A stretch of 64,000 nt of DNA from Streptomyces sp. NBC_00344 (lineage in GTDB: Bacteria; Actinomycetota; Actinomycetes; Streptomycetales; Streptomycetaceae), in assembly GCF_036088315.1 (NCBI RefSeq), contig NZ_CP107996.1, forward strand, positions 2,994,501 to 3,058,500, in the 5' to 3' direction. Below, piece by piece: positions 1 to 64,000 of the stretch. A program made the position numbers and the translations under genes. The notes beneath the pieces are model-generated. The model was not told the origin of the DNA. It saw nothing but the letters and a program-made list of their open reading frames with translations, and did no database searches. Position 1 is the stretch's first letter, and the number at the start of each line of letters is the position of its first letter.

Positions 1-558
1 GTCCCGGTCCAGCGTCGGGTCGCCACCGCCCTCCAGGGTCAGCCGCTTGCCGTCCGGGCTCGCGGAGACCGTGGTGGCGATCCGGTGGCCGGGGCCGAGC
101 GCCGAGAGACCGGCGGCCATGGTCGCCAGCTTGACCGTGGACGCCGGGGTCATGGCCCGGTCCGGCTTCGACCCGAAGAGCCGTTCGCCGGTGGCGGTGT
201 CGATCACGACTCCGCTGCGGACCGGACCGAGTGCCGGATCGTCCATCAGCGGGCCGAGCACCTTGCCGAGCCCCTTCCCGGTGGGTGTCGCCGCACGGCC
301 GAGCGCGGCCAGCACCGCCGGGGCGCTCGGGGCGGCCGCCGGGGCACTGGGACGCGCGGGGTGTCCGTGATCTGCGCCACCTGTCCGGCCCCTGGCGGCC
401 GCCCAGTCCCGCTCGGCCTTACGCTGACCTGAGTCCCAGGGTCCGGACGCCACGATCAGCCCGGCCGCGAGCGCCAGACCGATCACGGCGGAGGCCGCCG
501 CGAGCTGCCATGTCGTCACCTTCGGCATCGCCGGTCCAGGCATCGTCACCTTCGGCAT
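1..558 (-). CDS. dacB: D-alanyl-D-alanine carboxypeptidase (PBP4/DacB type), 3' part cut by window edge
   Basis: Only the N-terminal 186 residues are in the window; the gene continues past position 1. The start of the protein is basic and hydrophobic (about residues 10-35, an uncleaved signal or membrane anchor), followed by an Ala/Pro-rich linker. The active-site SxxK appears as STVK in the context [17 protein letters not shown], followed by a GGGDPTL segment typical of the PBP4/DacB family. These enzymes are extracytoplasmic and trim D-Ala from peptidoglycan stem peptides. I chose ATG at 558; GTG at 564 and ATG at 543 are in frame, because an 18-bp direct repeat has duplicated the MPKVT start region. 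It is divergent from the pyrophosphatase gene. Confidence 0.88.
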
Positions 559-560
559 CG
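513..560. repeat. Short direct repeat over the dacB start
   Basis: The same 18 bp occur at 513-530 and 543-560, a 30-bp period. The duplication encodes a second copy of the MPKVT start segment and so creates several in-frame ATG codons. Confidence 0.7.
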
Positions 561-702
561 GCACCTCGGAGCAGCCCCTTTCGCGATCACACATCGTCGT
601 GGGGGACACTTAACCACTGCGTTTGCTGCGAGCACGGCACCCGGCGGGCTCGGCAGGACGCAGCACCACTCGAAGTCAGTGTTGATCATGGAGGAGCCAC
701 CC

Positions 703-1197
703 GTGGAGTTCGACGTCACCATCGAGATCCCGAAGGGTTCGCGGAACAAGTACGAGGTGGACCACGAGACCGGGCGGATCCGTCTGGACCGTCGGCTCTT
801 CACCTCTACCAGCTACCCCGCGGACTACGGATTCGTCGAGAACACCCTCGGCGAGGACGGCGACCCGCTGGACGCCCTGGTCCTGCTGGACGAGCCCACC
901 TTCCCCGGCTGTGTCATCAAGTGCCGCGCCATCGGGATGTTCCGGATGACCGACGAGGCGGGCGGCGACGACAAGCTGCTCTGCGTGCCGGCCTCCGACC
1001 CGCGCGTCGAGCACCTGCGCGACATCCACCATGTGTCGGAGTTCGACCGCCTGGAGATCCAGCACTTCTTCGAGGTCTACAAGGACCTGGAGCCCGGCAA
1101 GTCCGTCGAGGGCGCCGACTGGGTCGGCCGCAGCGACGCCGAGGCCGAGGTCGAGGCCTCGTACAAGCGCCTTCAGGCGCAGGGCGGCTCGCACTGA
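703..1197 (+). CDS. ppa: Inorganic pyrophosphatase, family I
   Basis: A 164-aa cytoplasmic enzyme that hydrolyses pyrophosphate to two phosphates and so pulls nucleic acid and aminoacyl-tRNA synthesis forward. The protein starts [20 protein letters not shown] and has the family I signature DGDPLDALV (around residues 52-60) with its metal-binding aspartates, plus the conserved [14 protein letters not shown] and DWVG segments. Full length for the family. The GTG at 703 is preferred over upstream GTG 679 and ATG 688, because GGAGGAG at 690-696 sits 6 nt before it and family members start at this residue. It stands alone, divergent from dacB. Confidence 0.95.
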
Positions 1198-1364
1198 TCC
1201 CGGTGCGGCCCCGGTGCTGAGGCGCCACTGAACTGCCTGCTGCGGGCGGTGCACTCTTCCGGGTGCACCGCCCTCAGTGCGTCCCCGGGCGGCGGGAACC
1301 GTATCCGTGTCCATACTGGGCAGGCGGCAGGCACACACACACGGAAGAGGTCGGAGCGGAGCGA

Positions 1365-3029
1365 GTGGTCGCTGAGTCGGAAGGTCCGGAGGGCCACAAG
1401 CCGCAGTCGGACGAGGTACGGAGCGCGTTCGTACCGCCGGCGGGCACGGGCTCCTCCCCCGCGGTCACTCCCGAGGACGGGTCGACCACCTCGGAATTCT
1501 CCGTACCCGCGGGCTTCTCCGCAGAGGCCGCGGCCGAACCCGAAGGCTCCGCCTTCACCACGCCGCAGACCTACAGCGCCCAGAACTCGCCGCCCGCCTT
1601 CACCCCCGCCCATGGCATTCCCATGATCAGGCTGGCCAAGGAGGCGCCCTGGCAGGACCGGATGCGCACCATGCTGCGGATGCCGGTCCACGAACGGCCC
1701 GCCCTGGAGGCCGCGCAGAAGCACGAGGAGGACTCGGGGCCCGCCGTCCCCCGTGTGCTGGACCTGACGCTGCGTATCGGCGAGCTGCTGCTCGCCGGCG
1801 GTGAGGGAGCCGAGGACGTGGAGGCGGCGATGTTCGCCGTCACCCAGGCGTACGGGCTCCAGCGCTGCGAGCCGACGGTCACCTTCACGCTGCTGTCGAT
1901 CTCCCACCAGCCCTCGCTGGTCGACGATCCGGTCACGGCGAGCCGGACGGTGCGCCGCCGGGGCACCGACTACACCCGACTGGCCGCCGTCTACCACCTG
2001 ATCGACGACATCACGTCCGAGGACGTCGATGTGTCACTGGAAGAGGCATACCGCGGCCTGGCCGTGATCCGCCGTAACCGCCACCCCTACCCCGGCTGGG
2101 CGCTGACCGTCGCCAACGGCCTGCTGGCCGGTGCGGCATCGGTACTGGTCGGTGGTGGCGCACTGGTCTTCCTGGCGGCCATGGTGGGCGCCATGATGGG
2201 CGACCGGCTCGCCTGGCTGCTCGCCGGGCGCGGGCTGCCGGAGTTCTACCAGTTCGCGGTGGCCGCGATGCCCCCCGCGGCGGTGGCGGTGGCGCTCACG
2301 CTCGCCCATGTGCCCAATCTCCGCGCATCGGCGGTCATCACCGGTGGGCTGTTCGCCCTGCTGCCGGGAAGGGCGCTGGTCGCCGGGGTGCAGGACGGTC
2401 TGACCGGTTACTACATCACCGCGTCGGCGCGTCTGCTGGAGGTCATCTACTTCTTCATCTCGATCGTCATCGGTGTGCTGATCGTGATCTACCTGGGTCT
2501 CGAACTCGGCGCCGACCAGCTGGACGCGGAGGCGGCGCTGCACACCGTCGACCGGCCCGTGGTGCAGATCCTCGCCTCGATGCTGCTGACCTTCGCCTTC
2601 GCGATCCTGCTCCAGCAGGACCGCTCCACGGTGCTGGTGGTGACGCTCAACGGAGGTGTGGCCTGGGTGATCTACGGAGGGCTGCACTACGCGGCGAACC
2701 TGTCTGCGGTGCCGTCGACGGCCGTCGCCGCGGGCCTGGTGGGGCTGTTCGGGCAGCTGTTCTCGCGCTACCGCTACGCATCCGCGCTGCCCTATGTGAC
2801 CGCGGCGATCGGGCCGCTGCTGCCCGGTTCCGCGTCGTACTTCGGAATGCTGTACATCGCGCACAACGATCTCGACAAGGGACTGGCCTCGCTGATCAAG
2901 GCGGCGGCGCTGGCCCTGGCGATCGCCGTGGGGGTCAATCTCGGCGGCGAGATCTCACGGCTGTTCATGTGGGCGCCCGGCGTGGTGGGCGGCCAGCGCA
3001 GGGCCGCGAAGCGGACCCGCGGCTTCTAG
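1365..3029 (+). CDS. Threonine/serine exporter family (ThrE-like) membrane protein
   Basis: About 554 aa from GTG 1365, which follows GGAGCGGAG; an in-frame start at 1263 would add a low-complexity tail with no ribosome site. After a disordered Pro/Ala-rich N-terminus of roughly 120 residues comes a soluble DUF1212-type segment (VLDLTLRIGELLLAGGEGAE, EPTVTFTLLS). About ten hydrophobic segments then run to the C-terminus. This two-part layout matches ThrE of Corynebacterium, an exporter of threonine and serine across the cytoplasmic membrane. The actual substrate is not shown by the sequence. It is convergent with the downstream DedA gene. Confidence 0.88.
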   Translation: MVAESEGPEGHKPQSDEVRSAFVPPAGTGSSPAVTPEDGSTTSEFSVPAGFSAEAAAEPEGSAFTTPQTYSAQNSPPAFTPAHGIPMIRLAKEAPWQDRMRTMLRMPVHERPALEAAQKHEEDSGPAVPRVLDLTLRIGELLLAGGEGAEDVEAAMFAVTQAYGLQRCEPTVTFTLLSISHQPSLVDDPVTASRTVRRRGTDYTRLAAVYHLIDDITSEDVDVSLEEAYRGLAVIRRNRHPYPGWALTVANGLLAGAASVLVGGGALVFLAAMVGAMMGDRLAWLLAGRGLPEFYQFAVAAMPPAAVAVALTLAHVPNLRASAVITGGLFALLPGRALVAGVQDGLTGYYITASARLLEVIYFFISIVIGVLIVIYLGLELGADQLDAEAALHTVDRPVVQILASMLLTFAFAILLQQDRSTVLVVTLNGGVAWVIYGGLHYAANLSAVPSTAVAAGLVGLFGQLFSRYRYASALPYVTAAIGPLLPGSASYFGMLYIAHNDLDKGLASLIKAAALALAIAVGVNLGGEISRLFMWAPGVVGGQRRAAKRTRGF

Positions 3030-3076
3030 GGCCGTGCGCGGGCGGAGCGGCCCGTTCTCCCCGGCGTGCGGGGCCG

Positions 3077-3775
3077 TCACCGCCTGGCGTGGCGTCCCCG
3101 CTGAGCGGCGGGCGACGCCTCGCCCTCCTGGGTCCGCTCCGTACCGCCGTCCTTCTTCGCCTTGGAACGGGCCCGCAGGAACTCGATCGCGATCGGCACG
3201 ACGGAGACCAGCACGACCGCGACCAGGATCAGCTCGATGTGCGCGTTGACGAAGGCGACCTTGCCGAGCGCCGCTCCCAGCAGCGTGACACCCACGCCCC
3301 AGAGCGTGCCGCCGATGACGTTGTAGATCGCGAACGAGCGGTAGTTCATCCTGCTGACGCCCGCGATGATCGGCGTGAAGGTCCGCACGATCGGCACGAA
3401 TCGCGCCAGCACCAGCGACTTCGGGCCGTACCGCTCGAAGAACTCGTGTGCCTTCTCGACGTTCTCCTGCTTGAAGAGCCTGGAATCGGGGCGCTTGAAG
3501 AGCGAGGGGCCGACCTTGCGGCCGAAGAGGTATCCGACCTGGTCGCCGGCTGCCGCGGCGATCGCCACCAGGACACACACCAGCCACAGCGGAGTGCCGA
3601 GCTTGTCCGTGGTGACCAGCAGACCTGTGGTGAAGAGGAGCGAGTCACCGGGCAGGAAGAAACCGATCAGCAGGCCGGACTCGGCGAAGACGATCGCCAG
3701 CAGACCGGCAACACCGAACGTACTGATCAGATAGTCCGGGTCCAGCCAGCTCGGTCCGAGCGCGAGAGTGGTCAC
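3077..3775 (-). CDS. DedA family membrane protein
   Basis: About 232 aa, a polytopic membrane protein. The DedA (SNARE-associated) signature is clear: FAESGLLIGFFLPGDSLLF near the N-terminus, then DQVGYLFGRKVG, RYGPKSLVLARFVPIVRTFT and the ISRMNYRSF-like stretch. Family members act in envelope homeostasis, and some are undecaprenyl-phosphate or phospholipid flippases. GTG 3775 is chosen as the start, with AGGAG 10 nt upstream; ATG codons further upstream (to about 3809) are in frame but have no Shine-Dalgarno. The C-terminal 30 residues are charged and probably cytoplasmic. Confidence 0.88.
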   Translation of the reverse strand: MTTLALGPSWLDPDYLISTFGVAGLLAIVFAESGLLIGFFLPGDSLLFTTGLLVTTDKLGTPLWLVCVLVAIAAAAGDQVGYLFGRKVGPSLFKRPDSRLFKQENVEKAHEFFERYGPKSLVLARFVPIVRTFTPIIAGVSRMNYRSFAIYNVIGGTLWGVGVTLLGAALGKVAFVNAHIELILVAVVLVSVVPIAIEFLRARSKAKKDGGTERTQEGEASPAAQRGRHARR

Positions 3776-3931
3776 GGGTTCCGGGCTCCTGGGGTCAGTC
3801 GGCATGGGTGCCATGCGGGATTGGCTGGCCAAAGTTATCAACGCCTATGAGCGTTTCCTGGTTCCAGGGCCCCCGTGAAGGTGCGATATGAGCATTTACC
3901 GGCAATGGTGATCGGCAGGAGGTGGATGCCG

Positions 3932-4297
3932 ATGAGCATCGAGGATTACGGCGGCGGGCAGACCCCACAGTCCGACGTTCTGGTGGTCACGACGAACGAC
4001 ATCCCGGGTTACGCGGTACAGCAGGTGATCGGCGAGATCTTCGGGCTCACGGTCCGCTCGCGGCATCTGGGCAGCCAGATCGGGGCCGGGCTGAAGTCCA
4101 TGATCGGCGGCGAGCTCAAGGGACTGACGAAGACCCTGGTGGAGACCCGGAACCAGGCCATGGACCGGCTGATCGAGCAGGCCAGGGCCCGGGGGGCCAA
4201 TGCGGTGCTCGCCATGCGCTTCGACGTGACGGAGGCGGCCGACATCGGGACCGAGGTGTGCGCCTACGGCACCGCGGTCGTGATCAGCCGGCAGTGA
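3932..4297 (+). CDS. YbjQ family (UPF0145) heavy-metal-binding-like protein
   Basis: A 121-aa cytoplasmic protein. The YbjQ fold is recognisable from VTTNDIPGYAVQQVIGEIFG, then TVRSRHLGSQIGAGLKSM and RARGANAVLAMRFDV. The family forms pentamers, and its biochemical role is unknown. Start ATG 3932 is chosen because AGGAGG lies at 3917-3922, 9 nt upstream; ATG 3926 is too close and GTG 3875 has no site. It is a single gene between DedA and glutamate decarboxylase. Confidence 0.88.
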   Translation: MSIEDYGGGQTPQSDVLVVTTNDIPGYAVQQVIGEIFGLTVRSRHLGSQIGAGLKSMIGGELKGLTKTLVETRNQAMDRLIEQARARGANAVLAMRFDVTEAADIGTEVCAYGTAVVISRQ

Positions 4298-4491
4298 CGC
4301 GGGGCCGTGCGGGCCGGCTCCCCCGGCCCGCACCGCTCCCGGGCGCCCGCGCCGCCGAGCGGCGGCCCGCCACCGCCACGACCGGGTGCGCCTGCTGCCC
4401 GCCGTCTGGACCCGCTCCGCGTGCGGGTGCCCGACCGGTTACGTATCGTCACATCGATGCCCTGCCCCTCCGAGGAAGGTGAGCCCCAACG

Positions 4492-5928
4492 ATGGCACTG
4501 CACCGAGGCGCACACCGGTCCCAGGATTCCGACGGAGAGCGCAAGGTCGCCGTCAACCCCTTCTTCGGCGAGGCCAATCCGGTCGCGGGCATGGACACCG
4601 CCCCGCCGAAGCACCGGCTCGCGGAGACCCCCCTGCCGCCGTCGACCGCCTTCCAGCTGGTCCATGACGAGCTGATGCTGGACGGCAACTCCCGGCTCAA
4701 TCTCGCCACCTTCGTCACCACCTGGATGGAGCCACAGGCGGGAGTACTGCTGGCCGAGTGCCGGGACAAGAACATGATCGACAAGGACGAGTACCCGCGG
4801 ACCGCGGAGCTGGAGCGCCGCTGCGTCTCGATGCTCGCCGATCTCTGGAACGCGCCCGACCCGTCCGCCGTCGTCGGCTGTTCGACCACCGGCTCCAGCG
4901 AGGCGTGCATGCTCGCCGGGATGGCGCTCAAGCGCCGCTGGTCGCAGCGGGCCTCGAAGCGGCAGGAAGGCAGCCGCTATCCCGGCGCCGCCCGGCCCAA
5001 CCTCGTGATGGGCGTGAATGTCCAGGTCTGCTGGGAGAAGTTCTGCAACTTCTGGGAGGTCGAGGCACGCCAGGTCCCCATGGAAGGCGATCGCTTCCAT
5101 CTGGACCCGCAGGCAGCGGCCGATCTGTGCGACGAGAACACCATCGGGGTGGTGGCCGTACTGGGCTCCACCTTCGACGGCAGCTACGAGCCGGTCGCCG
5201 AGCTCTGCGCGGCACTGGACGCCCTCCAGGAACGCACAGGCCTGGACATCCCGGTCCATGTCGACGGGGCGTCGGGCGCGATGGTCGCCCCCTTCCTGGA
5301 CACGGACCTGGCCTGGGACTTCCGGCAGCCCAGGGTCTCCTCCATCAACACCTCGGGCCACAAGTACGGCCTGGTGTACCCGGGCGTCGGCTGGGCCCTG
5401 TGGCGCTCATCCGCCGAACTGCCCGAGGAACTGGTCTTCCGGGTCAACTACCTGGGCGGCGACATGCCGACCTTCGCCCTCAACTTCTCCCGGCCGGGGG
5501 CGCAGGTCGTCGCGCAGTACTACACCTTCCTGCGCCTTGGCCGGGAGGGCTTCAGAGCCGTCCAGCAGACCACCCGGGATGTGGCCATGCGGCTGGGCGA
5601 ACGCATCGAGGAACTGGGTGACTTCCGGCTTCTCACCCGGGGCAACGAGCTACCGGTGTTCGCCTTCACCACCGCGCCCGGCGTGTCGAGCTTCGACGTC
5701 TTCGACGTGTCCCGCCGGCTGCGCGAGCGGGGATGGCTCGTGCCCGCGTACACCTTCCCGGAGAACCGGACGGATCTGTCGGTGCTGCGGGTGGTCTGCC
5801 GCAACGGCTTCTCGGAGGATCTGGGGGACCTGCTGATGGGGGACCTGGAATCGTTGCTGCCGGAACTGCGGAGGCAGTCGGGGCCCGCGGAGCGGAGCGC
5901 GGCGGAGGCGACGGCCTTCCACCACTGA
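4492..5928 (+). CDS. gad: Glutamate decarboxylase (PLP-dependent)
   Basis: A 478-aa enzyme converting L-glutamate to GABA and CO2 in the cytoplasm. Group II decarboxylase features are present throughout: RLNLATFVTTWMEPQA near residue 65, STTGSSEACMLAGMA for phosphate binding, VHVDGASGAMVAPF, and NTSGHKYG with the PLP lysine at residue 291. Full length. GAAGGTGAG precedes ATG 4492. In many bacteria this enzyme serves acid resistance or GABA-shunt nitrogen use; no GABA antiporter is adjacent here, so metabolic use is more likely. Confidence 0.94.
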   Translation: MALHRGAHRSQDSDGERKVAVNPFFGEANPVAGMDTAPPKHRLAETPLPPSTAFQLVHDELMLDGNSRLNLATFVTTWMEPQAGVLLAECRDKNMIDKDEYPRTAELERRCVSMLADLWNAPDPSAVVGCSTTGSSEACMLAGMALKRRWSQRASKRQEGSRYPGAARPNLVMGVNVQVCWEKFCNFWEVEARQVPMEGDRFHLDPQAAADLCDENTIGVVAVLGSTFDGSYEPVAELCAALDALQERTGLDIPVHVDGASGAMVAPFLDTDLAWDFRQPRVSSINTSGHKYGLVYPGVGWALWRSSAELPEELVFRVNYLGGDMPTFALNFSRPGAQVVAQYYTFLRLGREGFRAVQQTTRDVAMRLGERIEELGDFRLLTRGNELPVFAFTTAPGVSSFDVFDVSRRLRERGWLVPAYTFPENRTDLSVLRVVCRNGFSEDLGDLLMGDLESLLPELRRQSGPAERSAAEATAFHH

Positions 5929-6270
5929 GGGGCCGCCGGGCCCGGCAGCCCTCATCGCCCTCGCCCCGGATCTCCGTTTCCCTGGCAGATCTCTGTCCAC
6001 AGGCTGTGGACAAGGAATCCGCTCGGAGCGCCGTCCCACGGTGACGGCGACTTCCCCGGCCCGGTCCATAACGGCGGTGAACGTACCGGCCCGGAACCCG
6101 GATCGACCCCGCCGAGGGCGGCGACATCGCGGTGGACGCGCCGGACTGCGGTGAGGCTTACGGCAGTTGTGTCCGCACCCAGCGTTGACCGTCTCCGGCG
6201 GCTGCGATCACGACCACCGGCGGGCGTTCCCGGGGCAGGGCCAGACCTACCCTTGCCGTATGGAAGACCT
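5929..6270. other. Intergenic region holding a paired DnaA-box-like element
   Basis: This 342-bp gap between two plus-strand genes has no convincing small gene. Its one clear structure is the inverted pair of DnaA-box-like 9-mers at 5993-6013; the right part should contain the promoter of the DUF2786 gene. Confidence 0.6.
5993..6013. promoter_or_regulatory. Two inverted DnaA-box-like 9-mers, 3-nt spacer
   Basis: CTGTCCACA at 5993-6001 faces TTGTCCACA on the opposite strand at 6005-6013; the shared 8-bp arms TGTCCACA/TGTGGACA are perfect. TTGTCCACA is the form preferred by Streptomyces DnaA. The spot is far from any sign of an origin, so it could be a DnaA-responsive or DnaA-titrating site, or only a hairpin after the gad gene. 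Confidence 0.5.
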
Positions 6271-7443
6271 ATGGACACGGTGACCGACCGGGCGTTCGCC
6301 GCGGCGCTCTACACCGAGGCGGACGACGGCCTGGACACCGGGGCGTCGCTGCTGGCCGCCGACCCCCGGGCCGACGCGGAGCTCACCCGCCGCGGCGAGG
6401 ACTTCCTGCGCCGGGCCTGGCAGCGAGGCTGGCAGCCGTCCGACGTCGTCAGGGTCGTCCGCCGCGATCTGACCGAACCGCACGTCGAGCTGCTGTCGTC
6501 CCTGATCCTCTCCGAGGTACGGGCGTACGACGTGCTGCCGCCGCGCTGGCAAATCCAGCTGGACGAACTGGAAGGGCCGGGCGGATCGGCCGCACGGGAC
6601 CGCAGGCCGGACCGTTTCGCACAGGCCACCGTCGCTCTCGAGCTGTACCGGCTGCTGCTCCGGCTTCCGTCGATCGAGCCGGTGGGGGCGGCCCCCGGCA
6701 CGTGCGGCGCGGTACCACCGCCGCACCACGCCGAGCCACGCGCGCTCACCCGGATCCGCGCGCTGCTCGCCAAGGCCGAGGCGACGGGCTACCCGGCGGA
6801 GGCCGAGGCACTGAGCGCGAAAGCCCAGGAGCTCATGGCGCGGCACAGCATCGACGAGGCCAGGCCGGCGGCGGACGGCCGGCCGGAGGGCGCCCCGGCG
6901 GCCTGCCGGATCGGGGTCGACGCCCCCTATGAGACCGCGAAGGCGGTCCTTCTCGACGCCGTCGCCACCGCCAACCGCTGCCGCGCCGTCTGGAACGGCG
7001 CCTTCGCCTTCTCCACGGTTGTCGGCTTCGAACCGGACCTGGAGGTCGTCGAGCTGCTGTACACCTCACTGCTGGTGCAGGGAACCGCGGCGATGACCCG
7101 GGCCGAGGCGGCCCAGCGGGCGGGAGGAAGGCGCCGCACGAAAACCTTCCGCCAGTCCTTCCTGATGGCCTACGCGAGCAGGCTCGGCCACCGTCTGGCC
7201 GAGGCCACCGGGCAGGTGGCGGCCGAGGAGCCCAGCCTGCTTCCCGTGCTGGCGGCACGGGACGTGGCGGTGGTGTCCGAGGCTGAGCGGATGTTCCCGC
7301 GGACGACGGTCAGCCGGGTCCGGGGCGGATCGGTCGCGGACGAGGCCGGGTGGGTGGGAGGCACCGCCGCGGCGGACGAGGCCCGGGTGGAAGGGCGGGA
7401 CTCCGCCGGGCCGGGTCTCTCCCGCATCCGCCCCGCCCCGTGA
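6271..7443 (+). CDS. DUF2786 domain-containing protein
   Basis: A 390-aa cytoplasmic protein. The DUF2786 segment lies at about residues 157-195 (ALTRIRALLAKAEATGYPAE ending in MARHSIDEA), in the middle of an otherwise family-specific sequence. The N-terminal 150 residues are helical and charged, and the C-terminal half includes the VLLDAVATANRC and SLLVQGTAAMTRAEAA segments. Function is unknown; DUF2786 is sometimes found with DNA-processing proteins. Start ATG 6271 follows GGAAG at 6262; an in-frame start at 6151 lacks a site. No neighbour suggests a pathway. Confidence 0.85.
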   Translation: MDTVTDRAFAAALYTEADDGLDTGASLLAADPRADAELTRRGEDFLRRAWQRGWQPSDVVRVVRRDLTEPHVELLSSLILSEVRAYDVLPPRWQIQLDELEGPGGSAARDRRPDRFAQATVALELYRLLLRLPSIEPVGAAPGTCGAVPPPHHAEPRALTRIRALLAKAEATGYPAEAEALSAKAQELMARHSIDEARPAADGRPEGAPAACRIGVDAPYETAKAVLLDAVATANRCRAVWNGAFAFSTVVGFEPDLEVVELLYTSLLVQGTAAMTRAEAAQRAGGRRRTKTFRQSFLMAYASRLGHRLAEATGQVAAEEPSLLPVLAARDVAVVSEAERMFPRTTVSRVRGGSVADEAGWVGGTAAADEARVEGRDSAGPGLSRIRPAP

Positions 7444-7487
7444 TCCGGGAGCGAGGCGGCCGGCCAGGACCGTTTCCGGCGCACCCC

Positions 7488-7979
7488 TCAGGAACCTGAC
7501 GGATCGCCAGGAATCTTCTTCCCGTCGGTCTTCCTGAAGGTGTCCTTGACACCCGAGTTCCACGACACGGACAGTGTCTTGCCGTCAGCGGATTCGACCG
7601 AGCCCGCCGTGCGGTCGGTGTTTCCGTCGGGGCACTTGAGCGACAGCTTCGCAGCGTCGGTGATGGTACCCGAGCACACCGCCCCGCCGAGCAGCACGGC
7701 CTTCCGGCCCTGGATCACCATCACCGTGGACTTGCCGGCGGTGGTGGCGACCCAGCTGCCCTCGACGTCCGCCGCCTTGGCGCCACCGGTACCGCCGGCA
7801 CCTCCGGCGTCCGCACCGGCGCTGCCCCCGCCGGAGGTCGCGGACGGCGTGGGGGCACTGGTACCGCTGTCGCGGGCGGGGGCGGAATCGTTGTCGTCAC
7901 TGCTGGAACAGCCGCTGATCACCAGGGCGGCCATCAGGCCGGCTGCCGCGAAGGTGGTGGTACGTACGAGCCTGTGCAC
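7488..7979 (-). CDS. Small secreted lipoprotein, unknown function
   Basis: A 163-aa protein with a clear lipoprotein signal: MHRLVRTTTF basic start, hydrophobic core, and the lipobox VISGC with the lipidated Cys at residue 24. A low-complexity Ser/Asp/Gly/Ala linker of about 45 residues follows. The C-terminal domain of about 90 residues (GSWVATTAGKSTVMVIQGRK, then CSGTITDAAKLSLKCPDGN) has two Cys that could form a disulfide. The protein should be anchored on the outer face of the membrane. I do not recognise a catalytic motif. It is convergent with the upstream DUF2786 gene. Confidence 0.85.
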   Translation of the reverse strand: MHRLVRTTTFAAAGLMAALVISGCSSSDDNDSAPARDSGTSAPTPSATSGGGSAGADAGGAGGTGGAKAADVEGSWVATTAGKSTVMVIQGRKAVLLGGAVCSGTITDAAKLSLKCPDGNTDRTAGSVESADGKTLSVSWNSGVKDTFRKTDGKKIPGDPSGS

Positions 7980-8100
7980 TGCTTCCCCTTCGTTCGAAAG
8001 ACGGAACGCGCCAAGCTACCAGGGAGCCGGATCGGGCTTTCGTACGTCTAGATGAGTGAGCACAGGTTCTGGGCGAAGCTGTAGCGGGACGAACACCGCC

Positions 8101-8130
8101 CGTGCACGTGCATTTGCTCATGCATCTGCA
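8101..8130 (-). promoter_or_regulatory. 30-bp operator-like site A, upstream of the DUF397 gene
   Basis: Read on the minus strand this 30-mer matches the site at 9114-9143 at 26 of 30 positions. Both contain the perfect palindrome TGCACGTGCA preceded by GCAGATGCA. It ends 72 bp before the DUF397 start codon and has the same orientation relative to its gene as the second site has to the ATPase gene. The likely reader is the nearby XRE/DUF5753 regulator (inference). Confidence 0.6.
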
Positions 8131-8202
8131 TATGAACACAGCTATGATCCAGCACAGTTGACATCTGTACTTCCGCACTTCTGTCCTTCCCGGGAGCTAC
8201 CT

Positions 8203-8448
8203 GTGCACCACCCGTACAACGGCATGGCGGCAACAGAACTGCACGGGGTCGTCTGGCAGAAGAGCGAGCAGAGCAACTCCCAGGGATCCTGCGTGGAGTT
8301 CGCCAGCCTGCCCGGCGGAGAGGTGGCGGTACGCAATTCACGCCACCCCGAAGGACCCGCTCTCGTCTACACGCGGGCCGAAATAGCAGCGATGCTGCAC
8401 GGCGCCAAGGCCGGGGAGTTCGACCACTTGGCGGCGGAGCAGAGCTGA
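8203..8448 (+). CDS. DUF397 domain-containing small protein
   Basis: An 81-aa protein with the DUF397 core: WQKSEQSNSQGSCVEFASLP, VAVRNSRHPEGPALVYTRAE and the closing helix AAMLHGAKAGEFDHL. In Streptomyces such proteins sit beside DUF5753 helix-turn-helix regulators and anti-sigma-like ATPases and act in developmental or antibiotic control, as in the WhiJ/AbaA-type loci. GTG 8203 is chosen because GGGAG lies 6 nt upstream; the next in-frame ATG is 8224. The upstream site at 8101-8130 suggests control by the XRE regulator of the same locus. Confidence 0.88.
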   Translation: MHHPYNGMAATELHGVVWQKSEQSNSQGSCVEFASLPGGEVAVRNSRHPEGPALVYTRAEIAAMLHGAKAGEFDHLAAEQS

Positions 8449-8533
8449 GGGCCCCGGGGCGCGAGGCACCCGTCCACCGGGGGTCATCGGGACCACCGGG
8501 ACTGCGGGGCCACGGAGGATTGCGGGATGGTTC

Positions 8534-9025
8534 TCAGTCGGCTGCGTGCAGCCGGAACAGCGCCCACACCACCTTGCCGCGCAGCGTCCCCGCCAGCGGG
8601 TGCCAGCCCCAGCTGTCGGCGAAGGAATCCACCAGAAACAGGCCACGACCCGACTCCGCCGCGAAATCCCCGGAGTTCCCCGCAACGGGGCTCTCCTGGC
8701 TGGGATCGCGCACCGCACACACCAGCCGTGAGGTCCACCGCATCAGATGCAAGCGGACCGGGGCGTCCTCGGTGCGCGGGGCGTCAGCGGGCAGGGCATG
8801 CCGCAGCGCGTTGGTGACGAGTTCGGAGACGACGAGAGCGACATCGTCGAAGCGTTCACCCAGACCCCAGCCGGCGAGCGTGGACTTGGTGAAGTGCCGT
8901 GCGCCCCGGACGGCTTCGAACCGCGGCGGCAGCGCGCAGGATGCGGAACTGGACACGGCTGCGGGGTCGATGGGAGGAAGGCCCTGCCTTAACGGCTCGA
9001 GCATGGTCGATCCATTCGTCCCCAT
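8534..9025 (-). CDS. ATP-binding anti-sigma-factor-like protein (HATPase_c)
   Basis: A 163-aa protein of the serine-kinase-like GHKL family. The N-box is visible in DVALVVSELVTNALRHALP (about residues 60-80), and the G1/G2 region in CAVRDPSQESP and AAESGRGLFLVDSFADSWGW. It lacks a phosphoacceptor His domain, as is usual for stand-alone anti-sigma-like ATPases of streptomycetes. Start ATG 9025 has GGGGAG about 8-9 nt upstream; an in-frame start at 9181 would run back through the operator region. It is convergent with the DUF397 gene and divergent from the XRE gene, and completes the usual three-gene locus. Confidence 0.85.
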   Translation of the reverse strand: MGTNGSTMLEPLRQGLPPIDPAAVSSSASCALPPRFEAVRGARHFTKSTLAGWGLGERFDDVALVVSELVTNALRHALPADAPRTEDAPVRLHLMRWTSRLVCAVRDPSQESPVAGNSGDFAAESGRGLFLVDSFADSWGWHPLAGTLRGKVVWALFRLHAAD

Positions 9026-9113
9026 GCGAGGCACTCCCCGGTTTCGCGGCCGTGGCCAGCGTGCGGTGGTACGAGAACGCAGGTGCGCGGGGACCATGGT
9101 TCCGAATGCGCAG

Positions 9114-9143
9114 GGCAGATGCAAGGGCAGATGCACGTGCACG
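9114..9143 (+). promoter_or_regulatory. 30-bp operator-like site B, between the ATPase and XRE genes
   Basis: This matches the reverse complement of 8101-8130 at 26 of 30 positions, including the TGCACGTGCA palindrome at 9132-9141. A tandem GGGCAGATGCA is also visible at 9113-9123 and 9125-9135. It lies 88 bp upstream of the ATPase start and about 150 bp upstream of the XRE start. Confidence 0.6.
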
Positions 9144-9294
9144 CGCCGGACTTGCGCGGCCCCATGCCGTTTCTTGCCCATTTCTTCCTTCGGCTGATTT
9201 TGTAGCTTTGCTCTTTCCGTAATCGAATGAGTACAGGCTGAAGCGTTTTGGTGGCAGACTGCGGCCCATATCGCGACCGGGGAGGGTTGAAAAA

Positions 9295-10188
9295 GTGTCA
9301 GCAGGCGAGTCCTGGGGTTCGTCCCAGACGTTGAGCCCCGGTGGAGGTTCTGTTGTTCGGCGCATTCTGCTGGGGTCCCAGCTGCGGCGCCTGCGTGAAT
9401 CGCGTGGCATCACCCGCGAGGCGGCCGGCTACTCGATCCGCGCGTCCGAATCCAAGATCAGCCGCATGGAGTTGGGCCGGGTGAGTTTCAAGGCCAGGGA
9501 CGTCGAGGATCTGCTCACGCTCTACGGAGTGGCCGACGACGCGGAGCGCGAGTCACTGCTCGGGCTCGCACGGGAGGCCAACTTGGCCGGGTGGTGGCAC
9601 AGTTACGGCGATGTCCTGCCGGGCTGGTTCCAGACATATGTGGGCCTCGAGGGCGCCGCCTCACTCATCCGGGTCTACGAAGTGCAGTTCGTGCACGGCC
9701 TGCTGCAGACCGAGGCGTACGCCCACGCCGTCGTCACCCGCGGCAACCCCAAGGCGTCGCCGGCCGAGATCGACCGCCGGGTCGCCCTGCGCCTGGAGCG
9801 CCAGAAGGTCCTGGTCTCGGAGAACGCGCCCCAGCTCCACGCGGTGCTCGACGAGGCGGCGCTGCGCAGGCCGTACGGCGACCGCTCCGTGATGCGCGGG
9901 CAGCTCCAGCACCTCATCGAGGTATCCGAGCAGCCGAACGTCACGCTTCAGGTGATGCCGTTCGACTTCGGCGGTCATGCCGGGGAGAGCGGAGCCTTCA
10001 CGCTGCTGCGCTTCCCCGAGTCCGATCTGTCCGACCTTGTCTATCTCGAGCAGCTGACCAGTGCGCTGTATCTGGACAAAGCCGAAGAGGTCGCGCAGTA
10101 CGAGACCGTGATGAGAGAGCTCCAGGGCGAGAGCCCCGACGGACCGGGAAGCCGGGACGTTCTCCGCGGTCTGCTCCAACTCACCTGA
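9295..10188 (+). CDS. XRE-family helix-turn-helix regulator with DUF5753 domain
   Basis: A 297-aa cytoplasmic DNA-binding protein. The helix-turn-helix is at about residues 26-80 (LGSQLRRLRESRGITREAAG, then SESKISRMELGR). The DUF5753 effector-like domain fills residues 105-285, starting near IRVYEVQFVHGLLQTEAYA and including VTLQVMPFDFGGHAGESGAF. This architecture is the streptomycete WhiJ-like class, paired with DUF397 proteins. GTG 9295 follows GGGGAGGG. Together with the two matching 30-bp sites it probably controls the DUF397 and ATPase genes (inference). Confidence 0.92.
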   Translation: MSAGESWGSSQTLSPGGGSVVRRILLGSQLRRLRESRGITREAAGYSIRASESKISRMELGRVSFKARDVEDLLTLYGVADDAERESLLGLAREANLAGWWHSYGDVLPGWFQTYVGLEGAASLIRVYEVQFVHGLLQTEAYAHAVVTRGNPKASPAEIDRRVALRLERQKVLVSENAPQLHAVLDEAALRRPYGDRSVMRGQLQHLIEVSEQPNVTLQVMPFDFGGHAGESGAFTLLRFPESDLSDLVYLEQLTSALYLDKAEEVAQYETVMRELQGESPDGPGSRDVLRGLLQLT

Positions 10189-10254
10189 TGCGTCAGTACG
10201 ATGACTTCTCATCAGCGGTCTGTACCCGCAGTAGCAGCAGTAGTAGGGGATGAC

Positions 10255-11712
10255 ATGTCCTTCTTCACCGAGCTGGCCCACCAGTACATCGACGGCGAGT
10301 GGCGGACCGGCAACGGCTCGTGGGACATCATCGACTTCAACCCCTACAACGGGGAGAAGCTGGCCGCGATCACCGTGGCGACCGTCGAGGAGGTCGATCA
10401 GGCCTACCGAGCCGCCGAGCGCGCGCAGCGGTCCTGGGGAGAGACCAATCCGTACACCCGCCGGCTGGTCCTCGAGCGGGCGCTGAGGATCGTCGAGGAG
10501 CGCACGGACGCGATCGCCGAGGCCATCACCGAGGAACTCGGCGGCACCCGGGTGAAGGCCGGGCTCGAAGTCCGGCTGGCGATGGAGTTCCTGCGCGAGG
10601 CGATACAGCTCGCGCCGCGCCCCGAGGGCCGGATCCTGCCCTCCACGGTGGACGGCAGGGAGAACCGGGTCTACCGGCTGCCGGTCGGTGTCATCGGTGT
10701 GATCAGTCCCTTCAACTTCCCCTTCCTGGTGACACTCAAGTCGGTCGCGCCGGCGCTGGCGCTGGGCAACGCGGTCGTGGTCAAGCCGAACCAGCACGCG
10801 CCGGTGGTCGGCGGCGGCCTGATCGCCAAGATCTTCGAGGACGCCGGCCTGCCCGCCGGTCTGCTGAATGTCCTGGTCACCGATATCGCGGAGATCGGTG
10901 ACGCGCTCATCGAGCACCCGGTACCCAAGGTGATCTCCTTCGCAGGCTCCGACCGGGTCGGACGGCATGTCGGCGCCGTCGCGGGCAGCCACTTCAAACG
11001 GGCCGTCCTCGAACTCAGCGGCAACAGCGCCCTGGTGGTGCTGGACGACGCGGATCTCGACTACGCGGTGGACGCCGCGGTCTTCAGCCGCTTCGCCTAT
11101 CAGGGCCAGGTATGCACGGCCGCCAACCGGGTCCTGGTGGACAGCGCGGTGGCCGATGAGTTCACCGAGAAGTTCACCGCCCGGATCGCGGCACTGAGGA
11201 CCGGCGACCCCGCCGATCCGGAGACGGACATCGGCCCGGTGATCAACAGCTTCCAGGCCGAGGCACTGACCGGGCTGGTGGACCAGGCTCTCGCGGAAGG
11301 CGCCACCGCCCTGGTCCGCGGCACCACCCGGGGCAACCTGGTGGAGCCCACGGTCCTGGCCGGGCTGCCGGCCGGCTCTCCGCTGCACCGGCAGGAGATC
11401 TTCGGACCCGTGGTGCTGCTGGTCACCTTCGACGGTGAGGACGAAGCCGTACGGCTGGCCAACGACACCCCCTTCGGGCTGAGTGGTGCCGTGCACACCG
11501 GGAACGTCGAGCGGGGTGTGCGCTTCGCCAAGCGGATCGTCACCGGGATGATGCATGTGAACGACTCGACGATCCAGGACGAGCCGATGGTCGCGTTCGG
11601 CGGCGAGAAGTACTCGGGCCTGGGGCGGCTGAACGGCGACTCCACGGTGGAGGCGTTCACCACCCAGAAGTGGATCTCCGTGCAGCACGGCCGGACGGAC
11701 TTCCCGTTCTGA
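10255..11712 (+). CDS. Aldehyde dehydrogenase family protein
   Basis: A 485-aa NAD(P)-dependent oxidoreductase that turns an aldehyde into the acid. Family motifs are in order: GVIGVISPFNFPFLV, NAVVVKPNQHAP, FAGSDRVGRHVGA (cofactor phosphate), LELSGNSALVV with the general-base Glu, and FAYQGQVCTAANRVLV with the catalytic Cys. The C-terminal EIFGPVVLLVTF is also present. The closest described type is the benzaldehyde/vanillin dehydrogenase group; the substrate is not proven. ATG 10255 has AGGGG just upstream. It follows the XRE gene by 66 bp and may share its transcript. Confidence 0.92.
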   Translation: MSFFTELAHQYIDGEWRTGNGSWDIIDFNPYNGEKLAAITVATVEEVDQAYRAAERAQRSWGETNPYTRRLVLERALRIVEERTDAIAEAITEELGGTRVKAGLEVRLAMEFLREAIQLAPRPEGRILPSTVDGRENRVYRLPVGVIGVISPFNFPFLVTLKSVAPALALGNAVVVKPNQHAPVVGGGLIAKIFEDAGLPAGLLNVLVTDIAEIGDALIEHPVPKVISFAGSDRVGRHVGAVAGSHFKRAVLELSGNSALVVLDDADLDYAVDAAVFSRFAYQGQVCTAANRVLVDSAVADEFTEKFTARIAALRTGDPADPETDIGPVINSFQAEALTGLVDQALAEGATALVRGTTRGNLVEPTVLAGLPAGSPLHRQEIFGPVVLLVTFDGEDEAVRLANDTPFGLSGAVHTGNVERGVRFAKRIVTGMMHVNDSTIQDEPMVAFGGEKYSGLGRLNGDSTVEAFTTQKWISVQHGRTDFPF

Positions 11713-11733
11713 GATCTCCCGGCCCGCCTCTCA

Positions 11734-11756
11734 TTGCGGACAGAAGGTGTCCGCAA
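11734..11756. promoter_or_regulatory. Perfect inverted repeat upstream of the DinB gene
   Basis: TTGCGGACA (11734-11742) and TGTCCGCAA (11748-11756) form 9-bp perfect arms around a 5-nt spacer, 42 bp before the DinB start and 22 bp after the aldehyde dehydrogenase stop. It could be an operator or a weak terminator; no T-tract follows, which favours an operator. Confidence 0.5.
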
Positions 11757-11797
11757 CGGTTCGTAGTGTTCTGCGTACCGAGAGAGAGGCGGACCCC

Positions 11798-12331
11798 ATG
11801 GTCTCCCACGTCAACGCAGAGGCACCCGGCGACGAGCGCGGCGCGCTGCTGTCCTTCCTGACGGCCGAGCGCGGAGGCCTCAGGCGCGCGCTGTACGGAC
11901 TGACCGAAGCCCAGGCCGCCGCGAAGCCAAGCGCCAGCGAGCTGTCGCTCTCGGGGCTGGTGAAACACGTCGCCGAGGTCGAGCAGAGCTGGGTGGCCCG
12001 GGCCCAGCAGGTCGCGCCCGACACCGAGCGGGACGAGAGCACCTGGGGAGATAGCTTCCGTCTGGTCGGGGACGAGACCGTCGAGTCGACACTCGCCTAC
12101 TGGGACAAGGTGGCTGCCAGGACCGAGGAGTTCGTGCTCGGGCTGCCGAGTCTGGACGACACGTTTCCGCTGCCCGATCAGCCGTGGTTCCCGGACGAGG
12201 AAGCGGTGTCCATGCGATGGCTGCTTCTGACGCTGATCAGGGAGACGGCCCGGCACGCGGGCCACGCCGACGTCATCCGGGAGTCGCTCGACGGCAGAAC
12301 GGCGTTCGAGCTGATCAAGATGGGCGCGTAG
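11798..12331 (+). CDS. DinB/DUF664 family protein
   Basis: A 177-aa four-helix-bundle protein of the DinB/YfiT superfamily, whose members bind a divalent metal and include mycothiol- or bacillithiol-dependent transferases. The family pattern is seen in ALYGLTEAQAAAKPSASELS, then LSGLVKHVAEVEQSW with the first metal His. A late RETARHAGHADVIRESLDG supplies the second His pair. ATG 11798 follows a GAGAGAGGCGGA ribosome site. Substrate unknown. It is convergent with the oxidoreductase gene across a strong terminator. Confidence 0.88.
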   Translation: MVSHVNAEAPGDERGALLSFLTAERGGLRRALYGLTEAQAAAKPSASELSLSGLVKHVAEVEQSWVARAQQVAPDTERDESTWGDSFRLVGDETVESTLAYWDKVAARTEEFVLGLPSLDDTFPLPDQPWFPDEEAVSMRWLLLTLIRETARHAGHADVIRESLDGRTAFELIKMGA

Positions 12332-12349
12332 GCGCCCATCGGGTGTGCC

Positions 12350-12383
12350 GCGGGCTGTCGCCGCACGGGCGGCGACAGCCCGC
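12350..12383. terminator. Strong bidirectional hairpin terminator
   Basis: Perfect 15-bp GC-rich arms at 12350-12364 and 12369-12383 flank a 4-nt loop (ACGG). It begins 18 bp after the DinB stop and separates two convergent genes. Confidence 0.85.
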
Positions 12384-12513
12384 TTCTGCGCCGTGCGCCC
12401 GCCGGGGCTGCGGGGGACGGCGCCACGGACACCCGCCGGACGTGCCGCGCGGATGTCCGTGACCGGCCGGCCCGCCGCCCGCCGGCCGGTCCGCCGCGGA
12501 CACCCGGCCGGGA

Positions 12514-13428
12514 TCACACCTTCAGCACCAGCTTCCCCCGGGTGTGCCCCTCCTCACTCACCCGCTGCCCGTCGCTCGCCTCGGCGAGAGCGAACACCCG
12601 GGCGACCTCCACCCGCAGCTCCCCGTCCGCGGCGAGCCGGACCTGTTCCGCCAGCCCATCCTGCGGACGGGCCGTACCGCCGCCCGAGAACAGCACACCC
12701 AGTTCCGCGGCCTTCGGGTCGGCGATGGTGACGATGCGGTCCTTCGAGCCCCCGCGCAATTCGATCGAGTCGGGCAGGGCGCCCTTGCCCGCCACGTCGA
12801 AGACCGCGTCGACGCCCTGCGGTGCGGCCTCCCGCACCCGTTCGGCCAGACCGTCTCCGTAGGTGACCGGGATCGCCCCGAGCACCCGCAGATAGTCGTG
12901 GTTGGCCGCGGAAGCGGTGGCGACCACCGTCGCCCCGCGCGATACCGCCAGCTGGATGGCGATCGAGCCGACCGCACCGGCTCCGCCGTGCAGCAGCAGG
13001 GTCTCGCCCTCCGCCAGATCCAGCAGATCGAGCACCCGCTGCGAGGTCTCACCGGCCACCGGGAGCGCGACCGCGGTCTCCCAGTCGAGTCCGGCCGGCT
13101 TGCGGACCAAGGCATCGGCATCGGCGAGTGCGTACTGCGCGTACGCCCCGGTGGCGCTCCAGCCGACGACCTCGTCACCCACCGCGAGTCCGGTGACACC
13201 CTCACCCAGCTGGTCCACGATCCCGGCCACCTCGAGTCCCGGGATCGCGGGAAGCGGAGTGGGCCGGACGGCCTCCATGTAACCGCGGCGGATCTTGTAG
13301 TCGAGCGCGTTCACCCCGGCCACTGCCACCTCCACCCTGACCTGCCCCGGGCCCGCGTCCGGTGTCTCCGCGTCGGTGAACGCAAGAACCTCGGGGCCGC
13401 CGAACTCCTCGAAAACAATCGCTTTCAT
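12514..13428 (-). CDS. NADP-dependent zinc-free alcohol dehydrogenase / quinone oxidoreductase
   Basis: A 304-aa medium-chain reductase of the zeta-crystallin type. It starts MKAIVFEEFGGPEVL, has the quinone-oxidoreductase signature near residues 130-160 (LALPVAGETSQRVLDLL), and the cofactor loop LLLHGGAGAVGSIAIQLA. No structural or catalytic zinc cysteines are present, as expected for this subgroup. It probably reduces quinones or activated enones with NADPH in the cytoplasm. ATG 13428 has a very good GGAGGAAG 4 nt upstream. It is divergent from the LuxR-type gene. Confidence 0.92.
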   Translation of the reverse strand: MKAIVFEEFGGPEVLAFTDAETPDAGPGQVRVEVAVAGVNALDYKIRRGYMEAVRPTPLPAIPGLEVAGIVDQLGEGVTGLAVGDEVVGWSATGAYAQYALADADALVRKPAGLDWETAVALPVAGETSQRVLDLLDLAEGETLLLHGGAGAVGSIAIQLAVSRGATVVATASAANHDYLRVLGAIPVTYGDGLAERVREAAPQGVDAVFDVAGKGALPDSIELRGGSKDRIVTIADPKAAELGVLFSGGGTARPQDGLAEQVRLAADGELRVEVARVFALAEASDGQRVSEEGHTRGKLVLKV

Positions 13429-13571
13429 GACGCTTCCTCCATTGTCGGCCGAGTGGATCTCCTGCTCCAGAATTGATCGTCGCCGCACTCCGGTCCGCCC
13501 GCCTTTCGGACAGTTCCACCTGTCCTTCGGTACAGCCTCCGGGACAGCGTGCCCGCCGTACGCTGAGCGGC

Positions 13572-14831
13572 ATGGAGCTCACCGGATCCGCGGCCCCCGC
13601 ACTGGCCGCCGCGACCGAGATCGTCCGGGGACCACTGCCCGAGATCCTGCCGCGGCTCTCCGCCGCACTGGCCTCCCTCGCACCGCACAGCGCGGCGGCC
13701 GAACTCTCGGGGCAGTGTGCCCACTCCCCCTTCAAGTCGTGCGGGGAGCGGGACGTCACCGGGCGGATCACCCTGGCCGAGCTGGACCGGCTGTCCGGGG
13801 AGGTGACGCCGGGGACCGCCCGGCAGGGGCAGGCCAGGATCGGCGGGAAAGCCCGGCCGGTGCTTGCCGTACGCAGCGCGGCGACCCCCAAGGGGGCGCT
13901 GCTGGTGCTCGTGAGGACCGACGGGGCGGTGCTCGGCGACGACGCGGTCTCGACCGTGCAGGCGCTCTGGGATCTGCTGACCAGCCACACGGACCGGATG
14001 GCCGTGGAGGCCGTGCCGGGCGCGATGGCGCAGTCGCGGGCCACCGCCGCCGAGCGGGCGCGGATCATCGCCGAACTCGGGGACGCGCACGAAGCCGCGC
14101 TGACCGGACTGCTCGGGGTGCTCCGCAGCCGCGGTCTCGACGACGCGGCCGCCCGGGCGCGGGCCACCGATTTCGCGGTGACCGCGCTCCTCGAACAGCG
14201 GGCCGAGGCCGAGCGGGACCAGGCACTGACCGAGGAACCGGCCGAGGAGGCGTTCACCGCACTGGCCGGTTCGCTGGGACCGATGTTCCGGCACAGCGAG
14301 GTCCGGCTCGAACTCGCGCCGCCCGGCAGCAGCCGGCCGTTGCCCGCCAATGCCGCCCATGCGATGCGCGCGGCGGTCAGGGCGGTCGTGCTGTCCGTAC
14401 TGGAACAGACTCCGCTGCGCCGGATCCACGTCGGCTGGCAGCTGGCGGGCGGTGAACTGCGCGCGACCGTGCGGGACGACGGGCCCGGCGAGCTGACCCG
14501 GTGCTCACTTGCCGTGCACCGGGTCAGCGAGCGGCTTGACGCGGTGGGAGGCAGCGTCACGGTCGATGCGGTGCCCGGCTGGGGGACGACGGTCACCGCG
14601 ACCGTGCCGCTCGGTACACCGGAGATTCCGTCGGCCGATCCGCTGGCCGCGCTCGGCGGCCGGGAGCTCGAGGTACTCGGCCATCTGGCGCTCGGGCAGC
14701 GCAACCGTGCCATAGCCGACGAGCTGCACATCAGCGAGTCGACGGTGAAGTTCCACGTCACCAACATCCTCACCAAGCTCGGGGTCGGATCCCGCGGCGA
14801 GGCGGCAGCCAGGTTCCGCGCCGTGGCCTGA
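13572..14831 (+). CDS. LuxR-family regulator with an internal histidine-kinase-like ATPase region
   Basis: A 419-aa protein. The C-terminal LuxR/FixJ helix-turn-helix is plain ([20 protein letters not shown], then [20 protein letters not shown]). Before it lies a GHKL-like segment at about residues 255-355: [21 protein letters not shown], then [20 protein letters not shown] and [13 protein letters not shown]. This resembles the ATP-binding part of NarL-partner sensor kinases rather than a receiver domain. The N-terminus has a GAF-like feel but no motif I can name. The protein thus joins kinase-like ATPase and DNA-binding parts in one chain. ATG 13572 is the likely start. Confidence 0.8.
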
Positions 14832-14891
14832 GCGGCCGCTGCCCGCCGGATCTCCGGCCCGATGTCAGTGCCGGCTGGGAGACTCGATCCC

Positions 14892-16565
14892 ATGATCGAG
14901 CGGTGGGCGCTGGCGGCGGTGGAGGGCGGCGGGGCACAGCTGGCGCGGCTCGGTCCCGACGGCCTGCCGGTGGGAGAGGTGCTGCGGGAGCCCGATCTGG
15001 CCCAGTCCGTCAGGTCGAGGCCGGAGACCGGGCGGTGGGTGTGGCGCTCGACGGCCGAGATCTATCCGCGGCTGCTGGCCGCCGGGGTGCGCGTCGAGCG
15101 GTGTTACGACATCGAGGACGCGGAACTGCTGCTGCTCGGCCATGCCGGACGGTACGGCGAGCCGCGCTCCGCGGCGGCCGCCTGGGCGCGGCTGCACAAC
15201 GCCCCAGTACCGCCCGATCCCCGGCCGAGGTCCGCCGAGCCGGGCTCCCAGTCCTCGCTCTTCGAGCCGTCGCCCACACAGGTCCCCTTCGAGGCCCTGG
15301 TCGAGGTGTACGCGGATCAGCTGCGGCGGCACGACACCGCCGAACACCCGGGCCGGATGCGGCTGCTGACCGCTTCGGAGTCGGCGGGCATGCTGGTGGC
15401 CGCCGAGATGAACCGCCACGGGCTGCCCTGGCGGGCCGATGTGCACCGGGCGGTACTCGACGAGTTGCTCGGCGAGAGGTATGCGGGCGGCGGGGAGCCG
15501 CGCCGGATGGCGGAACTGGCCGACGAGGTGTCCGCCGCGTTCGGACGGCGGGTCAGACCGGAGCTGGCGGCCGATGTCATCAAGGCCTTCGCCCAGGCCG
15601 GAATCCGGGTGAAGTCGACGCGACGCTGGGAGATCGAGGGGATCGGCCATCCGGCGGTGCAGCCGCTGATCCAGTACAAGAAGCTCTACCGCATCTGGAC
15701 GGCGCACGGCTGGGGGTGGCTCCAGGACTGGGTGCGCGACGGGCGGTTCCGACCGGAGTACCAGCCGGGCGGGACGGTCTCCGGGCGGTGGACGACCAAC
15801 GGCGGCGGGGCGCTGCAGATCCCGAAGGTGATCCGGCGCGCCGTCGTGGCGGACGAGGGCTGGCGGCTGGTGGTGGCCGACGCCGACCAGATGGAGCCCC
15901 GGGTGCTCGCGGCGATCTCCCGCGACCGGGGACTGATGGAGGTGGCGGGCCACGAAGGGGACCTCTACAGCGCGCTCTCCCGGTGGGCCTTCAGCGGTGA
16001 CCGCGACCACGCCAAGATCGCACTGCTCGGCGCGATCTACGGGCAGACCTCCGGTGACGGCCTGAAGAATCTCGCCGCACTGCGGCGCAGATTCCCCGCG
16101 GCTGTGGCGTACGTCGACGACGCGGCCAGGGCGGGTGAGGAGGGGCGGCTCGTCCGCACCTGGCTCGGCCGCACCAGCCCGCGGGCCGCCGGGTCGGACG
16201 ACGAGGGGGAAGCGGGAATCCCGCAGGAGGGAGGGGACGATCCGGCGCAGGGGCGCGCTTCGTCGGACGCCAGGGCCTGGGGCCGGTTCACCCGGAACTT
16301 CGTGGTCCAGGGCAGTGCGGCGGACTGGGCGCTGCTGATGCTTGCCGCGCTGCGGCAGGCCCTGCACACCGCAGGCCTCCGGGCCGAGCTGGTCTTCTTC
16401 CAGCACGACGAGGTGATCGTGCACTGTCCGCAGCAGGAGGCGCAGCAGGTGGTGGAGGCGATCCGCGCGGCAGGTGATCTGGCCGGACGGACCGCCTTCG
16501 GCGAGACACCGGTGCGGTTTCCGTTCACCACGGCCGTGGTGGAGTGCTACGCCGACGCGAAGTGA
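14892..16565 (+). CDS. Bifunctional 3'-5' exonuclease / family A DNA polymerase-like protein
   Basis: A 557-aa protein resembling the Klenow part of DNA polymerase I. The exonuclease-like portion covers roughly residues 1-190. In the polymerase part, motif A is VVADADQMEPRVLAAIS (about residue 330), the O-helix region is DHAKIALLGAIYGQTSGDGL, and motif C is FFQHDEVIVHC (about residue 505). It lacks the 5' nuclease domain of PolA and is much shorter, a known second PolA-type protein in streptomycetes. The role is inferred as repair synthesis. ATG 14892 follows GGGAG at 14877. Confidence 0.88.
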   Translation: MIERWALAAVEGGGAQLARLGPDGLPVGEVLREPDLAQSVRSRPETGRWVWRSTAEIYPRLLAAGVRVERCYDIEDAELLLLGHAGRYGEPRSAAAAWARLHNAPVPPDPRPRSAEPGSQSSLFEPSPTQVPFEALVEVYADQLRRHDTAEHPGRMRLLTASESAGMLVAAEMNRHGLPWRADVHRAVLDELLGERYAGGGEPRRMAELADEVSAAFGRRVRPELAADVIKAFAQAGIRVKSTRRWEIEGIGHPAVQPLIQYKKLYRIWTAHGWGWLQDWVRDGRFRPEYQPGGTVSGRWTTNGGGALQIPKVIRRAVVADEGWRLVVADADQMEPRVLAAISRDRGLMEVAGHEGDLYSALSRWAFSGDRDHAKIALLGAIYGQTSGDGLKNLAALRRRFPAAVAYVDDAARAGEEGRLVRTWLGRTSPRAAGSDDEGEAGIPQEGGDDPAQGRASSDARAWGRFTRNFVVQGSAADWALLMLAALRQALHTAGLRAELVFFQHDEVIVHCPQQEAQQVVEAIRAAGDLAGRTAFGETPVRFPFTTAVVECYADAK

Positions 16566-16667
16566 CCGACGGGCCCGGCGGGCAGGGCCGATGCCAGGTG
16601 CCCGCCCCGGTGCGAGGCGCCCGCCCCGGTGCCGGGTGCCCGCCCTGCCCTGGTCCCGGGGCCCGGC

Positions 16668-17933
16668 CTAGGCGCCCGGTCGGAGCGCGAGCCACTTGTC
16701 GCTGCTCGCGACGGCCCGCAGCTGCTTCATGGTGATCACCGGGGTGGAACGGGTGACCGAGCCGCCCTGCAGCGAACCGGTGTTCATCTCGAGGAGGACG
16801 ACGCGGTATCCGTCGGGGCGGATCGTGTCGGCGGTCCACTGCACGACCCCCGCGCCGCCCTTCTCCGCGGGTCCCTGGGACGTCATGACCTCGGTACCGT
16901 CGGCGAGGGTCCCGACATGCTGGGCCCGGCGTGCCAAGTCCTCCGCGACATCGGTCATCAGGGACTGCACGTTGATCTCAAGGAAGGTCCTGCCGCGTTT
17001 GTCGTCGAGGGTCATCCAGGCCCACTCGGTCCCCTGCCCTCCCTCGGCGGCCACCCGCACCCCGTCCGGCAGCAGCGAGGTGAGCAGGGCACGGATCTTC
17101 TTGCTGCTGACCTCCGCCCGCCGCGCTTCGGCGGTCGGCTGCTCCTTCTGCGGCGCGGGAAGGGCCTTCAGCGCGGGACGCCAGGCCTGCGCCGTCACCA
17201 GTTTCCTCAGCTGGGCGGGAGACAGCGGTGGCAGCTTCCTGCTGACCTCGGCGCCCTTCTCCGCCGCCGCGTTCCACTCACTGGCCTCGACCAGATAGCC
17301 GCCGGGAGTGAGCAGAGTCGCCGTCCAGTCCTTGGTGTCCTCCCGACGATCGGGATACTCGTAGCCCTGGAGGATCCTCAACTGCGCGCCGCCCCCCACC
17401 TTTTCGCTGGTGCACGCGTCGTAGCGGCTGAGCGCCCGGTCCGGGCAGGTGACCCGCTCGTCGCCGGCGGGTGACGATCCGGGCAGCGCGGTCCTGCTCA
17501 GGGACAGCGAGATCGCCGACTTGCCCCGGCCGTCGTCATAGACCGCGTATGCCAGCGGTCCGGTCGCGGCGTCGGTGCCGCGCCCCTCCTCTTCACTGAA
17601 CGTGCCTTTCGGGAGGAGGTTCTTGAGCAGCGCGACCATCTGCTGCCCGGATACCTTGCCCGGTCGCGTGTCCGGCTTCGGCGGGGCCGCAACCGACGCG
17701 GTCCGGCCGGTCCGCGTGCCGTCGGCGAAGAGCCCGCTCGCACAGGCACCGGCCGAGCCGATCAGCGCGAGCGCCAGCACGCTGCCGGTCACCGCGGCGC
17801 GGCGGCGCACCATCCTGCGACGGCCGCGCCGTATCCCGTCCTCCACCAGCGCGGGCCGGTCACCGGGCGTGAAGGTGTCCGCCGCGCGGTGCAGAGCCGG
17901 GCCCAGTCCGTCCTCGAATTCTTCAACAGGCAT
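16668..17933 (-). CDS. Single-pass membrane protein downstream of a SigE-family sigma factor
   Basis: A 421-aa protein. About 45 basic cytoplasmic residues (ending RRMVRRRAAVTG) precede one membrane segment at about residues 48-68, leaving roughly 350 residues outside the cell. The outer part carries an internal duplication: SGQQMVALLKNLLPKG with YAVYDDGRGKSAISLSL near residues 95-150, and SSKKIRALLTSLLPDG with MTLDDKRGRTFLEINVQSL near residues 275-325. No zinc anti-sigma motif is visible. It lies 56 bp after the sigma factor gene on the same strand, so it may be a sensor or anti-sigma partner (inference). Confidence 0.82.
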   Translation of the reverse strand: MPVEEFEDGLGPALHRAADTFTPGDRPALVEDGIRRGRRRMVRRRAAVTGSVLALALIGSAGACASGLFADGTRTGRTASVAAPPKPDTRPGKVSGQQMVALLKNLLPKGTFSEEEGRGTDAATGPLAYAVYDDGRGKSAISLSLSRTALPGSSPAGDERVTCPDRALSRYDACTSEKVGGGAQLRILQGYEYPDRREDTKDWTATLLTPGGYLVEASEWNAAAEKGAEVSRKLPPLSPAQLRKLVTAQAWRPALKALPAPQKEQPTAEARRAEVSSKKIRALLTSLLPDGVRVAAEGGQGTEWAWMTLDDKRGRTFLEINVQSLMTDVAEDLARRAQHVGTLADGTEVMTSQGPAEKGGAGVVQWTADTIRPDGYRVVLLEMNTGSLQGGSVTRSTPVITMKQLRAVASSDKWLALRPGA

Positions 17934-17989
17934 AACAAACCCACCCCTTCATGGTGGTGCGATCCAGGAGAGTCTCCGGAGTGCGGCGT

Positions 17990-18499
17990 TCAGCGGGTGG
18001 CGAACTCGGTCAGGCTCCCGCCCAGTTGTTCACGCAACCGTGCCAGAGCCCGTACGGAACGGGTCCGCACCGCGGCCGAGCTGAGGTGCAGCGCGTCGGC
18101 GGTCTCCTCGATGCTGCGGTCCTCCCAGTACCGCAGCACCACGACCGCCCGGTCCTTGGGCGCGAGCCGGCTCAGCGCGTCGAGCAGCGCGACCCGCAGG
18201 GCCAGGTCCTCACCGCCGTACACCGGCCCTTCGGGCACCTCGTCCACGGGGCGCTCGGCCGACGACCGCCGCCTCTGGTGTGTCAGGAACGTGCGGACCA
18301 GAACGGTCTGGGCGTAGCCGGCCGGATTGTCTATCCGCGCCACCCGGCCCCACAGCCCGTACATCCGGCCCAGCGTCTCCTGCACCAGATCCTCGGCCAG
18401 ATGGGTGTCGCCGCTGGTCAGCAGACAGGCCGAACGGAAAAGGTGAGTCGCGCGGCCGACCGCGAACTCGCGGAAATCGTCCGTACGGGACTGCCTCAT
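17990..18499 (-). CDS. SigE-family ECF RNA polymerase sigma factor
   Basis: A 169-aa sigma factor. Region 2 is in FREFAVGRATHLFRSACLLT and AEDLVQETLGRMYGLWGRV; region 4 is in LSRLAPKDRAVVVLRYWEDR and SIEETADALHLSSAAVRTRS. The layout is that of the actinobacterial SigE-family ECF group, often encoded next to a membrane protein as here. It directs RNA polymerase to stress or envelope promoters that cannot be read from this sequence. ATG 18499 is the natural start. No cognate promoter is identifiable upstream. Confidence 0.92.
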   Translation of the reverse strand: MRQSRTDDFREFAVGRATHLFRSACLLTSGDTHLAEDLVQETLGRMYGLWGRVARIDNPAGYAQTVLVRTFLTHQRRRSSAERPVDEVPEGPVYGGEDLALRVALLDALSRLAPKDRAVVVLRYWEDRSIEETADALHLSSAAVRTRSVRALARLREQLGGSLTEFATR

Positions 18500-18642
18500 G
18501 CGTTGCTTCGCCCCCCTGTGCGTCCTTACACCTCACTGACGCGCCGGACCGGCTCAAATGTTTCATCGCCGTCCAGCGGAGTGTGCGGGAGCTCGGAGCC
18601 GGCTCATGCGTGCCCGCCGGATCCCGGGGTAGCCGGAGAACC

Positions 18643-18933
18643 ATGTACGAACTGAGCATGGGACTCGCCGGCGCAGCGCCGTTCCTCGCCGGTCTCGTTA
18701 TCGCCGGCGTGCTGATCACAGCTGTCTGGTGGGGCATCCGGATCCGGTCGAGGGAACCGGCCCCGCCCCGCCCCGACGAACAGCCGCGGCGCCCGCCGGA
18801 GGCGGGGCCGCCCGGCGAGGTCCTGGACCATCCGGAGTCGAACGAGCTGCCCAGGAGCGACGAGCGACTGACCCCCCATCAGCTCAAGGGCCACGGCAAC
18901 ACAGCCGGCCGGCCGGAACCCCCCGGCCGGTAG
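18643..18933 (+). CDS. DUF6479-like small membrane protein
   Basis: A 96-aa protein with one membrane segment at about residues 12-34 (APFLAGLVIAGVLITAVWWG). A charged, Pro/Glu/Arg-rich tail ends LTPHQLKGHGNTAGRPEPPG. This layout matches the streptomycete DUF6479 group; function unknown. GGAGAACC precedes ATG 18643. The stop codon lies inside a hairpin that separates it from the dps gene. Confidence 0.78.
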   Translation: MYELSMGLAGAAPFLAGLVIAGVLITAVWWGIRIRSREPAPPRPDEQPRRPPEAGPPGEVLDHPESNELPRSDERLTPHQLKGHGNTAGRPEPPGR

Positions 18934-18943
18934 CACCGGCCGG
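18923..18943 (+). terminator. Hairpin over the stop codon before dps
   Basis: CCGGCCGGT (18923-18931) and ACCGGCCGG (18935-18943) pair perfectly around a 3-nt loop and enclose the stop codon of the DUF6479 gene. No T-tract follows, so it may only attenuate read-through into dps or protect RNA ends. Confidence 0.55.
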
Positions 18944-18982
18944 CCCGACCGCCAAGAGCACACACGTAAGGAGCACGCACCG

Positions 18983-19459
18983 ATGACCGCCACCGTGAAG
19001 AGCACACTGCCCGCCGACTCGCGCGACACCACCGGGGACGCCCTGCAGGGCGCTCTGGTGGATCTGCTCGGCCTCTCACTTCTCGCCAAGCAGGCGCACT
19101 GGAACGTGGTGGGCCCGCGATTCCGCTCCGTCCACCTGCAACTCGACGAGGTGGTGACCGCCGCCCGCGACTACGCCGACACGGTGGCCGAGCGCTGCTC
19201 CGCCATCGGTGTCCCGCCGGACGGACGCGTCACCGCGCTGGGCAAGACGAGCGAGCTGCCCGAGCCGGCCACCGGCTGGATTTCCGACGACGACGTCGTC
19301 GCCCTGATGGTGAATGCGCTGGGCGGCGTGATCACCCGGATGCGGGAGCGGATCGAGGCGACCGACAAGCCCGACCCGGTCTCCCAGGATCTGCTGATCG
19401 GGCTCACCGCCGAGTTCGAGAAGCAGCGCTGGATGTTCCAGGCGGAGAATCACTCCTGA
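18983..19459 (+). CDS. dps: Dps-family DNA-protecting ferritin
   Basis: A 158-aa ferritin-like protein. The Dps signature is LSLLAKQAHWNVVGPRF (about residues 33-50), with the ferroxidase His, then HLQLDEVVTAARDYADTVAER and a C-terminal FEKQRWMFQAENHS. Dps dodecamers oxidise and store iron and protect DNA under oxidative or starvation stress in the cytoplasm. AAGGAG precedes the ATG. The 3' end overlaps the convergent phosphatase gene by 10 bp. Confidence 0.94.
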   Translation: MTATVKSTLPADSRDTTGDALQGALVDLLGLSLLAKQAHWNVVGPRFRSVHLQLDEVVTAARDYADTVAERCSAIGVPPDGRVTALGKTSELPEPATGWISDDDVVALMVNALGGVITRMRERIEATDKPDPVSQDLLIGLTAEFEKQRWMFQAENHS

Positions 19460-21174
19460 TCCAGAGGCAACTGGACAAGCAGCGGATCCGCGCCCTGCCG
19501 GATCCGGGAGGCGAGGACGGCGATGTCGTCCTCGGCATCCTGTCCGAAGCGTTCCAGCACCTCGTCCAGCAGATCGTTGAGGAGCCCGCTGGCCGGCATC
19601 CTGAGGCCGGCCAGCCGCGCCACGGACACATCGATGTCCTCGCCCCGCCGCTCCACCAGGCCGTCCGTGTAGATGAACAGCACGGACCCGGGACCGCACG
19701 GCACGATCGCGGACTCGTACCCGCCGACCCCGGTGCCGAGCGGCGGGCCGACCGGCACGTCGATGATCCTGGCTCCGGCACCCGGGTCGATGAAAACCGG
19801 CGGCAGATGGCCCGCGCTCGCCACCTGGCACACCCCGTGGATCCGGTCGACGATCGCCAGCAGACAGGTGGCGGCGCGGTCGAAGCCCGACTTCTCCACC
19901 ATCCGGTCCAGCTGCTCCAGGATGCGGTGCGGGGGCAGCTCGTCGACGGCCAGTATCCGCAGCATCGAACGGTAGTGGCTCATGGCGACGGCCGCCTCGA
20001 CCCCGTGACCCATCACATCGCCGATCGCCTTGAGGTGACGGGCGTCGGACAGCGGCAGCACGTCGAACCAGTCGCCGCCGACCATCGCACCGGGACCCGA
20101 AGCCAGATAGCGGGTGGCGACCTCGACGTGCGGGTGCGGCTCGTACGGCTCGGAGAGCAGTGAGCGCTGCAGTTCCAGCGCGATGCCCCGCTCACGCGTA
20201 TAGCGGCTGGCATGGTCCAGATCGACGGCGGCCCGGCCGGCCAGCTCCCGTGCCACCACCACGTCGTCCTCGGTGAAGGCGGGCGACTCCCCGGCCCGCA
20301 CGAGCGTCATGGTGCCCAGCGGCATCCCCCGGGCGGTGAGCGGCACCACACAGGACGAGTGGAAACCGAGGGCGCGGTAGGCGGCGACCCGCTCGCGGTT
20401 GGGGGCGGACACGAGGATCTGCTCGTCGCTGTACATGTTGATCAGCACCGGCTGGTTCGTCGCGATGCAGCGGGGAATGGCCCCGCCCTCCTGGTAGTCG
20501 ACGTACTCCCCCGGCCCGCCGAACCGCTGCACCGCCCTCTTCAGCCGCGGCAGGGCGGCCATCCCCGCCCTGCGCAGCCGGGTCACGCCGGGTGGCGCAG
20601 GCCGTACGGACTGGCCGACCTCGGGCGGGAAGATCTCGACGCTCGCGGCATCCGCGAGGTCGGGCACCACGAACTCGGCGAGCTCCCGGCAGGTGGTGTT
20701 CATGTCCAGCGTGGTGCCGATACTGGTGGCCGCGGTGTCCAGCAGGGCCAGATGCCGCCTGGCCTGCTCCAGTCGCTCCTGCTGCTGCACGGATGCGGTG
20801 ACCTCCAGCAGGATGCCCACCAGACCCACCACCCGGCCATGACGTTCCAGCCGGTGGTAGACCCCGTGCCAGTAGCGGGTGCCGCCGGAGCCGGTGGCGG
20901 AGGTGCGGCCACTGGCGGTGACCTCCCTCGGCCGGCCGTCCGCGATCACCCTGCGCAACATGTCCTCGTGCGCGTCGACGTCGGGAACGACCTCGGCGAT
21001 GGTCCGGCCCAGATGATCCGCGGCGGGGATGCCGTTGAGCCGTGCGAGTGCCGGATTGACATAGAGGTAGCGCAGACCTGGGTCGAGCACGCCGACCGCC
21101 GCGAGGGTGGAGCCGACCAGCGCGGTGAGAGCTGCCGCGTCGTACGGCAGGGCATCCTCCACTTCGGCGGACAA
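19450..21174 (-). CDS. PAS-GAF-SpoIIE serine phosphatase
   Basis: About 574 aa. A PAS domain at about residues 12-125 (LRYLYVNPALARLNGIPAAD, then VYHRLERHGRVVGLVGILLE) is followed by a coiled link. A GAF domain spans about residues 150-320 (SCVVPLTARGMPLGTMTLVR). A PP2C/SpoIIE phosphatase domain fills residues 345-565, with VGGDWFDVLPLSDARHLKAI and IVPCGPGSVLFIYTDGLVER holding metal aspartates. Such proteins dephosphorylate anti-anti-sigma factors in response to a signal. I favour a TTG start at 21174, 5 nt after AGGAGG, over in-frame upstream codons whose sequence looks non-coding. Confidence 0.85.
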   Translation of the reverse strand: MSAEVEDALPYDAAALTALVGSTLAAVGVLDPGLRYLYVNPALARLNGIPAADHLGRTIAEVVPDVDAHEDMLRRVIADGRPREVTASGRTSATGSGGTRYWHGVYHRLERHGRVVGLVGILLEVTASVQQQERLEQARRHLALLDTAATSIGTTLDMNTTCRELAEFVVPDLADAASVEIFPPEVGQSVRPAPPGVTRLRRAGMAALPRLKRAVQRFGGPGEYVDYQEGGAIPRCIATNQPVLINMYSDEQILVSAPNRERVAAYRALGFHSSCVVPLTARGMPLGTMTLVRAGESPAFTEDDVVVARELAGRAAVDLDHASRYTRERGIALELQRSLLSEPYEPHPHVEVATRYLASGPGAMVGGDWFDVLPLSDARHLKAIGDVMGHGVEAAVAMSHYRSMLRILAVDELPPHRILEQLDRMVEKSGFDRAATCLLAIVDRIHGVCQVASAGHLPPVFIDPGAGARIIDVPVGPPLGTGVGGYESAIVPCGPGSVLFIYTDGLVERRGEDIDVSVARLAGLRMPASGLLNDLLDEVLERFGQDAEDDIAVLASRIRQGADPLLVQLPLDQE

Positions 21175-21262
21175 AACGACCTCCTGGGACGTGTCCTGCT
21201 TCCATAGTCGGCCGCCCGGTGCCCCGCCGCATCCGCCGGGGCGACGGGGGCCGTGCCCGCCG

Positions 21263-22282
21263 TCAGCGCGCGGGCGGTGCCGTCGACCCGCGCGGGGTGA
21301 GCACCGGCGTGGCGGCCTGGTGCGACACGGCGCGCGCACCGCCCAGGACGGCGTACAGCGCACGGGCCGCGTCGGAGCCGAAGGCGTGGATGTCATGGCT
21401 CATCGCGGACAGCGTGGGGTGGGTCAGCCTGCAGAGCTGAGAGTCGTCCCAGGCCAGCAGCGAGACGTCCGCGGGGACGCGCAGGCCCATCTCGGCCGCG
21501 ACGGAGAGCCCGGCGACGGCCATCAGGTCGTTGTCGTAGATGACCGCCGTCGGCCGGACCGCCGACGCCAGCAGGGTACGGGTGGCCCGGGCGCCGGCAG
21601 CGCCGGAGAAGTCGGTCGCCATCTGACGGCCTTCCGGCAGACCGAGACCGGCGACGGCCGTGGCGAACGCCGTACTGCGGATGACGCTGTGCCCCAGGCG
21701 GGCCGAACCGCCGACCCTGGCGATGGTCCGATGGCCCAGCGCGGCCAGATAGCGGACCGCGTCGCCGACGGCGGTGCCGTCGTCGGTCCACAGCGCGGCG
21801 AACGGTCCGGCCAGCGACGGATGGGCGACCGCGACGGCCGGCAGCCCGATACGGGCGAGCTCCGGGACGCGCGGGTCGTCCTGCTGGAAGTCGACCAGGA
21901 CCGACCCGGCGATCTGCCCCGACTTCCACCAGTGCCGCTGGAGCCGTATCTCCTCGTCCGCATCACGGACCAGCCGCAGCAGCAGCGCCCCTCCACGCTC
22001 GGTGAGGACGCTCTCCATCCCGGAGATGAACTCCATGTAGAACGGCTCCAGGCCGAGTTGCCGGGACGGACGGCGGATGGCGAGACCCACGGCCCCACTG
22101 CCCGTGGTGAGAGAGCGTGCGGAGAGGTGCGGTTCCCAGCCCATCGCCCGCGCCGTCTCGATGATGCGCGCGCGGGTGGTCTCCGAGACTCCCGGCTTGT
22201 TGTTGAAGGCCAGAGAGACCGCCGCCTTGGACACTCCGGCCTGCGCCGCGACGTCCTTGATCGTCGGGCGGGGCCGGTTCAT
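21263..22282 (-). CDS. LacI-family transcriptional regulator of the mannoside locus
   Basis: A 339-aa repressor. The LacI helix-turn-helix is at residues 7-52 (TIKDVAAQAGVSKAAVSLAF, hinge near EPHLSARSLTTGSGAVG), followed by a periplasmic-binding-type sensor domain. Its ATG overlaps the beta-mannosidase stop codon (ATGA), so the two are co-translated. The palindrome at 24851-24862, upstream of the mannosidase, is a typical LacI-family operator and probably its binding site, making the locus self-regulated. The inducer is presumably a mannoside (inference). Confidence 0.93.
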   Translation of the reverse strand: MNRPRPTIKDVAAQAGVSKAAVSLAFNNKPGVSETTRARIIETARAMGWEPHLSARSLTTGSGAVGLAIRRPSRQLGLEPFYMEFISGMESVLTERGGALLLRLVRDADEEIRLQRHWWKSGQIAGSVLVDFQQDDPRVPELARIGLPAVAVAHPSLAGPFAALWTDDGTAVGDAVRYLAALGHRTIARVGGSARLGHSVIRSTAFATAVAGLGLPEGRQMATDFSGAAGARATRTLLASAVRPTAVIYDNDLMAVAGLSVAAEMGLRVPADVSLLAWDDSQLCRLTHPTLSAMSHDIHAFGSDAARALYAVLGGARAVSHQAATPVLTPRGSTAPPAR

Positions 22283-24711
22283 GCCGGCTCCACCGCGAAC
22301 AGAGCAGCTCTCGCCGCTCCGGCGTCCGGGGTGTCCCAGCCGCGCACCCCGATGGTGGCGCTTTCCCCTGGCAGCAGCGTCAGCAGGCCCCGGTCGGCGG
22401 TGGCCGCGAGGGCGAGACGGTCGGCCTGGAGCAGCAGATCGCGCACCAGCGTCCGGGCCGTGACCCGCACATCGACCCGGTCCTCGTGGTGCTCCAGCGC
22501 CACATCGAAATCCGGTACCGGATAGGCGAACAGAAGGTCGCGCACCGGGAAGTGCACAGCGCGCAGGCCCTTCGCGTCGGCCACCAGGAACTCATCGGCC
22601 GATCCGGCGTCCGGGATCAGCCCGGCGGGCACCGGCGCGGCCGCGACCGCACGGGCCCCGGCCGCCGGTTCCAGGACCGCATCGGCGAGCACCTGGCCGT
22701 CTGCCCTCATCCGCCGCAGCCTCACCTCGGGTCGCCACGGCGCTGCCGACTGGTTGACCGCGACCGCGGCGAGGCCGCCGTCGCGTATCTGAAGGGTCAG
22801 CAGCCGGTCCGCGTAGACCCGCCGGAGCTCGTGGAGGAGCGGCTTGGCGCGTCCGTCGCCGTCGATGGCGGCCCAGGAGGTCACCGGCCAGCAGTCGTTG
22901 AGCTGCCAGACGACGGTCCCCGCACAGAGCGGCCATTGCGCGCGCCAGTGCTCGATGCCGGTGGCCACCGCGCGGGCCTGGTTGACCTGGGTCAGGTAGT
23001 GCCAGCGGTCGAAGTCCGCGGGGACGGCGAAGTGCCTGGCCAGGCCCCGGTCGAGTTTGCCGTTGCCGCCGGCCGCCTTCTGGTGGTGCAGCATGCCGGG
23101 CGAGTCGGCGGCCGGCACCTCATCCGGCAGCGCACGGCGCAGGGTGGCGTAGGCCGGTGGCGCCTGCCAGCCGAACTCCGCCGCGAAGCGCGGGAACTGG
23201 TCGAGATAGTCGGTGTAGTCGGTGCGGTTCCAGACCTCCCACGAGTGCGAGGTGCCATGTGCCGGATCGTTGGGATGACGGTCCCAGGAGCCCGACCAGG
23301 GACTGCCCGCCCAGTAGGGCCGGGTGGGGTCGGTCTCGGCGACGATGCGCGGCAGCAGGCCGAGGTAGTACCCCTCACCCCAGGAGTTCCCCGCGAGGCC
23401 CTCCTCCCACTGCCAGTCGCGAAAGCCCCAGAGATTCTCGTTGTTGCCGTTCCAGAGCACGAGAGAGGGGTGCGGCATGAGCCGGGTGACGTTCTCCCTC
23501 GCCTCCGCCTCCACCTCGGAGCGCAGCGGCTGCTCCTCCGGGTAGGCGGCGCAGGCGAAGAGAAAGTCCTGCCAGACCATCAGACCGAGTTCGTCGCAGA
23601 GCTCGTAGAAGGTGCCGGACTCGTAGATTCCGCCGCCCCACACCCTGATCAGGTCCACCCCGGCTTCGGCGGCCTGGGTGAGGCGGGCGCGGTAACGCTC
23701 GGCGGTGATCCGGGAGGGAAAGACGTCGTCGGGAATCCAGTTGACCCCGCGGGCGAAGATCCGCTCGCCGTTGACCACCAGGGTGAAGCCGGTGCCGTGC
23801 TCATCGGTGGAGGTGTCGAGGGTGACGGTACGGAAGCCGATGCGGCGCGACCAGCTGTCGAGGGGGGCACCGCTCCCGTCCCTGAGGATCACCTCGCAGT
23901 CGTACAACGGCTGCTCGCCGTATCCGCGCGGCCACCACAGAGCAGGGCCGGCGACCTCCGACGTCACCGTGGCCTGCGGGCCGTCGAAGCGTACGGACGC
24001 CATCGGCCGGTCGCCGACGCGGAGATCCGCGGTGAGCTGCTGTCCGGCGCCCGACGCCGTGCGTTCGACCTCGATACGCACCTCGACCCGGCCGGTGCCT
24101 GCGTCGACGGTGACCAGTGGGCGTACCCCGGCGAGACGGGCCGTCGACCAGTGCTCGAGCCTGGCAGGCTTCCAGATACCTGCGGTGACCAGGGTCGGGC
24201 CCCAGTCCCAGCCGAACGAACAAGCCATCTTGCGGATGTACTGAAAGGGCTCCGGATAGGAGTTGGGGCGCTCCCCCAGCTGCGCGCGGACCGCTTCGGC
24301 CTCGGTGTAGGCGGAGGTGAAGAGCACCGAGAGTCCGGTCCCGGCGGTCTCCGCGGTCTCCGGGTCCTCTGCGTCGAGCTTTCCGGTGATGTCGAAGCGG
24401 TATCCGCGGTGCATGTTGCGCGTGCGGCCGATCACTTCGCCGCCGATGACGACCGCGGCGGCGGTGTCGAGCCCGTCGAAGACCAGATCGGTGCGCTCAT
24501 GGTCACTGTCGCGCGGAGCTAGCACGGTGTCGTACCGCCAGTCCCGGCGGCCCACCCACCCCACGTCGTTCTCGTTGCGGGAGAGGAAGGGGTCGGGTAT
24601 CAGCCCTGCGGTGAGCAGATCGGTATGGACGCAGCCCGGAACCTGCGCGGGCACCCGGGACGAGTCGTGCCGCAGGGCCCAGCCTTCGGTCAGGGGGGTG
24701 ACGTCCTTCAT
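22279..24711 (-). CDS. Beta-mannosidase, glycoside hydrolase family 2
   Basis: An 810-aa cytoplasmic enzyme that releases beta-linked mannose from the non-reducing end of manno-oligosaccharides or glycans. The GH2 layout is an N-terminal sugar-binding fold, an Ig-like domain and a TIM barrel. Catalytic signatures are WNGNNENLWGF (acid/base Glu, about residue 422) and RFAAEFGWQAPPA (nucleophile Glu, about residue 512). No signal peptide is visible, so substrate would be imported. ATG 24711 has GGAG 8 nt upstream. It leads an operon with the LacI gene and is divergent from the ROK gene. Confidence 0.92.
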   Translation of the reverse strand: MKDVTPLTEGWALRHDSSRVPAQVPGCVHTDLLTAGLIPDPFLSRNENDVGWVGRRDWRYDTVLAPRDSDHERTDLVFDGLDTAAAVVIGGEVIGRTRNMHRGYRFDITGKLDAEDPETAETAGTGLSVLFTSAYTEAEAVRAQLGERPNSYPEPFQYIRKMACSFGWDWGPTLVTAGIWKPARLEHWSTARLAGVRPLVTVDAGTGRVEVRIEVERTASGAGQQLTADLRVGDRPMASVRFDGPQATVTSEVAGPALWWPRGYGEQPLYDCEVILRDGSGAPLDSWSRRIGFRTVTLDTSTDEHGTGFTLVVNGERIFARGVNWIPDDVFPSRITAERYRARLTQAAEAGVDLIRVWGGGIYESGTFYELCDELGLMVWQDFLFACAAYPEEQPLRSEVEAEARENVTRLMPHPSLVLWNGNNENLWGFRDWQWEEGLAGNSWGEGYYLGLLPRIVAETDPTRPYWAGSPWSGSWDRHPNDPAHGTSHSWEVWNRTDYTDYLDQFPRFAAEFGWQAPPAYATLRRALPDEVPAADSPGMLHHQKAAGGNGKLDRGLARHFAVPADFDRWHYLTQVNQARAVATGIEHWRAQWPLCAGTVVWQLNDCWPVTSWAAIDGDGRAKPLLHELRRVYADRLLTLQIRDGGLAAVAVNQSAAPWRPEVRLRRMRADGQVLADAVLEPAAGARAVAAAPVPAGLIPDAGSADEFLVADAKGLRAVHFPVRDLLFAYPVPDFDVALEHHEDRVDVRVTARTLVRDLLLQADRLALAATADRGLLTLLPGESATIGVRGWDTPDAGAARAALFAVEPA

Positions 24712-24850
24712 ACGGGCAGCTCCATCCGGATGCTTCACAGCGAGGCGTCATCCTGAACCGGTCCAGTTTTCCCGGTCAGCATGAATGACCTCAACTCCCT
24801 TACATGACCTAACTTTTACTAAAAATACTGTGACATTCGCGGTGCGATTA

Positions 24851-24862
24851 GACAACGTTGTC
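24851..24862. promoter_or_regulatory. LacI-type palindromic operator between beta-mannosidase and ROK genes
   Basis: GACAACGTTGTC is a perfect 12-bp palindrome with the central CG common to LacI-family operators. It lies in the 238-bp divergent region, 88 bp before the ROK start and 140 bp before the mannosidase start, and could control both directions. Confidence 0.75.
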
Positions 24863-24949
24863 CAGACACATGCAAAGTGTCCCGTCGAGCGACTCGGCCC
24901 ATGCTGGCAGACGGGTCCTGCCGGAAGCCGGGCAGAAGGGGGCAGCCAC

Positions 24950-25921
24950 GTGTACGGGGCACTCGACATCGGCGGCACGAAGATCGCCGGTGCGCTGATC
25001 GACACGGAGGGCCGGGTCCTGCTGCGGGCCCAGCGGCCGACACCCGCACGGGAGCCGGCCGCCGTGCTGATGGGCGCTGTCACCGCCGTCCTCGACGAGC
25101 TGGCGCGCGATCCGCGCTGGGCTTCGCTCAGCTGCCTTGGCATCGGCAGCGCGGGTCCCGTCGATGCTGCGGCCGGCACGGTGAGCCCGGTGAACATCGC
25201 GGCCTGGCGTGGCTTTCCGCTGGTGGACGAGGTGCGGTCACACTCGGGCCTGCCCGCGTCGGTCAGCCCGGTGCTGATCGGTGACGCGGTCGCCATGGCC
25301 GCGGCCGAGCACTGGCTCGGAGCTGCCCGCGGTGTCGACAACGCGCTCTGCATGGTGGTCTCCACCGGCGTCGGCGGCGGCCTGATCCTCAACGGCGCCC
25401 TCCACCAGGGCCCCACCGGCAACGCCGGCCACATCGGTCACATCAGTGTCGCCCTGGACGGAGCACCGTGCCCCTGTGGTGCCCGCGGCTGCGTCGAGGG
25501 CCTGTCCAGCGGCGCGGCGATCACCCGGCATGCCCTCGACGCGGGCTGGACGCCGCCTCCTGGCACGGCCGCTTCGGCGGAGTCGGTGGCGGCGGCTGCC
25601 CGGACCGGCGACCTTCGCGCCACCGCGGCCTATGACCGTGCGGGGCAAGCGCTGGCGGCCGGAATCGCCGCGACGGCCGCTCTGGTCGAGTTGGACCTGG
25701 TGGTGATCGGCGGCGGGGTCGCCCAGGCCGGCGATCTCCTTTTCGGCCCGCTGCGACGCCACTTCGCGCGGTACGCGAAGCTCGACTTCACCCGGCAGGT
25801 GCGGATCGTGCCCTCCCTGCTCGCCCTGGACGCCGGGCTGATCGGCGCGGCGGCAGCAGCAGCGGCGAAGACGCACCGGCCGGACGTGGAAGCCCGGGCC
25901 GAAGCGCACTCGGGGTCGTAG
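24950..25921 (+). CDS. ROK-family sugar kinase
   Basis: A 323-aa protein. The N-terminal phosphate loop is ALDIGGTKIAGALID. The ROK signature near residue 165 leads into the zinc motif CPCGARGCVEGLSSG with three Cys, and HIGHISV supplies the His. There is no DNA-binding domain, so this is a kinase rather than a repressor. Likely substrates are mannose or glucose freed by the neighbouring beta-mannosidase (inference). GTG 24950 follows AAGGGGG. It shares the palindromic operator with the divergent mannosidase-LacI operon. Confidence 0.9.
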   Translation: MYGALDIGGTKIAGALIDTEGRVLLRAQRPTPAREPAAVLMGAVTAVLDELARDPRWASLSCLGIGSAGPVDAAAGTVSPVNIAAWRGFPLVDEVRSHSGLPASVSPVLIGDAVAMAAAEHWLGAARGVDNALCMVVSTGVGGGLILNGALHQGPTGNAGHIGHISVALDGAPCPCGARGCVEGLSSGAAITRHALDAGWTPPPGTAASAESVAAAARTGDLRATAAYDRAGQALAAGIAATAALVELDLVVIGGGVAQAGDLLFGPLRRHFARYAKLDFTRQVRIVPSLLALDAGLIGAAAAAAAKTHRPDVEARAEAHSGS

Positions 25922-26040
25922 GCGGCTGGTTCGCCACAGTGAGGGTCACCACGGCGGGCGGTACGGCTACCGGGAGGGGCCGGTCCGCACCCGCCCTCTC
26001 AATAACTGGCGGCTCATCCGCTCATCGGCTGGGGCGTGCG

Positions 26041-26550
26041 TCAGGAACGGGGCGCCGCCTCGAGCTCCCGCTTCAGGTTGGCCAGGGTCCTCTCGATGTT
26101 GCGGACCTGGAACGCGGCGAAGGTGCGCCCCCCGGTCGCTATCCGGTCGAAGGTGTTGGCCACGAAGGTGGGCCACGAGCGCCGGTCGTCCGTCCAGGTC
26201 TCGGTCACCTTCGTTCCGTTTCCCGCGTCCTCGAAGCGGTATGCCCACGTGGCGATGGGGGCGCTCAGCAGGGGACGGCCGAGCCCGATCGCGTGGACAC
26301 GGAAGGCGAAGTGGCGCCCGGGCTCGGCGACGGTCACCGTGCAACGGGTCGTCCAGCGGAACGGGCCGCGCTTGTTCCGCCCGTCGAAGACCACCCCCAG
26401 CCCGGCCGGCTCGTCCTCGCCCGGCACGGTCGCCCCGAGGTTCTCCGGGCTCCAGCGGCCCATCTGCGCGGGCCTGCTGATCTGCTCGTAGACCGACGAC
26501 GCTGGGGCCTCGATCAGGATGCTGCGGGCCACGGTGAACGTACGGGTCAT
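26041..26550 (-). CDS. SRPBCC family protein (polyketide cyclase/START-like fold)
   Basis: A 169-aa protein with the typical opening IEAPASSVYEQISRPAQMGR and the WSPENLG turn, strands around GPFRWTTRCTVTVAEPGRHF, and the final helix containing AAFQVRNIERTLANLKRELE. These proteins bind hydrophobic ligands in a deep cavity; this one has no marked catalytic residues and its ligand is unknown. ATG 26550 is used because GGAG lies 6 nt upstream. It is convergent with the ROK gene. Confidence 0.85.
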   Translation of the reverse strand: MTRTFTVARSILIEAPASSVYEQISRPAQMGRWSPENLGATVPGEDEPAGLGVVFDGRNKRGPFRWTTRCTVTVAEPGRHFAFRVHAIGLGRPLLSAPIATWAYRFEDAGNGTKVTETWTDDRRSWPTFVANTFDRIATGGRTFAAFQVRNIERTLANLKRELEAAPRS

Positions 26551-26863
26551 GACGGCTCCGTTCCTGGGGCCCATGACCCTACTTGCCAGTAGCAATGTTG
26601 TCAGCAGTGGTGGCACCACGAGCTGCCGAGACCGGACGCCGGCGCTCCGGCTCGTCCTGATCCCGCTCGGCACGGCGATCCGGCACCCGGGCCGCCCCAC
26701 CGCCTGCGGGCCTTCCGCCCCGCGCCCCATCGGGTGCATGCCGGGACGAAGGTGCACGCCGTGGTCCCGGCGGAGGGCCGAGCATTCCGGCGCCGTACGG
26801 TTCCGTGTCCCCCACCGGGGGCGCCTCTCCCCACCCCTCTCTGTGGGAGGGCCTTTTTGCTGC
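26551..26863. other. 313-bp intergenic region between two minus-strand genes
   Basis: I find no convincing gene. The left end carries a small inverted repeat near the SRPBCC promoter (26579-26592). The right end has a GC-rich imperfect hairpin followed by a plus-strand T-tract near 26850, with no plus-strand gene upstream for it to terminate. Confidence 0.5.
26579..26592. promoter_or_regulatory. Small inverted repeat upstream of the SRPBCC gene
   Basis: CTACT and AGTAG are 5-bp arms around TGCC, 29 bp upstream of the start codon. It could be an operator half of a TetR-type site; the arms are short and chance is possible. Confidence 0.3.
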
Positions 26864-27520
26864 TCAGAGGGCACCCGCACACGGGCGCAGCAGTGCGTAG
26901 TACGCGAAGGGCGGGCCCATGACCTTGGTGACGTGGAGGCCGGCGGTGGTCGCGTGGTCGATGAGCTGGGCCGGGCGGATCTGATGGCGGTCGAAGAACT
27001 CGCCGACGATCAGCCGCCCGCCGGGCTTCAGTACCCTGCGCAGTTCGCCGAGTGTCACCGTGGGATCCGGGATCTCGCCGATCGCGGTCACCAGGTAGGC
27101 GGCATCGAAGCAGGCATCGGGAAACGGCAGCTCGTGGGCATCAGCCAAGGTGGGCGCGATATTGGAGATGCCGCTCTCGGAAGCCCTCCCCATCACGTGG
27201 TCGAGCATCTGCTGCTGGATGTCCACGATGTCCAGCCGTCCCTCGTCACCGAGTCGAGGCGCTACGTGCAGTGACTGGAGTCCCGTACCCGGCCCGATCT
27301 CGAGCACCCGCATGCCGGGCTGCGGGCGCAGCATCCGTTCGAGACGACGCAGCGTGAGGAACGGCAGCGGAAGGTCCAGCAGCCAGCGCTGGGCATACGG
27401 GTAGGGGGCGGAGTCGGTGACCCACCAAGCGGTGAGCGCCGCTGTGGCGGACACGCCGGCCGCCACTCGCCACAGGTTCTTCCTGGATGTGCTCGGGGTG
27501 ACGGGCGCCAGTGCTTTCAC
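26864..27520 (-). CDS. Class I SAM-dependent methyltransferase, membrane-anchored N-terminus
   Basis: A 218-aa protein. A hydrophobic stretch at about residues 16-36 (LWRVAAGVSATAALTAWWVT) may anchor it to the membrane. The Rossmann core follows: MRVLEIGPGTGLQSLHVA (SAM motif I, about residue 72), LDIVDIQQQML, and FDAAYLVTAIGEIPDP. The type is the UbiE-like Methyltransf_11 group; the acceptor is unknown. GTG 27520 has a GGAG about 11 nt upstream, so the start is fairly but not fully certain. Confidence 0.85.
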   Translation of the reverse strand: MKALAPVTPSTSRKNLWRVAAGVSATAALTAWWVTDSAPYPYAQRWLLDLPLPFLTLRRLERMLRPQPGMRVLEIGPGTGLQSLHVAPRLGDEGRLDIVDIQQQMLDHVMGRASESGISNIAPTLADAHELPFPDACFDAAYLVTAIGEIPDPTVTLGELRRVLKPGGRLIVGEFFDRHQIRPAQLIDHATTAGLHVTKVMGPPFAYYALLRPCAGAL

Positions 27521-27884
27521 GGTCGGCGGTCTCCTTCTCGGGATGCTCGTCGGACGGGCGGCCCGTAGCGGGAGGCGTCGTCGTTCAAGCCCCGGGCCGC
27601 ACACGTCAGCAGACGTCCTCCGTGGGCGCGCCCCTGCCATTCCCACCCTCTCCGGAGGCACAGGCTGCTGTCCTCAGCGCCGGTACCCAGAAGCGTGGTG
27701 GTACTGGATACACCCGAAGCCCCGCCGATGGCTCCTGGCCGTGCTCCTCCGGATGAGCGCCGTGGTGAAGACAGCACCACCGTGAATGCACCTACCTGCG
27801 CTGAAGACCCGCGCGCCAGTCCTGGCAAGACTGGGTCCCGTCCGAGATGACGGGATCGGGATCGGGATCGGGAGAGAGGGCACA
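27521..27884. other. 364-bp divergent intergenic region
   Basis: It lies between a minus-strand methyltransferase gene and a plus-strand unknown gene and should hold both promoters. I see no credible small gene. The only clear repeat is the GGGATC tandem at 27852-27873. Confidence 0.5.
27852..27873. repeat. Tandem GGGATC hexamer, 3.7 copies
   Basis: Three full GGGATC units plus GGGA run directly into the GAGAGAGGG ribosome-binding region of the next gene. Copy number could vary by slippage and alter leader spacing. Confidence 0.7.
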
Positions 27885-28301
27885 GTGGAGTACACGCTGT
27901 CGACGTCGAGACTTGCCGGGGTCCCGCCCGTTCGGCTTCCGGGCACCCCCTGGTCGGTGCGGATGGCCCGCGCCTCCGGGGGGCGGGCCGCCTTGGAGTT
28001 GTACGCCGGGGATGACGTGCTGGACGTTCTGGTGGCCACGTCACTGGACACCCGATTACTGCGGGGCGCCTGCGTCGGTGTGACCGACAGCGGCCGGCAG
28101 GTGCTGGCCTGGGGCGTGCTCGAACCAGGCCGGGCGGCGGCGCCGCGGGTGGTCTTCACGCCGAAGGGGTGGTGGGTCAGGAGCCGGGAGACCCAGGCAG
28201 CCGTGATCGGCGGCTCCTTCTGGTTGTGCGTCTCGCAAGGGAGGTTCAGCCGCGTCGCGGTCACCCGCTGCGATGGTGGCGTCGAGCGCTGGAGCGTATA
28301 G
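27885..28301 (+). CDS. Hypothetical protein, 138 aa
   Basis: I do not recognise a family. The protein has no signal peptide or membrane segment and reads as a small beta-rich fold (ELYAGDDVLDVLVATSLDTR, then VTDSGRQVLAWGVLEPGR, then WWVRSRETQAAVIGGSFWL). GTG 27885 follows a GGAGAGAGGG ribosome site. It ends 35 bp before the ketoacyl synthase III gene on the same strand and may be co-transcribed with it. Confidence 0.72.
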   Translation: MEYTLSTSRLAGVPPVRLPGTPWSVRMARASGGRAALELYAGDDVLDVLVATSLDTRLLRGACVGVTDSGRQVLAWGVLEPGRAAAPRVVFTPKGWWVRSRETQAAVIGGSFWLCVSQGRFSRVAVTRCDGGVERWSV

Positions 28302-28336
28302 GGGCACGATAGGGGCGGCTCCCACACTCGAGCGGC

Positions 28337-29326
28337 ATGATGAAGCAACGGCCCGGCAGAGGTGCCCGGATCCTAGGCATCGGGGCCTATCGGCCACGAC
28401 GGATCGTCGGCAACGATGAACTGGAGGCCCGTACAGGCCGCTCCGACGCCTGGATACGGCGCCGTACCGGCATCGTCGAACGCCGCTGGGCCGAGCCCGG
28501 CGAGACCGTGATGGACATGGCCGTCGAGGCGGCCCACAAGGCGCTCGCCGATGCGGGCGTCGCCCCCGACCGCGTGGACATGGTGTTGCTCACCAGCATG
28601 TCCAACGTCCGACAGAGCCCGGGCGGCGCTCCCGAGATCGCGCACCGGCTCGGCACCGGGTCCGCAGCGCTCGACCTCAACGCCGCATGCGCCGGATTCT
28701 GCTACGGGCTCGGCCTCGCCGACGGGCTCGTCCGCAGTGGTACCGCCGACCACGTCCTCCTCATCGGCTCGGACAAGATGAGCGACATCGTCGACCCGTA
28801 CGACTCGTCCGCCGCGTTCCTCTTCGCCGATGGAGCCGGAGCCATGGTCGTCGGCCCAGGCGACCGCGCCGAGATCGGCCCCGTCGTGTGGGGCTCGGAC
28901 GGCGGGCAGCGACACCTGATCGCACACTCTGCGACCTGGGTCGACCATCGCGACCAGCCGGAACTGCCATGGCCGACCATGCGGATGGCGGGCACCGAGG
29001 TGTTCCGCTGGGCGGTCGGCGAGATCCCTGCCGTCGCCGAGAAGGCGCTGTCCGCGGCCGGGATCACCGCCGCCGAGCTGGACGCGTTCGTGCCTCATCA
29101 GGCCAATCTGCGGATCACCGATGCGCTCGCCGCCCGTCTCGCGCTGTCGCCGGATGTGGCCATCGCGCGGGATGTGCAGTACGCGGGCAACACCTCCGCC
29201 GCGTCCGTGCCCCTCGCCATCGACCGGCTGCGGGAGATCGGTGCCGTGTCCCGCGGCGGCCGCACACTCCTCGTCGGCTTCGGCGCGGGCCTGTCCTGGG
29301 CCGCGCAGGTCGTACGGCTCCCATGA
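28337..29326 (+). CDS. Beta-ketoacyl-ACP synthase III (FabH-like)
   Basis: A 329-aa thiolase-fold enzyme. The catalytic triad is complete: Cys118 in LDLNAACAGFCYG, His254 in FVPHQANLRI and Asn285 in YAGNTSAASVP. It should condense an acyl-CoA starter with malonyl-ACP, or act as an acyl transferase as some cluster-borne KSIII do. No ketoreductase or acyl carrier protein gene is adjacent, so it is not part of a primary fatty-acid operon. It is followed within 68 bp by a thioesterase and then regulatory genes, and may prime the acyl chain of the lipopeptide further right (inference). Confidence 0.9.
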   Translation: MMKQRPGRGARILGIGAYRPRRIVGNDELEARTGRSDAWIRRRTGIVERRWAEPGETVMDMAVEAAHKALADAGVAPDRVDMVLLTSMSNVRQSPGGAPEIAHRLGTGSAALDLNAACAGFCYGLGLADGLVRSGTADHVLLIGSDKMSDIVDPYDSSAAFLFADGAGAMVVGPGDRAEIGPVVWGSDGGQRHLIAHSATWVDHRDQPELPWPTMRMAGTEVFRWAVGEIPAVAEKALSAAGITAAELDAFVPHQANLRITDALAARLALSPDVAIARDVQYAGNTSAASVPLAIDRLREIGAVSRGGRTLLVGFGAGLSWAAQVVRLP

Positions 29327-29393
29327 GCCCGCCGTCGACCGCCATGAGCGCCCCGAGCCCACTCCCTCCCACCCCACGCAAAGGCTGACCCCC

Positions 29394-30101
29394 ATGGCCA
29401 CACCCCTGCTCTGCCTGCCCTTCGCCGGAGCCGGCGCCAGTTTCTACGCTCCCTGGCAGGACCTCGGCGTCCCCGGCATCGACGTCCTGCCGCTGCTGCT
29501 GCCCGGCCGGGAGCGCCGCATCGTCGAGGACCCGTACACCGATGTCCACGAGGCCGCCGACGGGCTGGTACCCCAGGTGCTGGACCTGCTGCCGGACGGC
29601 GGCCCCGTCACGCTGTTCGGGCACTGCCTGGGCGCCCTCGTCGCCCATGAGCTGACCCGGCGGCTGCTCGAGACCGACGGGCTGCGGGTGGTGCGCCTCT
29701 TCGTCAGCGGCACCCCGATCGTGCCGCTGACCCCGCCGGAGCGGCAGGCCACCGGCATCGAGGACGACGAGGTGTTCCTGGAGCGGGTGAAGGAGTTCGC
29801 GGGTTACCAGCACGAGGCGTTCGCGGACTCCGAGATGCGGGAGTTGCTGATGCCGGCGCTGCGGGCCGACGTACGGATGCACGAGACGTACGAACCGCGG
29901 GAGCGGAAGCCGCTGCCGGTTCCGGTCACCGCGATCCGCGGGCGGAACGACACGCTGGTCTCTCTCGACTCCATCGGGAGCTGGGACGAGGTGGCCGGCC
30001 GCGGCTTCGAGACCGTGGAGCTGCCCGGCGAGCACATGTACCTCGCCGGGGCCCCGAAACCGCTGCTGCAGCTCATCGCCACACGGGTCGCCGGCGCATG
30101 A
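29394..30101 (+). CDS. Type II thioesterase-like alpha/beta hydrolase with Cys nucleophile
   Basis: A 235-aa stand-alone thioesterase of the NRPS/PKS editing type (LLCLPFAGAGASFYAPWQDL at the start). The nucleophile elbow reads GHCLGA, so Cys78 replaces the usual Ser; Asp186 (GRNDTLVS) and His214 (GEHMYLAG) complete a triad. Such enzymes normally clear wrongly loaded acyl groups from carrier proteins. A Cys nucleophile gives a more reactive thioester intermediate and is known in a few thioesterases that form strained rings. It follows the KSIII gene, and its 3' end faces the response-regulator gene 9 bp away. Confidence 0.88.
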   Translation: MATPLLCLPFAGAGASFYAPWQDLGVPGIDVLPLLLPGRERRIVEDPYTDVHEAADGLVPQVLDLLPDGGPVTLFGHCLGALVAHELTRRLLETDGLRVVRLFVSGTPIVPLTPPERQATGIEDDEVFLERVKEFAGYQHEAFADSEMRELLMPALRADVRMHETYEPRERKPLPVPVTAIRGRNDTLVSLDSIGSWDEVAGRGFETVELPGEHMYLAGAPKPLLQLIATRVAGA

Positions 30102-30110
30102 GGCCGGCGC

Positions 30111-30758
30111 TCACTGTGCGATTCCGAGGAAGCGGAGCACCGCCAGCACCCGGCGGTGGTCCGCGTCCGCGGTGGGCAGGTCGAGTTTCGCCAGAATGTT
30201 GTTGATGTGTTTGGCGACCGTGCTCTCGCTCACCACCAACTGCTCGGCGATGCCCAGGTTGGAGCGCCCACCGGCCATCAGCTCCAGCACCTCGCGCTCG
30301 CGCGCCGTCAGCCGGTCCAGGGGATCGCTGCGTCGGCGCAGCAGGAGCTGCGAGACGACCTGCGGGTCCAGGGCGGTGCCGCCCGCGGCGACCCGGCGCA
30401 GCGCCTCCACGAACTCCTCGACATCGGCGACACGTTGCTTGAGCAGATAGCCGACGCGGGCCGTGTCACTGGCGAGCAGATCGGCGGCGTACTGCTCCTC
30501 GACGTACTGGGAAAGGAGCAGCACCGCCGTCTCCGGCCACTGTTTGCGGATGACGAGAGCGGCCCGCACACCCTCGGAAGTGTAGGTAGGCGGCATCCGT
30601 ACGTCCGTGACCGCGATGTCGGGGCGGTGTTCCTCGACCGCGGCGAGCAGACCCCGCTCGTCTCCCGCCTCGGCGACCACCTCGAAGCCGGCCATTTCCA
30701 GGACCTTGACGAGTCCGACCCGCAGCAGGACGGAGTCCTCTGCCACTACTGCGCGCAC
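30111..30758 (-). CDS. NarL/LuxR-type response regulator
   Basis: A 215-aa DNA-binding response regulator. The receiver domain (AVVAEDSVLLRVGLVKVLEM) has acidic residues ED, the phosphoacceptor Asp in PDIAVTDVRMPP and the Lys in GYLLKQRV. The C-terminal helix-turn-helix is LTAREREVLELMAGGRSNLG, then SESTVAKHINNILAKLDL. GTG 30758 follows GGAG by 5 nt. It overlaps the end of the upstream kinase gene by 13 bp, a translationally coupled two-component pair. Confidence 0.92.
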   Translation of the reverse strand: MRAVVAEDSVLLRVGLVKVLEMAGFEVVAEAGDERGLLAAVEEHRPDIAVTDVRMPPTYTSEGVRAALVIRKQWPETAVLLLSQYVEEQYAADLLASDTARVGYLLKQRVADVEEFVEALRRVAAGGTALDPQVVSQLLLRRRSDPLDRLTAREREVLELMAGGRSNLGIAEQLVVSESTVAKHINNILAKLDLPTADADHRRVLAVLRFLGIAQ

Positions 30759-31939
30759 GGCAACTCCACGGTGACGGTGGTGGGCCCGCCGACGGGGCTG
30801 TCGATGGCCAGCGAGCCGTCCACGGACGCGACCCGCTTCACGAGCCCGGTCAGACCGGTCCCGCCGGACGGGTCGGCGCCCCCTACCCCGTCGTCGACAA
30901 CGGTCACGGACATGGTCCCCCTCTTCCTTTCGACATGCACGACCACTTGGGAGGCCTGAGCGTGCTTGACGACATTGGTCAGCGTCTCGGAGACGACGTA
31001 GTAGGCGACCGCCTCCACGGTCGGCGACGGGCGCGGGTCCACCGCCACCGTCAGACGCACCGGAACAGGTACGCGCGCGGCGAGCCCGGTGAGAGCCGCG
31101 TCCAGGCCGCGGTCCTCCAGCACCGCCGGGTGCAGGCCGCGTACCAGGTCCTGCAGTTCGGTGATGGCCTCCTTCGCCTCCCGGTGCGCCTCGTCGATGA
31201 CCTTCCGCACGTCCGGCGGCAGGTCCTTCAACGTGGCTCTGGCTACACCGAGGTTGACTGCGAGGGACACCAGGCGCTGCTGGGCGCCATCGTGCAAGTC
31301 GCGTTCGATACGGCGGCGTTCGAGGTCGGCGGCGTCGACGACGCCGGCACGGCTCTCGGAGAGGTTCTCGATGCGGCGCCGCATCTGTTCGGTGCGGCTC
31401 GGACCGAGCAACTGCGAGGCGGCGTAGCCGTCGGCACGGACAAGAGCGCCGGTCAGCCGGACCGCGGCGAGCAGGACCAGCAGCCCGCCCACCGATATGT
31501 ACGCGGAGGTGTTCAGGTAGCCGCGGTGGTCGATGCGCCACTCGGCGGGCAGGGCCCAGATCCACAGCAGAACGGTGACGGCCGCGACGCCCAGCGCCCC
31601 CAGCACGAGTGTGCCCACCGCGCCGAGCGCCACCAGCGGTCCGGCGAAGAGGTGGTAGCCCAGCTGGCGCCGGACGACGGGCGATGCGAGCCGGTCACGC
31701 AGTCCGCGCGACGCGATCGCTTCGGTCGTCGCGGGCGGCACGACGATGTCGAGCATGGCCCGGAACCGGTGCCGCTGCACAGCGGTGAGCACCGGCACCG
31801 GCAGCACCGCGAGCGCGAGACAGAACGCCGCGCACTGCAGCGGAATGCCCGCGGTCAGGAAGGCGGTGCGCTGCCGGATCCCCCCAAGTCGGCGCCGTAG
31901 GCCGGCGGTAGGTCGCATGAGCCCACGATAGGTGATCAT
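30746..31939 (-). CDS. Sensor histidine kinase (NarL-partner type)
   Basis: About 397 aa from ATG 31939 (ATG 31918 is an alternative; neither has a strong ribosome site). Several hydrophobic segments in residues 25-170 form the membrane sensor part. The dimerisation/phosphoacceptor segment ERRRIERDLHDGAQQRLVSL carries the His. The ATPase region has VVSETLTNVVKHAQASQVV (N box) and VVDDGVGGADPSGGTGLTGL (G box). It probably phosphorylates the coupled response regulator; the stimulus is unknown. Such pairs often control nearby antibiotic export or synthesis genes. Confidence 0.9.
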   Translation of the reverse strand: MITYRGLMRPTAGLRRRLGGIRQRTAFLTAGIPLQCAAFCLALAVLPVPVLTAVQRHRFRAMLDIVVPPATTEAIASRGLRDRLASPVVRRQLGYHLFAGPLVALGAVGTLVLGALGVAAVTVLLWIWALPAEWRIDHRGYLNTSAYISVGGLLVLLAAVRLTGALVRADGYAASQLLGPSRTEQMRRRIENLSESRAGVVDAADLERRRIERDLHDGAQQRLVSLAVNLGVARATLKDLPPDVRKVIDEAHREAKEAITELQDLVRGLHPAVLEDRGLDAALTGLAARVPVPVRLTVAVDPRPSPTVEAVAYYVVSETLTNVVKHAQASQVVVHVERKRGTMSVTVVDDGVGGADPSGGTGLTGLVKRVASVDGSLAIDSPVGGPTTVTVELPCAQ

Positions 31940-32099
31940 GGCGGGCCGGGCAGCGGCACTTTCGGTAGTTCCGCGGTGAAGCCAGTACCACCTCGCCACG
32001 GATACCAATGGTCATGACCTCGGGGCGTGTATGGACGAGTCTGAATGGCGTGGGGTCCTCCCCTGCCTAAGCAGTCGAGTGCGGAGGGAACGCATCGAG

Positions 32100-32885
32100 A
32101 TGAAGAATCCGGCCATGATCGCAGGACTTAACCGCGATGAAACTTCACAGTTGTACCAAGAGATATTCATTCATCGCTCCTATCTGTCGGGCGGCATACG
32201 GCTGGACACCGCAGACCCCGTAATCTTCGACGTGGGCGCCAATATCGGAATGTTCTCCCTTTTTGCCGCCTCGATCTGCCCGGACACCACCGTGTATGCC
32301 TTCGAGCCGATGCCCCCGATTTTCGAGAAGCTCCGGCTGAATGTCGCCGGGCTCGGCGCGCACGTGAAACTCTTCGAGTACGGCTTGTCCGACACGGAAC
32401 GTCGGCTTCCCTTCACCTTTTACCCGGGCTTCTCCACGATGTCCGTACAGCGCTCGTACGCCGACACCGCGGCCGACCGGGCCCTGGTGCGCCGGTCGAT
32501 GGTGCAGGCAGGAGCAGCGACCGGCGACGGGCTCGACGCCTTCCTCGACGAGATGCTCGACTTCCGGCTTCGCGAAGTGACCCACGAGTGCGTAGTGCGG
32601 CGGATGTCCGACGTCATCGACGAACAAGGCGTCGAGCGCATCGACCTGCTGAAGATCGATGTACAGCGCGCCGAGGCGGATGTCCTGCGAGGTCTTGAGG
32701 AACGGCACTGGGAGTTGGTCCGGCAGATCGCGGTGGAGGTCCACGATGAGCCCGGTACCCGCACCGAGGGCCGGCTCGACACCATGGTCGGACGGCTGCG
32801 GCGGCGCGGGTTCCGGGTCGTCACGGAGCAGGCGCAGGAACTGGCCGGAACGGACCGGCACATGCTGTTCGCGGTACGCGGCTGA
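32100..32885 (+). CDS. FkbM-family methyltransferase
   Basis: A 261-aa SAM-dependent methyltransferase. The SAM motif is VIFDVGANIGMFSLFAASIC (about residues 43-62), followed by VYAFEPMPPIFEKLRLNVAG and the late FkbM signature IDLLKIDVQRAEADVLRGLE. FkbM enzymes are usually O-methyltransferases on polyketide, peptide or sugar hydroxyls. ATG 32100 has GGAGGG about 11 nt upstream. Standing alone between a two-component system and a SARP gene in a cluster, it is a plausible tailoring enzyme for the peptide product (inference). Confidence 0.88.
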   Translation: MKNPAMIAGLNRDETSQLYQEIFIHRSYLSGGIRLDTADPVIFDVGANIGMFSLFAASICPDTTVYAFEPMPPIFEKLRLNVAGLGAHVKLFEYGLSDTERRLPFTFYPGFSTMSVQRSYADTAADRALVRRSMVQAGAATGDGLDAFLDEMLDFRLREVTHECVVRRMSDVIDEQGVERIDLLKIDVQRAEADVLRGLEERHWELVRQIAVEVHDEPGTRTEGRLDTMVGRLRRRGFRVVTEQAQELAGTDRHMLFAVRG

Positions 32886-32904
32886 GAGCTTGTGTCACAG
32901 GCTC
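32886..32904. terminator. Hairpin between the FkbM and SARP genes
   Basis: GAGCTTGT and ACAGGCTC pair (one G-T pair) around a 3-nt loop, starting directly after the FkbM stop codon in the convergent gap. Short, so only a likely terminator. Confidence 0.4.
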
Positions 32905-32933
32905 TGCGGGCGCGCGGCAAGAGCGGAGCGCGG

Positions 32934-34814
32934 TCAGGCCACGGCGTCGTCGAAGGCTTCCGCGCTCTCGTCGGGGAGCGCGGCGGCGAACAGCCTGACC
33001 AGCGGATGGAAGCGGTAGAGCGGTCGCCTCTTGCGGTCGAGGCCCGCGGTCTCCAGGAGGGCCGCGTCGACCAGGTCCTCCAAGAAGTCCTCCGCCCGCT
33101 GCACCGGCAGGCCCATGGCCCGGGCGCCCGCGCCCGCTCGGAACGGCCCGGACGTGACGGCCGAGAGCCGGGCCAGCCGACCGTGGTCGTGCGCGTCGAT
33201 GCCCGGCAGGCAGGAGGCGAAGTCACGGGTCAGGTCCAGGTCGCCGTACCGGAGTTCGCGCAGCCGGGTCGACGACGGTGCGAGACGCTGCGCGAGCCGG
33301 GCCAGCGGCCAGTGCGGGCGGGCGGCCAGGCGGGCGCCCGCAATGCGCAGGGCCAGCGGGAGGCCCGCGCAGTGACCGGCGATCTCCTCGGCGGCGTCCG
33401 GGTCGGCGGCGACGCGGTCGGCGCCCACAAGTGCGGCGAGCAAGGACAGCGAGTCCGTGCGGGGCAGGGCGCCGATGTGCACCGTGCCGGTGGGCGGGAC
33501 CGTGGCGAGCGGGCGGCGGGCGGTCAGGAGTACGGCCGCGTCGGGGCCCGCTGGGAGCAGGGGTTGGATCTGGCGGTCGCCGACGGCTCCATCGAGGACG
33601 ACGAGGATGCGACGCGCCACGGTGCGGGTGCGGTAGCGGTGGATCAGGTCGTCGAGGGTTTCGCCCCCCTCGTCGAGCGGGGCGCCCTCGGGGTCGAGCG
33701 TGCGCAGGAGGCGTAGCAGAACCTGGCGCACGTCCGCGGGAGTGCCGTCGAGGCGGGTGAGGTCCGCGTAGAGCCGGCCGTCCGGGTACTGGGCGGCGAG
33801 CGACGTCGCGGCGCTCAGGGCCAGCGCCGTCTTTCCGCTGCCCGGCATGCCGGTGAGCAGCACACGGCGTGGGGTCCGGCCGGGGTCGGGGGCGCGCTGA
33901 TCCGGGGGTGGCATGTTCTCCGTCAGCCTGCTTCGCAGTGCGGCCAACACCTCTTCGCGGCCGACCAGGTCGATGCCCGCGGAAGGCATCGTTGCCGGCG
34001 ACGGAGCGAGCGGGAGCACCTGGGAGGGCTCGCTCTGCGGGGGCCGGGGAGGTACCGCCACGAGCCGCGCCTGAGCCGGATGTTCGAGGTCGCCCTCCAG
34101 TACCGCGTAGTAGGCGCGGGTGAGTTCGGGGCCGGGGTCCACTCCCAGCTCGTCCGCCAGGAGTCTGCGGCCCTGGTGGTAGGTGTTCAGGGCGTCGGAC
34201 TGGCGACCCGAATGGGACAGGGCGGTCATGAACTGGGCGCGCAGCGACTCCCGGACCGGAAAGCGGGCCACCAGGCCGGCGAGTTCGGGCACCAGATCGT
34301 GGTGCCTGCCGATTGCCAGGTCGGCGTCGATGCGATGTTCCAGCGTGGCCGTCCAGGCCTCCTCCAGGCGGGGCAGCTCCGCCTCGGCCAGATGCTCGGT
34401 GACGTTGGCGAGGGCGGGCCCGCGCCACAGGTCCAGCGCGGACCGCAGCAGAGCGGCGGCCCGGTCGAAGCGCCGCTCCGCGTGGGCGCGGCGGCCCTCG
34501 GTGTCCAGTCGTTCGAACTCGACGGCGTCCACGCGCGCGTCGTTCGTGAGGATCAGATAACCGGGCGGCTGCCGCACCAGGTCGACCTCGGGCCCGAGGC
34601 GCTTGCGCAGCCGGGAGACGTATGTGTAGATCTGCGCGCTCATGGTGGCCGGCGGATTCCAGCCCCACAACAGGGTGCTGAGCCGCGCATCGGAAACCAC
34701 TCGGCCCCGGGCCAGCAGCAGTGCCGCCAGAACGGTCTGGGCCTTCATTCCCGACAGCGCGATTCGGTCACCGTTCCTCGATGCCTCTATCGGTCCGAGG
34801 ATCCTGAACTCCAT
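32934..34814 (-). CDS. AfsR/SARP-family regulator with NB-ARC ATPase domain
   Basis: A 626-aa pathway-type activator. The winged-helix DNA-binding domain is at residues 1-95 (EFRILGPIEASRNGDRIALS, then MSAQIYTYVSRLRKRLGPEV). A bacterial transcriptional activation domain covers about 100-245. The NB-ARC part carries the P-loop RRVLLTGMPGSGKTALALSA near residue 310 and a Walker B-like ARRILVVLDGAVGDR. It lacks the C-terminal TPR repeats of full AfsR. SARPs bind direct repeats near the -35 box of cluster promoters. ATG 34814 follows GAGG by 7 nt. It is the best candidate cluster activator. Confidence 0.92.
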   Translation of the reverse strand: MEFRILGPIEASRNGDRIALSGMKAQTVLAALLLARGRVVSDARLSTLLWGWNPPATMSAQIYTYVSRLRKRLGPEVDLVRQPPGYLILTNDARVDAVEFERLDTEGRRAHAERRFDRAAALLRSALDLWRGPALANVTEHLAEAELPRLEEAWTATLEHRIDADLAIGRHHDLVPELAGLVARFPVRESLRAQFMTALSHSGRQSDALNTYHQGRRLLADELGVDPGPELTRAYYAVLEGDLEHPAQARLVAVPPRPPQSEPSQVLPLAPSPATMPSAGIDLVGREEVLAALRSRLTENMPPPDQRAPDPGRTPRRVLLTGMPGSGKTALALSAATSLAAQYPDGRLYADLTRLDGTPADVRQVLLRLLRTLDPEGAPLDEGGETLDDLIHRYRTRTVARRILVVLDGAVGDRQIQPLLPAGPDAAVLLTARRPLATVPPTGTVHIGALPRTDSLSLLAALVGADRVAADPDAAEEIAGHCAGLPLALRIAGARLAARPHWPLARLAQRLAPSSTRLRELRYGDLDLTRDFASCLPGIDAHDHGRLARLSAVTSGPFRAGAGARAMGLPVQRAEDFLEDLVDAALLETAGLDRKRRPLYRFHPLVRLFAAALPDESAEAFDDAVA

Positions 34815-34857
34815 CGACGTCCTCACCTGTTCCCCCGTGTTGCCCGTACGCCGGGCA

Positions 34858-34876
34858 CCGGACGTGATGCGTCCGG
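34858..34876. promoter_or_regulatory. Inverted repeat upstream of the SARP gene
   Basis: CCGGACG and CGTCCGG form perfect 7-bp arms around a 5-nt spacer, 44 bp upstream of the SARP start codon and 34 bp after the preceding stop. It could be an operator of the SARP gene or a weak terminator. Confidence 0.4.
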
Positions 34877-34909
34877 CGTTGACATTCTGTGCGGGGCGGA
34901 AGGCGTCGG

Positions 34910-35275
34910 TCAGTATCCCTCGACGTCAGGTGGCTGCAGTGGCAGTATTCTGCCTTCGCCGAGCAGCAGCCGCCTGGCAAGGGAGCCAGGGAGGGTGCCG
35001 CCGCAGTGGGCGAGGGTCCAGCCGGACGTGGCGGGGCTGTCGCCCAGACATGCCAGGGTGAGCCGGCTGGCCACCGACTCGGAGGCCAGCAGCGTGGGTT
35101 GAGCCACGAAGAGCACCAGGTCGCCCCCGTCGGCATGGACGCTGACGTACACGTGTTGGAGCAGGTCGTCCGTGGAGGCTCTCGCCAGGACGTGGCGGTG
35201 CAGGGCGACGGCGTCCACGGAGTGTGTCCGTGTACTGCGAGGACCCGGCTCGATGCGGGCATGGACCATGAACAT
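34910..35275 (-). CDS. Small hypothetical protein next to the SARP gene
   Basis: A 121-aa protein, no signal peptide or membrane segment, mixed alpha/beta composition (LHRHVLARASTDDLLQHVYV, then VHADGGDLVLFVAQPTLLAS, then LPGSLARRLLLGEGRILPL). I recognise no family. Starts at ATG 35275 or ATG 35269 are both possible; neither has a good ribosome site. It lies 95 bp upstream of the SARP gene on the same strand and may be co-transcribed with it. Confidence 0.65.
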   Translation of the reverse strand: MFMVHARIEPGPRSTRTHSVDAVALHRHVLARASTDDLLQHVYVSVHADGGDLVLFVAQPTLLASESVASRLTLACLGDSPATSGWTLAHCGGTLPGSLARRLLLGEGRILPLQPPDVEGY

Positions 35276-35350
35276 GGTGCAGTGTCCGGGGTGGACCTAT
35301 AGAACTTCTCTTACTTGGTGTCGTCACTCGCTCACACACCGTGCGGCGGG

Positions 35351-36415
35351 TCAGCAGCTCCCGGGCGTGACCGCATCCAACCAACCCCGCTCGGCAGCCA
35401 GTGCACCGGCCTGGAAGCGGGAGCGGGCGCCGAGTCGTTTCAGCAGCTCCGCGGTGATGCGGCGGACGGTGCGCACGGAGACGGCGAGCTTGTTGGCGAC
35501 GGTCTCGTCGGTATCTCCCTCCGCCAGCAGAATGAGGAGTGCGCGCTCCCGCTCGGACAGGCCCTCCTCGTCGCGCCGCGGCTCCCGGTCGAACGGGGTG
35601 GAGCGACGCCACGTCTGCTCGAACAGGCTCTGCAGCGCGGCGACCACGCCGGGGCTCTCGAGCACGATCGCCCCGGCGTCGGCGGCCTCGGGGTCGGTGG
35701 GCAGCACCGCGTACTGGCGGTCGTAGATGACCATGCGCAGCGGCAGGTGAGGGGTGGTGCGGGCCTGGCCGCCCTCGGAGACGAGCCAGTGTGCGTAGTC
35801 CACGGTCGGCGGGTCGTTGCGCGCGGAGTCCAGGTAGAGGTTCCGCACGCGTACGCCCCGGGCGAGCACGTCCTCGTCGAGCGGGCGCGCCGCCTCCAGA
35901 CTCTCGCCGGTCTGGGCTCCACCGGTCGCGAAGACCGCGACCTCCGTGGTGCAGGCGTGGGCGAGCTGCTCGATGTGCTGCTGGATGCTGTCGAGGTCGT
36001 GCAACCGCAGCAGTTGCGGTTCACCGATCGCCGTACCGAGTCCGCCCACCTGGTCGAGGAGAACGAGCACGGCGCGCTTGCTGTCGTCGACGCGGCGCTG
36101 ATGATCCTGCAGGTCGAGCTGCTGCCGAAGGAGAAGCATATTCAGGCCAAACTCCGGGTGAATGGTCCGGAACTCGCCCGGAACCACGGCGGACGGCCGG
36201 ACCAGCGCGAGGCGGGCTAACTCGTCCATGGCAGAAGTTGTTCGATGCTGTGACCATCCCAAAAGCTCGTTCAAACCGTCGAGTCCGAGCCCTGGATGCT
36301 GAAGCATGGCCCGATACAGGGCCTCCACCTCTGGCATGAGGCCGAGCTGATCCAATGCCACGACTACTCCCCCCTCGGCGCCCCCGTGCGCCGCATGGTG
36401 CAGGTAATCATTCAT
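35351..36415 (-). CDS. LuxR-type regulator with TrmB-like N-terminal half
   Basis: A 354-aa regulator. The N-terminal part resembles a TrmB-type winged helix (LYRAMLQHPGLGLDGLNELL, then HRTTSAMDELARLALVRPSA). A central ligand-like domain follows (AVFATGGAQTGESL, DPPTVDYAHWLVS). The C-terminal LuxR helix-turn-helix is GLSERERALLILLAEGDTDE with VSVRTVRRITAELLKRLGAR. There is no receiver domain. It is divergent from the 58-aa secreted peptide gene, with which it shares a 199-bp promoter region, suggesting a signal/receptor or regulator/target relation (inference). ATG 36415 is preferred to TTG 36436. Confidence 0.85.
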   Translation of the reverse strand: MNDYLHHAAHGGAEGGVVVALDQLGLMPEVEALYRAMLQHPGLGLDGLNELLGWSQHRTTSAMDELARLALVRPSAVVPGEFRTIHPEFGLNMLLLRQQLDLQDHQRRVDDSKRAVLVLLDQVGGLGTAIGEPQLLRLHDLDSIQQHIEQLAHACTTEVAVFATGGAQTGESLEAARPLDEDVLARGVRVRNLYLDSARNDPPTVDYAHWLVSEGGQARTTPHLPLRMVIYDRQYAVLPTDPEAADAGAIVLESPGVVAALQSLFEQTWRRSTPFDREPRRDEEGLSERERALLILLAEGDTDETVANKLAVSVRTVRRITAELLKRLGARSRFQAGALAAERGWLDAVTPGSC

Positions 36416-36609
36416 GAGCCAATAGCGATCAAGCAAGATCTTTTGTAATCACGTCGTTATCTGTCCACGTAACGGGTGCGTACGTTGGCAACATCCTGCG
36501 GTTGCAGTGTCTTGACAGCAGGAATGGTCCCGAACCAGCCAGGAGCTGGGCAAGCTTGAGAGGCCGGAACAACCGGCAGAACGATGTATCGATGTCATAC
36601 CGCTGGAGA

Positions 36610-36621
36610 TTTGCATGCAAA
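36610..36621. promoter_or_regulatory. Perfect palindrome over the peptide start codon
   Basis: TTTGCATGCAAA is a perfect 12-bp palindrome whose centre is the ATG of the secreted peptide gene. A protein bound here, or RNA pairing, could block initiation; it may also be chance. Confidence 0.3.
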
Positions 36622-36791
36622 GGTCAGCGCGCTCCATCAGGGCTCTGGTGGTCTGCTTGCTCTCTATGACCAGTGCTCTCGGCATCAGCGCCGCGGCACA
36701 CGCGACCCCCGAGCCGAACGGGGGCGGGTCGCACACCCTCCGTGCCTCCGCATTCGAAGAGACACACGTGGACAACACCTGGGGCCCCTGA
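36615..36791 (+). CDS. Putative 58-aa secreted peptide precursor
   Basis: A short gene with a good GGAG ribosome site 6 nt before ATG 36615. The product opens with a classical Sec signal: MQRSARSIRA basic start, hydrophobic core LVVCLLSMTSALGISAA, and an AHA cleavage motif ending at residue 30. The predicted mature peptide has 28 residues, is Gly-rich at first and ends HVDNTWGP. It contains no Cys, so it is neither a lanthipeptide nor a disulfide peptide by composition. It is divergent from a LuxR regulator and next to an NRPS cluster. I infer an extracellular signal or a small secreted effector; no homologue was searched. Confidence 0.6.
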   Translation: MQRSARSIRALVVCLLSMTSALGISAAAHATPEPNGGGSHTLRASAFEETHVDNTWGP

Positions 36792-36868
36792 CCAATCGAC
36801 CCCTCACACGGAAGGGGCTCCCCCCACCTGGCGGTTTCGAGGAGCCGTCGCACTACGTGGCCGCGTCA

Positions 36869-37225
36869 TCAGGCCGCGAGCAGTCCACGCAGGCGCTCGG
36901 CCGGGGTTCTCCGGTCGAGCGTTTTGCGCGGGCGGCCGTTGATCCCTGCGGGGATCACGGGGGTGGCGTAGCGCGGCTCGTACTGCTGGGCCTGGGGGCG
37001 GGCTTCCGGGCGCGGCCGGTCCGCAGGACGCGGGCCGACCGGGCGGCCCGCAGGGCGCTGCCACTGCGCTGATCGGCGGCAGCGCCTTCCGGTTTGCGTA
37101 TGCGGGGCGCCTGTTGCGCCATTTTCTGGCCGGTCCGTTCGTCGGTCCCGACGATCCGGCACGCTTCCCCGTTGCTCAGGCCCTGCCGCATGAGCTCGGG
37201 AGTATGCCTCCCGCTCCCTCGTGCG
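36869..37225 (-). pseudogene. IS30-family transposase remnant
   Basis: Both ends of an IS30-type transposase are recognisable but in different frames and far too close together. The N-terminal part ELMRQGLSNGEACRIVGTDE is at about 37130-37200. The C-terminal tail GINGRPRKTLDRRTPAERLR, ending in a TGA at 36869, covers about 36869-36960. The whole DDE catalytic core is missing, so the copy is dead. No terminal inverted repeats could be assigned with confidence. It sits between the peptide gene and the end of the NRPS operon. Confidence 0.7.
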
Positions 37226-37363
37226 CTTCTTGGAGCCCCTGAGGCTTCGCCGGTCCTCACGGATCTCGAAGTCGATGCGCCGAACTGTGGTGGTGCAACG
37301 ACTCCTGGAAGCCCAGCCTCGGTGGGGAGCTCCGTTCCGCGCGCGCGGGCCGGTGGGCGGCGG

Positions 37364-38551
37364 TCAGGCGTGGTGGCCGTACCAGTCCACGACGGAACGG
37401 AGCAACCCCTGACAGCCGAGCGCCAGTTGTCGGTCCGGGGTGGACTCCAGCGGGGAGTGGCTGATGCCGCCGGTACTCGGGACGAACAGCATCGCCGTCG
37501 GCACGTGCGCGCTCAGCACGCTCGCGTCGTGGCCCGCGAAGCTCAGCAGTGAGCCACCGAAGACACCGCCGGTCTTGAGGCAGGCGTCCTGAAGGACCTT
37601 GACCGCCTCGCTGTCGAAGCCGGTGATCGCCTTGTGCGAGAGGAGCTCGACGCTCGCCGTGCAGTTCTCCTCGGCCGCTGCGGCATGCACGGCCCCGGTC
37701 AGCTCGTCGCAGGCGCGGCGCAGCGCGGACGCTCGTCCGGAGCGCCATTCGACGGTGAGCCGGGCCTGTCCGGGTACGACATTGGGGGCGCCCGGCAGGA
37801 ACTCGATGAATCCGACGTTGAAGACCATCGCCGGGTCGATCGCGGCGAGTTTCGGCGTCAGCCCCGCCAACAGCCGGGCGGCGGCTCTGCCCGCGTCGGC
37901 CCGATCGGCCATGGGCGTGGTGCCCGCATGGTTCGGCACGCCGAAGACGTTGATCTCATGCCGCTCGATGCCGACGATGCCCTCGACGACGGTCAGATCA
38001 GTACCGGCCGCCTCCATACGGGGGCCCTGCTCGATGTGGAGTTCGTAGAACGCGGCGATGTCGCGGAGCCCGTCGCCGGAGACGAACGCGGTGGAGCCGG
38101 TGAGCCCGCCGGCCGAGTCGGGCCGGGCGCCCTCCTCGTCCCAGAACCCGGCGATCCGCACCCGGTCGGCAGCCGGGTGGCCCGCCTCACGCAGGGTGCG
38201 AAGGGTCTCCAGGGCGGCGATGACTCCGTACGAGCCGTCGAGCCGGCCACCCGCGGGCACGCTGTCGGTGTGTGAGCCGAGCAGCAGCGCGGGACCGGTC
38301 CCGCCGGGAGAGCGGGCGAAGACGTTGCCGATCTCGTCGGTGTCCGTCAGCAGCCCGGCGTCCTCGATCCGGCGCATCAGCCAGGCCCGCGCCGCCACGT
38401 CCGCCGGGGACCCGGCGACCCGGTCGACCCCGCCGTCGGCCCGTCCCCCGAACGTCGCGAAGACGTCCAGGTCACGCAGCAGCCGTCCACGATTGATCCG
38501 CGGCACCGGGGCGTCGGGCAACACGCCCGCGGGATGCGAGGGGTGGGTCAC
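37364..38551 (-). CDS. M20-family amidohydrolase (allantoate / N-carbamoyl-amino-acid hydrolase type)
   Basis: A 395-aa two-metal hydrolase. Ligand motifs are in order: LLLGSHTDSVPAGGRLDGSY (His, Asp), FWDEEGARPDS (Glu-Glu), FYELHIEQGPRME (His) and TGGISHSPLES (His). The dimerisation domain contains NHAGTTPMADR. Relatives hydrolyse allantoate, ureidoglycolate, N-carbamoyl-L-amino acids or beta-ureidopropionate. Its ATG overlaps the MFS stop (ATGA), so it is the last gene of the NRPS operon. A role in precursor supply or in trimming or releasing an N-acyl product is possible (inference). Confidence 0.9.
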   Translation of the reverse strand: MTHPSHPAGVLPDAPVPRINRGRLLRDLDVFATFGGRADGGVDRVAGSPADVAARAWLMRRIEDAGLLTDTDEIGNVFARSPGGTGPALLLGSHTDSVPAGGRLDGSYGVIAALETLRTLREAGHPAADRVRIAGFWDEEGARPDSAGGLTGSTAFVSGDGLRDIAAFYELHIEQGPRMEAAGTDLTVVEGIVGIERHEINVFGVPNHAGTTPMADRADAGRAAARLLAGLTPKLAAIDPAMVFNVGFIEFLPGAPNVVPGQARLTVEWRSGRASALRRACDELTGAVHAAAAEENCTASVELLSHKAITGFDSEAVKVLQDACLKTGGVFGGSLLSFAGHDASVLSAHVPTAMLFVPSTGGISHSPLESTPDRQLALGCQGLLRSVVDWYGHHA

Positions 38552-39870
38552 GGTTGATCACCTCGGGTGTTGTCGTCGTTCTGTTTCAGGACGGAGGAGC
38601 CGGGTCCGGCGGGGAATGGATCCCGTTCCGCGCGGGCGGCCGGCAGGACCAGGACGAGGAGCGTGAGCAGCAGCATGACCGCGCCCATCCAGAGCCCGGT
38701 GGTGGCGATGCCCACCGCGCCGAGGAGGTAGCCGCCGGTGAGGGAGCCGAGGGAGTTGGCGCCGGAACCGAGGAAGCGGGCGGTGCCCTGGACGCGTCCC
38801 TGGAGTTCGTCGGGGGTGTTCCGGGTCTGGTAGACCCCGGCGGCGACGTTGAGCAGACCGCAGATGAAGGAGACGGCGGCCAGCAGCAGCGCCAGCGCGA
38901 CCGGCCCGCGGACATACGCGGTGAGCGGCACGAGCAGCGTCCACACGGCGCAACCCAGCAGCAGCGTGGCGCGCATGCTGCTGCGCCGGGCGACCGGCGT
39001 GGACAGCGCGCCGAGCAGCCCGCCGACGCCCCCGCACGCGGTGACGAGGGACACCGTGGACGGGGAGTGACCGCCGTTCTTGAGGACCACCATCACGGTG
39101 AGTACGAGGGCCTGGAAGACCAGGTTGGACCCGGCGATCAGGCCGACCAGGACGCGCGCGAACCTGGCCTGCCACAGTCGGCCGATGCCCTCCTTGATAT
39201 CGGCGAGCAGTGGCCGGGCCGGGCCCTGCGGGGCACCCTTCAGCTTCCCCTTGATCCGCAGGAAGCAGAGCGTCGCCACCGCGTCGGCGACGGCCGTGCA
39301 CGCGAAGGGCAGCGAACTCGAGAGGGTGAGCAGGAAGCCGCCGCTCGGCTGGCCCGCGAGTCCCATGGCCTGCCGTCGCGCCTCGTTCTGCGAGAGCGCG
39401 ACGGGCAGTTGGTCGCGCGTGACGACCGTGCGGACGGTGGCGCGCTCGGCCAGGTCGACGAAGATGCCGCGGCTGCCGTCGACGAAAGCGGCCAGCATCA
39501 GATGCGTGAGCCAGATGTGTCCTGACAGCACGGCCAGGGCCACGCTCGTCATGGCGAGCGTGCCGAGGACGTTGCACCACAGCATGATCCGGCGACGGTC
39601 CCAGCGGTCGACGAGCGCACCCGCCGGGAGCTGCACGGTCAGGTTGGGCAGGGCGGCAGCGAACCCGACCAGACCGGACTGGAAGGCTGATCCGGTGTGG
39701 TAAAGGATCAGCAGGGGGAAGGCGGTGAGGCCCACCCGTGAACCGAACTGCGAGACGCTCGCGCCCATCCACAGCCGCATGAAGTCGCGGTTTCTGCGCA
39801 GCGGAACGGGAGCGCCGGCATCCGCGGCCGCCGGCGGAGCGGCGGCCGCGGAGGGCGTGCGGCGCGTCAT
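38548..39870 (-). CDS. MFS efflux transporter
   Basis: A 440-aa membrane protein with about 12 hydrophobic segments. The opening RNRDFMRLWMGASVSQFGSR and the loop VDRWDRRRIMLWCNVLGTLA are typical of the MFS_3/EntS-like exporter group common in biosynthetic clusters. The start overlaps the NRPS-C stop and the stop overlaps the M20 start, so it is co-translated with both. It most likely exports the peptide product and gives self-resistance (inference). The C-terminus is short and cytoplasmic. Confidence 0.9.
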   Translation of the reverse strand: MTRRTPSAAAAPPAAADAGAPVPLRRNRDFMRLWMGASVSQFGSRVGLTAFPLLILYHTGSAFQSGLVGFAAALPNLTVQLPAGALVDRWDRRRIMLWCNVLGTLAMTSVALAVLSGHIWLTHLMLAAFVDGSRGIFVDLAERATVRTVVTRDQLPVALSQNEARRQAMGLAGQPSGGFLLTLSSSLPFACTAVADAVATLCFLRIKGKLKGAPQGPARPLLADIKEGIGRLWQARFARVLVGLIAGSNLVFQALVLTVMVVLKNGGHSPSTVSLVTACGGVGGLLGALSTPVARRSSMRATLLLGCAVWTLLVPLTAYVRGPVALALLLAAVSFICGLLNVAAGVYQTRNTPDELQGRVQGTARFLGSGANSLGSLTGGYLLGAVGIATTGLWMGAVMLLLTLLVLVLPAARAERDPFPAGPGSSVLKQNDDNTRGDQP

Positions 39871-42800
39871 GACCGGCGGGCGCCTTCCTGCCGCTGCTCG
39901 CGGGCCTCCGCCTCGCCCATCGCCCGCTGCCAGAAGCCCGCGAGTCGCCCGGAGTCGGTCCACCCGTTGGCCATCAGATGGGTGACCAGGGATCGGCCGT
40001 GCACGGAGTTCGTGAGGACGACGGTGCCGTCGCCGGCGTTCGCCCGGATCCCGAACATGGCCTGATAGCCGGTGGCCTGCCCGCCGTGTCCGAACTCGAG
40101 GTCGACACCGGTGTCGTCGATGATCGTGCCCCAGCCGTACGGACGGTCGGAGTGCGGCGTGAGCATCTGCTGCACCAAATTCTGTGACACCAAGGCCCCT
40201 TCACGTCCGATCGCGCTGTCGCGTACCGCAAGGACGAGCTTCGCCAGGTCCGCGGCCGTGGTCCACAGCCCGCGTGCCGCGGACTCGGGGTAGACCCGGC
40301 GCCCGCCGGGCAACGGGTCTCCCTTCAAGTCGTGGCCGTGCGCGACCGGCTTGCCGGAGGTCTCCGGGTGGTCCGGGGTCACACCGCTGTCACGCATACC
40401 GAGCGGTGCGAAGACCAGTCGCCGCACGACCTCGGGGAAGGTCTCCCCGGTGAGGTCCTCCATGGCCTGCTGAAGGATCAGGTAATGGACGTTGTTCAGC
40501 CGGAATCTGGCACCCGGCGCGAACTCCCGCCGCGCCGGCCCCCCCTCCGCCGGGGCGCGCCCGTGCAGGATGTCGAGGACGGTCGGCCAGGGCTCGTCGG
40601 TGTCGTAGCCGGAGCGCCGGGCCGGTGAGGGCTCGGCGAAGCCGGCCAGGTTGGAAACCAGGTGGCGGAGAGTCACAGGCCGACCGCCCGCCGGAACGCG
40701 CCAGTTCACGAGATGCCGGTTGACGTCGTCGTCGAGGTCCAGGCCCCGCTCGGCGATCAGTCGCAGCAGCGTGAAGGTCGTGAGGTGCTTGGTGATGGAC
40801 GCCGCCGCGAACAGCGTGTCAGGCGTCACCGGCTGCCGCCCCCGCGCGTCGAGGACGCCGTGGCTCTCCACGGACACCAGCTCACCGCCGCGGATCACGG
40901 CGACGGTCGCGCCGGGGATACCGTGCTCGGCCATCACCTCGGACACCCCCGATGCCGCGGGCTGCCTGACGGCCGGAGTGTTCGAGCCGCCCGGGGCGCC
41001 CCGGCCGCCGCCGGAGCCGCCGCCCGGTCCGTCGCTCCCGCCTCCAGTCCCACCGCCGGCACCGCCGTCGTCGTCACCGTCACCCACGAGCTCGGTCAGC
41101 TCGGCCAGGTGCTCATCGGCGAGCCGCCGTACCGTCACCGGGTCGTGGACGTCGCCGCGGTGGGTCCAGCGGACATACAACTGACCGCCGGACACGATCG
41201 CTTCGACGTCCAGCAGACGGCCGGTGTCGTCGCTGACGCCGCCCGCGGCGTGCGCGAGGAACGTCTCCCCGGCTTGCCGGTCCGGTACGTGGGTGAGGGC
41301 GAACCCGACCTCGGGGTGCGGCTGGGAGCGCAGCTCGGCCGCCGCGTCCGGGTCGGCGACGCCGTCCCGGAGCAGCCCGTAGCCGTAGCGGGGCATGGGC
41401 AGCGCGGTGAGCTGCCGGGCCACCGAGCGCAGCAGCTGCGGCAGTTCACGTCCGCGCGGCAGCCAGAGGCCGACCGGCACGCTGTCGGTGAGCGGACCCA
41501 CCGTGCGGGCGAGCGCGGTGTCGTCCTGGCGCGGGTCGTGGCGCAGGGCGATGTCGAGCCGGTCACTGCCGGCCCAGCGGCCGAGCACCCGGCCGAGCGC
41601 GGCCAGTACGGCCGCCTCGGGGTCCTGCCCGGCCAGCAGAGCGGCAGTCGGGCCGCCCGGGAGCATGGTGGTCACCGTGTGGGCGGTGGCGGTACGGGCC
41701 TCGGCGCGGTCGCGCGGCAGGGCTGCGCCCGGCCTGCGGTTCAGCCAGGCGGAGGCCTGGTCGAGAACCTCCGGCGACACGGCCTCGGCGGCGAGCCGAC
41801 GAGCCCACTGCCGCAACGGCGTTGCGACGGTCGGCAGTTCGACCGTTTTGCCGGACACCAGCCGCTCGTACGCGATGTTGAGGTCTTCGGTGAGGACGGT
41901 CAGCGATGCCTCGTCGGCCGCCGTGCCGTGAACCACGATCCACAGCTCGGCCAGCACCTCGGTGTCGAGAAGCCGGTCCTCACCCACATCGAACAGGACC
42001 GCCTGCACGACAGGCCCGGCCACCGGGTCGAGGCGGCGACGCGCATCGGCCACGGCCGCGGTGAGGGCGGCGGACCGCTCATCGGCCGCGACATGGGCGA
42101 GCGAGACGGCATCGAGCAGCGACGCAGACTCGTCCGGGGCGACCGTGCCGCCCCGGCGCCCGGGGTGGAGGTCCAGCCGCAGCCGCAGCGCATCGTGATG
42201 CGCTACGACCGCCGCCAGCGCCTGGGCCAACAGGTCGGCGTCAGGGCGTCGGCCCAGCGTGAGCCGCAGCGTACGGTCGGCGGGTGCCTCGTCGTCGGTC
42301 CTGAGCTGGACGGGGAGCAGCTGCAGCAGCTCGGCGTCGTCCGTCCCGGCCTCCGTCTGACCCGCGGCCGCGGTCCCCGCGGAACCGCCCACGCCGGCCC
42401 CCGGCTCCTCCACCGCAGGCCCCTCGGTCCGGTCCGCGAGTGCCGCCATCTCGGCAAGCGAACCCGCCTGGTAGATCATCCAGACCGCGAGCGGCACCCC
42501 GGCCTCGCGGGCCGCGGCGAGCATCCGTACGGCCAGGATGGAGTGGCCGCCGAGGTCGAAGAAGTTGTCGTCGGCGCCGATGGTGCCGAGGCCGAGCACA
42601 TCGGCCCAGACCGCGGCGAGCCGCTTCTCGGTCGGGGTGCGCGGCGCGGTGTGCTCGGTGCGTGAAGTCGCGCCCCGGTCGGGCTCGGGCAGCGCCCGGC
42701 GGTCGAGCTTGCCGTTACTGGTGAGCGGGATCTGCTCGAGGACGGTGTACGACGCCGGGACCATGTACTCGGGCAGCCGCCCGGCGAGGTGCTCCCGCAG

Positions 42801-45800
42801 TGCGGCCGTGTCCACGGTCGCCCTGGTGGTGTCCGCGGTTGCCGCGGTGCTGTCCGTGGCAACGAGGTACGCGGCCAGGGAGGCGTCGCCGTCGTCGTTG
42901 CGGTGCAGGACCACGACGGCCTCCCGGACGGCCGGATGATTCTCCAACACGTGCTGGATTTCGCCGAGTTCGACGCGATAGCCGCGGATCTTCACCTGGT
43001 CGTCGATCCGGCCGAGGAACTCCAACGCCCCGTCCGTGCGGAACCGCCCCAGGTCGCCGGTGCGGTAGAGCCGGGACCCGTTCTCACCGTACGGGTCGGG
43101 CACGAACCGCTCGGCGGTCAGAGCCGCCCGGCCGAGGTATCCGCGGGCCAGGCCCACGCCGCCGATGAACACCTCGCCGGGGACCCCGACGGGCACCGGC
43201 TCCAGCCACGCGTTCAGCACATGGGTGGAGGTGTTGGGCAGCGCGTGGCCCAGGGGCGCGGTGCCGGACTGCTTTTCGTCCACCGGGTGAACGGTCGCGC
43301 CGATGGACGTCTCGGTCGGGCCGTACTCGTTGATGAGCCGTCCGGCGCCGAGCGCGGCGACGTAATGGTTGGCGGTGCGGGGCTGGAGGGCCTCGCCCGC
43401 GACCAGGATGCGCCGGGCCAGCTTCGGCAGTTCGTCGGAGCCGAGCTGGTGCGTGAGCAGATCCAGGTGGCCGGGCGTCAGCTTGATGAAGCCGTACGGT
43501 CCGGCCTGCACCAGCTCGCGGCCCAGGTCGCCGGGGGCCGTGGAGGCGGGCAGCACGGTGACCGGTCGGCCCGTCATCAGCGGCACGTAGAGGTTGGTGG
43601 CGGGCAGGTCGAATGCGATGGAGGAGAACAGCGGGGCGCCGCCCTCGTCCGCGGTCAGGTCCCGGGCCGCCCACCGCAGATGGTTGGCCAGGCCGCGCTG
43701 GGTCACCATGACGCCCTTGGGGAGGCCGGTGGACCCGGACGTGTAGATGACGTATGCCAGGTGGTCGGGGTCGCTCGTACGGGCCGGCCGGGCCGCGGAC
43801 TCGGCGGCGATGGCGTCCTGGGCCAGGTCGAGATCGAGGCGGACGGTGTCGTGGCCCCCGGCCGCACCCGCGAGCGTGGACTGGGCGACCAGGACACGGA
43901 CGCCGCTGTCGGCGAGCATGTGGGCGAGCCGGTCCGCCGGGTTTGCGGGGTCGAGCGGCAGATAGGCGGCGCCCGCCTTCCACACGCCGAGCAGCGCGGG
44001 GACCAGATCGGGCCCTCGGTCCAGGTGGACGCCGACGAGGGTGTCGGCGCCGACACCGAGCGCGATGAGCCGGTGAGCAATGCGGTTGGCCCGCTCGTCC
44101 AGCTCGCGGAAGGTCAGGCGCCGGTCGCCGCTGATGACTGCGGGCGCGTCCGGGGTCCGTTCGGCGGCCTCCTCGATCACGTCGACGACCGAGCCGGCCG
44201 GCCAGTCGACGCCTGTGTCGTTCCACTCGGTCAGTAGTCGCGTGCGCTCCGGCTCGGGGAGGAACGAGGCGGTCGCGTCACCGTCCGGATTCTCCGCGAT
44301 GGCCTCGAAGACCTGCCGGTACATGGCCGCCATGCGCTCGGCGTTCGCCCGGCTGATGTTCTGCGAGCGGGAGCCGAGGACGAGGTGGCCGTGGATTGCG
44401 AAGACGCTCATCGCGAACTCGTTGCCGCCGACACCGAACCCTCCGGCCATGTCCACGGACTCGTCGACCTGGTGGAAGTCCAGGAAGTTGAACGTCACGG
44501 AGACCAGCCGGTCACCGCTGCCGACGAGCCGCTGGATCGCGGGCAGTGGATACCGCCGGTGCCCCCAGGTCCGGGTCTCCCGCGCGAACGTACGCGCCAC
44601 CAGCTCACGCCACGTACGCGCCGAACGGTCCGCCGGGAACGGGACGCTGTTGAGGTGCATGCCGAGTACCCGGTCGCCGCCCGACGCCTCCAGACGGGCG
44701 TGGGTGACCAGGCCGGCGTGGAAGAACGGCTCAGGCGTGAGGCTGCTCAGGACCTTCAGGTGGGCGGCCAGGACGACCGTCTTGAGGGAAGCACCGCACT
44801 CGTTGGCCAGCTTCCGCAGCGGCTCCTCCAGGTCGTGGAAGGGCACGCGGACGTGGAATACCTCGTCGGGCCCGTCCTGGCCCCAGCCGTCCGGCAGCGC
44901 GAAGGGGGTGTGCCGGCTGACGACGTCCTGCCAGTACGTCTGGTGCTTGCCGTCTTCCAGCGCCTCCAACTCGGCGGCTACGACATCGGCGTACCGCACG
45001 GCCGGCAGGTCGTAAGGGGGCACCGGTTCGCCGTCGCGGATGTGCCGGTAGACCTCGAGGAGCTGCATGAGCAGCGTGTGGTAGCTCCAGCCGTCGGTGA
45101 TGGCGTGGCACTGCGTGAAGGTGATCCGCCAGGCCCGGTCGGACTCCAGGTGGACGTTCACGCGCATCAGTGGTGCCGCCGCCAGATCGAACGGCCTGCC
45201 CCGCTCGTCCGCGATGAAGTCGAGCCCGGCCTGCTGCTGTTGCTGCTCGTCGAGGCCGCGCAGGTCGTGCAGCGCGAGCGGGATCTCCGCGCGGGCGTGC
45301 ACGAGCTGGAGGGGCTGCGCGTAGTCCGTCAGCGCGATGGACGTTCGCAGGATCTCGTGCCGTGCGACGACCGTGTCGAGAGCCTTGCGCAGGGCCGGGA
45401 ACGAGAAGGGGCGCTCGTCGGGGATACGGAAGCCGGTCACCGAGTGGTAGGCGTTCCGCTCGGTGTGGTTGAGCATCTCGACGATCATGCCGGTCTGCAC
45501 CTGCGACAGCGGATACGCGTCGAGGACGTCGTCGGGCAGCGCGGCCCGGTCCGCAGCGGTGATCAGCTCGTACGGCGCGGTGGTGCGCGTCAGGTCCCGG
45601 CCTGTGTCCTGCCCGGCGAGCCCCTCCGCGAGGCGGGCCACCGTGCCGGCCTCGAAGATCTCGCGGATGCCGACGTCGAACCCGGCCTCGCGCAACACGC
45701 CCGCCATGCGCACGGCACGCATCGAGTCCCCGCCGAGGTCGAAGAAGCGGTCGTGGACGCCGATGTCGTCGATGCCGAGGATGCCGGCCCAGACGCCGGC

Positions 45801-48800
45801 GAGCTGCCGCTCCAGCGGGGTGCGCGGCGCGGTGTGCTCGGTGTGTGCGAACGCGTCGCGGTCCGGGGCGGGCAGCGCCCTGCGGTCGAGCTTGCCGTTG
45901 CTGGTGAGCGGGATGCGGTCGAGGACCGTGAAGGACGCGGGGACCATGTACTCGGGCAGCCGCTCGTCCAGGTGGGCACGGAGTGCGGCCGTGTCGACCT
46001 CGGGTCCGTCCGTGCCGACGACGTACGCGGCGAGCGCGCCGTCGCCGCCGGTGCCGTGCAGCACGACGACGGTCTCCTGAACGGCCGGGTGCTGACCGAG
46101 GACGTGCTGGATCTCGCCAAGTTCGACGCGGTAACCGCGGATCTTCACCTGGTGGTCGATCCGGCCGAGGAACTCCAGCGCCCCGTCGGCGCGGAACTGC
46201 GCGAGGTCGCCGGTGCGGTAGAGCCGGGAGCCGCTCTCGCCGTACGGGTCGGGCACGAAGCGTTCGGCGGAGAGGCCGGGCCTGCCGAGGTAGCCGCGGG
46301 CCAGGACGATCCCGCCGATGTACACCTCGCCGGGCACCCCGACCGGCACCGGCTCCATCCACCGGTCCAAGACGTACATGGAGCTGTTCGGCACCGGCGT
46401 GCCCAGGGGCATGAGGTCCAGCTCGGGGATCTCGGGCAGCGGGGTGCCGGAGTTGCCGACGGATGCCTCGGTGGGGCCGTACTCGGCGGCCAGCGGAGTG
46501 CCCTGAGATCCGGCGAGTTCGCGCCAGCGGAGCGCGAGGCGGGAGCTGAAGCTGTCGCCGGCGCCGATCACCAGACCGGCGAGCGAGGCCGCCTGCTCGC
46601 CGGTCAACTGGTGGGTGAGCAGATCGATATGGCCAGGCGTGAGCTTGATGAACGAGAATGGTCCGGCCGCGGCGAGTTCCCGGCCGAGCTCATCGGACGG
46701 CATGTCCTGCGGCAACAGATGCACGGTCTGACCGAGCAGCAGCGGCGCGAACAGGTCGGGCAGGCCCAGGTCGAAGGAGATCGACGAGAAGACGGGGGCG
46801 CCGCCGGTGCCGTGTGCCCCGTACGCCTCGGAGGTCCACAGCAGGTAGTTGGCGACACCGATGTGCGGTACCAGGACGCCCTTGGGTGAGCCGGTCGAGC
46901 CCGACGTGTACATAACGTACGCGAGGCTGTCCCCGTCGCAGAGTGGGGCGGGCCGGGTGTCCGGCTGCGCCTCTACGGCGGCGCGGTCGGCCTCGCGGTC
47001 GAGGACCAGGAGGGTGCCGTCGTGGACATCCGCCAGCTCGGTGGCGTACGGGCCGCTGGTGACGACGAGGCGGGCGCCTGTGTCGTCGAGCATGTAGCGC
47101 AGCCGCGCCCCGTGCACGGACGGGTCGAGTGGCAGGTAGCCGGCGCCGGACTTCCAGACGCCGAGCAGCGTGGGCACCAGGTCGACGCCACGGTCGAGGC
47201 GGACGCCGACGAGGGTTTCGGGGCCCGCGCCGAGAGCGCGCAGCCGGTGGGCGATGCGGTTGGCCCGTTGGTCGAGCTCGGCGTAGGTGAGCTTGCCGTC
47301 GCGGTGGCTGACGGCGACCGCGTCCGGGGTCGCCGTGGCCTGCTCCTCGATGAGCCGGTACACCGGCAGTTCGGGCGCGGTGCCCGGCGTGGCGCCCAGC
47401 TCGACGAGGAGCCGGTGGCGTTCCGTCGCGGGCAGGAAGGCGACGGTGGCGTCGCCGTCGGGACCGCCGGCCATCGCGACGAGGACCTGCCGGTACATGT
47501 CGACGAGGCGCTCGGCGTTGTCGGGGCTGATCAGGTCGGTGTGGCTGGACAGGTTGACGTATCCGCCGCTGGCGACGACGGTCAGGTCGAACTCGTTGGC
47601 GGCGCCGCCCGCGCTGGCCTTGCTGTCGACGGAGTCCGAGTCGACCTGGTGGAAGTCCAGGTACTCGAAGACGACGGACAGCAGCCGGTCGCCGGTGCCG
47701 GCCGGGCTCGCGCCGCGCTGGATCGCCGGCAGCGGGTAGCGGCGGTGCCCCCAGGTCTCGGTCTCCCGCGCGAAGGTACGCGTGACCAGCTCGCGCCAGG
47801 TGCGCGCCGAGCCGTCGGCCGGGAACGGCACGCTGTTGAGGTGCATGCCCAGCACACGATCGGCACCGGGCGCCTCGAGACGGCTGTGGGTGACCAGACC
47901 TGTGTGGAAGGACGGTTCGGCCGTCAGGGAGCTCAGCACCTTCAAGTGGGCCGCGAGAAGCACCGACTTGAGCGATGCACCGCAGCCGACGGCGAGGCGC
48001 CGCAGCCGCTCCTCCAGGTCGTGGAAGGAGACCTGCAGCCGGTAGGGCTCGCCCTTGGTGCCGGGTTGACCCCATGCGGCAGGCAGCGTGAACGGCGCGT
48101 GGTCGGAGGTGGTGCGCTGCCAGAACTCCAGGTCCTCGGCACTGTCCAGCGCCTCGAGCTCGGCGGCGACGTAGTCCGCATACCGCACCGACGGGGCATC
48201 GTACGCAGGCAATGGCTCGCCGTCCCGTATGAACCGGTAGGTCTTCAGCAGCTCCATCAGCAGGGAGTTGAGGCTCCAGCCGTCGGTGATGGCGTGGCAC
48301 TGGGTGAACGTGATCCGCCACGCCTCATCCGACTCCACGTGCACGGTGACCCGCAGCAGCGGCGCATCCGCCAGGTCGAACGGCCTGCCGCGCTCCTCGT
48401 CGATGAAGTCGAGCCCGGCCTTGCGCAGCCTCTCCTCGTCGAGGCCACGCAGGTCGTGCAGCGCGAGCGGGATCTCCGCGTGGGCGTGCACCAGCTGGAG
48501 AGGCTGGGAGAACTCGGTCAGCGCGACCGACGTCCTCAGGATCTCGTGCCGCCCTGCGACGATGTCGAGCGCGCCGCGCAGCGCGCCCGGGGAGAACGGG
48601 CGCTCATCGGGGATCCGGAAGTTGGACACCGAATGGTAGGCGTTCCGCTCGGCATGGTTGAGCATCTCGACGATCATGCCGGTCTGCACCTGCGACAGCG
48701 GATACGCGTCGAGGACGCCCTCCGGGAGCCGGTCGCGGTCCTCGGCGCCGATCAGTTCGTACGCGGCGACGGTGCGGACGAGGGTGGCGTCCGGCTCCTG

Positions 48801-50759
48801 CCCGGCGAGCGACTCTGCGAGCCCGGCGACCGTGCCGGCTTCGAAGATGGAGCGGATGCTGACGTCGAACCCGGCCTCGCGCAGCGCGCCCGCGAGCCGC
48901 ACGGCACGCATGGAGTCCCCGCCGAGGTCGAAGAAGTTGTCCTCGACGCCGACGGTGTCGCGGCCCAGCGTGGTCGCCCACACGGCGGCGACGCGCTCCT
49001 CCAGCGGCGTGCGCGGCGCGACGTGCGCGGCGCCCTTCTTCGGACGGGTGGCCCGGGGACGGTCGACGATCTCCAGGGTGCCGTCGGCGAGGTAACGGGC
49101 GCGCAGGCCGTCGACGCAGGTGACCGGCCCCAGGTAGACGTCTCCGGGCACGCCTGTCGGGGCGAGGTCGCCGCGGCCGTCGAGCACCCGGACCGTCAGA
49201 CGCTCCGGCAGGGCGCCGGTGAACGTGTCGAGGACGGCGCGGATGTCGTCGGCTGCACGGGCTGCGTCGTTCCAGACGGCGAGCCGCTCGCGCTCAGCCG
49301 CGGGCAGCAGGTCGACGGCCGTGACCAGGGTCTCCGGGTCGGCGGTGACCGCGTCGAGCAGCCGTGCGAAGTGGGCGGCCATGCGCTCGACGGTCGCGCC
49401 GTCGTAGAGCGAGGTGGAGTACGAAAGCCGGGCCCGGAGAGGGCCCGTCGCCGCCTGCTCCACGTTCAGGGTGAGGTCGAACCGGGCGACCCGGTCGTCC
49501 ATCAGCGACGTGGTGTCAAGACCCGGCAGGTCGAAGGCGGCATCCCGGCTCTCGTGCAGCACGAACGCGGTCTGGAACAGCGGCGTACGCGACAGGTCGC
49601 GCGCGGGCTCCAGCTCGTCGACCACCTGCGCGAACGGCACCGCCTGGTGATCGAAGGCGTCGAGGACGGTGTCGCGTACGTGGGCCAGCAGCCCGGTGAA
49701 CGTGGGGTCGCCGTCCCAGCGGGCGCGCGCGACGAGCGTGTTGATGCCGTAGCCGAAAAGCCGCTGCAGCTCAGGCCTGGCGCGGCCGGACACGACGATG
49801 CCGACGGGGATGTCGGTGCGGTCGGCGTGCCGGGACAGCAGCCCCTGGAACGCGGCCAGGAGCACGGTGAAGAGCGTGGTGTCGTGCGTGCGGGCGAGCT
49901 CCTGGGCCCGGTCCGCGACCTCGGCGGGGATGTCGAAGGCGACGGAGTCACCGGACCAGGCGCGCACGGCGGGCCGTGGCCGGTCGGTGGGCAGCTCCAG
50001 CGGCTTCAGCTCCGCGAGCCGGTCACGCCAGTGGCCGAGCTCCTTCTCCAGCGTGCCGCCGCTCATCTCCTTCCGCTGCCAGGTGGCGAAGTCGGCGTAC
50101 TGGACGGAGAGTTCGGGCAGCTCTTCGACGGGCCCGACAGTGGCGGACCGGTAGAGCGTGCTCAGTTCATCGGCGAACACGCCGACCGACCAGGCATCGC
50201 AGGCGATGTGGTGGAAAGTAACGGTGAGCAGGTGCTCGTCGTCGGCGAGCCGGAACAACCGGGCCCGGGCGGGCCATTCACGGCCGAGGTCGACGGGTCG
50301 CGCGATCTCCTCGTCGACGAGCCCGCGCAGCCGCCGCACCCGCTCGTCACCGTCGAAGGCGCCGAGGTCGGTGACGGGCAGCCCGGCGGCACACGGCGCG
50401 TCGATCACCTGCCGTGCCCCGGCCTCGGTGCCGGGGGCGAGCTCGTAGCGGGTACGGAGGATCTCGTGCCGGGCGAGCAGCCGCTCCCACGCGTCGACGA
50501 GCGCGTCCGTGTCAAGGGTGCCGCGCAGCCGCAGCACCACGGGCACCAGGTATTCGCCGCTGTCCGGGGCGAGTTGGCTGAGAAACCACATCTGCTGCTG
50601 CCCGAAGGACAGCGGGAGCGGTCCGTTGCGGTCAACGGGTCGAATGGCCGACCTGCGGTTGCCGCGCTGGCCGGCGAGCCGGCGGCGCAGCAGTTCGTCA
50701 CGCAGCGAGTCGGTCTCCTGTCGGCCGTCCCGGCCTGTGTGCGTGCTGTCGACGCTCAT
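39867..50759 (-). CDS. NRPS-C: C-(A lost)-PCP-C-A-PCP-C-A-PCP-degenerate E-beta-lactamase/PBP-fold domain
   Basis: A 3630-aa multimodular synthetase, third and last of the line. Approximate positions: C1 40-480 (HHIACDAWS); only a vestige of an A domain at about 500-575; PCP1 Ser near 615; C2 670-1110 (CHAITDG); A2 1140-1640; PCP2 Ser near 1674; C3 1735-2170 (CHAITDG); A3 2200-2700; PCP3 Ser near 2736. An epimerase-like domain at 2800-3225 has HGTAADE in place of HHxxxDG. After a Gly/Asp-rich linker, a class C beta-lactamase-type domain fills 3270-3630 (SITK near 3321, HGG near 3558, but LNN where YxN is expected). By-eye codes: A2 DLPKIAEVGK (unassigned), A3 DLTKLAEIGK (Asn-like). It starts inside the NRPS-B stop codon. 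Confidence 0.93.
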   Translation of the reverse strand: MSVDSTHTGRDGRQETDSLRDELLRRRLAGQRGNRRSAIRPVDRNGPLPLSFGQQQMWFLSQLAPDSGEYLVPVVLRLRGTLDTDALVDAWERLLARHEILRTRYELAPGTEAGARQVIDAPCAAGLPVTDLGAFDGDERVRRLRGLVDEEIARPVDLGREWPARARLFRLADDEHLLTVTFHHIACDAWSVGVFADELSTLYRSATVGPVEELPELSVQYADFATWQRKEMSGGTLEKELGHWRDRLAELKPLELPTDRPRPAVRAWSGDSVAFDIPAEVADRAQELARTHDTTLFTVLLAAFQGLLSRHADRTDIPVGIVVSGRARPELQRLFGYGINTLVARARWDGDPTFTGLLAHVRDTVLDAFDHQAVPFAQVVDELEPARDLSRTPLFQTAFVLHESRDAAFDLPGLDTTSLMDDRVARFDLTLNVEQAATGPLRARLSYSTSLYDGATVERMAAHFARLLDAVTADPETLVTAVDLLPAAERERLAVWNDAARAADDIRAVLDTFTGALPERLTVRVLDGRGDLAPTGVPGDVYLGPVTCVDGLRARYLADGTLEIVDRPRATRPKKGAAHVAPRTPLEERVAAVWATTLGRDTVGVEDNFFDLGGDSMRAVRLAGALREAGFDVSIRSIFEAGTVAGLAESLAGQEPDATLVRTVAAYELIGAEDRDRLPEGVLDAYPLSQVQTGMIVEMLNHAERNAYHSVSNFRIPDERPFSPGALRGALDIVAGRHEILRTSVALTEFSQPLQLVHAHAEIPLALHDLRGLDEERLRKAGLDFIDEERGRPFDLADAPLLRVTVHVESDEAWRITFTQCHAITDGWSLNSLLMELLKTYRFIRDGEPLPAYDAPSVRYADYVAAELEALDSAEDLEFWQRTTSDHAPFTLPAAWGQPGTKGEPYRLQVSFHDLEERLRRLAVGCGASLKSVLLAAHLKVLSSLTAEPSFHTGLVTHSRLEAPGADRVLGMHLNSVPFPADGSARTWRELVTRTFARETETWGHRRYPLPAIQRGASPAGTGDRLLSVVFEYLDFHQVDSDSVDSKASAGGAANEFDLTVVASGGYVNLSSHTDLISPDNAERLVDMYRQVLVAMAGGPDGDATVAFLPATERHRLLVELGATPGTAPELPVYRLIEEQATATPDAVAVSHRDGKLTYAELDQRANRIAHRLRALGAGPETLVGVRLDRGVDLVPTLLGVWKSGAGYLPLDPSVHGARLRYMLDDTGARLVVTSGPYATELADVHDGTLLVLDREADRAAVEAQPDTRPAPLCDGDSLAYVMYTSGSTGSPKGVLVPHIGVANYLLWTSEAYGAHGTGGAPVFSSISFDLGLPDLFAPLLLGQTVHLLPQDMPSDELGRELAAAGPFSFIKLTPGHIDLLTHQLTGEQAASLAGLVIGAGDSFSSRLALRWRELAGSQGTPLAAEYGPTEASVGNSGTPLPEIPELDLMPLGTPVPNSSMYVLDRWMEPVPVGVPGEVYIGGIVLARGYLGRPGLSAERFVPDPYGESGSRLYRTGDLAQFRADGALEFLGRIDHQVKIRGYRVELGEIQHVLGQHPAVQETVVVLHGTGGDGALAAYVVGTDGPEVDTAALRAHLDERLPEYMVPASFTVLDRIPLTSNGKLDRRALPAPDRDAFAHTEHTAPRTPLERQLAGVWAGILGIDDIGVHDRFFDLGGDSMRAVRMAGVLREAGFDVGIREIFEAGTVARLAEGLAGQDTGRDLTRTTAPYELITAADRAALPDDVLDAYPLSQVQTGMIVEMLNHTERNAYHSVTGFRIPDERPFSFPALRKALDTVVARHEILRTSIALTDYAQPLQLVHARAEIPLALHDLRGLDEQQQQQAGLDFIADERGRPFDLAAAPLMRVNVHLESDRAWRITFTQCHAITDGWSYHTLLMQLLEVYRHIRDGEPVPPYDLPAVRYADVVAAELEALEDGKHQTYWQDVVSRHTPFALPDGWGQDGPDEVFHVRVPFHDLEEPLRKLANECGASLKTVVLAAHLKVLSSLTPEPFFHAGLVTHARLEASGGDRVLGMHLNSVPFPADRSARTWRELVARTFARETRTWGHRRYPLPAIQRLVGSGDRLVSVTFNFLDFHQVDESVDMAGGFGVGGNEFAMSVFAIHGHLVLGSRSQNISRANAERMAAMYRQVFEAIAENPDGDATASFLPEPERTRLLTEWNDTGVDWPAGSVVDVIEEAAERTPDAPAVISGDRRLTFRELDERANRIAHRLIALGVGADTLVGVHLDRGPDLVPALLGVWKAGAAYLPLDPANPADRLAHMLADSGVRVLVAQSTLAGAAGGHDTVRLDLDLAQDAIAAESAARPARTSDPDHLAYVIYTSGSTGLPKGVMVTQRGLANHLRWAARDLTADEGGAPLFSSIAFDLPATNLYVPLMTGRPVTVLPASTAPGDLGRELVQAGPYGFIKLTPGHLDLLTHQLGSDELPKLARRILVAGEALQPRTANHYVAALGAGRLINEYGPTETSIGATVHPVDEKQSGTAPLGHALPNTSTHVLNAWLEPVPVGVPGEVFIGGVGLARGYLGRAALTAERFVPDPYGENGSRLYRTGDLGRFRTDGALEFLGRIDDQVKIRGYRVELGEIQHVLENHPAVREAVVVLHRNDDGDASLAAYLVATDSTAATADTTRATVDTAALREHLAGRLPEYMVPASYTVLEQIPLTSNGKLDRRALPEPDRGATSRTEHTAPRTPTEKRLAAVWADVLGLGTIGADDNFFDLGGHSILAVRMLAAAREAGVPLAVWMIYQAGSLAEMAALADRTEGPAVEEPGAGVGGSAGTAAAGQTEAGTDDAELLQLLPVQLRTDDEAPADRTLRLTLGRRPDADLLAQALAAVVAHHDALRLRLDLHPGRRGGTVAPDESASLLDAVSLAHVAADERSAALTAAVADARRRLDPVAGPVVQAVLFDVGEDRLLDTEVLAELWIVVHGTAADEASLTVLTEDLNIAYERLVSGKTVELPTVATPLRQWARRLAAEAVSPEVLDQASAWLNRRPGAALPRDRAEARTATAHTVTTMLPGGPTAALLAGQDPEAAVLAALGRVLGRWAGSDRLDIALRHDPRQDDTALARTVGPLTDSVPVGLWLPRGRELPQLLRSVARQLTALPMPRYGYGLLRDGVADPDAAAELRSQPHPEVGFALTHVPDRQAGETFLAHAAGGVSDDTGRLLDVEAIVSGGQLYVRWTHRGDVHDPVTVRRLADEHLAELTELVGDGDDDGGAGGGTGGGSDGPGGGSGGGRGAPGGSNTPAVRQPAASGVSEVMAEHGIPGATVAVIRGGELVSVESHGVLDARGRQPVTPDTLFAAASITKHLTTFTLLRLIAERGLDLDDDVNRHLVNWRVPAGGRPVTLRHLVSNLAGFAEPSPARRSGYDTDEPWPTVLDILHGRAPAEGGPARREFAPGARFRLNNVHYLILQQAMEDLTGETFPEVVRRLVFAPLGMRDSGVTPDHPETSGKPVAHGHDLKGDPLPGGRRVYPESAARGLWTTAADLAKLVLAVRDSAIGREGALVSQNLVQQMLTPHSDRPYGWGTIIDDTGVDLEFGHGGQATGYQAMFGIRANAGDGTVVLTNSVHGRSLVTHLMANGWTDSGRLAGFWQRAMGEAEAREQRQEGARRS
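45466..45528. repeat. Copy 1 of an identical segment shared by two NRPS-C modules
   Basis: A 63-bp stretch in the second C-A-PCP module is identical to 48655-48717. The offset, 3189 bp, equals one module length. Flanking sequence on both sides is also very similar, so this marks a duplicated or gene-converted module. Confidence 0.8.
48655..48717. repeat. Copy 2 of an identical segment shared by two NRPS-C modules
   Basis: Identical to 45466-45528. It lies at the start of the first of the two similar condensation domains (the DAYPLSQVQTGMIVEML region). Confidence 0.8.
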
Positions 50760-53700
50760 GCCTTGTACTCCCTCGCCGCTGTGCAGCCGTCGTCGAATGG
50801 GGGCCCGGTGCGGGTGTCGGTGTCCGGGCCCGGTACGGCCCGGTCCGCGGCGAGAACCGCCGCGGCGAGACCGCTGATCGTCAGTCGTTCGAAGAGCGCG
50901 GACACGGGCAGGTCGATCGCGAACTCGCGGCGGATCCGCATGAGCATCCGGACGACCGACAGGGACCGTGCGCCGTGCTGCGACACGTTGTCGTCGGGGC
51001 CGAGACCGCGCAGCCCGAGCACCTCGGCGCAGAGCGCGGCCACGCGGGCCTCCGTGGGATTGCTGGGGCGACGGGCCGCCCCCTGTTCGGCGCCCGGCGC
51101 CGGGAGGGCACCGAGGTCGACCTTGCCGCTGACGCTCAGCGGCACCCGCGGGATGGCCACGAACGCGGCCGGGATCATGTATCCGGGCAGCTTGGCCGCG
51201 AGGTGGCGGCGCAGCGCCGACACGTCGGTCCGGCCCGCGGCGACCACATAGGCGATGAGCCGTTTGGTGCCGGGGCTCGATTCGCGGACCACGATCACTG
51301 CGTCCCGGATCGCCGGATGCTCGGTCAACACCGCGCGGACCTCGCCGAGTTCAATGCGGTGGCCGCTGATCTTCACCTGGGTGTCGATCCGGCCCAGGAA
51401 CTCGACGGTGCCGTCGGCGTACCGACGCGCCAGGTCGCCAGTGCGGTACAGGCGGGCGCCGGGGGTGCCGTGCGGGTCGGGCACGAAGCGGTCGGCGGTG
51501 AGTGCCGGGCGACCGTGATAGCCGCGGGCAAGCCCGGAACCACCGATGCACAGCTCTCCCGCGACGCCCGGCACAACCGGCTCCAGCGCCTGGTCCAGCA
51601 CATGGAGGGACTCACCGTTCAGCGGCTGCCCGAGCGCCATGCCTGCCGTTGCTCCGGCCTGTGCCTGAGCCGTCACCTGCGGACCCACCTGCCAGGAGGC
51701 GGACCAGATGGCCGTCTCCGTCGGCCCGTAGACATTGGTGAGGGCCTTGACCCTGGAGCGCAACTCCCCGGCGAGCCGGGCGGGCAATTCCTCGCCCCCG
51801 GCGAGCGCGGTGACGGTGGGCCGGTCGAACCCGACGGCCAGCAGCAGCCGCCAGCCGGACGGGGTGGCCTGCACATGCGTCACCCGGTGCTCGTCGACGA
51901 GCCGCAGCAGCGCCGCAGGGTCCTTGGCCTGCGTGTCGTCCGCGAGAACCACGCGGCCGCCGGTGATCAACGGCAGGTACAGCTCCAGCCCGGAGATGTC
52001 GAAGGACACGGAGGTCGCGGCGAGCCAGTCACCCGTGTACTCCGGCTCGGCGAAGGAGTGCAGCAGCTGCGCGAGCGCACCGTGCGGAAGCATGACGCCC
52101 TTGGGGGTGCCCGTGGAACCGGAGGTGAAGATGACGTACGCGAGGTCGTCGGGGCCGTGGTGGGCGGCGGGCGCGTCGGAGGGTTGCCGTTCGACGGCAC
52201 CGAGTTCGGCGGTGGAGTCGAGGACGACGGCCCTCTCCGCGTACACGGCCGGGATACGCGACGTGAGCGCCGACTCGGTGAGGATGAGCGGCGCGTCGGT
52301 GACCGAGAGGATGTGGGCGAGCCGCTCGTCGGGCACGCTCGGGTCGAGCGGAACATAGGCGGCACCTGAGCGGAGAACACCGAGCAGCGCGGGGAGCAGC
52401 GCGGGCCCGCGATTCAGGAGTACGCCGACCAAGTCGCCCCGTCCGGCGCCGAGTCCGCGGAGTCGGTGGGCGATGCGGTTGGCGTGGGCGCCGAGGGTGC
52501 GGTAGTCGAGGGTGGTCTCCCCCGCAATGACCGCCACAGCGTCCGGGCTCTCGGCGGCCCGGACCGCGATCAGCTCCGGAACGAGCGGCTCACAGTGGCC
52601 GGCCCGGTGGGGGCCGCCCGCGGCGAGCACGTTCCGGGCGAGTGGGCCGGGCATCCGGCTCATGGCGGCATCCCCGTCCGGGTCATCGGCCATCGCGACG
52701 AGCACCTCCCGGTAGATCCCGGCCAGCAGCTCCGCGTGCGTTTCGTCGAGGGCGTCGTACGCCGCGTCCAGCACGAGCGCGTCCTTGAAGACCCGGACGA
52801 CGAGCGGGAACTCCGTGCCGTCGTGGTCGGGGCCGGCAGCGGGATCCGGATCGAAGAGGACGTCGGCAAGCCGGCCGGGGGTACGGGCCGCGCGGCGGAC
52901 GGCGGCCCACGGGTAGTGGCGGTACGGCTCGGTGTCCGACGCTCGGCGCTCGGTGGCGGCGACGAGCTCTCGCCAGGTGCCCGTTGCTTGGCGGTGGGGA
53001 AAGGGGACCGTGTTGCGGTACGAGCCGAGGGCGAGAGGGGCGAGCGCCACGGCGCCGGAACGGTTCGGGATTCCGGTGGTGGTGAACGCCGTGTCCGAGA
53101 GGACGGGGAGGCCGGCGGCGCTTGCCGTCCCCGTGCCGGACTGCTCCGGACGTCCGTCGTTCCGGACCGCGGTGTGGAAGGCCGCGTCCGGCGTCAGCGA
53201 CCCCAGTGCCCGCAGGTGCGCCGCGAGCAGGACCGCGCCCAGTGGCGTGCCGGCCCGGTCGCCGAGGGTGCGCAGCTCCTCCGACAGATCACCGAACGGA
53301 ACCCGCACGGTGTGCCGTCGCCCACGGTGGTCCGGCGTGCCCCAGCCCTCGGGCAGAAGCAGCGGCGCACAGGTGTCCGCGACGCGGCGCCAGTGGGCGC
53401 GCGGGGCCGGGTCGTCGAGGGCGGCGCGCTCGGCGGCCACGTACGCGGCGTACGGCACAGCGGGCGCGACGCCCCCGCTCCCGAACGCCTCCTTCTCGTA
53501 CGCCTCTTTCTCGTACACCGCCGCCAGCTCGCCCAACAGTCGTTCGGCACTGCCCGCGTCGAGCAGGGCCGGGCTGTAGGTGAGGACAAGGCGCAGCGCC
53601 GTGTCGGTCTCGAGCTGGGCGGCGAGCCGCAGCGGGGGAGCTGTCGGCAGCGGGACCTCGCGCTCGACGACCTCGTGCGCACCGAAGACAGCGGCGCGGC

Positions 53701-54085
53701 GCGGCTCGTCGAGGGCACGCAGGTCGTGCACGGACAGTGGGATCTCCGCTTCGGCGTGGACGAGTTGCAGCGGCACGCGATGGCGTTCGACGGCGAACGA
53801 GGTGCGCAGCGTGTCGTGCGCCGCCGTCAGTGCATGGAGGGCGCGCCGCAGGTCATGCAGCGCGAACGGGCGGCCGAGCACCTGGCGCCGCACCGCGATC
53901 AGGTTGCCGGTCGCGGGGGCCGGGGCGGTCAGGACGCGGGCCAGCGCGTCGGCCTGTGCCTCGGCGAGCGGGTAGGCGTCGACGAGTCCGTTGGGCAGGC
54001 CGCGCCGGTCGGCGCGGGAGAGCTGCGCGAAGCGGTCCACGGGCGGCGCGGCCGTGGCCGACGATCCGGTGAGGGCGATGCTCAT
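50756..54085 (-). CDS. NRPS-B: degenerate C - A (Gly) - PCP
   Basis: A 1109-aa single module. The C domain (about residues 15-470) belongs to the same group as C2 and C3 of NRPS-C (VDAYPLAEAQADALARVL), but its active-site motif reads SPALLDAG near residue 173, so both His of HHxxxDG are gone. The A domain (about 495-1000) is intact: FTSGSTGTPKGVM near 655, NVYGPTETAIWS, RYADGTVEFLGR and a Lys near SVSGKVDLGAL. By-eye code DILQLGVIWK differs at one position from the known Gly code. The carrier site reads HGARSLSV near 1040, with the phosphopantetheine Ser kept. ATGA overlaps link it to NRPS-A and NRPS-C. Confidence 0.92.
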   Translation of the reverse strand: MSIALTGSSATAAPPVDRFAQLSRADRRGLPNGLVDAYPLAEAQADALARVLTAPAPATGNLIAVRRQVLGRPFALHDLRRALHALTAAHDTLRTSFAVERHRVPLQLVHAEAEIPLSVHDLRALDEPRRAAVFGAHEVVEREVPLPTAPPLRLAAQLETDTALRLVLTYSPALLDAGSAERLLGELAAVYEKEAYEKEAFGSGGVAPAVPYAAYVAAERAALDDPAPRAHWRRVADTCAPLLLPEGWGTPDHRGRRHTVRVPFGDLSEELRTLGDRAGTPLGAVLLAAHLRALGSLTPDAAFHTAVRNDGRPEQSGTGTASAAGLPVLSDTAFTTTGIPNRSGAVALAPLALGSYRNTVPFPHRQATGTWRELVAATERRASDTEPYRHYPWAAVRRAARTPGRLADVLFDPDPAAGPDHDGTEFPLVVRVFKDALVLDAAYDALDETHAELLAGIYREVLVAMADDPDGDAAMSRMPGPLARNVLAAGGPHRAGHCEPLVPELIAVRAAESPDAVAVIAGETTLDYRTLGAHANRIAHRLRGLGAGRGDLVGVLLNRGPALLPALLGVLRSGAAYVPLDPSVPDERLAHILSVTDAPLILTESALTSRIPAVYAERAVVLDSTAELGAVERQPSDAPAAHHGPDDLAYVIFTSGSTGTPKGVMLPHGALAQLLHSFAEPEYTGDWLAATSVSFDISGLELYLPLITGGRVVLADDTQAKDPAALLRLVDEHRVTHVQATPSGWRLLLAVGFDRPTVTALAGGEELPARLAGELRSRVKALTNVYGPTETAIWSASWQVGPQVTAQAQAGATAGMALGQPLNGESLHVLDQALEPVVPGVAGELCIGGSGLARGYHGRPALTADRFVPDPHGTPGARLYRTGDLARRYADGTVEFLGRIDTQVKISGHRIELGEVRAVLTEHPAIRDAVIVVRESSPGTKRLIAYVVAAGRTDVSALRRHLAAKLPGYMIPAAFVAIPRVPLSVSGKVDLGALPAPGAEQGAARRPSNPTEARVAALCAEVLGLRGLGPDDNVSQHGARSLSVVRMLMRIRREFAIDLPVSALFERLTISGLAAAVLAADRAVPGPDTDTRTGPPFDDGCTAAREYKA

Positions 54086-57000
54086 GCGTCGATGTCTCCT
54101 GCCGTGTCCGGTGCAGCCAGCAGCTCCGCGTCGGACATCTGCTCGATCTCGGCACGGACGGCGTCCTCGACGGCCTCGGCGAGCTGCCGCACGGTCGGTG
54201 ACTCGAAAACGGTCCGCACGGACAGTTCGAGGTCAAACTCGTCCTGGAGGCGCGCGGCGAGCCGGATGACGAGTAGGGAGTGGCCGCCGAGGTGGAAGAA
54301 GTGTGCGTCTGCGCCGATTCGTTCGACGCCGAGGAGATCGCCGAACATGGCCGCGATGCGCTCCTCGGCGACACCGGTCGGCGGCGTGTACGCGGCGTCG
54401 CCGGCCTCCGCGTCCGGCGTGGGCAACGCGTCCCGGTCAAGCTTGCCGTTGGCGGTGAGCGGCACGGAGTCGAGGGCGGTGAAGGTGGCGGGCACCATGT
54501 AGTCGGGCAGCAGGGCGGCAAGCAGTTCGCGCAGGGTGCCGGGTTCGGGGGCCCGGTCGGGCTCCCCGGGCACCACGTACGCCGCCAGGCCCCGCTCTCC
54601 CTGCCTCGGTTCGTGCACCACGACCACCGCGTCCCGCACCCCCGGCAGCTCGCGCAACCGGGCCTCGATCTCGCCCAGTTCCACGCGGTATCCGCGAATC
54701 TTGACCTGCTGGTCGGCGCGGCCCAGGAACTCGACCGCGCCATCGGCGCGGCGGCGTGCGAGGTCGCCGGTGCGGTAGAGGCGGCCGCCGGGCGCGCCGT
54801 ACGGGTCGGGCACGAAGCGGTCGGCGGTGAGGGCGGGGCGGCCGAGGTAGCCGCGGGCGACGCCCGCGCCGCCGATGTACAGCTCGCCAGTGACGCCGAC
54901 CGGGACCGGGTGCCCTGACACGTCGAGGATCACCGCCGTGGTGCGGGGCAGTGGCAGACCCAGGGGGACCGTGCCGGTGTGCCTCTCGTTCACCGGGTGC
55001 ACAAGCGTGCCGATGGAGGTCTCCGTAGGCCCGTACTCATTGAGCAGCCGTCCGGGACCGAGGAGTTCGGACCAGCGCTCGGCGAGCCGGCCGGGCAGCT
55101 CCTCGCCGGCCACGACGACCGTCCCGGCGAGCGCCGCGGCCTCCGCGTCACCGAGCTGGTCGCCGAGGATCTCCAGATGCCCCGGTGTCAGCTTGATGAA
55201 GGCGTACGGGCCGCCGTCCACGAGCGCCGCACCGAGCCCCGTCAGGTCACCGGCGGGCAGCACGTGCACCGGACGCCCGGCGATCAGAGGCCCGAACACG
55301 TTGGTCGCGGGCAGGTCGAAGGCCACCGAGGAGAACAGCGGCGCCCCGCCCTCGGACCCGATCAGGTCCTCCTCGGCCCACCGCAGGTGATTGGCGAGCC
55401 CTCCGCGGGTCACCATCACGCCCTTGGGGGTGCCGGTGGAACCGGAGGTGTAGATGACGTAGGCCAGGAGTTCCGGGTCGGACACCCGGGGCGGGCAGGT
55501 CTCGGGACGGGACGCGAGGGCGTCCCGGTCACGGTCCAGCAGGACCCGCTCGCCGGCGAAGTCACAAGCCGCTCCCTGCGCGGCCGTGTCGGTGAGCAGG
55601 ACATCGGCGCCGCTGTCGCGCAGCGCGTGCGCCAGCCGTTCGGCCGGGCCCGCAGGGTCGAGCGGCAGATAGGCGGCACCCGCCTTCCACACGCCGAGCA
55701 GCGCGGGGACCAGTTCGGGTCCACGCTCCAGCAGCACCCCGACGACCGTGTCGGGCCCCACCCCGGCCGCGGCCAGCTGGTGCCCGATGCGGTTGCCTCG
55801 CACGTCCAGCTCGCGGAACGTCAGCCGCTGCTCGCCGCTGACCACGGCGAGCGCGTCCGGCGTCTTGGCCGCCCGCGCCTCGAACAGGTCGAGCAACGAC
55901 GCGTCGTCCCAGTCCCGCGCCGCCCCGGTCCGGTGGACGTCCAGCGCGGCGTGCTCGTCCTCGGACAGCAGGTCCAGCTCGCCGAGCCGGGCGCCCGGAT
56001 CGTCGGCGATCGACTCCAGGAGCCGCCCGAAGTGACCGGCCAGCCTCTCGACGGTCTCGTGCTCGAACAGCTGGGTCGCGTATTCGAGGACACCGGTCAG
56101 CTCCCCGTCGGCCTCGCGCCGCAGGTACAGCGTGAGGTCGGTCTTGGCGACCCGGCGGTGCCGCAGCAGCAGCTCGCTGTCGACGTCGCCGGGCATGCCG
56201 CCGCCGACCTCTTCGTCGTTGAAGTTGAAGGCGACCTGGTAGAGCGGCGTACGCGACAGGTCGCGCTCGGGCCGCAACTCCTCCACCAGGTGCTCGAAGG
56301 AGACGTCCTGGTGGGCGAAGCCGTCCAGAGTGGTCCGCCGCACCCGGTCGAGGGACTCGGCGAACGGCACTCCGGCGTCGAGGCGGCAGCGAAGCACGAG
56401 CGAGTTGAGGAAGAACCCGATCATCCGGTCCGTCTCGGGGCGCGTGCGCCCGGCGACCGGCACGCCGACCGCGATGTCCCACTGCCCGCTGTGCCGGGCG
56501 AGCAGCGTGGCATAGGCCGTGAGGAGGGTCATGAACGGGGTCGCCTGGTGGGTCCGGCCCAGCGCCGCGACGGCCTTCGCGACCGACGCGGGCACCCGGA
56601 TGGGCACCAGGCCGCCGCGCGGGTCGCGCTCGGCCGGGCGCGGCCGGTCCGTGGGGAGTTCGAGGGCGCCGACGCCCCCGAGCTCGCGGCGCCAGTAGTC
56701 CAGCTGCGGGGCGAGGCGGTCCTTGTCACGCCACTGCCGCTGCCATACGGCGAAGTCGGCGTACTGCGGCGAGGTTGCGGCCGCTTCCGGCTCCTCACCC
56801 GCCTCCAACACGGCACACACAGCGCGGAATTCGCGTTCCAGAAGAGTCGCCGACCAGCCGTCGCATGCGATGTGATGGATCGTCACCAACAGCGTCGCCT
56901 CGGCATCGTCGTGGCGCCGTACCAGCAGCGCCCGCCACAGCTTCCCGGATGCCAGGTCGAAGCCGGTGTCGAAGGCGCGGGCGACCTCCTCGTGTGCGTC

Positions 57001-58632
57001 GTCCGGCGGGCAGTCCACGATCCGGAGGTCAACGGGGGTGGGCTCCTCCACGATCTGGACGGGCTCGCTGCCCTGGCTCAGGTAGCGGGTACGCAACGAC
57101 GTGTGGCGTACGGCGAGCAGGTCGAGCGCCGACCGTACGGTCCCCTCAGCGAGGTTCGCCGGGACGCGCAGGATCAGCGGGACGACCCATTCCGGGCTCT
57201 CGGGGTGCATCCGGTCCAGGAACCAGAGGCGGCGCTGCCCGAACGACAGCGGCAGGGGTGCGCCCCGCTCCACGGCCACGATGGGCGGCGTGTCGTCGGC
57301 GGGCACGGTCAGCAGCGCGGCCTGCGCCTCCACGGTCACGGCGGCGTACAGGTCGGACAGCTCCAGGGACCGGCCGGTCTCCCGGCCGAGGCGCCCTGCG
57401 AGCTCGGCCAGTTGGAGGGAGTAGCCGCCGAGCTGGAAGAAGTCGTCGTCGACGCCGATGCCGTCCATCTCCAGCAGTTCCGCCCAGACCCCGGCGACCA
57501 GCCGCTCCTCGGCGGTGCGCGGCTCGACGTACGCGGGCCGGTCGGCATCCGCAAGGAGCAGGCCATCGGACGCCGCGTCACCCTCGACAGGCCCGAGCAG
57601 GTCGAACGAGTCGTCGCCGCGCTGCCGCACGAGCAGCCCGGTCGGGTGGAGCCAACCGTCCTCGGGCCTGTACGGGTCGGGCAGCAGCCGCTCGGCTCCG
57701 GCCGCCACGGCCGTGCGGACCGTCAACTCGCCCGGGATGCCTGGCGGAACGGGCTCACCGTACTCGTCGATCACGACCACCCCCTCCGGGTCGAGGGGGG
57801 TGCCGATTCCGGGGCCGCCGCCCGTCCCGCTGCGGGCGGTGACGGCGGCGCCCAGGAGTCCGGTACCGTACGTGCGCCAGACGGCGGTGGCGGCAGGGAA
57901 CGACCACGGCTCGCTGTCATGGGGGATTCCGTCGATCACCACGGCGCGCAGAGCGGCGGCTTTCCCGTACGGCGCCTGCGGGGCGTTCACGTCCCAGGCG
58001 TGCACGGTGATGCCGTTGTCGCGCATCGCCTCGGTGAGCGCCGCTCCGTCGGTCCAGGCACCGGCCGGCAGGACGACGAGGGGGGCTCCGCAGACGAGGG
58101 CGGCGCCCAGAGTCCAGAGCCGACCGTCGAGTTCGCCGGTCGGCGGCAGCGCGAGCCGGTCGTCGGAGGTCACCACACCGTGGTCCAGGAGCCACTGCGC
58201 CTGGCGGACGGCGGTGGCGTGGGTGACCGATTGCATGATGCCGTCGGCGGCGGTGTGGAGCAGCGCCTCGCCGGCGGTCGCCGGGGCCTCGGCCGCGTCC
58301 TCCACCGGCCCCGCGTTCCCATCCGCTTCGGTCAGTACGAGGTCGCAGGCGGTTTCCCGTCCCGCGTCCGCAGGACCGAGCAGGGTCACCGCGCCGCCCG
58401 AGCGCCAGACGCCGAGCAGCGCGGCCGGCAGGTCGGCGCCCGCCGAGAGGCGCAGGCCGACCCGGGTGCCGGGAGCGGCGCCCCGGTGACGCAGCAGCCG
58501 TGCCCATCGGTCGGCCCGCTCGTCGAGGTGGGCTGCCGTGGTGACGGTCGCGCCGTCGATGACCGCGACCGCGTCCGGAGAGCGGCGCGCATGCAGCGCG
58601 AAAAGGTGGTGGAGAAGCGGTTGCCGCGTCAC
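54082..58632 (-). CDS. NRPS-A: degenerate A - PCP - C - A - PCP, first of the line
   Basis: A 1516-aa synthetase that starts at GTG 58632 after GGGGGA. Residues 1-360 are a ruined A domain: no Ser/Thr/Gly-rich ATP loop, YGTGLLG instead of YGPTE, WLHPTGLLV instead of YRTGD, and no catalytic Lys. PCP1 follows (FFQLGGYSLQLAE, Ser near 402). The C domain (about 445-880) has an intact HHIACDGWS. The A domain (about 905-1400) has YTSGSTGTPKG near 1066 and by-eye code DLTKVAEIGK (Asn/Asp-like). PCP2 is FFHLGGHSLLVI near 1451. PCP1 is probably loaded with the fatty acyl group by the AMP ligase encoded across the divergent promoter, making this the lipo-initiation module (inference). Confidence 0.93.
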   Translation of the reverse strand: MTRQPLLHHLFALHARRSPDAVAVIDGATVTTAAHLDERADRWARLLRHRGAAPGTRVGLRLSAGADLPAALLGVWRSGGAVTLLGPADAGRETACDLVLTEADGNAGPVEDAAEAPATAGEALLHTAADGIMQSVTHATAVRQAQWLLDHGVVTSDDRLALPPTGELDGRLWTLGAALVCGAPLVVLPAGAWTDGAALTEAMRDNGITVHAWDVNAPQAPYGKAAALRAVVIDGIPHDSEPWSFPAATAVWRTYGTGLLGAAVTARSGTGGGPGIGTPLDPEGVVVIDEYGEPVPPGIPGELTVRTAVAAGAERLLPDPYRPEDGWLHPTGLLVRQRGDDSFDLLGPVEGDAASDGLLLADADRPAYVEPRTAEERLVAGVWAELLEMDGIGVDDDFFQLGGYSLQLAELAGRLGRETGRSLELSDLYAAVTVEAQAALLTVPADDTPPIVAVERGAPLPLSFGQRRLWFLDRMHPESPEWVVPLILRVPANLAEGTVRSALDLLAVRHTSLRTRYLSQGSEPVQIVEEPTPVDLRIVDCPPDDAHEEVARAFDTGFDLASGKLWRALLVRRHDDAEATLLVTIHHIACDGWSATLLEREFRAVCAVLEAGEEPEAAATSPQYADFAVWQRQWRDKDRLAPQLDYWRRELGGVGALELPTDRPRPAERDPRGGLVPIRVPASVAKAVAALGRTHQATPFMTLLTAYATLLARHSGQWDIAVGVPVAGRTRPETDRMIGFFLNSLVLRCRLDAGVPFAESLDRVRRTTLDGFAHQDVSFEHLVEELRPERDLSRTPLYQVAFNFNDEEVGGGMPGDVDSELLLRHRRVAKTDLTLYLRREADGELTGVLEYATQLFEHETVERLAGHFGRLLESIADDPGARLGELDLLSEDEHAALDVHRTGAARDWDDASLLDLFEARAAKTPDALAVVSGEQRLTFRELDVRGNRIGHQLAAAGVGPDTVVGVLLERGPELVPALLGVWKAGAAYLPLDPAGPAERLAHALRDSGADVLLTDTAAQGAACDFAGERVLLDRDRDALASRPETCPPRVSDPELLAYVIYTSGSTGTPKGVMVTRGGLANHLRWAEEDLIGSEGGAPLFSSVAFDLPATNVFGPLIAGRPVHVLPAGDLTGLGAALVDGGPYAFIKLTPGHLEILGDQLGDAEAAALAGTVVVAGEELPGRLAERWSELLGPGRLLNEYGPTETSIGTLVHPVNERHTGTVPLGLPLPRTTAVILDVSGHPVPVGVTGELYIGGAGVARGYLGRPALTADRFVPDPYGAPGGRLYRTGDLARRRADGAVEFLGRADQQVKIRGYRVELGEIEARLRELPGVRDAVVVVHEPRQGERGLAAYVVPGEPDRAPEPGTLRELLAALLPDYMVPATFTALDSVPLTANGKLDRDALPTPDAEAGDAAYTPPTGVAEERIAAMFGDLLGVERIGADAHFFHLGGHSLLVIRLAARLQDEFDLELSVRTVFESPTVRQLAEAVEDAVRAEIEQMSDAELLAAPDTAGDIDA

Positions 58633-58839
58633 AGATGTTCCCCCGCGCGTCGACGGTGATCGGTCCGGGGAAAACCCGGATGGGGAAACAGACTGCGGAG
58701 GTCGCCTATCACCCGCCTATATGGAAGCGGCGACCGTGAACGGGAATGCACCGGCGATTTGCGTAATCCGGCGGTTCAGTAGGGAATTTCGTGCGGGTGC
58801 CATCCGCGATATCGCAGGAATATAGCCGCGCCTTCGAGC
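58633..58839. promoter_or_regulatory. Divergent promoter region of the NRPS and acyl-activation operons
   Basis: This 207-bp region separates the minus-strand NRPS operon from the plus-strand thioesterase operon. It is the most AT-rich non-coding patch of the cluster (GATATCGCAGGAATATAGCC near 58808) and must hold both promoters. I could not assign -35 boxes or SARP repeats. Confidence 0.6.
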
Positions 58840-59670
58840 ATGACCGCCATGACCCAAGCGGACAGCGTCTGGTTCCACCGGAGCGGCGGCTCTTCCCGGC
58901 CCGCCCTGCGGCTCGTGTGCTTTCCGCACGCGGGCGGCACCCCGGCCTTCTTCCACCCCTGGCACCGCCGGCTTCCGGCGGGCGTCGAGGTGCTCGCCGT
59001 CTGCTACCCGGCGCGGCAGCACCGGCTGCTCGACGCGCCGGTGGACACCATGGACGTCCTGGCCGACCAAGTGACGGACGCGCTGGTGCCGTACGCCGAG
59101 GACGACGTACCGCTGGCCTTCTTCGGACACAGCATGGGCGCGGGCGTCGCCTACGAGGTGGCCCACCGCCTGGAGACCCGGCACCGCCTCGGCCCGGTGC
59201 GCCTGTTCGCGTCCGCGTTCCGCGCCCCGCACCGGCGCCGGCCGCTGGCGCAGCCGACGGACGACGCGGCGATGCTGGCGGAGCTGCGGCTGCTCGGCAG
59301 CTCCGCGATGGCCGCACTGGACGACCCGGCGCTGGCCGAGGTGGTGATGCCGTCGCTCCGCGCCGACCTGCGCCTGGTGTGCGCGTACTGGCGGCCGCGG
59401 CCCGAACCGTTGAGCTGCCCGCTCGTCGGCTACGCGGGCGCCCAGGACAAGGAGGAGTCGGGCCCTGAGGCGATGAGGTCCTGGGCCGATCTGACCACGT
59501 CCCGTTTCGAACGCCGCCTCTTTCCCGGCCACCACTTCTATCCGGAACACTGCGAGGCGGAGTTGCTGGCAGACATGTCCGGGCACCTCACCGACGATCT
59601 GCGACTGCTGAGTGCGCGGGCCGCGGCCCGGCCCCCGGCATCCGCGCCGGGAGGCGGCGCCCATGCGTGA
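58840..59670 (+). CDS. Type II thioesterase
   Basis: A 276-aa alpha/beta hydrolase of the NRPS editing group. It opens LRLVCFPHAGGTPAFFHPWH, has the nucleophile elbow FFGHSMGAGVAYE with Ser98, and a C-terminal FPGHHFYPEH with the catalytic His. It removes wrong or stalled acyl groups from the carrier proteins of the neighbouring NRPS. Start ATG 58840 (ATG 58849 also possible; neither has a clear ribosome site). It overlaps the next gene by 8 bp. Confidence 0.92.
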   Translation: MTAMTQADSVWFHRSGGSSRPALRLVCFPHAGGTPAFFHPWHRRLPAGVEVLAVCYPARQHRLLDAPVDTMDVLADQVTDALVPYAEDDVPLAFFGHSMGAGVAYEVAHRLETRHRLGPVRLFASAFRAPHRRRPLAQPTDDAAMLAELRLLGSSAMAALDDPALAEVVMPSLRADLRLVCAYWRPRPEPLSCPLVGYAGAQDKEESGPEAMRSWADLTTSRFERRLFPGHHFYPEHCEAELLADMSGHLTDDLRLLSARAAARPPASAPGGGAHA

Positions 59671-61057
59671 CGCGCACCCCTTGTCGTACGGACAACAGGC
59701 CCAGCTCTTCCTGCACCGGCTTGCGCCGCACAGCGCCGCGTACCACACGGGCATCGCCGTACGAATCCGGTCCGCCGTCGATGTGCCGGCCCTCGGGGAC
59801 GCGGTGCGCGCACTGGGGCGGCGGCACGAGATGCTGCGGTCGCTGTTCACCGAGGTGGACGGCGCACCGGTGCGGATCGTCGACGACGCGCATGCGCCCC
59901 GGCTGGATCGTCGGCCTCTGTCGGGCGCCACGGAGGACGAGCTGGCGGAGGCGGTCTCGCGAGCACTCCGCGACCCGTTCCGGCCGGCCGAGCAAGGCGC
60001 GTTCCGGTTCGTGCTGCTCACCCGTGACCCGCACGACGCGGTGTTGCTCGTCGCCGGGCATCACATCGCTACGGACGCCCTGTCCGACGCGCTGCTGCTT
60101 CGCGATGTGCTGAAGCTCTACGAGGAGCGGGTCACCGGGGTCCCGGCCGGACTGCCGGTGCTGCGCGCGCACCACGACGAACTCGTCGAGCGCGAGAAGG
60201 CGTTGCTCGGATCAGCGCGCGGTACCCGGCTCGCCGAGCAGTGGCGGCGGGTCTGCGAGGGTTCCGTCGCCGCGCAGCTGCCGACGGACCGGCCGCGCAG
60301 GCCCGAGCAGTCGTTTTCCGGCGCGACCTGCCGGGTGACCGTGCCGAAGGAGTCCGCCGAGCTGCTGACGGGGGCCGCGCGCGCCGCCGGGGTCACGCCC
60401 TTCGCGGTGCTACTCGGCGCGTTCCAGGGCGTGCTGCACCGGACGACCCGGCAGCGGGACTTCCTGCTCGGCTGCCCGGTGACGACCCGGCTGCGCCCGG
60501 CCACCCGCGAGATGGTCGGCAACTTCATCAACACAGTCGTACTGCGGGCACGGTTCACACCGACGACGACGTTCGGCGATGCCGCGCAGGCCGTGCACGC
60601 GCAGGTCCGTTCGGCGGTGCAAGGCCTGGAGTATCCGTTCGCGCACGTAGCCCGCGGGGCCGGCAGGTCGCCGGGGGCCGGGTCGCCCCGGGTGTACGGC
60701 ATCACGTTCAACCTGCTGGCCACGGGCGGCCTCGACGAGGCGCTGCGGCCGCTCCTCGACACCGCGCACGCCGACACGACGACCTCGTACGCCGGCCTGA
60801 CGCTGGCGCCGTACCCGCTGCCGCAGCAGGAAGGCCAGCTGGACCTCGGCGTCGACGTCCTGCTCGGGGACAACGGCCTGACCGTCGACTTCCGCTACGA
60901 CGACTGGCTGTTCGACCCGGACAGCATCGCCCGGCTGGCCGCCCACTTCCTGCGCGCCGTGGACATCGCGACGACGTCCCCGGACACCCCCATCGCGCGG
61001 GCGCGCCTGTGGGGGGCTCCGGCGCAGCGGTCACCTGCGGAGTCCGTACGCCGCTGA
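59663..61057 (+). CDS. Stand-alone condensation domain protein
   Basis: A 464-aa protein that is a single NRPS C domain: LSYGQQAQLFLHRLAPHS at the start, the active-site LLVAGHHIATDALSDAL (HHxxxD kept, the following Gly is Ala), then ATREMVGNFINTVVLRARF and the final DFRYDDWLFDPDSIARLA. It has no A or carrier domain, so it must act in trans on carrier-bound substrates. Possible roles are N-acylation of the first residue or replacing the dead C domain of NRPS-B (inference). GGGAGG precedes ATG 59663, and it overlaps the thioesterase gene. Confidence 0.92.
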   Translation: MRDAHPLSYGQQAQLFLHRLAPHSAAYHTGIAVRIRSAVDVPALGDAVRALGRRHEMLRSLFTEVDGAPVRIVDDAHAPRLDRRPLSGATEDELAEAVSRALRDPFRPAEQGAFRFVLLTRDPHDAVLLVAGHHIATDALSDALLLRDVLKLYEERVTGVPAGLPVLRAHHDELVEREKALLGSARGTRLAEQWRRVCEGSVAAQLPTDRPRRPEQSFSGATCRVTVPKESAELLTGAARAAGVTPFAVLLGAFQGVLHRTTRQRDFLLGCPVTTRLRPATREMVGNFINTVVLRARFTPTTTFGDAAQAVHAQVRSAVQGLEYPFAHVARGAGRSPGAGSPRVYGITFNLLATGGLDEALRPLLDTAHADTTTSYAGLTLAPYPLPQQEGQLDLGVDVLLGDNGLTVDFRYDDWLFDPDSIARLAAHFLRAVDIATTSPDTPIARARLWGAPAQRSPAESVRR

Positions 61058-61096
61058 CCCCACACCCATCGACACCGCCCGAGAAGGGAGCCGGCC

Positions 61097-62908
61097 GTGG
61101 CCGACAACCTGCTGGACCACATCGCGGCACACGCACGGAGGCAGCCGTCCAAGGACGCCGTGATCTTCGTACGCGGCCGGAAGGACGACCGGACCGAGCA
61201 ACGGCTCACCTACGGCGACCTGGACCGCACGGCGCGGCGCCTCGGCCGCTGGCTCAAGGAGCGCTGCGAGCCCGGCGACCGGGTCCTGCTGCTGCTGCCG
61301 ACCGGCCTTGACTTCGTGACCGCGCTCATCGGCTGCCATCACGCGGGCCTGGTGGCCGTGCCCGCACCGCCGCCGGGCATCGGCGATCCCAAGGGCGCCC
61401 GGTCGGCGGGTATCGCCAAGGACTCGGGTGCCCGGCTCGCGGTGACCGACGCGCACCACCTCACCGATGTGCAGGCCTGGCTGGGCGAGGCGGGCGCCGA
61501 CGCCCTGCCCTGCTACGCCGTCGACGCGATCGACCCGGGCCCGGGCCGGCCCGTCGACGACCCCCCGGTCCCGCAGTTCACCGACGACACGATCGCGGTC
61601 CTCCAGTACACCTCCGGCTCCACCAGCGAGCCGAAGGGCGTGATGCTCACGCACGGCGCGCTGATGCACAATCTGCGCTCCATTGAGGGCTGGCTCGGCG
61701 TCGACGAGGGAACCCGGGTGTGCAGCTGGCTGCCGCTGTACCACGACATGGGCCTCATCGGGATGCTGCTCGCCGTGCTGTACCTGGGCTGCGAGGTGGT
61801 GCTGTTCGCGCCCACCGACTTCATCCGCCGCCCGCACACCTGGTTCGACCTGATCCAGGAGCACCGCTCCACATTCATCACGGCGCCGAACTTCGCCTAC
61901 GACCTGATGGTGCGACAGCTCTCCGACGAGCAGCTCGCCCAGCTGGACCTGTCGTCGGTGCGCTGGGCCCTGAACGGCGCGGAGCCGCTGGACGCGGCGA
62001 CCCTCGCCCGCTTCCAGGAGCGGTTCGCGCCGGCCGGCTTCCGGTCCGGGGCGTTGCTGCCGTGCTACGGCCTTGCCGAGGCGACCCTCTTCGTCGCGGG
62101 CACCCCCACCGGGCGCGGCCCACGCGTCACACCCGTCGATCCAGCCGCCCTCGCACAGCACAACTTCCGGACCTCCACGGCGGGCGAGGGCGCACAGCAG
62201 CTGGTCAGCAGCGGGCGCGTGCTCGATCTGGACCTGCGGATCATCGACCCCGACGCACTGGCCGAACAGCCCGCCGGCTCCATCGGTGAGATCTGGGTGC
62301 GCGGCGGCAGCGTCACGCCGGGCTACTGGAACCGGCCCGACGACAACGCCCGCTCCTTCGACGCGGTCACCGCCTCAGGCGAGGAGGGCTTCCTGCGCAC
62401 CGGCGACCTCGGCGTGCTGCACGACGGCGAGCTGTACGTGACCGGGCGCAGCAAGGATGTGCTCGTGGTGCGCGGACGGAATCTGTACGCGCACGACCTC
62501 GAGCGCCATGTCGGTGACCTGCACGTGGGGTTCCAGGGACTGAAGGGGAGCGTTTGCGCGCTGCCGTTCGACGAGGAACAGATCGTCGTGATGCAGGAGT
62601 TCCGGCCCTCCGGTACCCCGCGCGCGGACCTGCCCGCGCTGGCCCGCACGGTCCGCGGCGAGCTGAGCGAGAAGTTCGGCGTACGCGTGCCCAACGTCGT
62701 CTTCCTGCGGCCGGGGCAAGTGCGGCGCACCACCAGCGGCAAGGTGCGCCGTTCGCTGATGCGGGACCTGTTCATCGCGGGCGAGCTGAAGACGGTGTAC
62801 GAGGACCTCTCCCCGGAGGTCGCCCGCCGCCACCGGGCCGCCACCCCGACGGCGACCGCGTGCGCGGGGGACCCGGGGACCGACGACACCAGGAGCGCGA
62901 CGGCATGA
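61097..62908 (+). CDS. Fatty acyl-AMP ligase (FAAL)
   Basis: A 603-aa adenylate-forming enzyme. Motifs: AVLQYTSGSTSEPKGVMLTH (ATP loop), the FAAL/FACL hallmark VCSWLPLYHDMGLIGMLLAV, LNGAEPLDAATL, LLPCYGLAEATLFVAG and EGFLRTGDLGVLHDGELYVT. FAALs convert a fatty acid into acyl-AMP and pass it to a carrier protein instead of CoA. The natural acceptor here is the first PCP of NRPS-A, which has no working A domain of its own. GTG 61097 follows AGGGAG. The stop overlaps the next ATG (ATGA). Confidence 0.94.
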   Translation: MADNLLDHIAAHARRQPSKDAVIFVRGRKDDRTEQRLTYGDLDRTARRLGRWLKERCEPGDRVLLLLPTGLDFVTALIGCHHAGLVAVPAPPPGIGDPKGARSAGIAKDSGARLAVTDAHHLTDVQAWLGEAGADALPCYAVDAIDPGPGRPVDDPPVPQFTDDTIAVLQYTSGSTSEPKGVMLTHGALMHNLRSIEGWLGVDEGTRVCSWLPLYHDMGLIGMLLAVLYLGCEVVLFAPTDFIRRPHTWFDLIQEHRSTFITAPNFAYDLMVRQLSDEQLAQLDLSSVRWALNGAEPLDAATLARFQERFAPAGFRSGALLPCYGLAEATLFVAGTPTGRGPRVTPVDPAALAQHNFRTSTAGEGAQQLVSSGRVLDLDLRIIDPDALAEQPAGSIGEIWVRGGSVTPGYWNRPDDNARSFDAVTASGEEGFLRTGDLGVLHDGELYVTGRSKDVLVVRGRNLYAHDLERHVGDLHVGFQGLKGSVCALPFDEEQIVVMQEFRPSGTPRADLPALARTVRGELSEKFGVRVPNVVFLRPGQVRRTTSGKVRRSLMRDLFIAGELKTVYEDLSPEVARRHRAATPTATACAGDPGTDDTRSATA

Positions 62909-64000
62909 CCCACCCCCTCCTGACCGACCCGGGTCCGGCCGGCCCCGGGGCCGCACTCGACCGGCTGCTCGGTGACCCGGAGAACCCGGACCGCACCTTC
63001 TCGTACGCCCGCAGCGCCGCCCTCGACGACGCCGAGACGTTCCCGCTGGAGATCTGCCGGGAGTTGGACGCGCTGGGGCTGCCCCGGCACTACGTCCCCG
63101 TGGCGCACGGCGGCGCCCTCAACGGCTACGACGAGGCACTGCACCTGATGCGGGTGATCGCCCGCCGCGACCTGACCGTGGCGATCGCGCACGGCAAGAC
63201 GTTCCTCGGTTCGGTCTGCGTCTGGGTCGCGGGCGACCCGGATCAGGCGCGCCGCCTCGGTGAACTCGTCGCGGAGGGAGCAGTCGTGGCATGGGCGCTG
63301 ACCGAACGCCTCCATGGCAGCGACCTGCTGGCCGGCGAGGTGGTCGCCGAGCCCACAGAAGGCGGTGGCTACCGGCTGTCCGGCGAGAAGTGGCTGATCA
63401 ACAACGCCACCCGGGGCCGGCTGCTGTGCGTCCTGGCGCGCACCTCGGCCAAGGGCGGCGCGCGCGGGTTCAGCGTGCTGCTCGTGGACAAGCGGGAGCT
63501 GCCTCACGACCGTTACCGGCCACTGCCCGCGCCGCCGCTGCACGGCATCCGCGGCGCCGACATCAGCGGCATCGCCTTCGACGGTGCCGAAGTGCCGGCG
63601 GCTGCCCTGGTCGGCCGCGAGGGTGACGGCATCGAGACGGTGCTCAAGAGCCTCCAGCTCACCCGCACGCTGTGCTCGTCGCTGTCGCTGGGCGCCGCCG
63701 ACCAGGCCCTCGGCATGGCCATCGAGTACACCGTCGAGCGGCACAACTTCGGCCGCCTGCTGATCGATCTGCCGCAGACCCGCCGTCTGGTCGCCGACTC
63801 GTACGCCGAGCTACTGCTCGCCGAGGCGATGGCGCTCGTGACGGCCCGCTCCCTCCACGCGCTCCCCGGTGAGCTGGCTGTCCTCTCCGCTGCCGCGAAG
63901 TTCCTCCTGCCGACCCTCGTGGACCGGCTGATCCGTCGGCTGGCCAAGGTGATGGGGTCGCGGTCGCTGCTGGCCGGGGACACGCACCGGCACGGGCGGT
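62905..64000 (+). CDS. Acyl-CoA dehydrogenase-like enzyme, 3' end outside window
   Basis: At least 365 residues; the reading frame is open to the window edge. Acyl-CoA dehydrogenase features include AVVAWALTERLHGSDLLAGE, YRLSGEKWLINNATRGRLL (FAD-binding), the GADISGIAFDGAEVPAAALV middle strand, and the helical ERHNFGRLLIDLPQTRRLVA. It should introduce an alpha,beta double bond into the acyl-CoA or carrier-bound acyl chain before condensation. It is translationally coupled to the FAAL gene, a pairing also known from lipopeptide clusters such as friulimicin's. Confidence 0.9.
   Translation, partial: MTHPLLTDPGPAGPGAALDRLLGDPENPDRTFSYARSAALDDAETFPLEICRELDALGLPRHYVPVAHGGALNGYDEALHLMRVIARRDLTVAIAHGKTFLGSVCVWVAGDPDQARRLGELVAEGAVVAWALTERLHGSDLLAGEVVAEPTEGGGYRLSGEKWLINNATRGRLLCVLARTSAKGGARGFSVLLVDKRELPHDRYRPLPAPPLHGIRGADISGIAFDGAEVPAAALVGREGDGIETVLKSLQLTRTLCSSLSLGAADQALGMAIEYTVERHNFGRLLIDLPQTRRLVADSYAELLLAEAMALVTARSLHALPGELAVLSAAAKFLLPTLVDRLIRRLAKVMGSRSLLAGDTHRHGR

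Follow-up and report, generated by a model that had tools for sequence, protein, structure and literature searches.

A serine beta-lactamase-fold domain behind a dead epimerization domain: a candidate in-cis off-loading domain of a Streptomyces nonribosomal peptide synthetase

How is the peptide released from a nonribosomal peptide synthetase (NRPS) that ends in a serine-beta-lactamase-fold domain? The question is raised in Streptomyces sp. NBC_00344 by NRPS-C, which is encoded on the minus strand (39867..50759) of the analysed stretch of 64,000 nucleotides, here called the window. Its 3630 residues form one open reading frame. Pfam finds four Condensation, two AMP-binding, three PP-binding and one Beta-lactamase domain, and together with the sequence this gives the order C-T, C-A-T, C-A-T, E-type domain, linker and beta-lactamase-fold domain. 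The first module has no A domain between its C domain (residues 48-493) and its T domain (residues 588-649); a short stretch (residues 494-587; 48999..49280, minus strand) takes the expected place. The last carrier domain, with approximate borders at residues 2700 and 2773 (42441..42662, minus strand), carries the motif FFDLGGHS with Ser2740. The Gly/Asp-rich linker (residues 3227-3262; 40974..41081, minus strand) has a pLDDT below 50 in a two-domain structure model, which was built on nine sequences and has a mean pLDDT of 71.3. Pfam, phmmer, motifs and model thus confirm the end of NRPS-C as the first-pass annotation had drawn it, that is, carrier, epimerase-like domain, Gly/Asp linker and serine-beta-lactamase-fold domain, the latter indeed in cis within the same 3630-residue frame; the range named there, 39867-42340, spans nearly the whole E-type domain and the terminal domain. 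The annotation also stated that no standard thioesterase domain is present. This holds for the three proteins NRPS-A, -B and -C, the terminal NRPS included, in which Pfam finds no alpha/beta-hydrolase thioesterase domain (PF00975), but not for the window, which has at least two stand-alone alpha/beta-hydrolase thioesterases.

The E-type domain (about residues 2794-3226; 41082..42380, minus strand) has kept its fold and lost its catalytic motifs. In phmmer it matches the E domains of PvdL, TycB, TycA and GrsA (best E 1.4e-28). The model TIGR01720 scores 28.2 bits (E 1.5e-6), below its cut-off of 74.2, which is also missed by row L079 (67.4) with an E domain judged intact. In a tree that took in 29 of 33 domains the domain groups with E domains and clusters with the dead E domains of two Actinomadura (SH-aLRT 87). 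The fold comparison, which cannot tell E and C domains apart, agrees. Judged by its sequence, this part of NRPS-C therefore descends from E domains and retains the E/C fold. Epimerization domains depend in their activity on the HHxxxD motif and on a catalytic Glu. Here, HGTAADE (residues 2944-2950; 41910..41930, minus strand) stands where HHxxxDG is expected, with Gly2945 for the second His, and Arg3073 (41541..41543, minus strand) aligns with the Glu of the ExHGR stretch in the nine E domains judged intact. With both catalytic positions replaced, the domain lacks the marks of an active epimerase, as the annotation had proposed from HGTAADE. The label "intact" is our own and follows the HHxxxD motif; in L111 and L112 the motif reads NHxxxD and so retains the second His. 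The domain differs from the conserved pattern at 20 of 65 columns, a count that does not by itself prove decay since in a leave-one-out control L067, whose E domain is judged intact, differs at 24 of 89; the proof lies in the position of the changes.

The terminal domain (residues 3263-3630; 39867..40973 with the stop, minus strand) matches PF00144 over residues 3272-3588 (E 6.6e-49 for the whole protein, with 167.3 bits where the cut-off is 27) and is predicted with confidence to be a complete S12 (serine beta-lactamase/PBP) fold (pLDDT 92.5). Its SITK motif (residues 3321-3324; 40788..40799, minus strand) supplies Ser3321 as the predicted nucleophile together with Lys3324, and neither residue varies across an alignment of 48 rows (A2). 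HGG (residues 3558-3560; 40080..40088, minus strand) is the third S12 motif, its His and last Gly being invariant in the same alignment. SITK and HGG thus lie in such a fold as had been read. The YxN motif has become LNN (residues 3421-3423; 40491..40499, minus strand): Asn3423 is kept, and Leu3421 indeed replaces the Tyr that aligns with SurE Tyr154. Furthermore, Arg3496 (40272..40274, minus strand) aligns with SurE Gly235 of the pocket for the C-terminal residue. This Arg and Leu3421 are each unique at their positions among the 65 rows of the family, its own included. A search against class C beta-lactamases, also proposed in the annotation, gave 49.9 bits with NF033085 (NCBIfam), far below the cut-off of 415. 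We reject a class C resistance gene fused by chance, since this score is so low and many genomes carry such a fusion.

Nor is the domain a one-off. An NRPS-terminal S12 domain is present in 19 of 295 genomes of the genus, its own genome included, and 65 non-redundant rows, with that of the window, form one clade apart from SurE (UFBoot/SH-aLRT 100/99 each). The sample started from 81 domains, of which 73 remained once redundancy was removed at about 97% identity; matches below 60 bits or shorter than about 250 residues were left out, as were L051, L108, L110 and L114, which repeat loci already included. The 65-row count leaves aside, from the 73, seven distant rows and the Solibacteraceae row L091, all of them stand-alone. 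A more careful tree omits 37 of 102 rows to save computing time, 19 of them family rows, and seven rows, L145 among them, came after the count and are not part of it. The Tyr of YxN is absent in 57 of the 65 rows, with Lys at its place in 51. Eight of the nine rows with an intact E domain keep both the Tyr and the Gly matching SurE Gly235, which fits the earlier idea that an epimerase before the domain once supplied a D-residue; the Gly alone is retained in 8 of the 57 Tyr-less rows. Counter-rows are L067, with an intact E domain, Lys for Tyr and Thr at the Gly235 position, and the later found L145, with Tyr and Gly and no E domain. The Tyr was lost in a single event on the tree, and the state of the E domain forms one independent pair with the Tyr or Gly235 position on supported branches and two on all branches, too few to treat the link between E domain and Tyr as correlated evolution.

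NRPS-C is the last synthetase of a minus-strand operon with NRPS-A (54082..58632; A-like/T/C-A-T, the first A-like domain fragmentary by our reading) and NRPS-B (50756..54085; C-A-T), whose C domain has SPALLDAG at the place of HHxxxDG. The A-domain codes, read with our own motif script and not with a validated predictor, carry labels that we take to be Gly-like and Asn-like. The end of NRPS-C overlaps the frame of an MFS exporter (38548..39963, minus strand); in 36 of 64 relatives a similar gene lies no more than about 1.3 kb behind the NRPS. Two genes downstream of NRPS-C lies an M20 hydrolase of the hydantoinase/carbamoylase family (37364..38551, minus strand; TIGR01879, 262.3 bits, cut-off 204). 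It is found in place of the transcarbamylase-like gene which lies at most 1.4 kb downstream in 33 of the 65 rows, and which in Plantactinospora mayteni is even fused in frame (OTCace_N and OTCace after Beta-lactamase, by Pfam). On the plus strand, a stand-alone thioesterase (PF00975; 58840..59670) lies beside the operon and another one at 29121-30101. A stand-alone C domain (59612-61057) and an AMP-binding protein (61097-62908), which resembles fatty-acyl-AMP ligases with scores under the cut-offs of the models, also lie on the plus strand and possibly provide a lipid starter (59612..62908).

We lean, with a little more than even confidence, towards the terminal domain being an in-cis off-loading acyltransferase of S12 fold that belongs to a family apart from SurE. 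It would most likely be one that is freed from the requirement for a D-residue. Lys3324 would activate Ser3321, which would take over the complete peptide from the last carrier domain in a peptidyl ester linkage; transfer to water or an internal amine would follow. Ancestrally, the carrier was probably followed by an active E domain and then by an S12 domain that had the YxN Tyr and, to accommodate the D-residue, an open Gly pocket. In the derived clade the Tyr would have disappeared, most often in favour of Lys, the pocket would mostly have lost its Gly, and the epimerase would have been inactivated or deleted, so that chains ending in an L-residue or Gly would be released. The dead E domain could have been kept as spacer or docking platform. 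Going further, we regard it as conceivable but doubtful that the serine beta-lactamase fold was recruited a second time for NRPS release, giving up the Tyr and the need for a D-end, with the dead E domain as docking or spacer element, and that in about half of the family the domain works as a pair with the transcarbamylase, which would give a carbamoyl-dependent finishing of the peptide. Several points speak against off-loading. According to PMC7459860 the Tyr belongs to the SurE tetrad, a part that Lys or Leu would have to take over, release may fall to the stand-alone thioesterase at 58840-59670, and the unusual Leu3421 and Arg3496 as well as the further broken or missing domains of the cluster do not help the case.

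Alternatively, both the E and the beta-lactamase-fold domain could be inactive relics in this strain, and the chain would leave through the stand-alone thioesterase, by spontaneous attack or never. The loss of both catalytic positions of the E domain, the two residues found in no other row, the A-less first module of NRPS-C and the damage in NRPS-A and NRPS-B agree with decay, and the N-terminus of NRPS-B had no homologue at E 1e-60 among the rows listed for the other 391 genomes of the genus, with three candidates scored per genome. The terminal branch of the window's domain is 0.83, flagged as long in one tree (median 0.13) and not in the careful one (median 0.23), but such a branch may only reflect unsampled close relatives. 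Moreover, the frame is open across 3630 codons, third-position G+C is 0.89 for each of the two domains (other domains 0.90-0.99, linker 0.81), the loss of Tyr is the rule in the family, and the changes at conserved columns (4 of 46) do not exceed those of several other rows (L072, 5; L034 and L075, 4 each; L049, 3). We consider a relic rather unlikely. Still less likely, in our view, is a tailoring role, in which the domain, as a hydrolase or acyltransferase, would modify a side group of the chain on the carrier together with a carbamoyl-handling partner and leave release to another enzyme. The transcarbamylase-like neighbours, the hydantoinase/carbamoylase-family gene of the window and the stand-alone thioesterase genes near the NRPSs of many relatives would suit such a role. 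However, the end of the last module is the usual site of release domains, 32 of the 65 rows are without an adjoining transcarbamylase-like gene (although a few of the loci extend no further than about 1.5 kb), and we found no characterised member.

It is very unlikely that the domain is a true SurE-type cyclase which merely became fused and continues to cyclise peptides head to tail at a D-residue. The enzymes of that type take chains with a D-residue or Gly at the C-terminus and close them by head-to-tail macrolactamisation. With regard to such enzymes, the SurE tetrad is described as Ser-Lys-Tyr-His in the excerpt of PMC7459860, and that of PMC11735501 gives Ser, His, Asn and Lys as catalytic residues of PBP-type thioesterases, which stand alone, act in trans and have a C-terminal lipocalin-like domain. 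The terminal domain shares their S12 fold, SxxK and HxG. However, we reject membership of the SurE group, which the annotation had brought up: the clade is separate from 21 SurE-type rows, and also from the 15 of these that the careful tree includes (100/99). Of the stand-alone PBP-type enzymes the tree covered SurE itself and its homologues. The Tyr is lost and Arg sits at the Gly235 position. Only 42 residues remain after the PF00144 match, and the model ends in a helix, so that there is no lipocalin-like domain. As the E domain is dead by its motifs, no D-residue would come from it either.

If the off-loading domain is active, it represents recurring built-in release domains whose S12 active site works without Tyr, and provides fused candidates for peptide release or cyclisation without a D-end. 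The family holds natural stages, from active E domain and Tyr to dead E domain to none, so that the way in which release domains become independent of a D-residue can be tested. A terminal PF00144 domain, often with a transcarbamylase, is also a handle for mining genomes for uncharacterised clusters.

Compared with known systems, the E-type domain is like the epimerization domains of TycA, TycB3, GrsA and PvdL E2 in sequence and fold, and differs from them in that both catalytic positions are replaced. Glycopeptide X domains are sited before the TE and have a recruiting role. Their likeness to the E-type domain is one of idea only, a dead C-type domain kept within an NRPS (excerpt of PMC8949500); the domain of the window groups with E domains, and no partner of it is known. 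No chain named X domain is among the 11 sequences listed by phmmer or the 50 rows of the fold comparison, an absence that does not amount to exclusion. Other S12 enzymes, namely Pab87 (2qmi), the IS11 esterase (7spn), LACTB, EstB, the R61 DD-peptidase, ClbP and AmpC, use the YxN Tyr, and we know of no NRPS fusion of them. The words "lactamase" and "penicillin-binding" do not occur in the review of unusual NRPSs (PMC8949500), and in the portions of the open-access literature covered we recognised no description of a non-SurE in-cis S12 family or of a fused transcarbamylase. With the stand-alone SurE, PenA, Ulm16, FlkO and WolJ (excerpt of PMC11735501) the terminal domain shares an expected role in NRPS release, and it departs from them by its fusion besides the features named above. 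The nearest case in the published text available to us is BifB of biffamycin A, published in 2026 with an in-cis SurE domain (excerpt of PMC13285481). The first-pass suggestion of a new in-cis domain therefore needs a qualifier: the family is separate from SurE, but the in-cis arrangement has a precedent. Like NRPS-C, BifB is a Streptomyces protein whose last NRPS module ends in a fused S12-fold domain. Its probable homologue L135/L139, chosen as a stand-in by its match to the domain orders given for BifC and BifB in the same excerpt, is followed by an MFS-like frame (by eye), as in the window. It falls into the SurE clade and keeps YSD, whereas the domain of NRPS-C belongs to the other clade, has lost the Tyr and stands behind a dead E domain.

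NRPS-C (window positions 39867-50759, minus strand) is an open frame encoding a nonribosomal peptide synthetase of 3630 amino acids, in which Pfam finds four condensation-type, two AMP-binding and three carrier stretches and a single Beta-lactamase stretch (PF00144). The first module is of the C-T type and lacks an A domain. Behind the last carrier motif, FFDLGGHS, lies an epimerization (E)-type domain (about residues 2794-3226), which a Gly/Asp-rich linker (3227-3262) joins to the PF00144 domain (3263-3630). The first-pass annotation had described this end as a vestigial epimerase fused to a beta-lactamase-fold (BL) domain, which we confirm, and the motifs it named were all located (HGTAADE at residue 2944, SITK at 3321, LNN at 3421 and HGG at 3558). 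Its statement that a standard thioesterase is absent holds for the three NRPS proteins, where Pfam finds no alpha/beta-hydrolase thioesterase, but not for the window, which contains at least two stand-alone ones.

The BL domain was found in 19 of 295 genomes of the same genus (22 matches, E <= 1e-30) and in 7 of 394 genomes of a class-wide draw (E <= 1e-60), our genome included in both counts. Scanning named genomes yielded 56 loci. They come from Streptomyces, Plantactinospora, Micromonospora, Phytohabitans, Longispora, Actinomadura, Actinoallomurus, Saccharothrix and Nonomuraea, and also include the stand-alone protein L091 from a Solibacteraceae MAG and several distant stand-alone proteins. 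After removal of near-copies the family comprises 65 NRPS-type rows including ours. A carrier motif lies upstream in the same open frame in 62 of them, the remaining three being cut at contig ends. Twelve rows have an E-type domain between carrier and BL domain, nine judged intact and three dead (ours, L063 and L095), whereas in the other 50 readable rows only 52-240 residues separate the two, too short for an E domain. At locus L036 a second, stand-alone PF00144-like gene (8121-9173, minus strand; Pfam for this locus only) lies directly behind the NRPS with the fused domain, and L037, L070, L073 and L082 are similar.

For the phylogeny we retrieved 20 SurE-type loci, from 22 of 150 genomes matching the SurE query at E <= 1e-45, and combined the family with these homologues, SurE and further S12 proteins. 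Together with L091 the family forms one clade, and the SurE-type proteins form another. Both groups have SH-aLRT 100 in a quick tree of 102 rows; in a careful tree of 65 rows, made up in part of 46 of the 65 family members and 15 SurE-type rows, both have UFBoot/SH-aLRT 100/99. Rows without the Tyr of the YxN motif form a single clade within the family (97 and 100/98, respectively); the position of our row within it is unsure. With the other S12 rows as root, the Tyr-bearing rows with intact E fall outside this clade; the combination of an intact E with Tyr is therefore likely ancestral. L091 (113-1282, plus strand; MAG SbA4) lies inside the family clade, keeps the Tyr and has a signal-peptide-like start by eye; it is possibly a hint at the origin of the BL domain.

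For SurE, a stand-alone thioesterase, PMC7459860 gives a Ser-Lys-Tyr-His tetrad and names a C-terminal Gly or D-residue as a prerequisite. The residue at the Tyr position is Lys in 51 of the 65 rows and Tyr in eight; the remaining six are Leu (our row), Asn, Pro, Arg, Ser and Val, each seen once. All eight Tyr rows combine an intact E domain with a Gly that aligns with SurE Gly235, while the 57 Tyr-less rows keep this Gly in eight cases and mostly have Ala or Ser, ours Arg3496. Matsuda's review (PMC11735501) places Gly235 in the lining of the pocket that receives the C-terminal D-residue, and states that the G235A variant lacks D-Leu activity and that the G235L variant takes Gly. If SurE is a guide, and as far as distant homologues can be aligned, Arg3496 should keep a bulky D-residue out of our pocket. 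The E/Tyr pattern rests on a single loss of Tyr and is thus beyond statistical testing. Two rows also speak against a strict rule: L067 has an intact E domain but Lys, and L145 (genome G460), a carrier-BL fusion without E, keeps both Tyr and Gly. The residue lost so widely in the family is one regarded as catalytic, which makes its loss worth testing.

Downstream of the NRPS, 33 of the 65 rows have a transcarbamylase-like gene on the same strand at a distance of up to 1.4 kb (blastp E <= 1e-20), for example at L030 (7458-8375, minus strand); for a few loci the available sequence is too short to tell. The one tested scores 243 bits, below the ornithine carbamoyltransferase cut-off of 281, and may therefore use a different acceptor. 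In Plantactinospora mayteni a single frame (L052, 7865-12079, plus strand) carries AMP-binding, carrier, Beta-lactamase, OTCace_N and OTCace domains by Pfam, that is, an NRPS end with fused transcarbamylase, and P. endophytica resembles it in length and by blast. L054 has a frame of the same type as L052. In our genome the only matches to the transcarbamylase-like gene have 32% and 40% identity (the second partial), neither in the window; our cluster instead has an MFS gene and then a hydantoinase/carbamoylase-family hydrolase (37364-38551, minus strand). This contrast may hint at carbamoyl chemistry. An AMP-binding protein similar to fatty-acyl-AMP ligases, although it scores under the cut-offs of the models, is also encoded in the window, as is a stand-alone C domain; the two point to a possible lipid starter.

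Going from the architecture to function, we infer that the chain on the last carrier would most likely be handed to Ser3321, for which Lys3324 would serve as the base, and leave either as an acid or as a ring; the dead E domain would be a spacer or a docking platform. The chief alternative is a terminus that is a relic in Streptomyces sp. NBC_00344. It draws on missing or broken domains elsewhere in the cluster: the missing A domain of the first NRPS-C module (48999-49280), a C domain in NRPS-B (50756-54085, minus strand) that reads SPALLDAG in place of its motif, and a fragmentary first A domain in NRPS-A (54082-58632, minus strand). Off-loading by Ser3321/Lys3324 is our preferred reading.

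The earlier interpretation, which suggested a new in-cis off-loading or cyclising domain or else a hydrolase with another task, is supported in part. In the open-access literature searched we recognised no paper describing the NRPS-C-type family. In-cis use of the fold is already known from BifB of biffamycin A, 'C2-A3-PCP3-E3-C3-A4-PCP4-SurE'. Its authors describe this as a unique observation, and deletion of the SurE domain abolished the product (PMC13285481). In genome G057 we found a frame pair with the domain orders of BifC and BifB (L139, 185-15183, plus strand: A-T-C-A-T and C-A-T-E-C-A-T-SurE, the second by Pfam), followed by an MFS-like frame; this is probably a cluster of the biffamycin type whose SurE domain is fused in cis. 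Its terminal domain (S_L135) sits in the SurE clade in both trees. Thus, provided that L139 is a BifB homologue, as judged from architecture alone, the published in-cis case belongs to another clade than NRPS-C.
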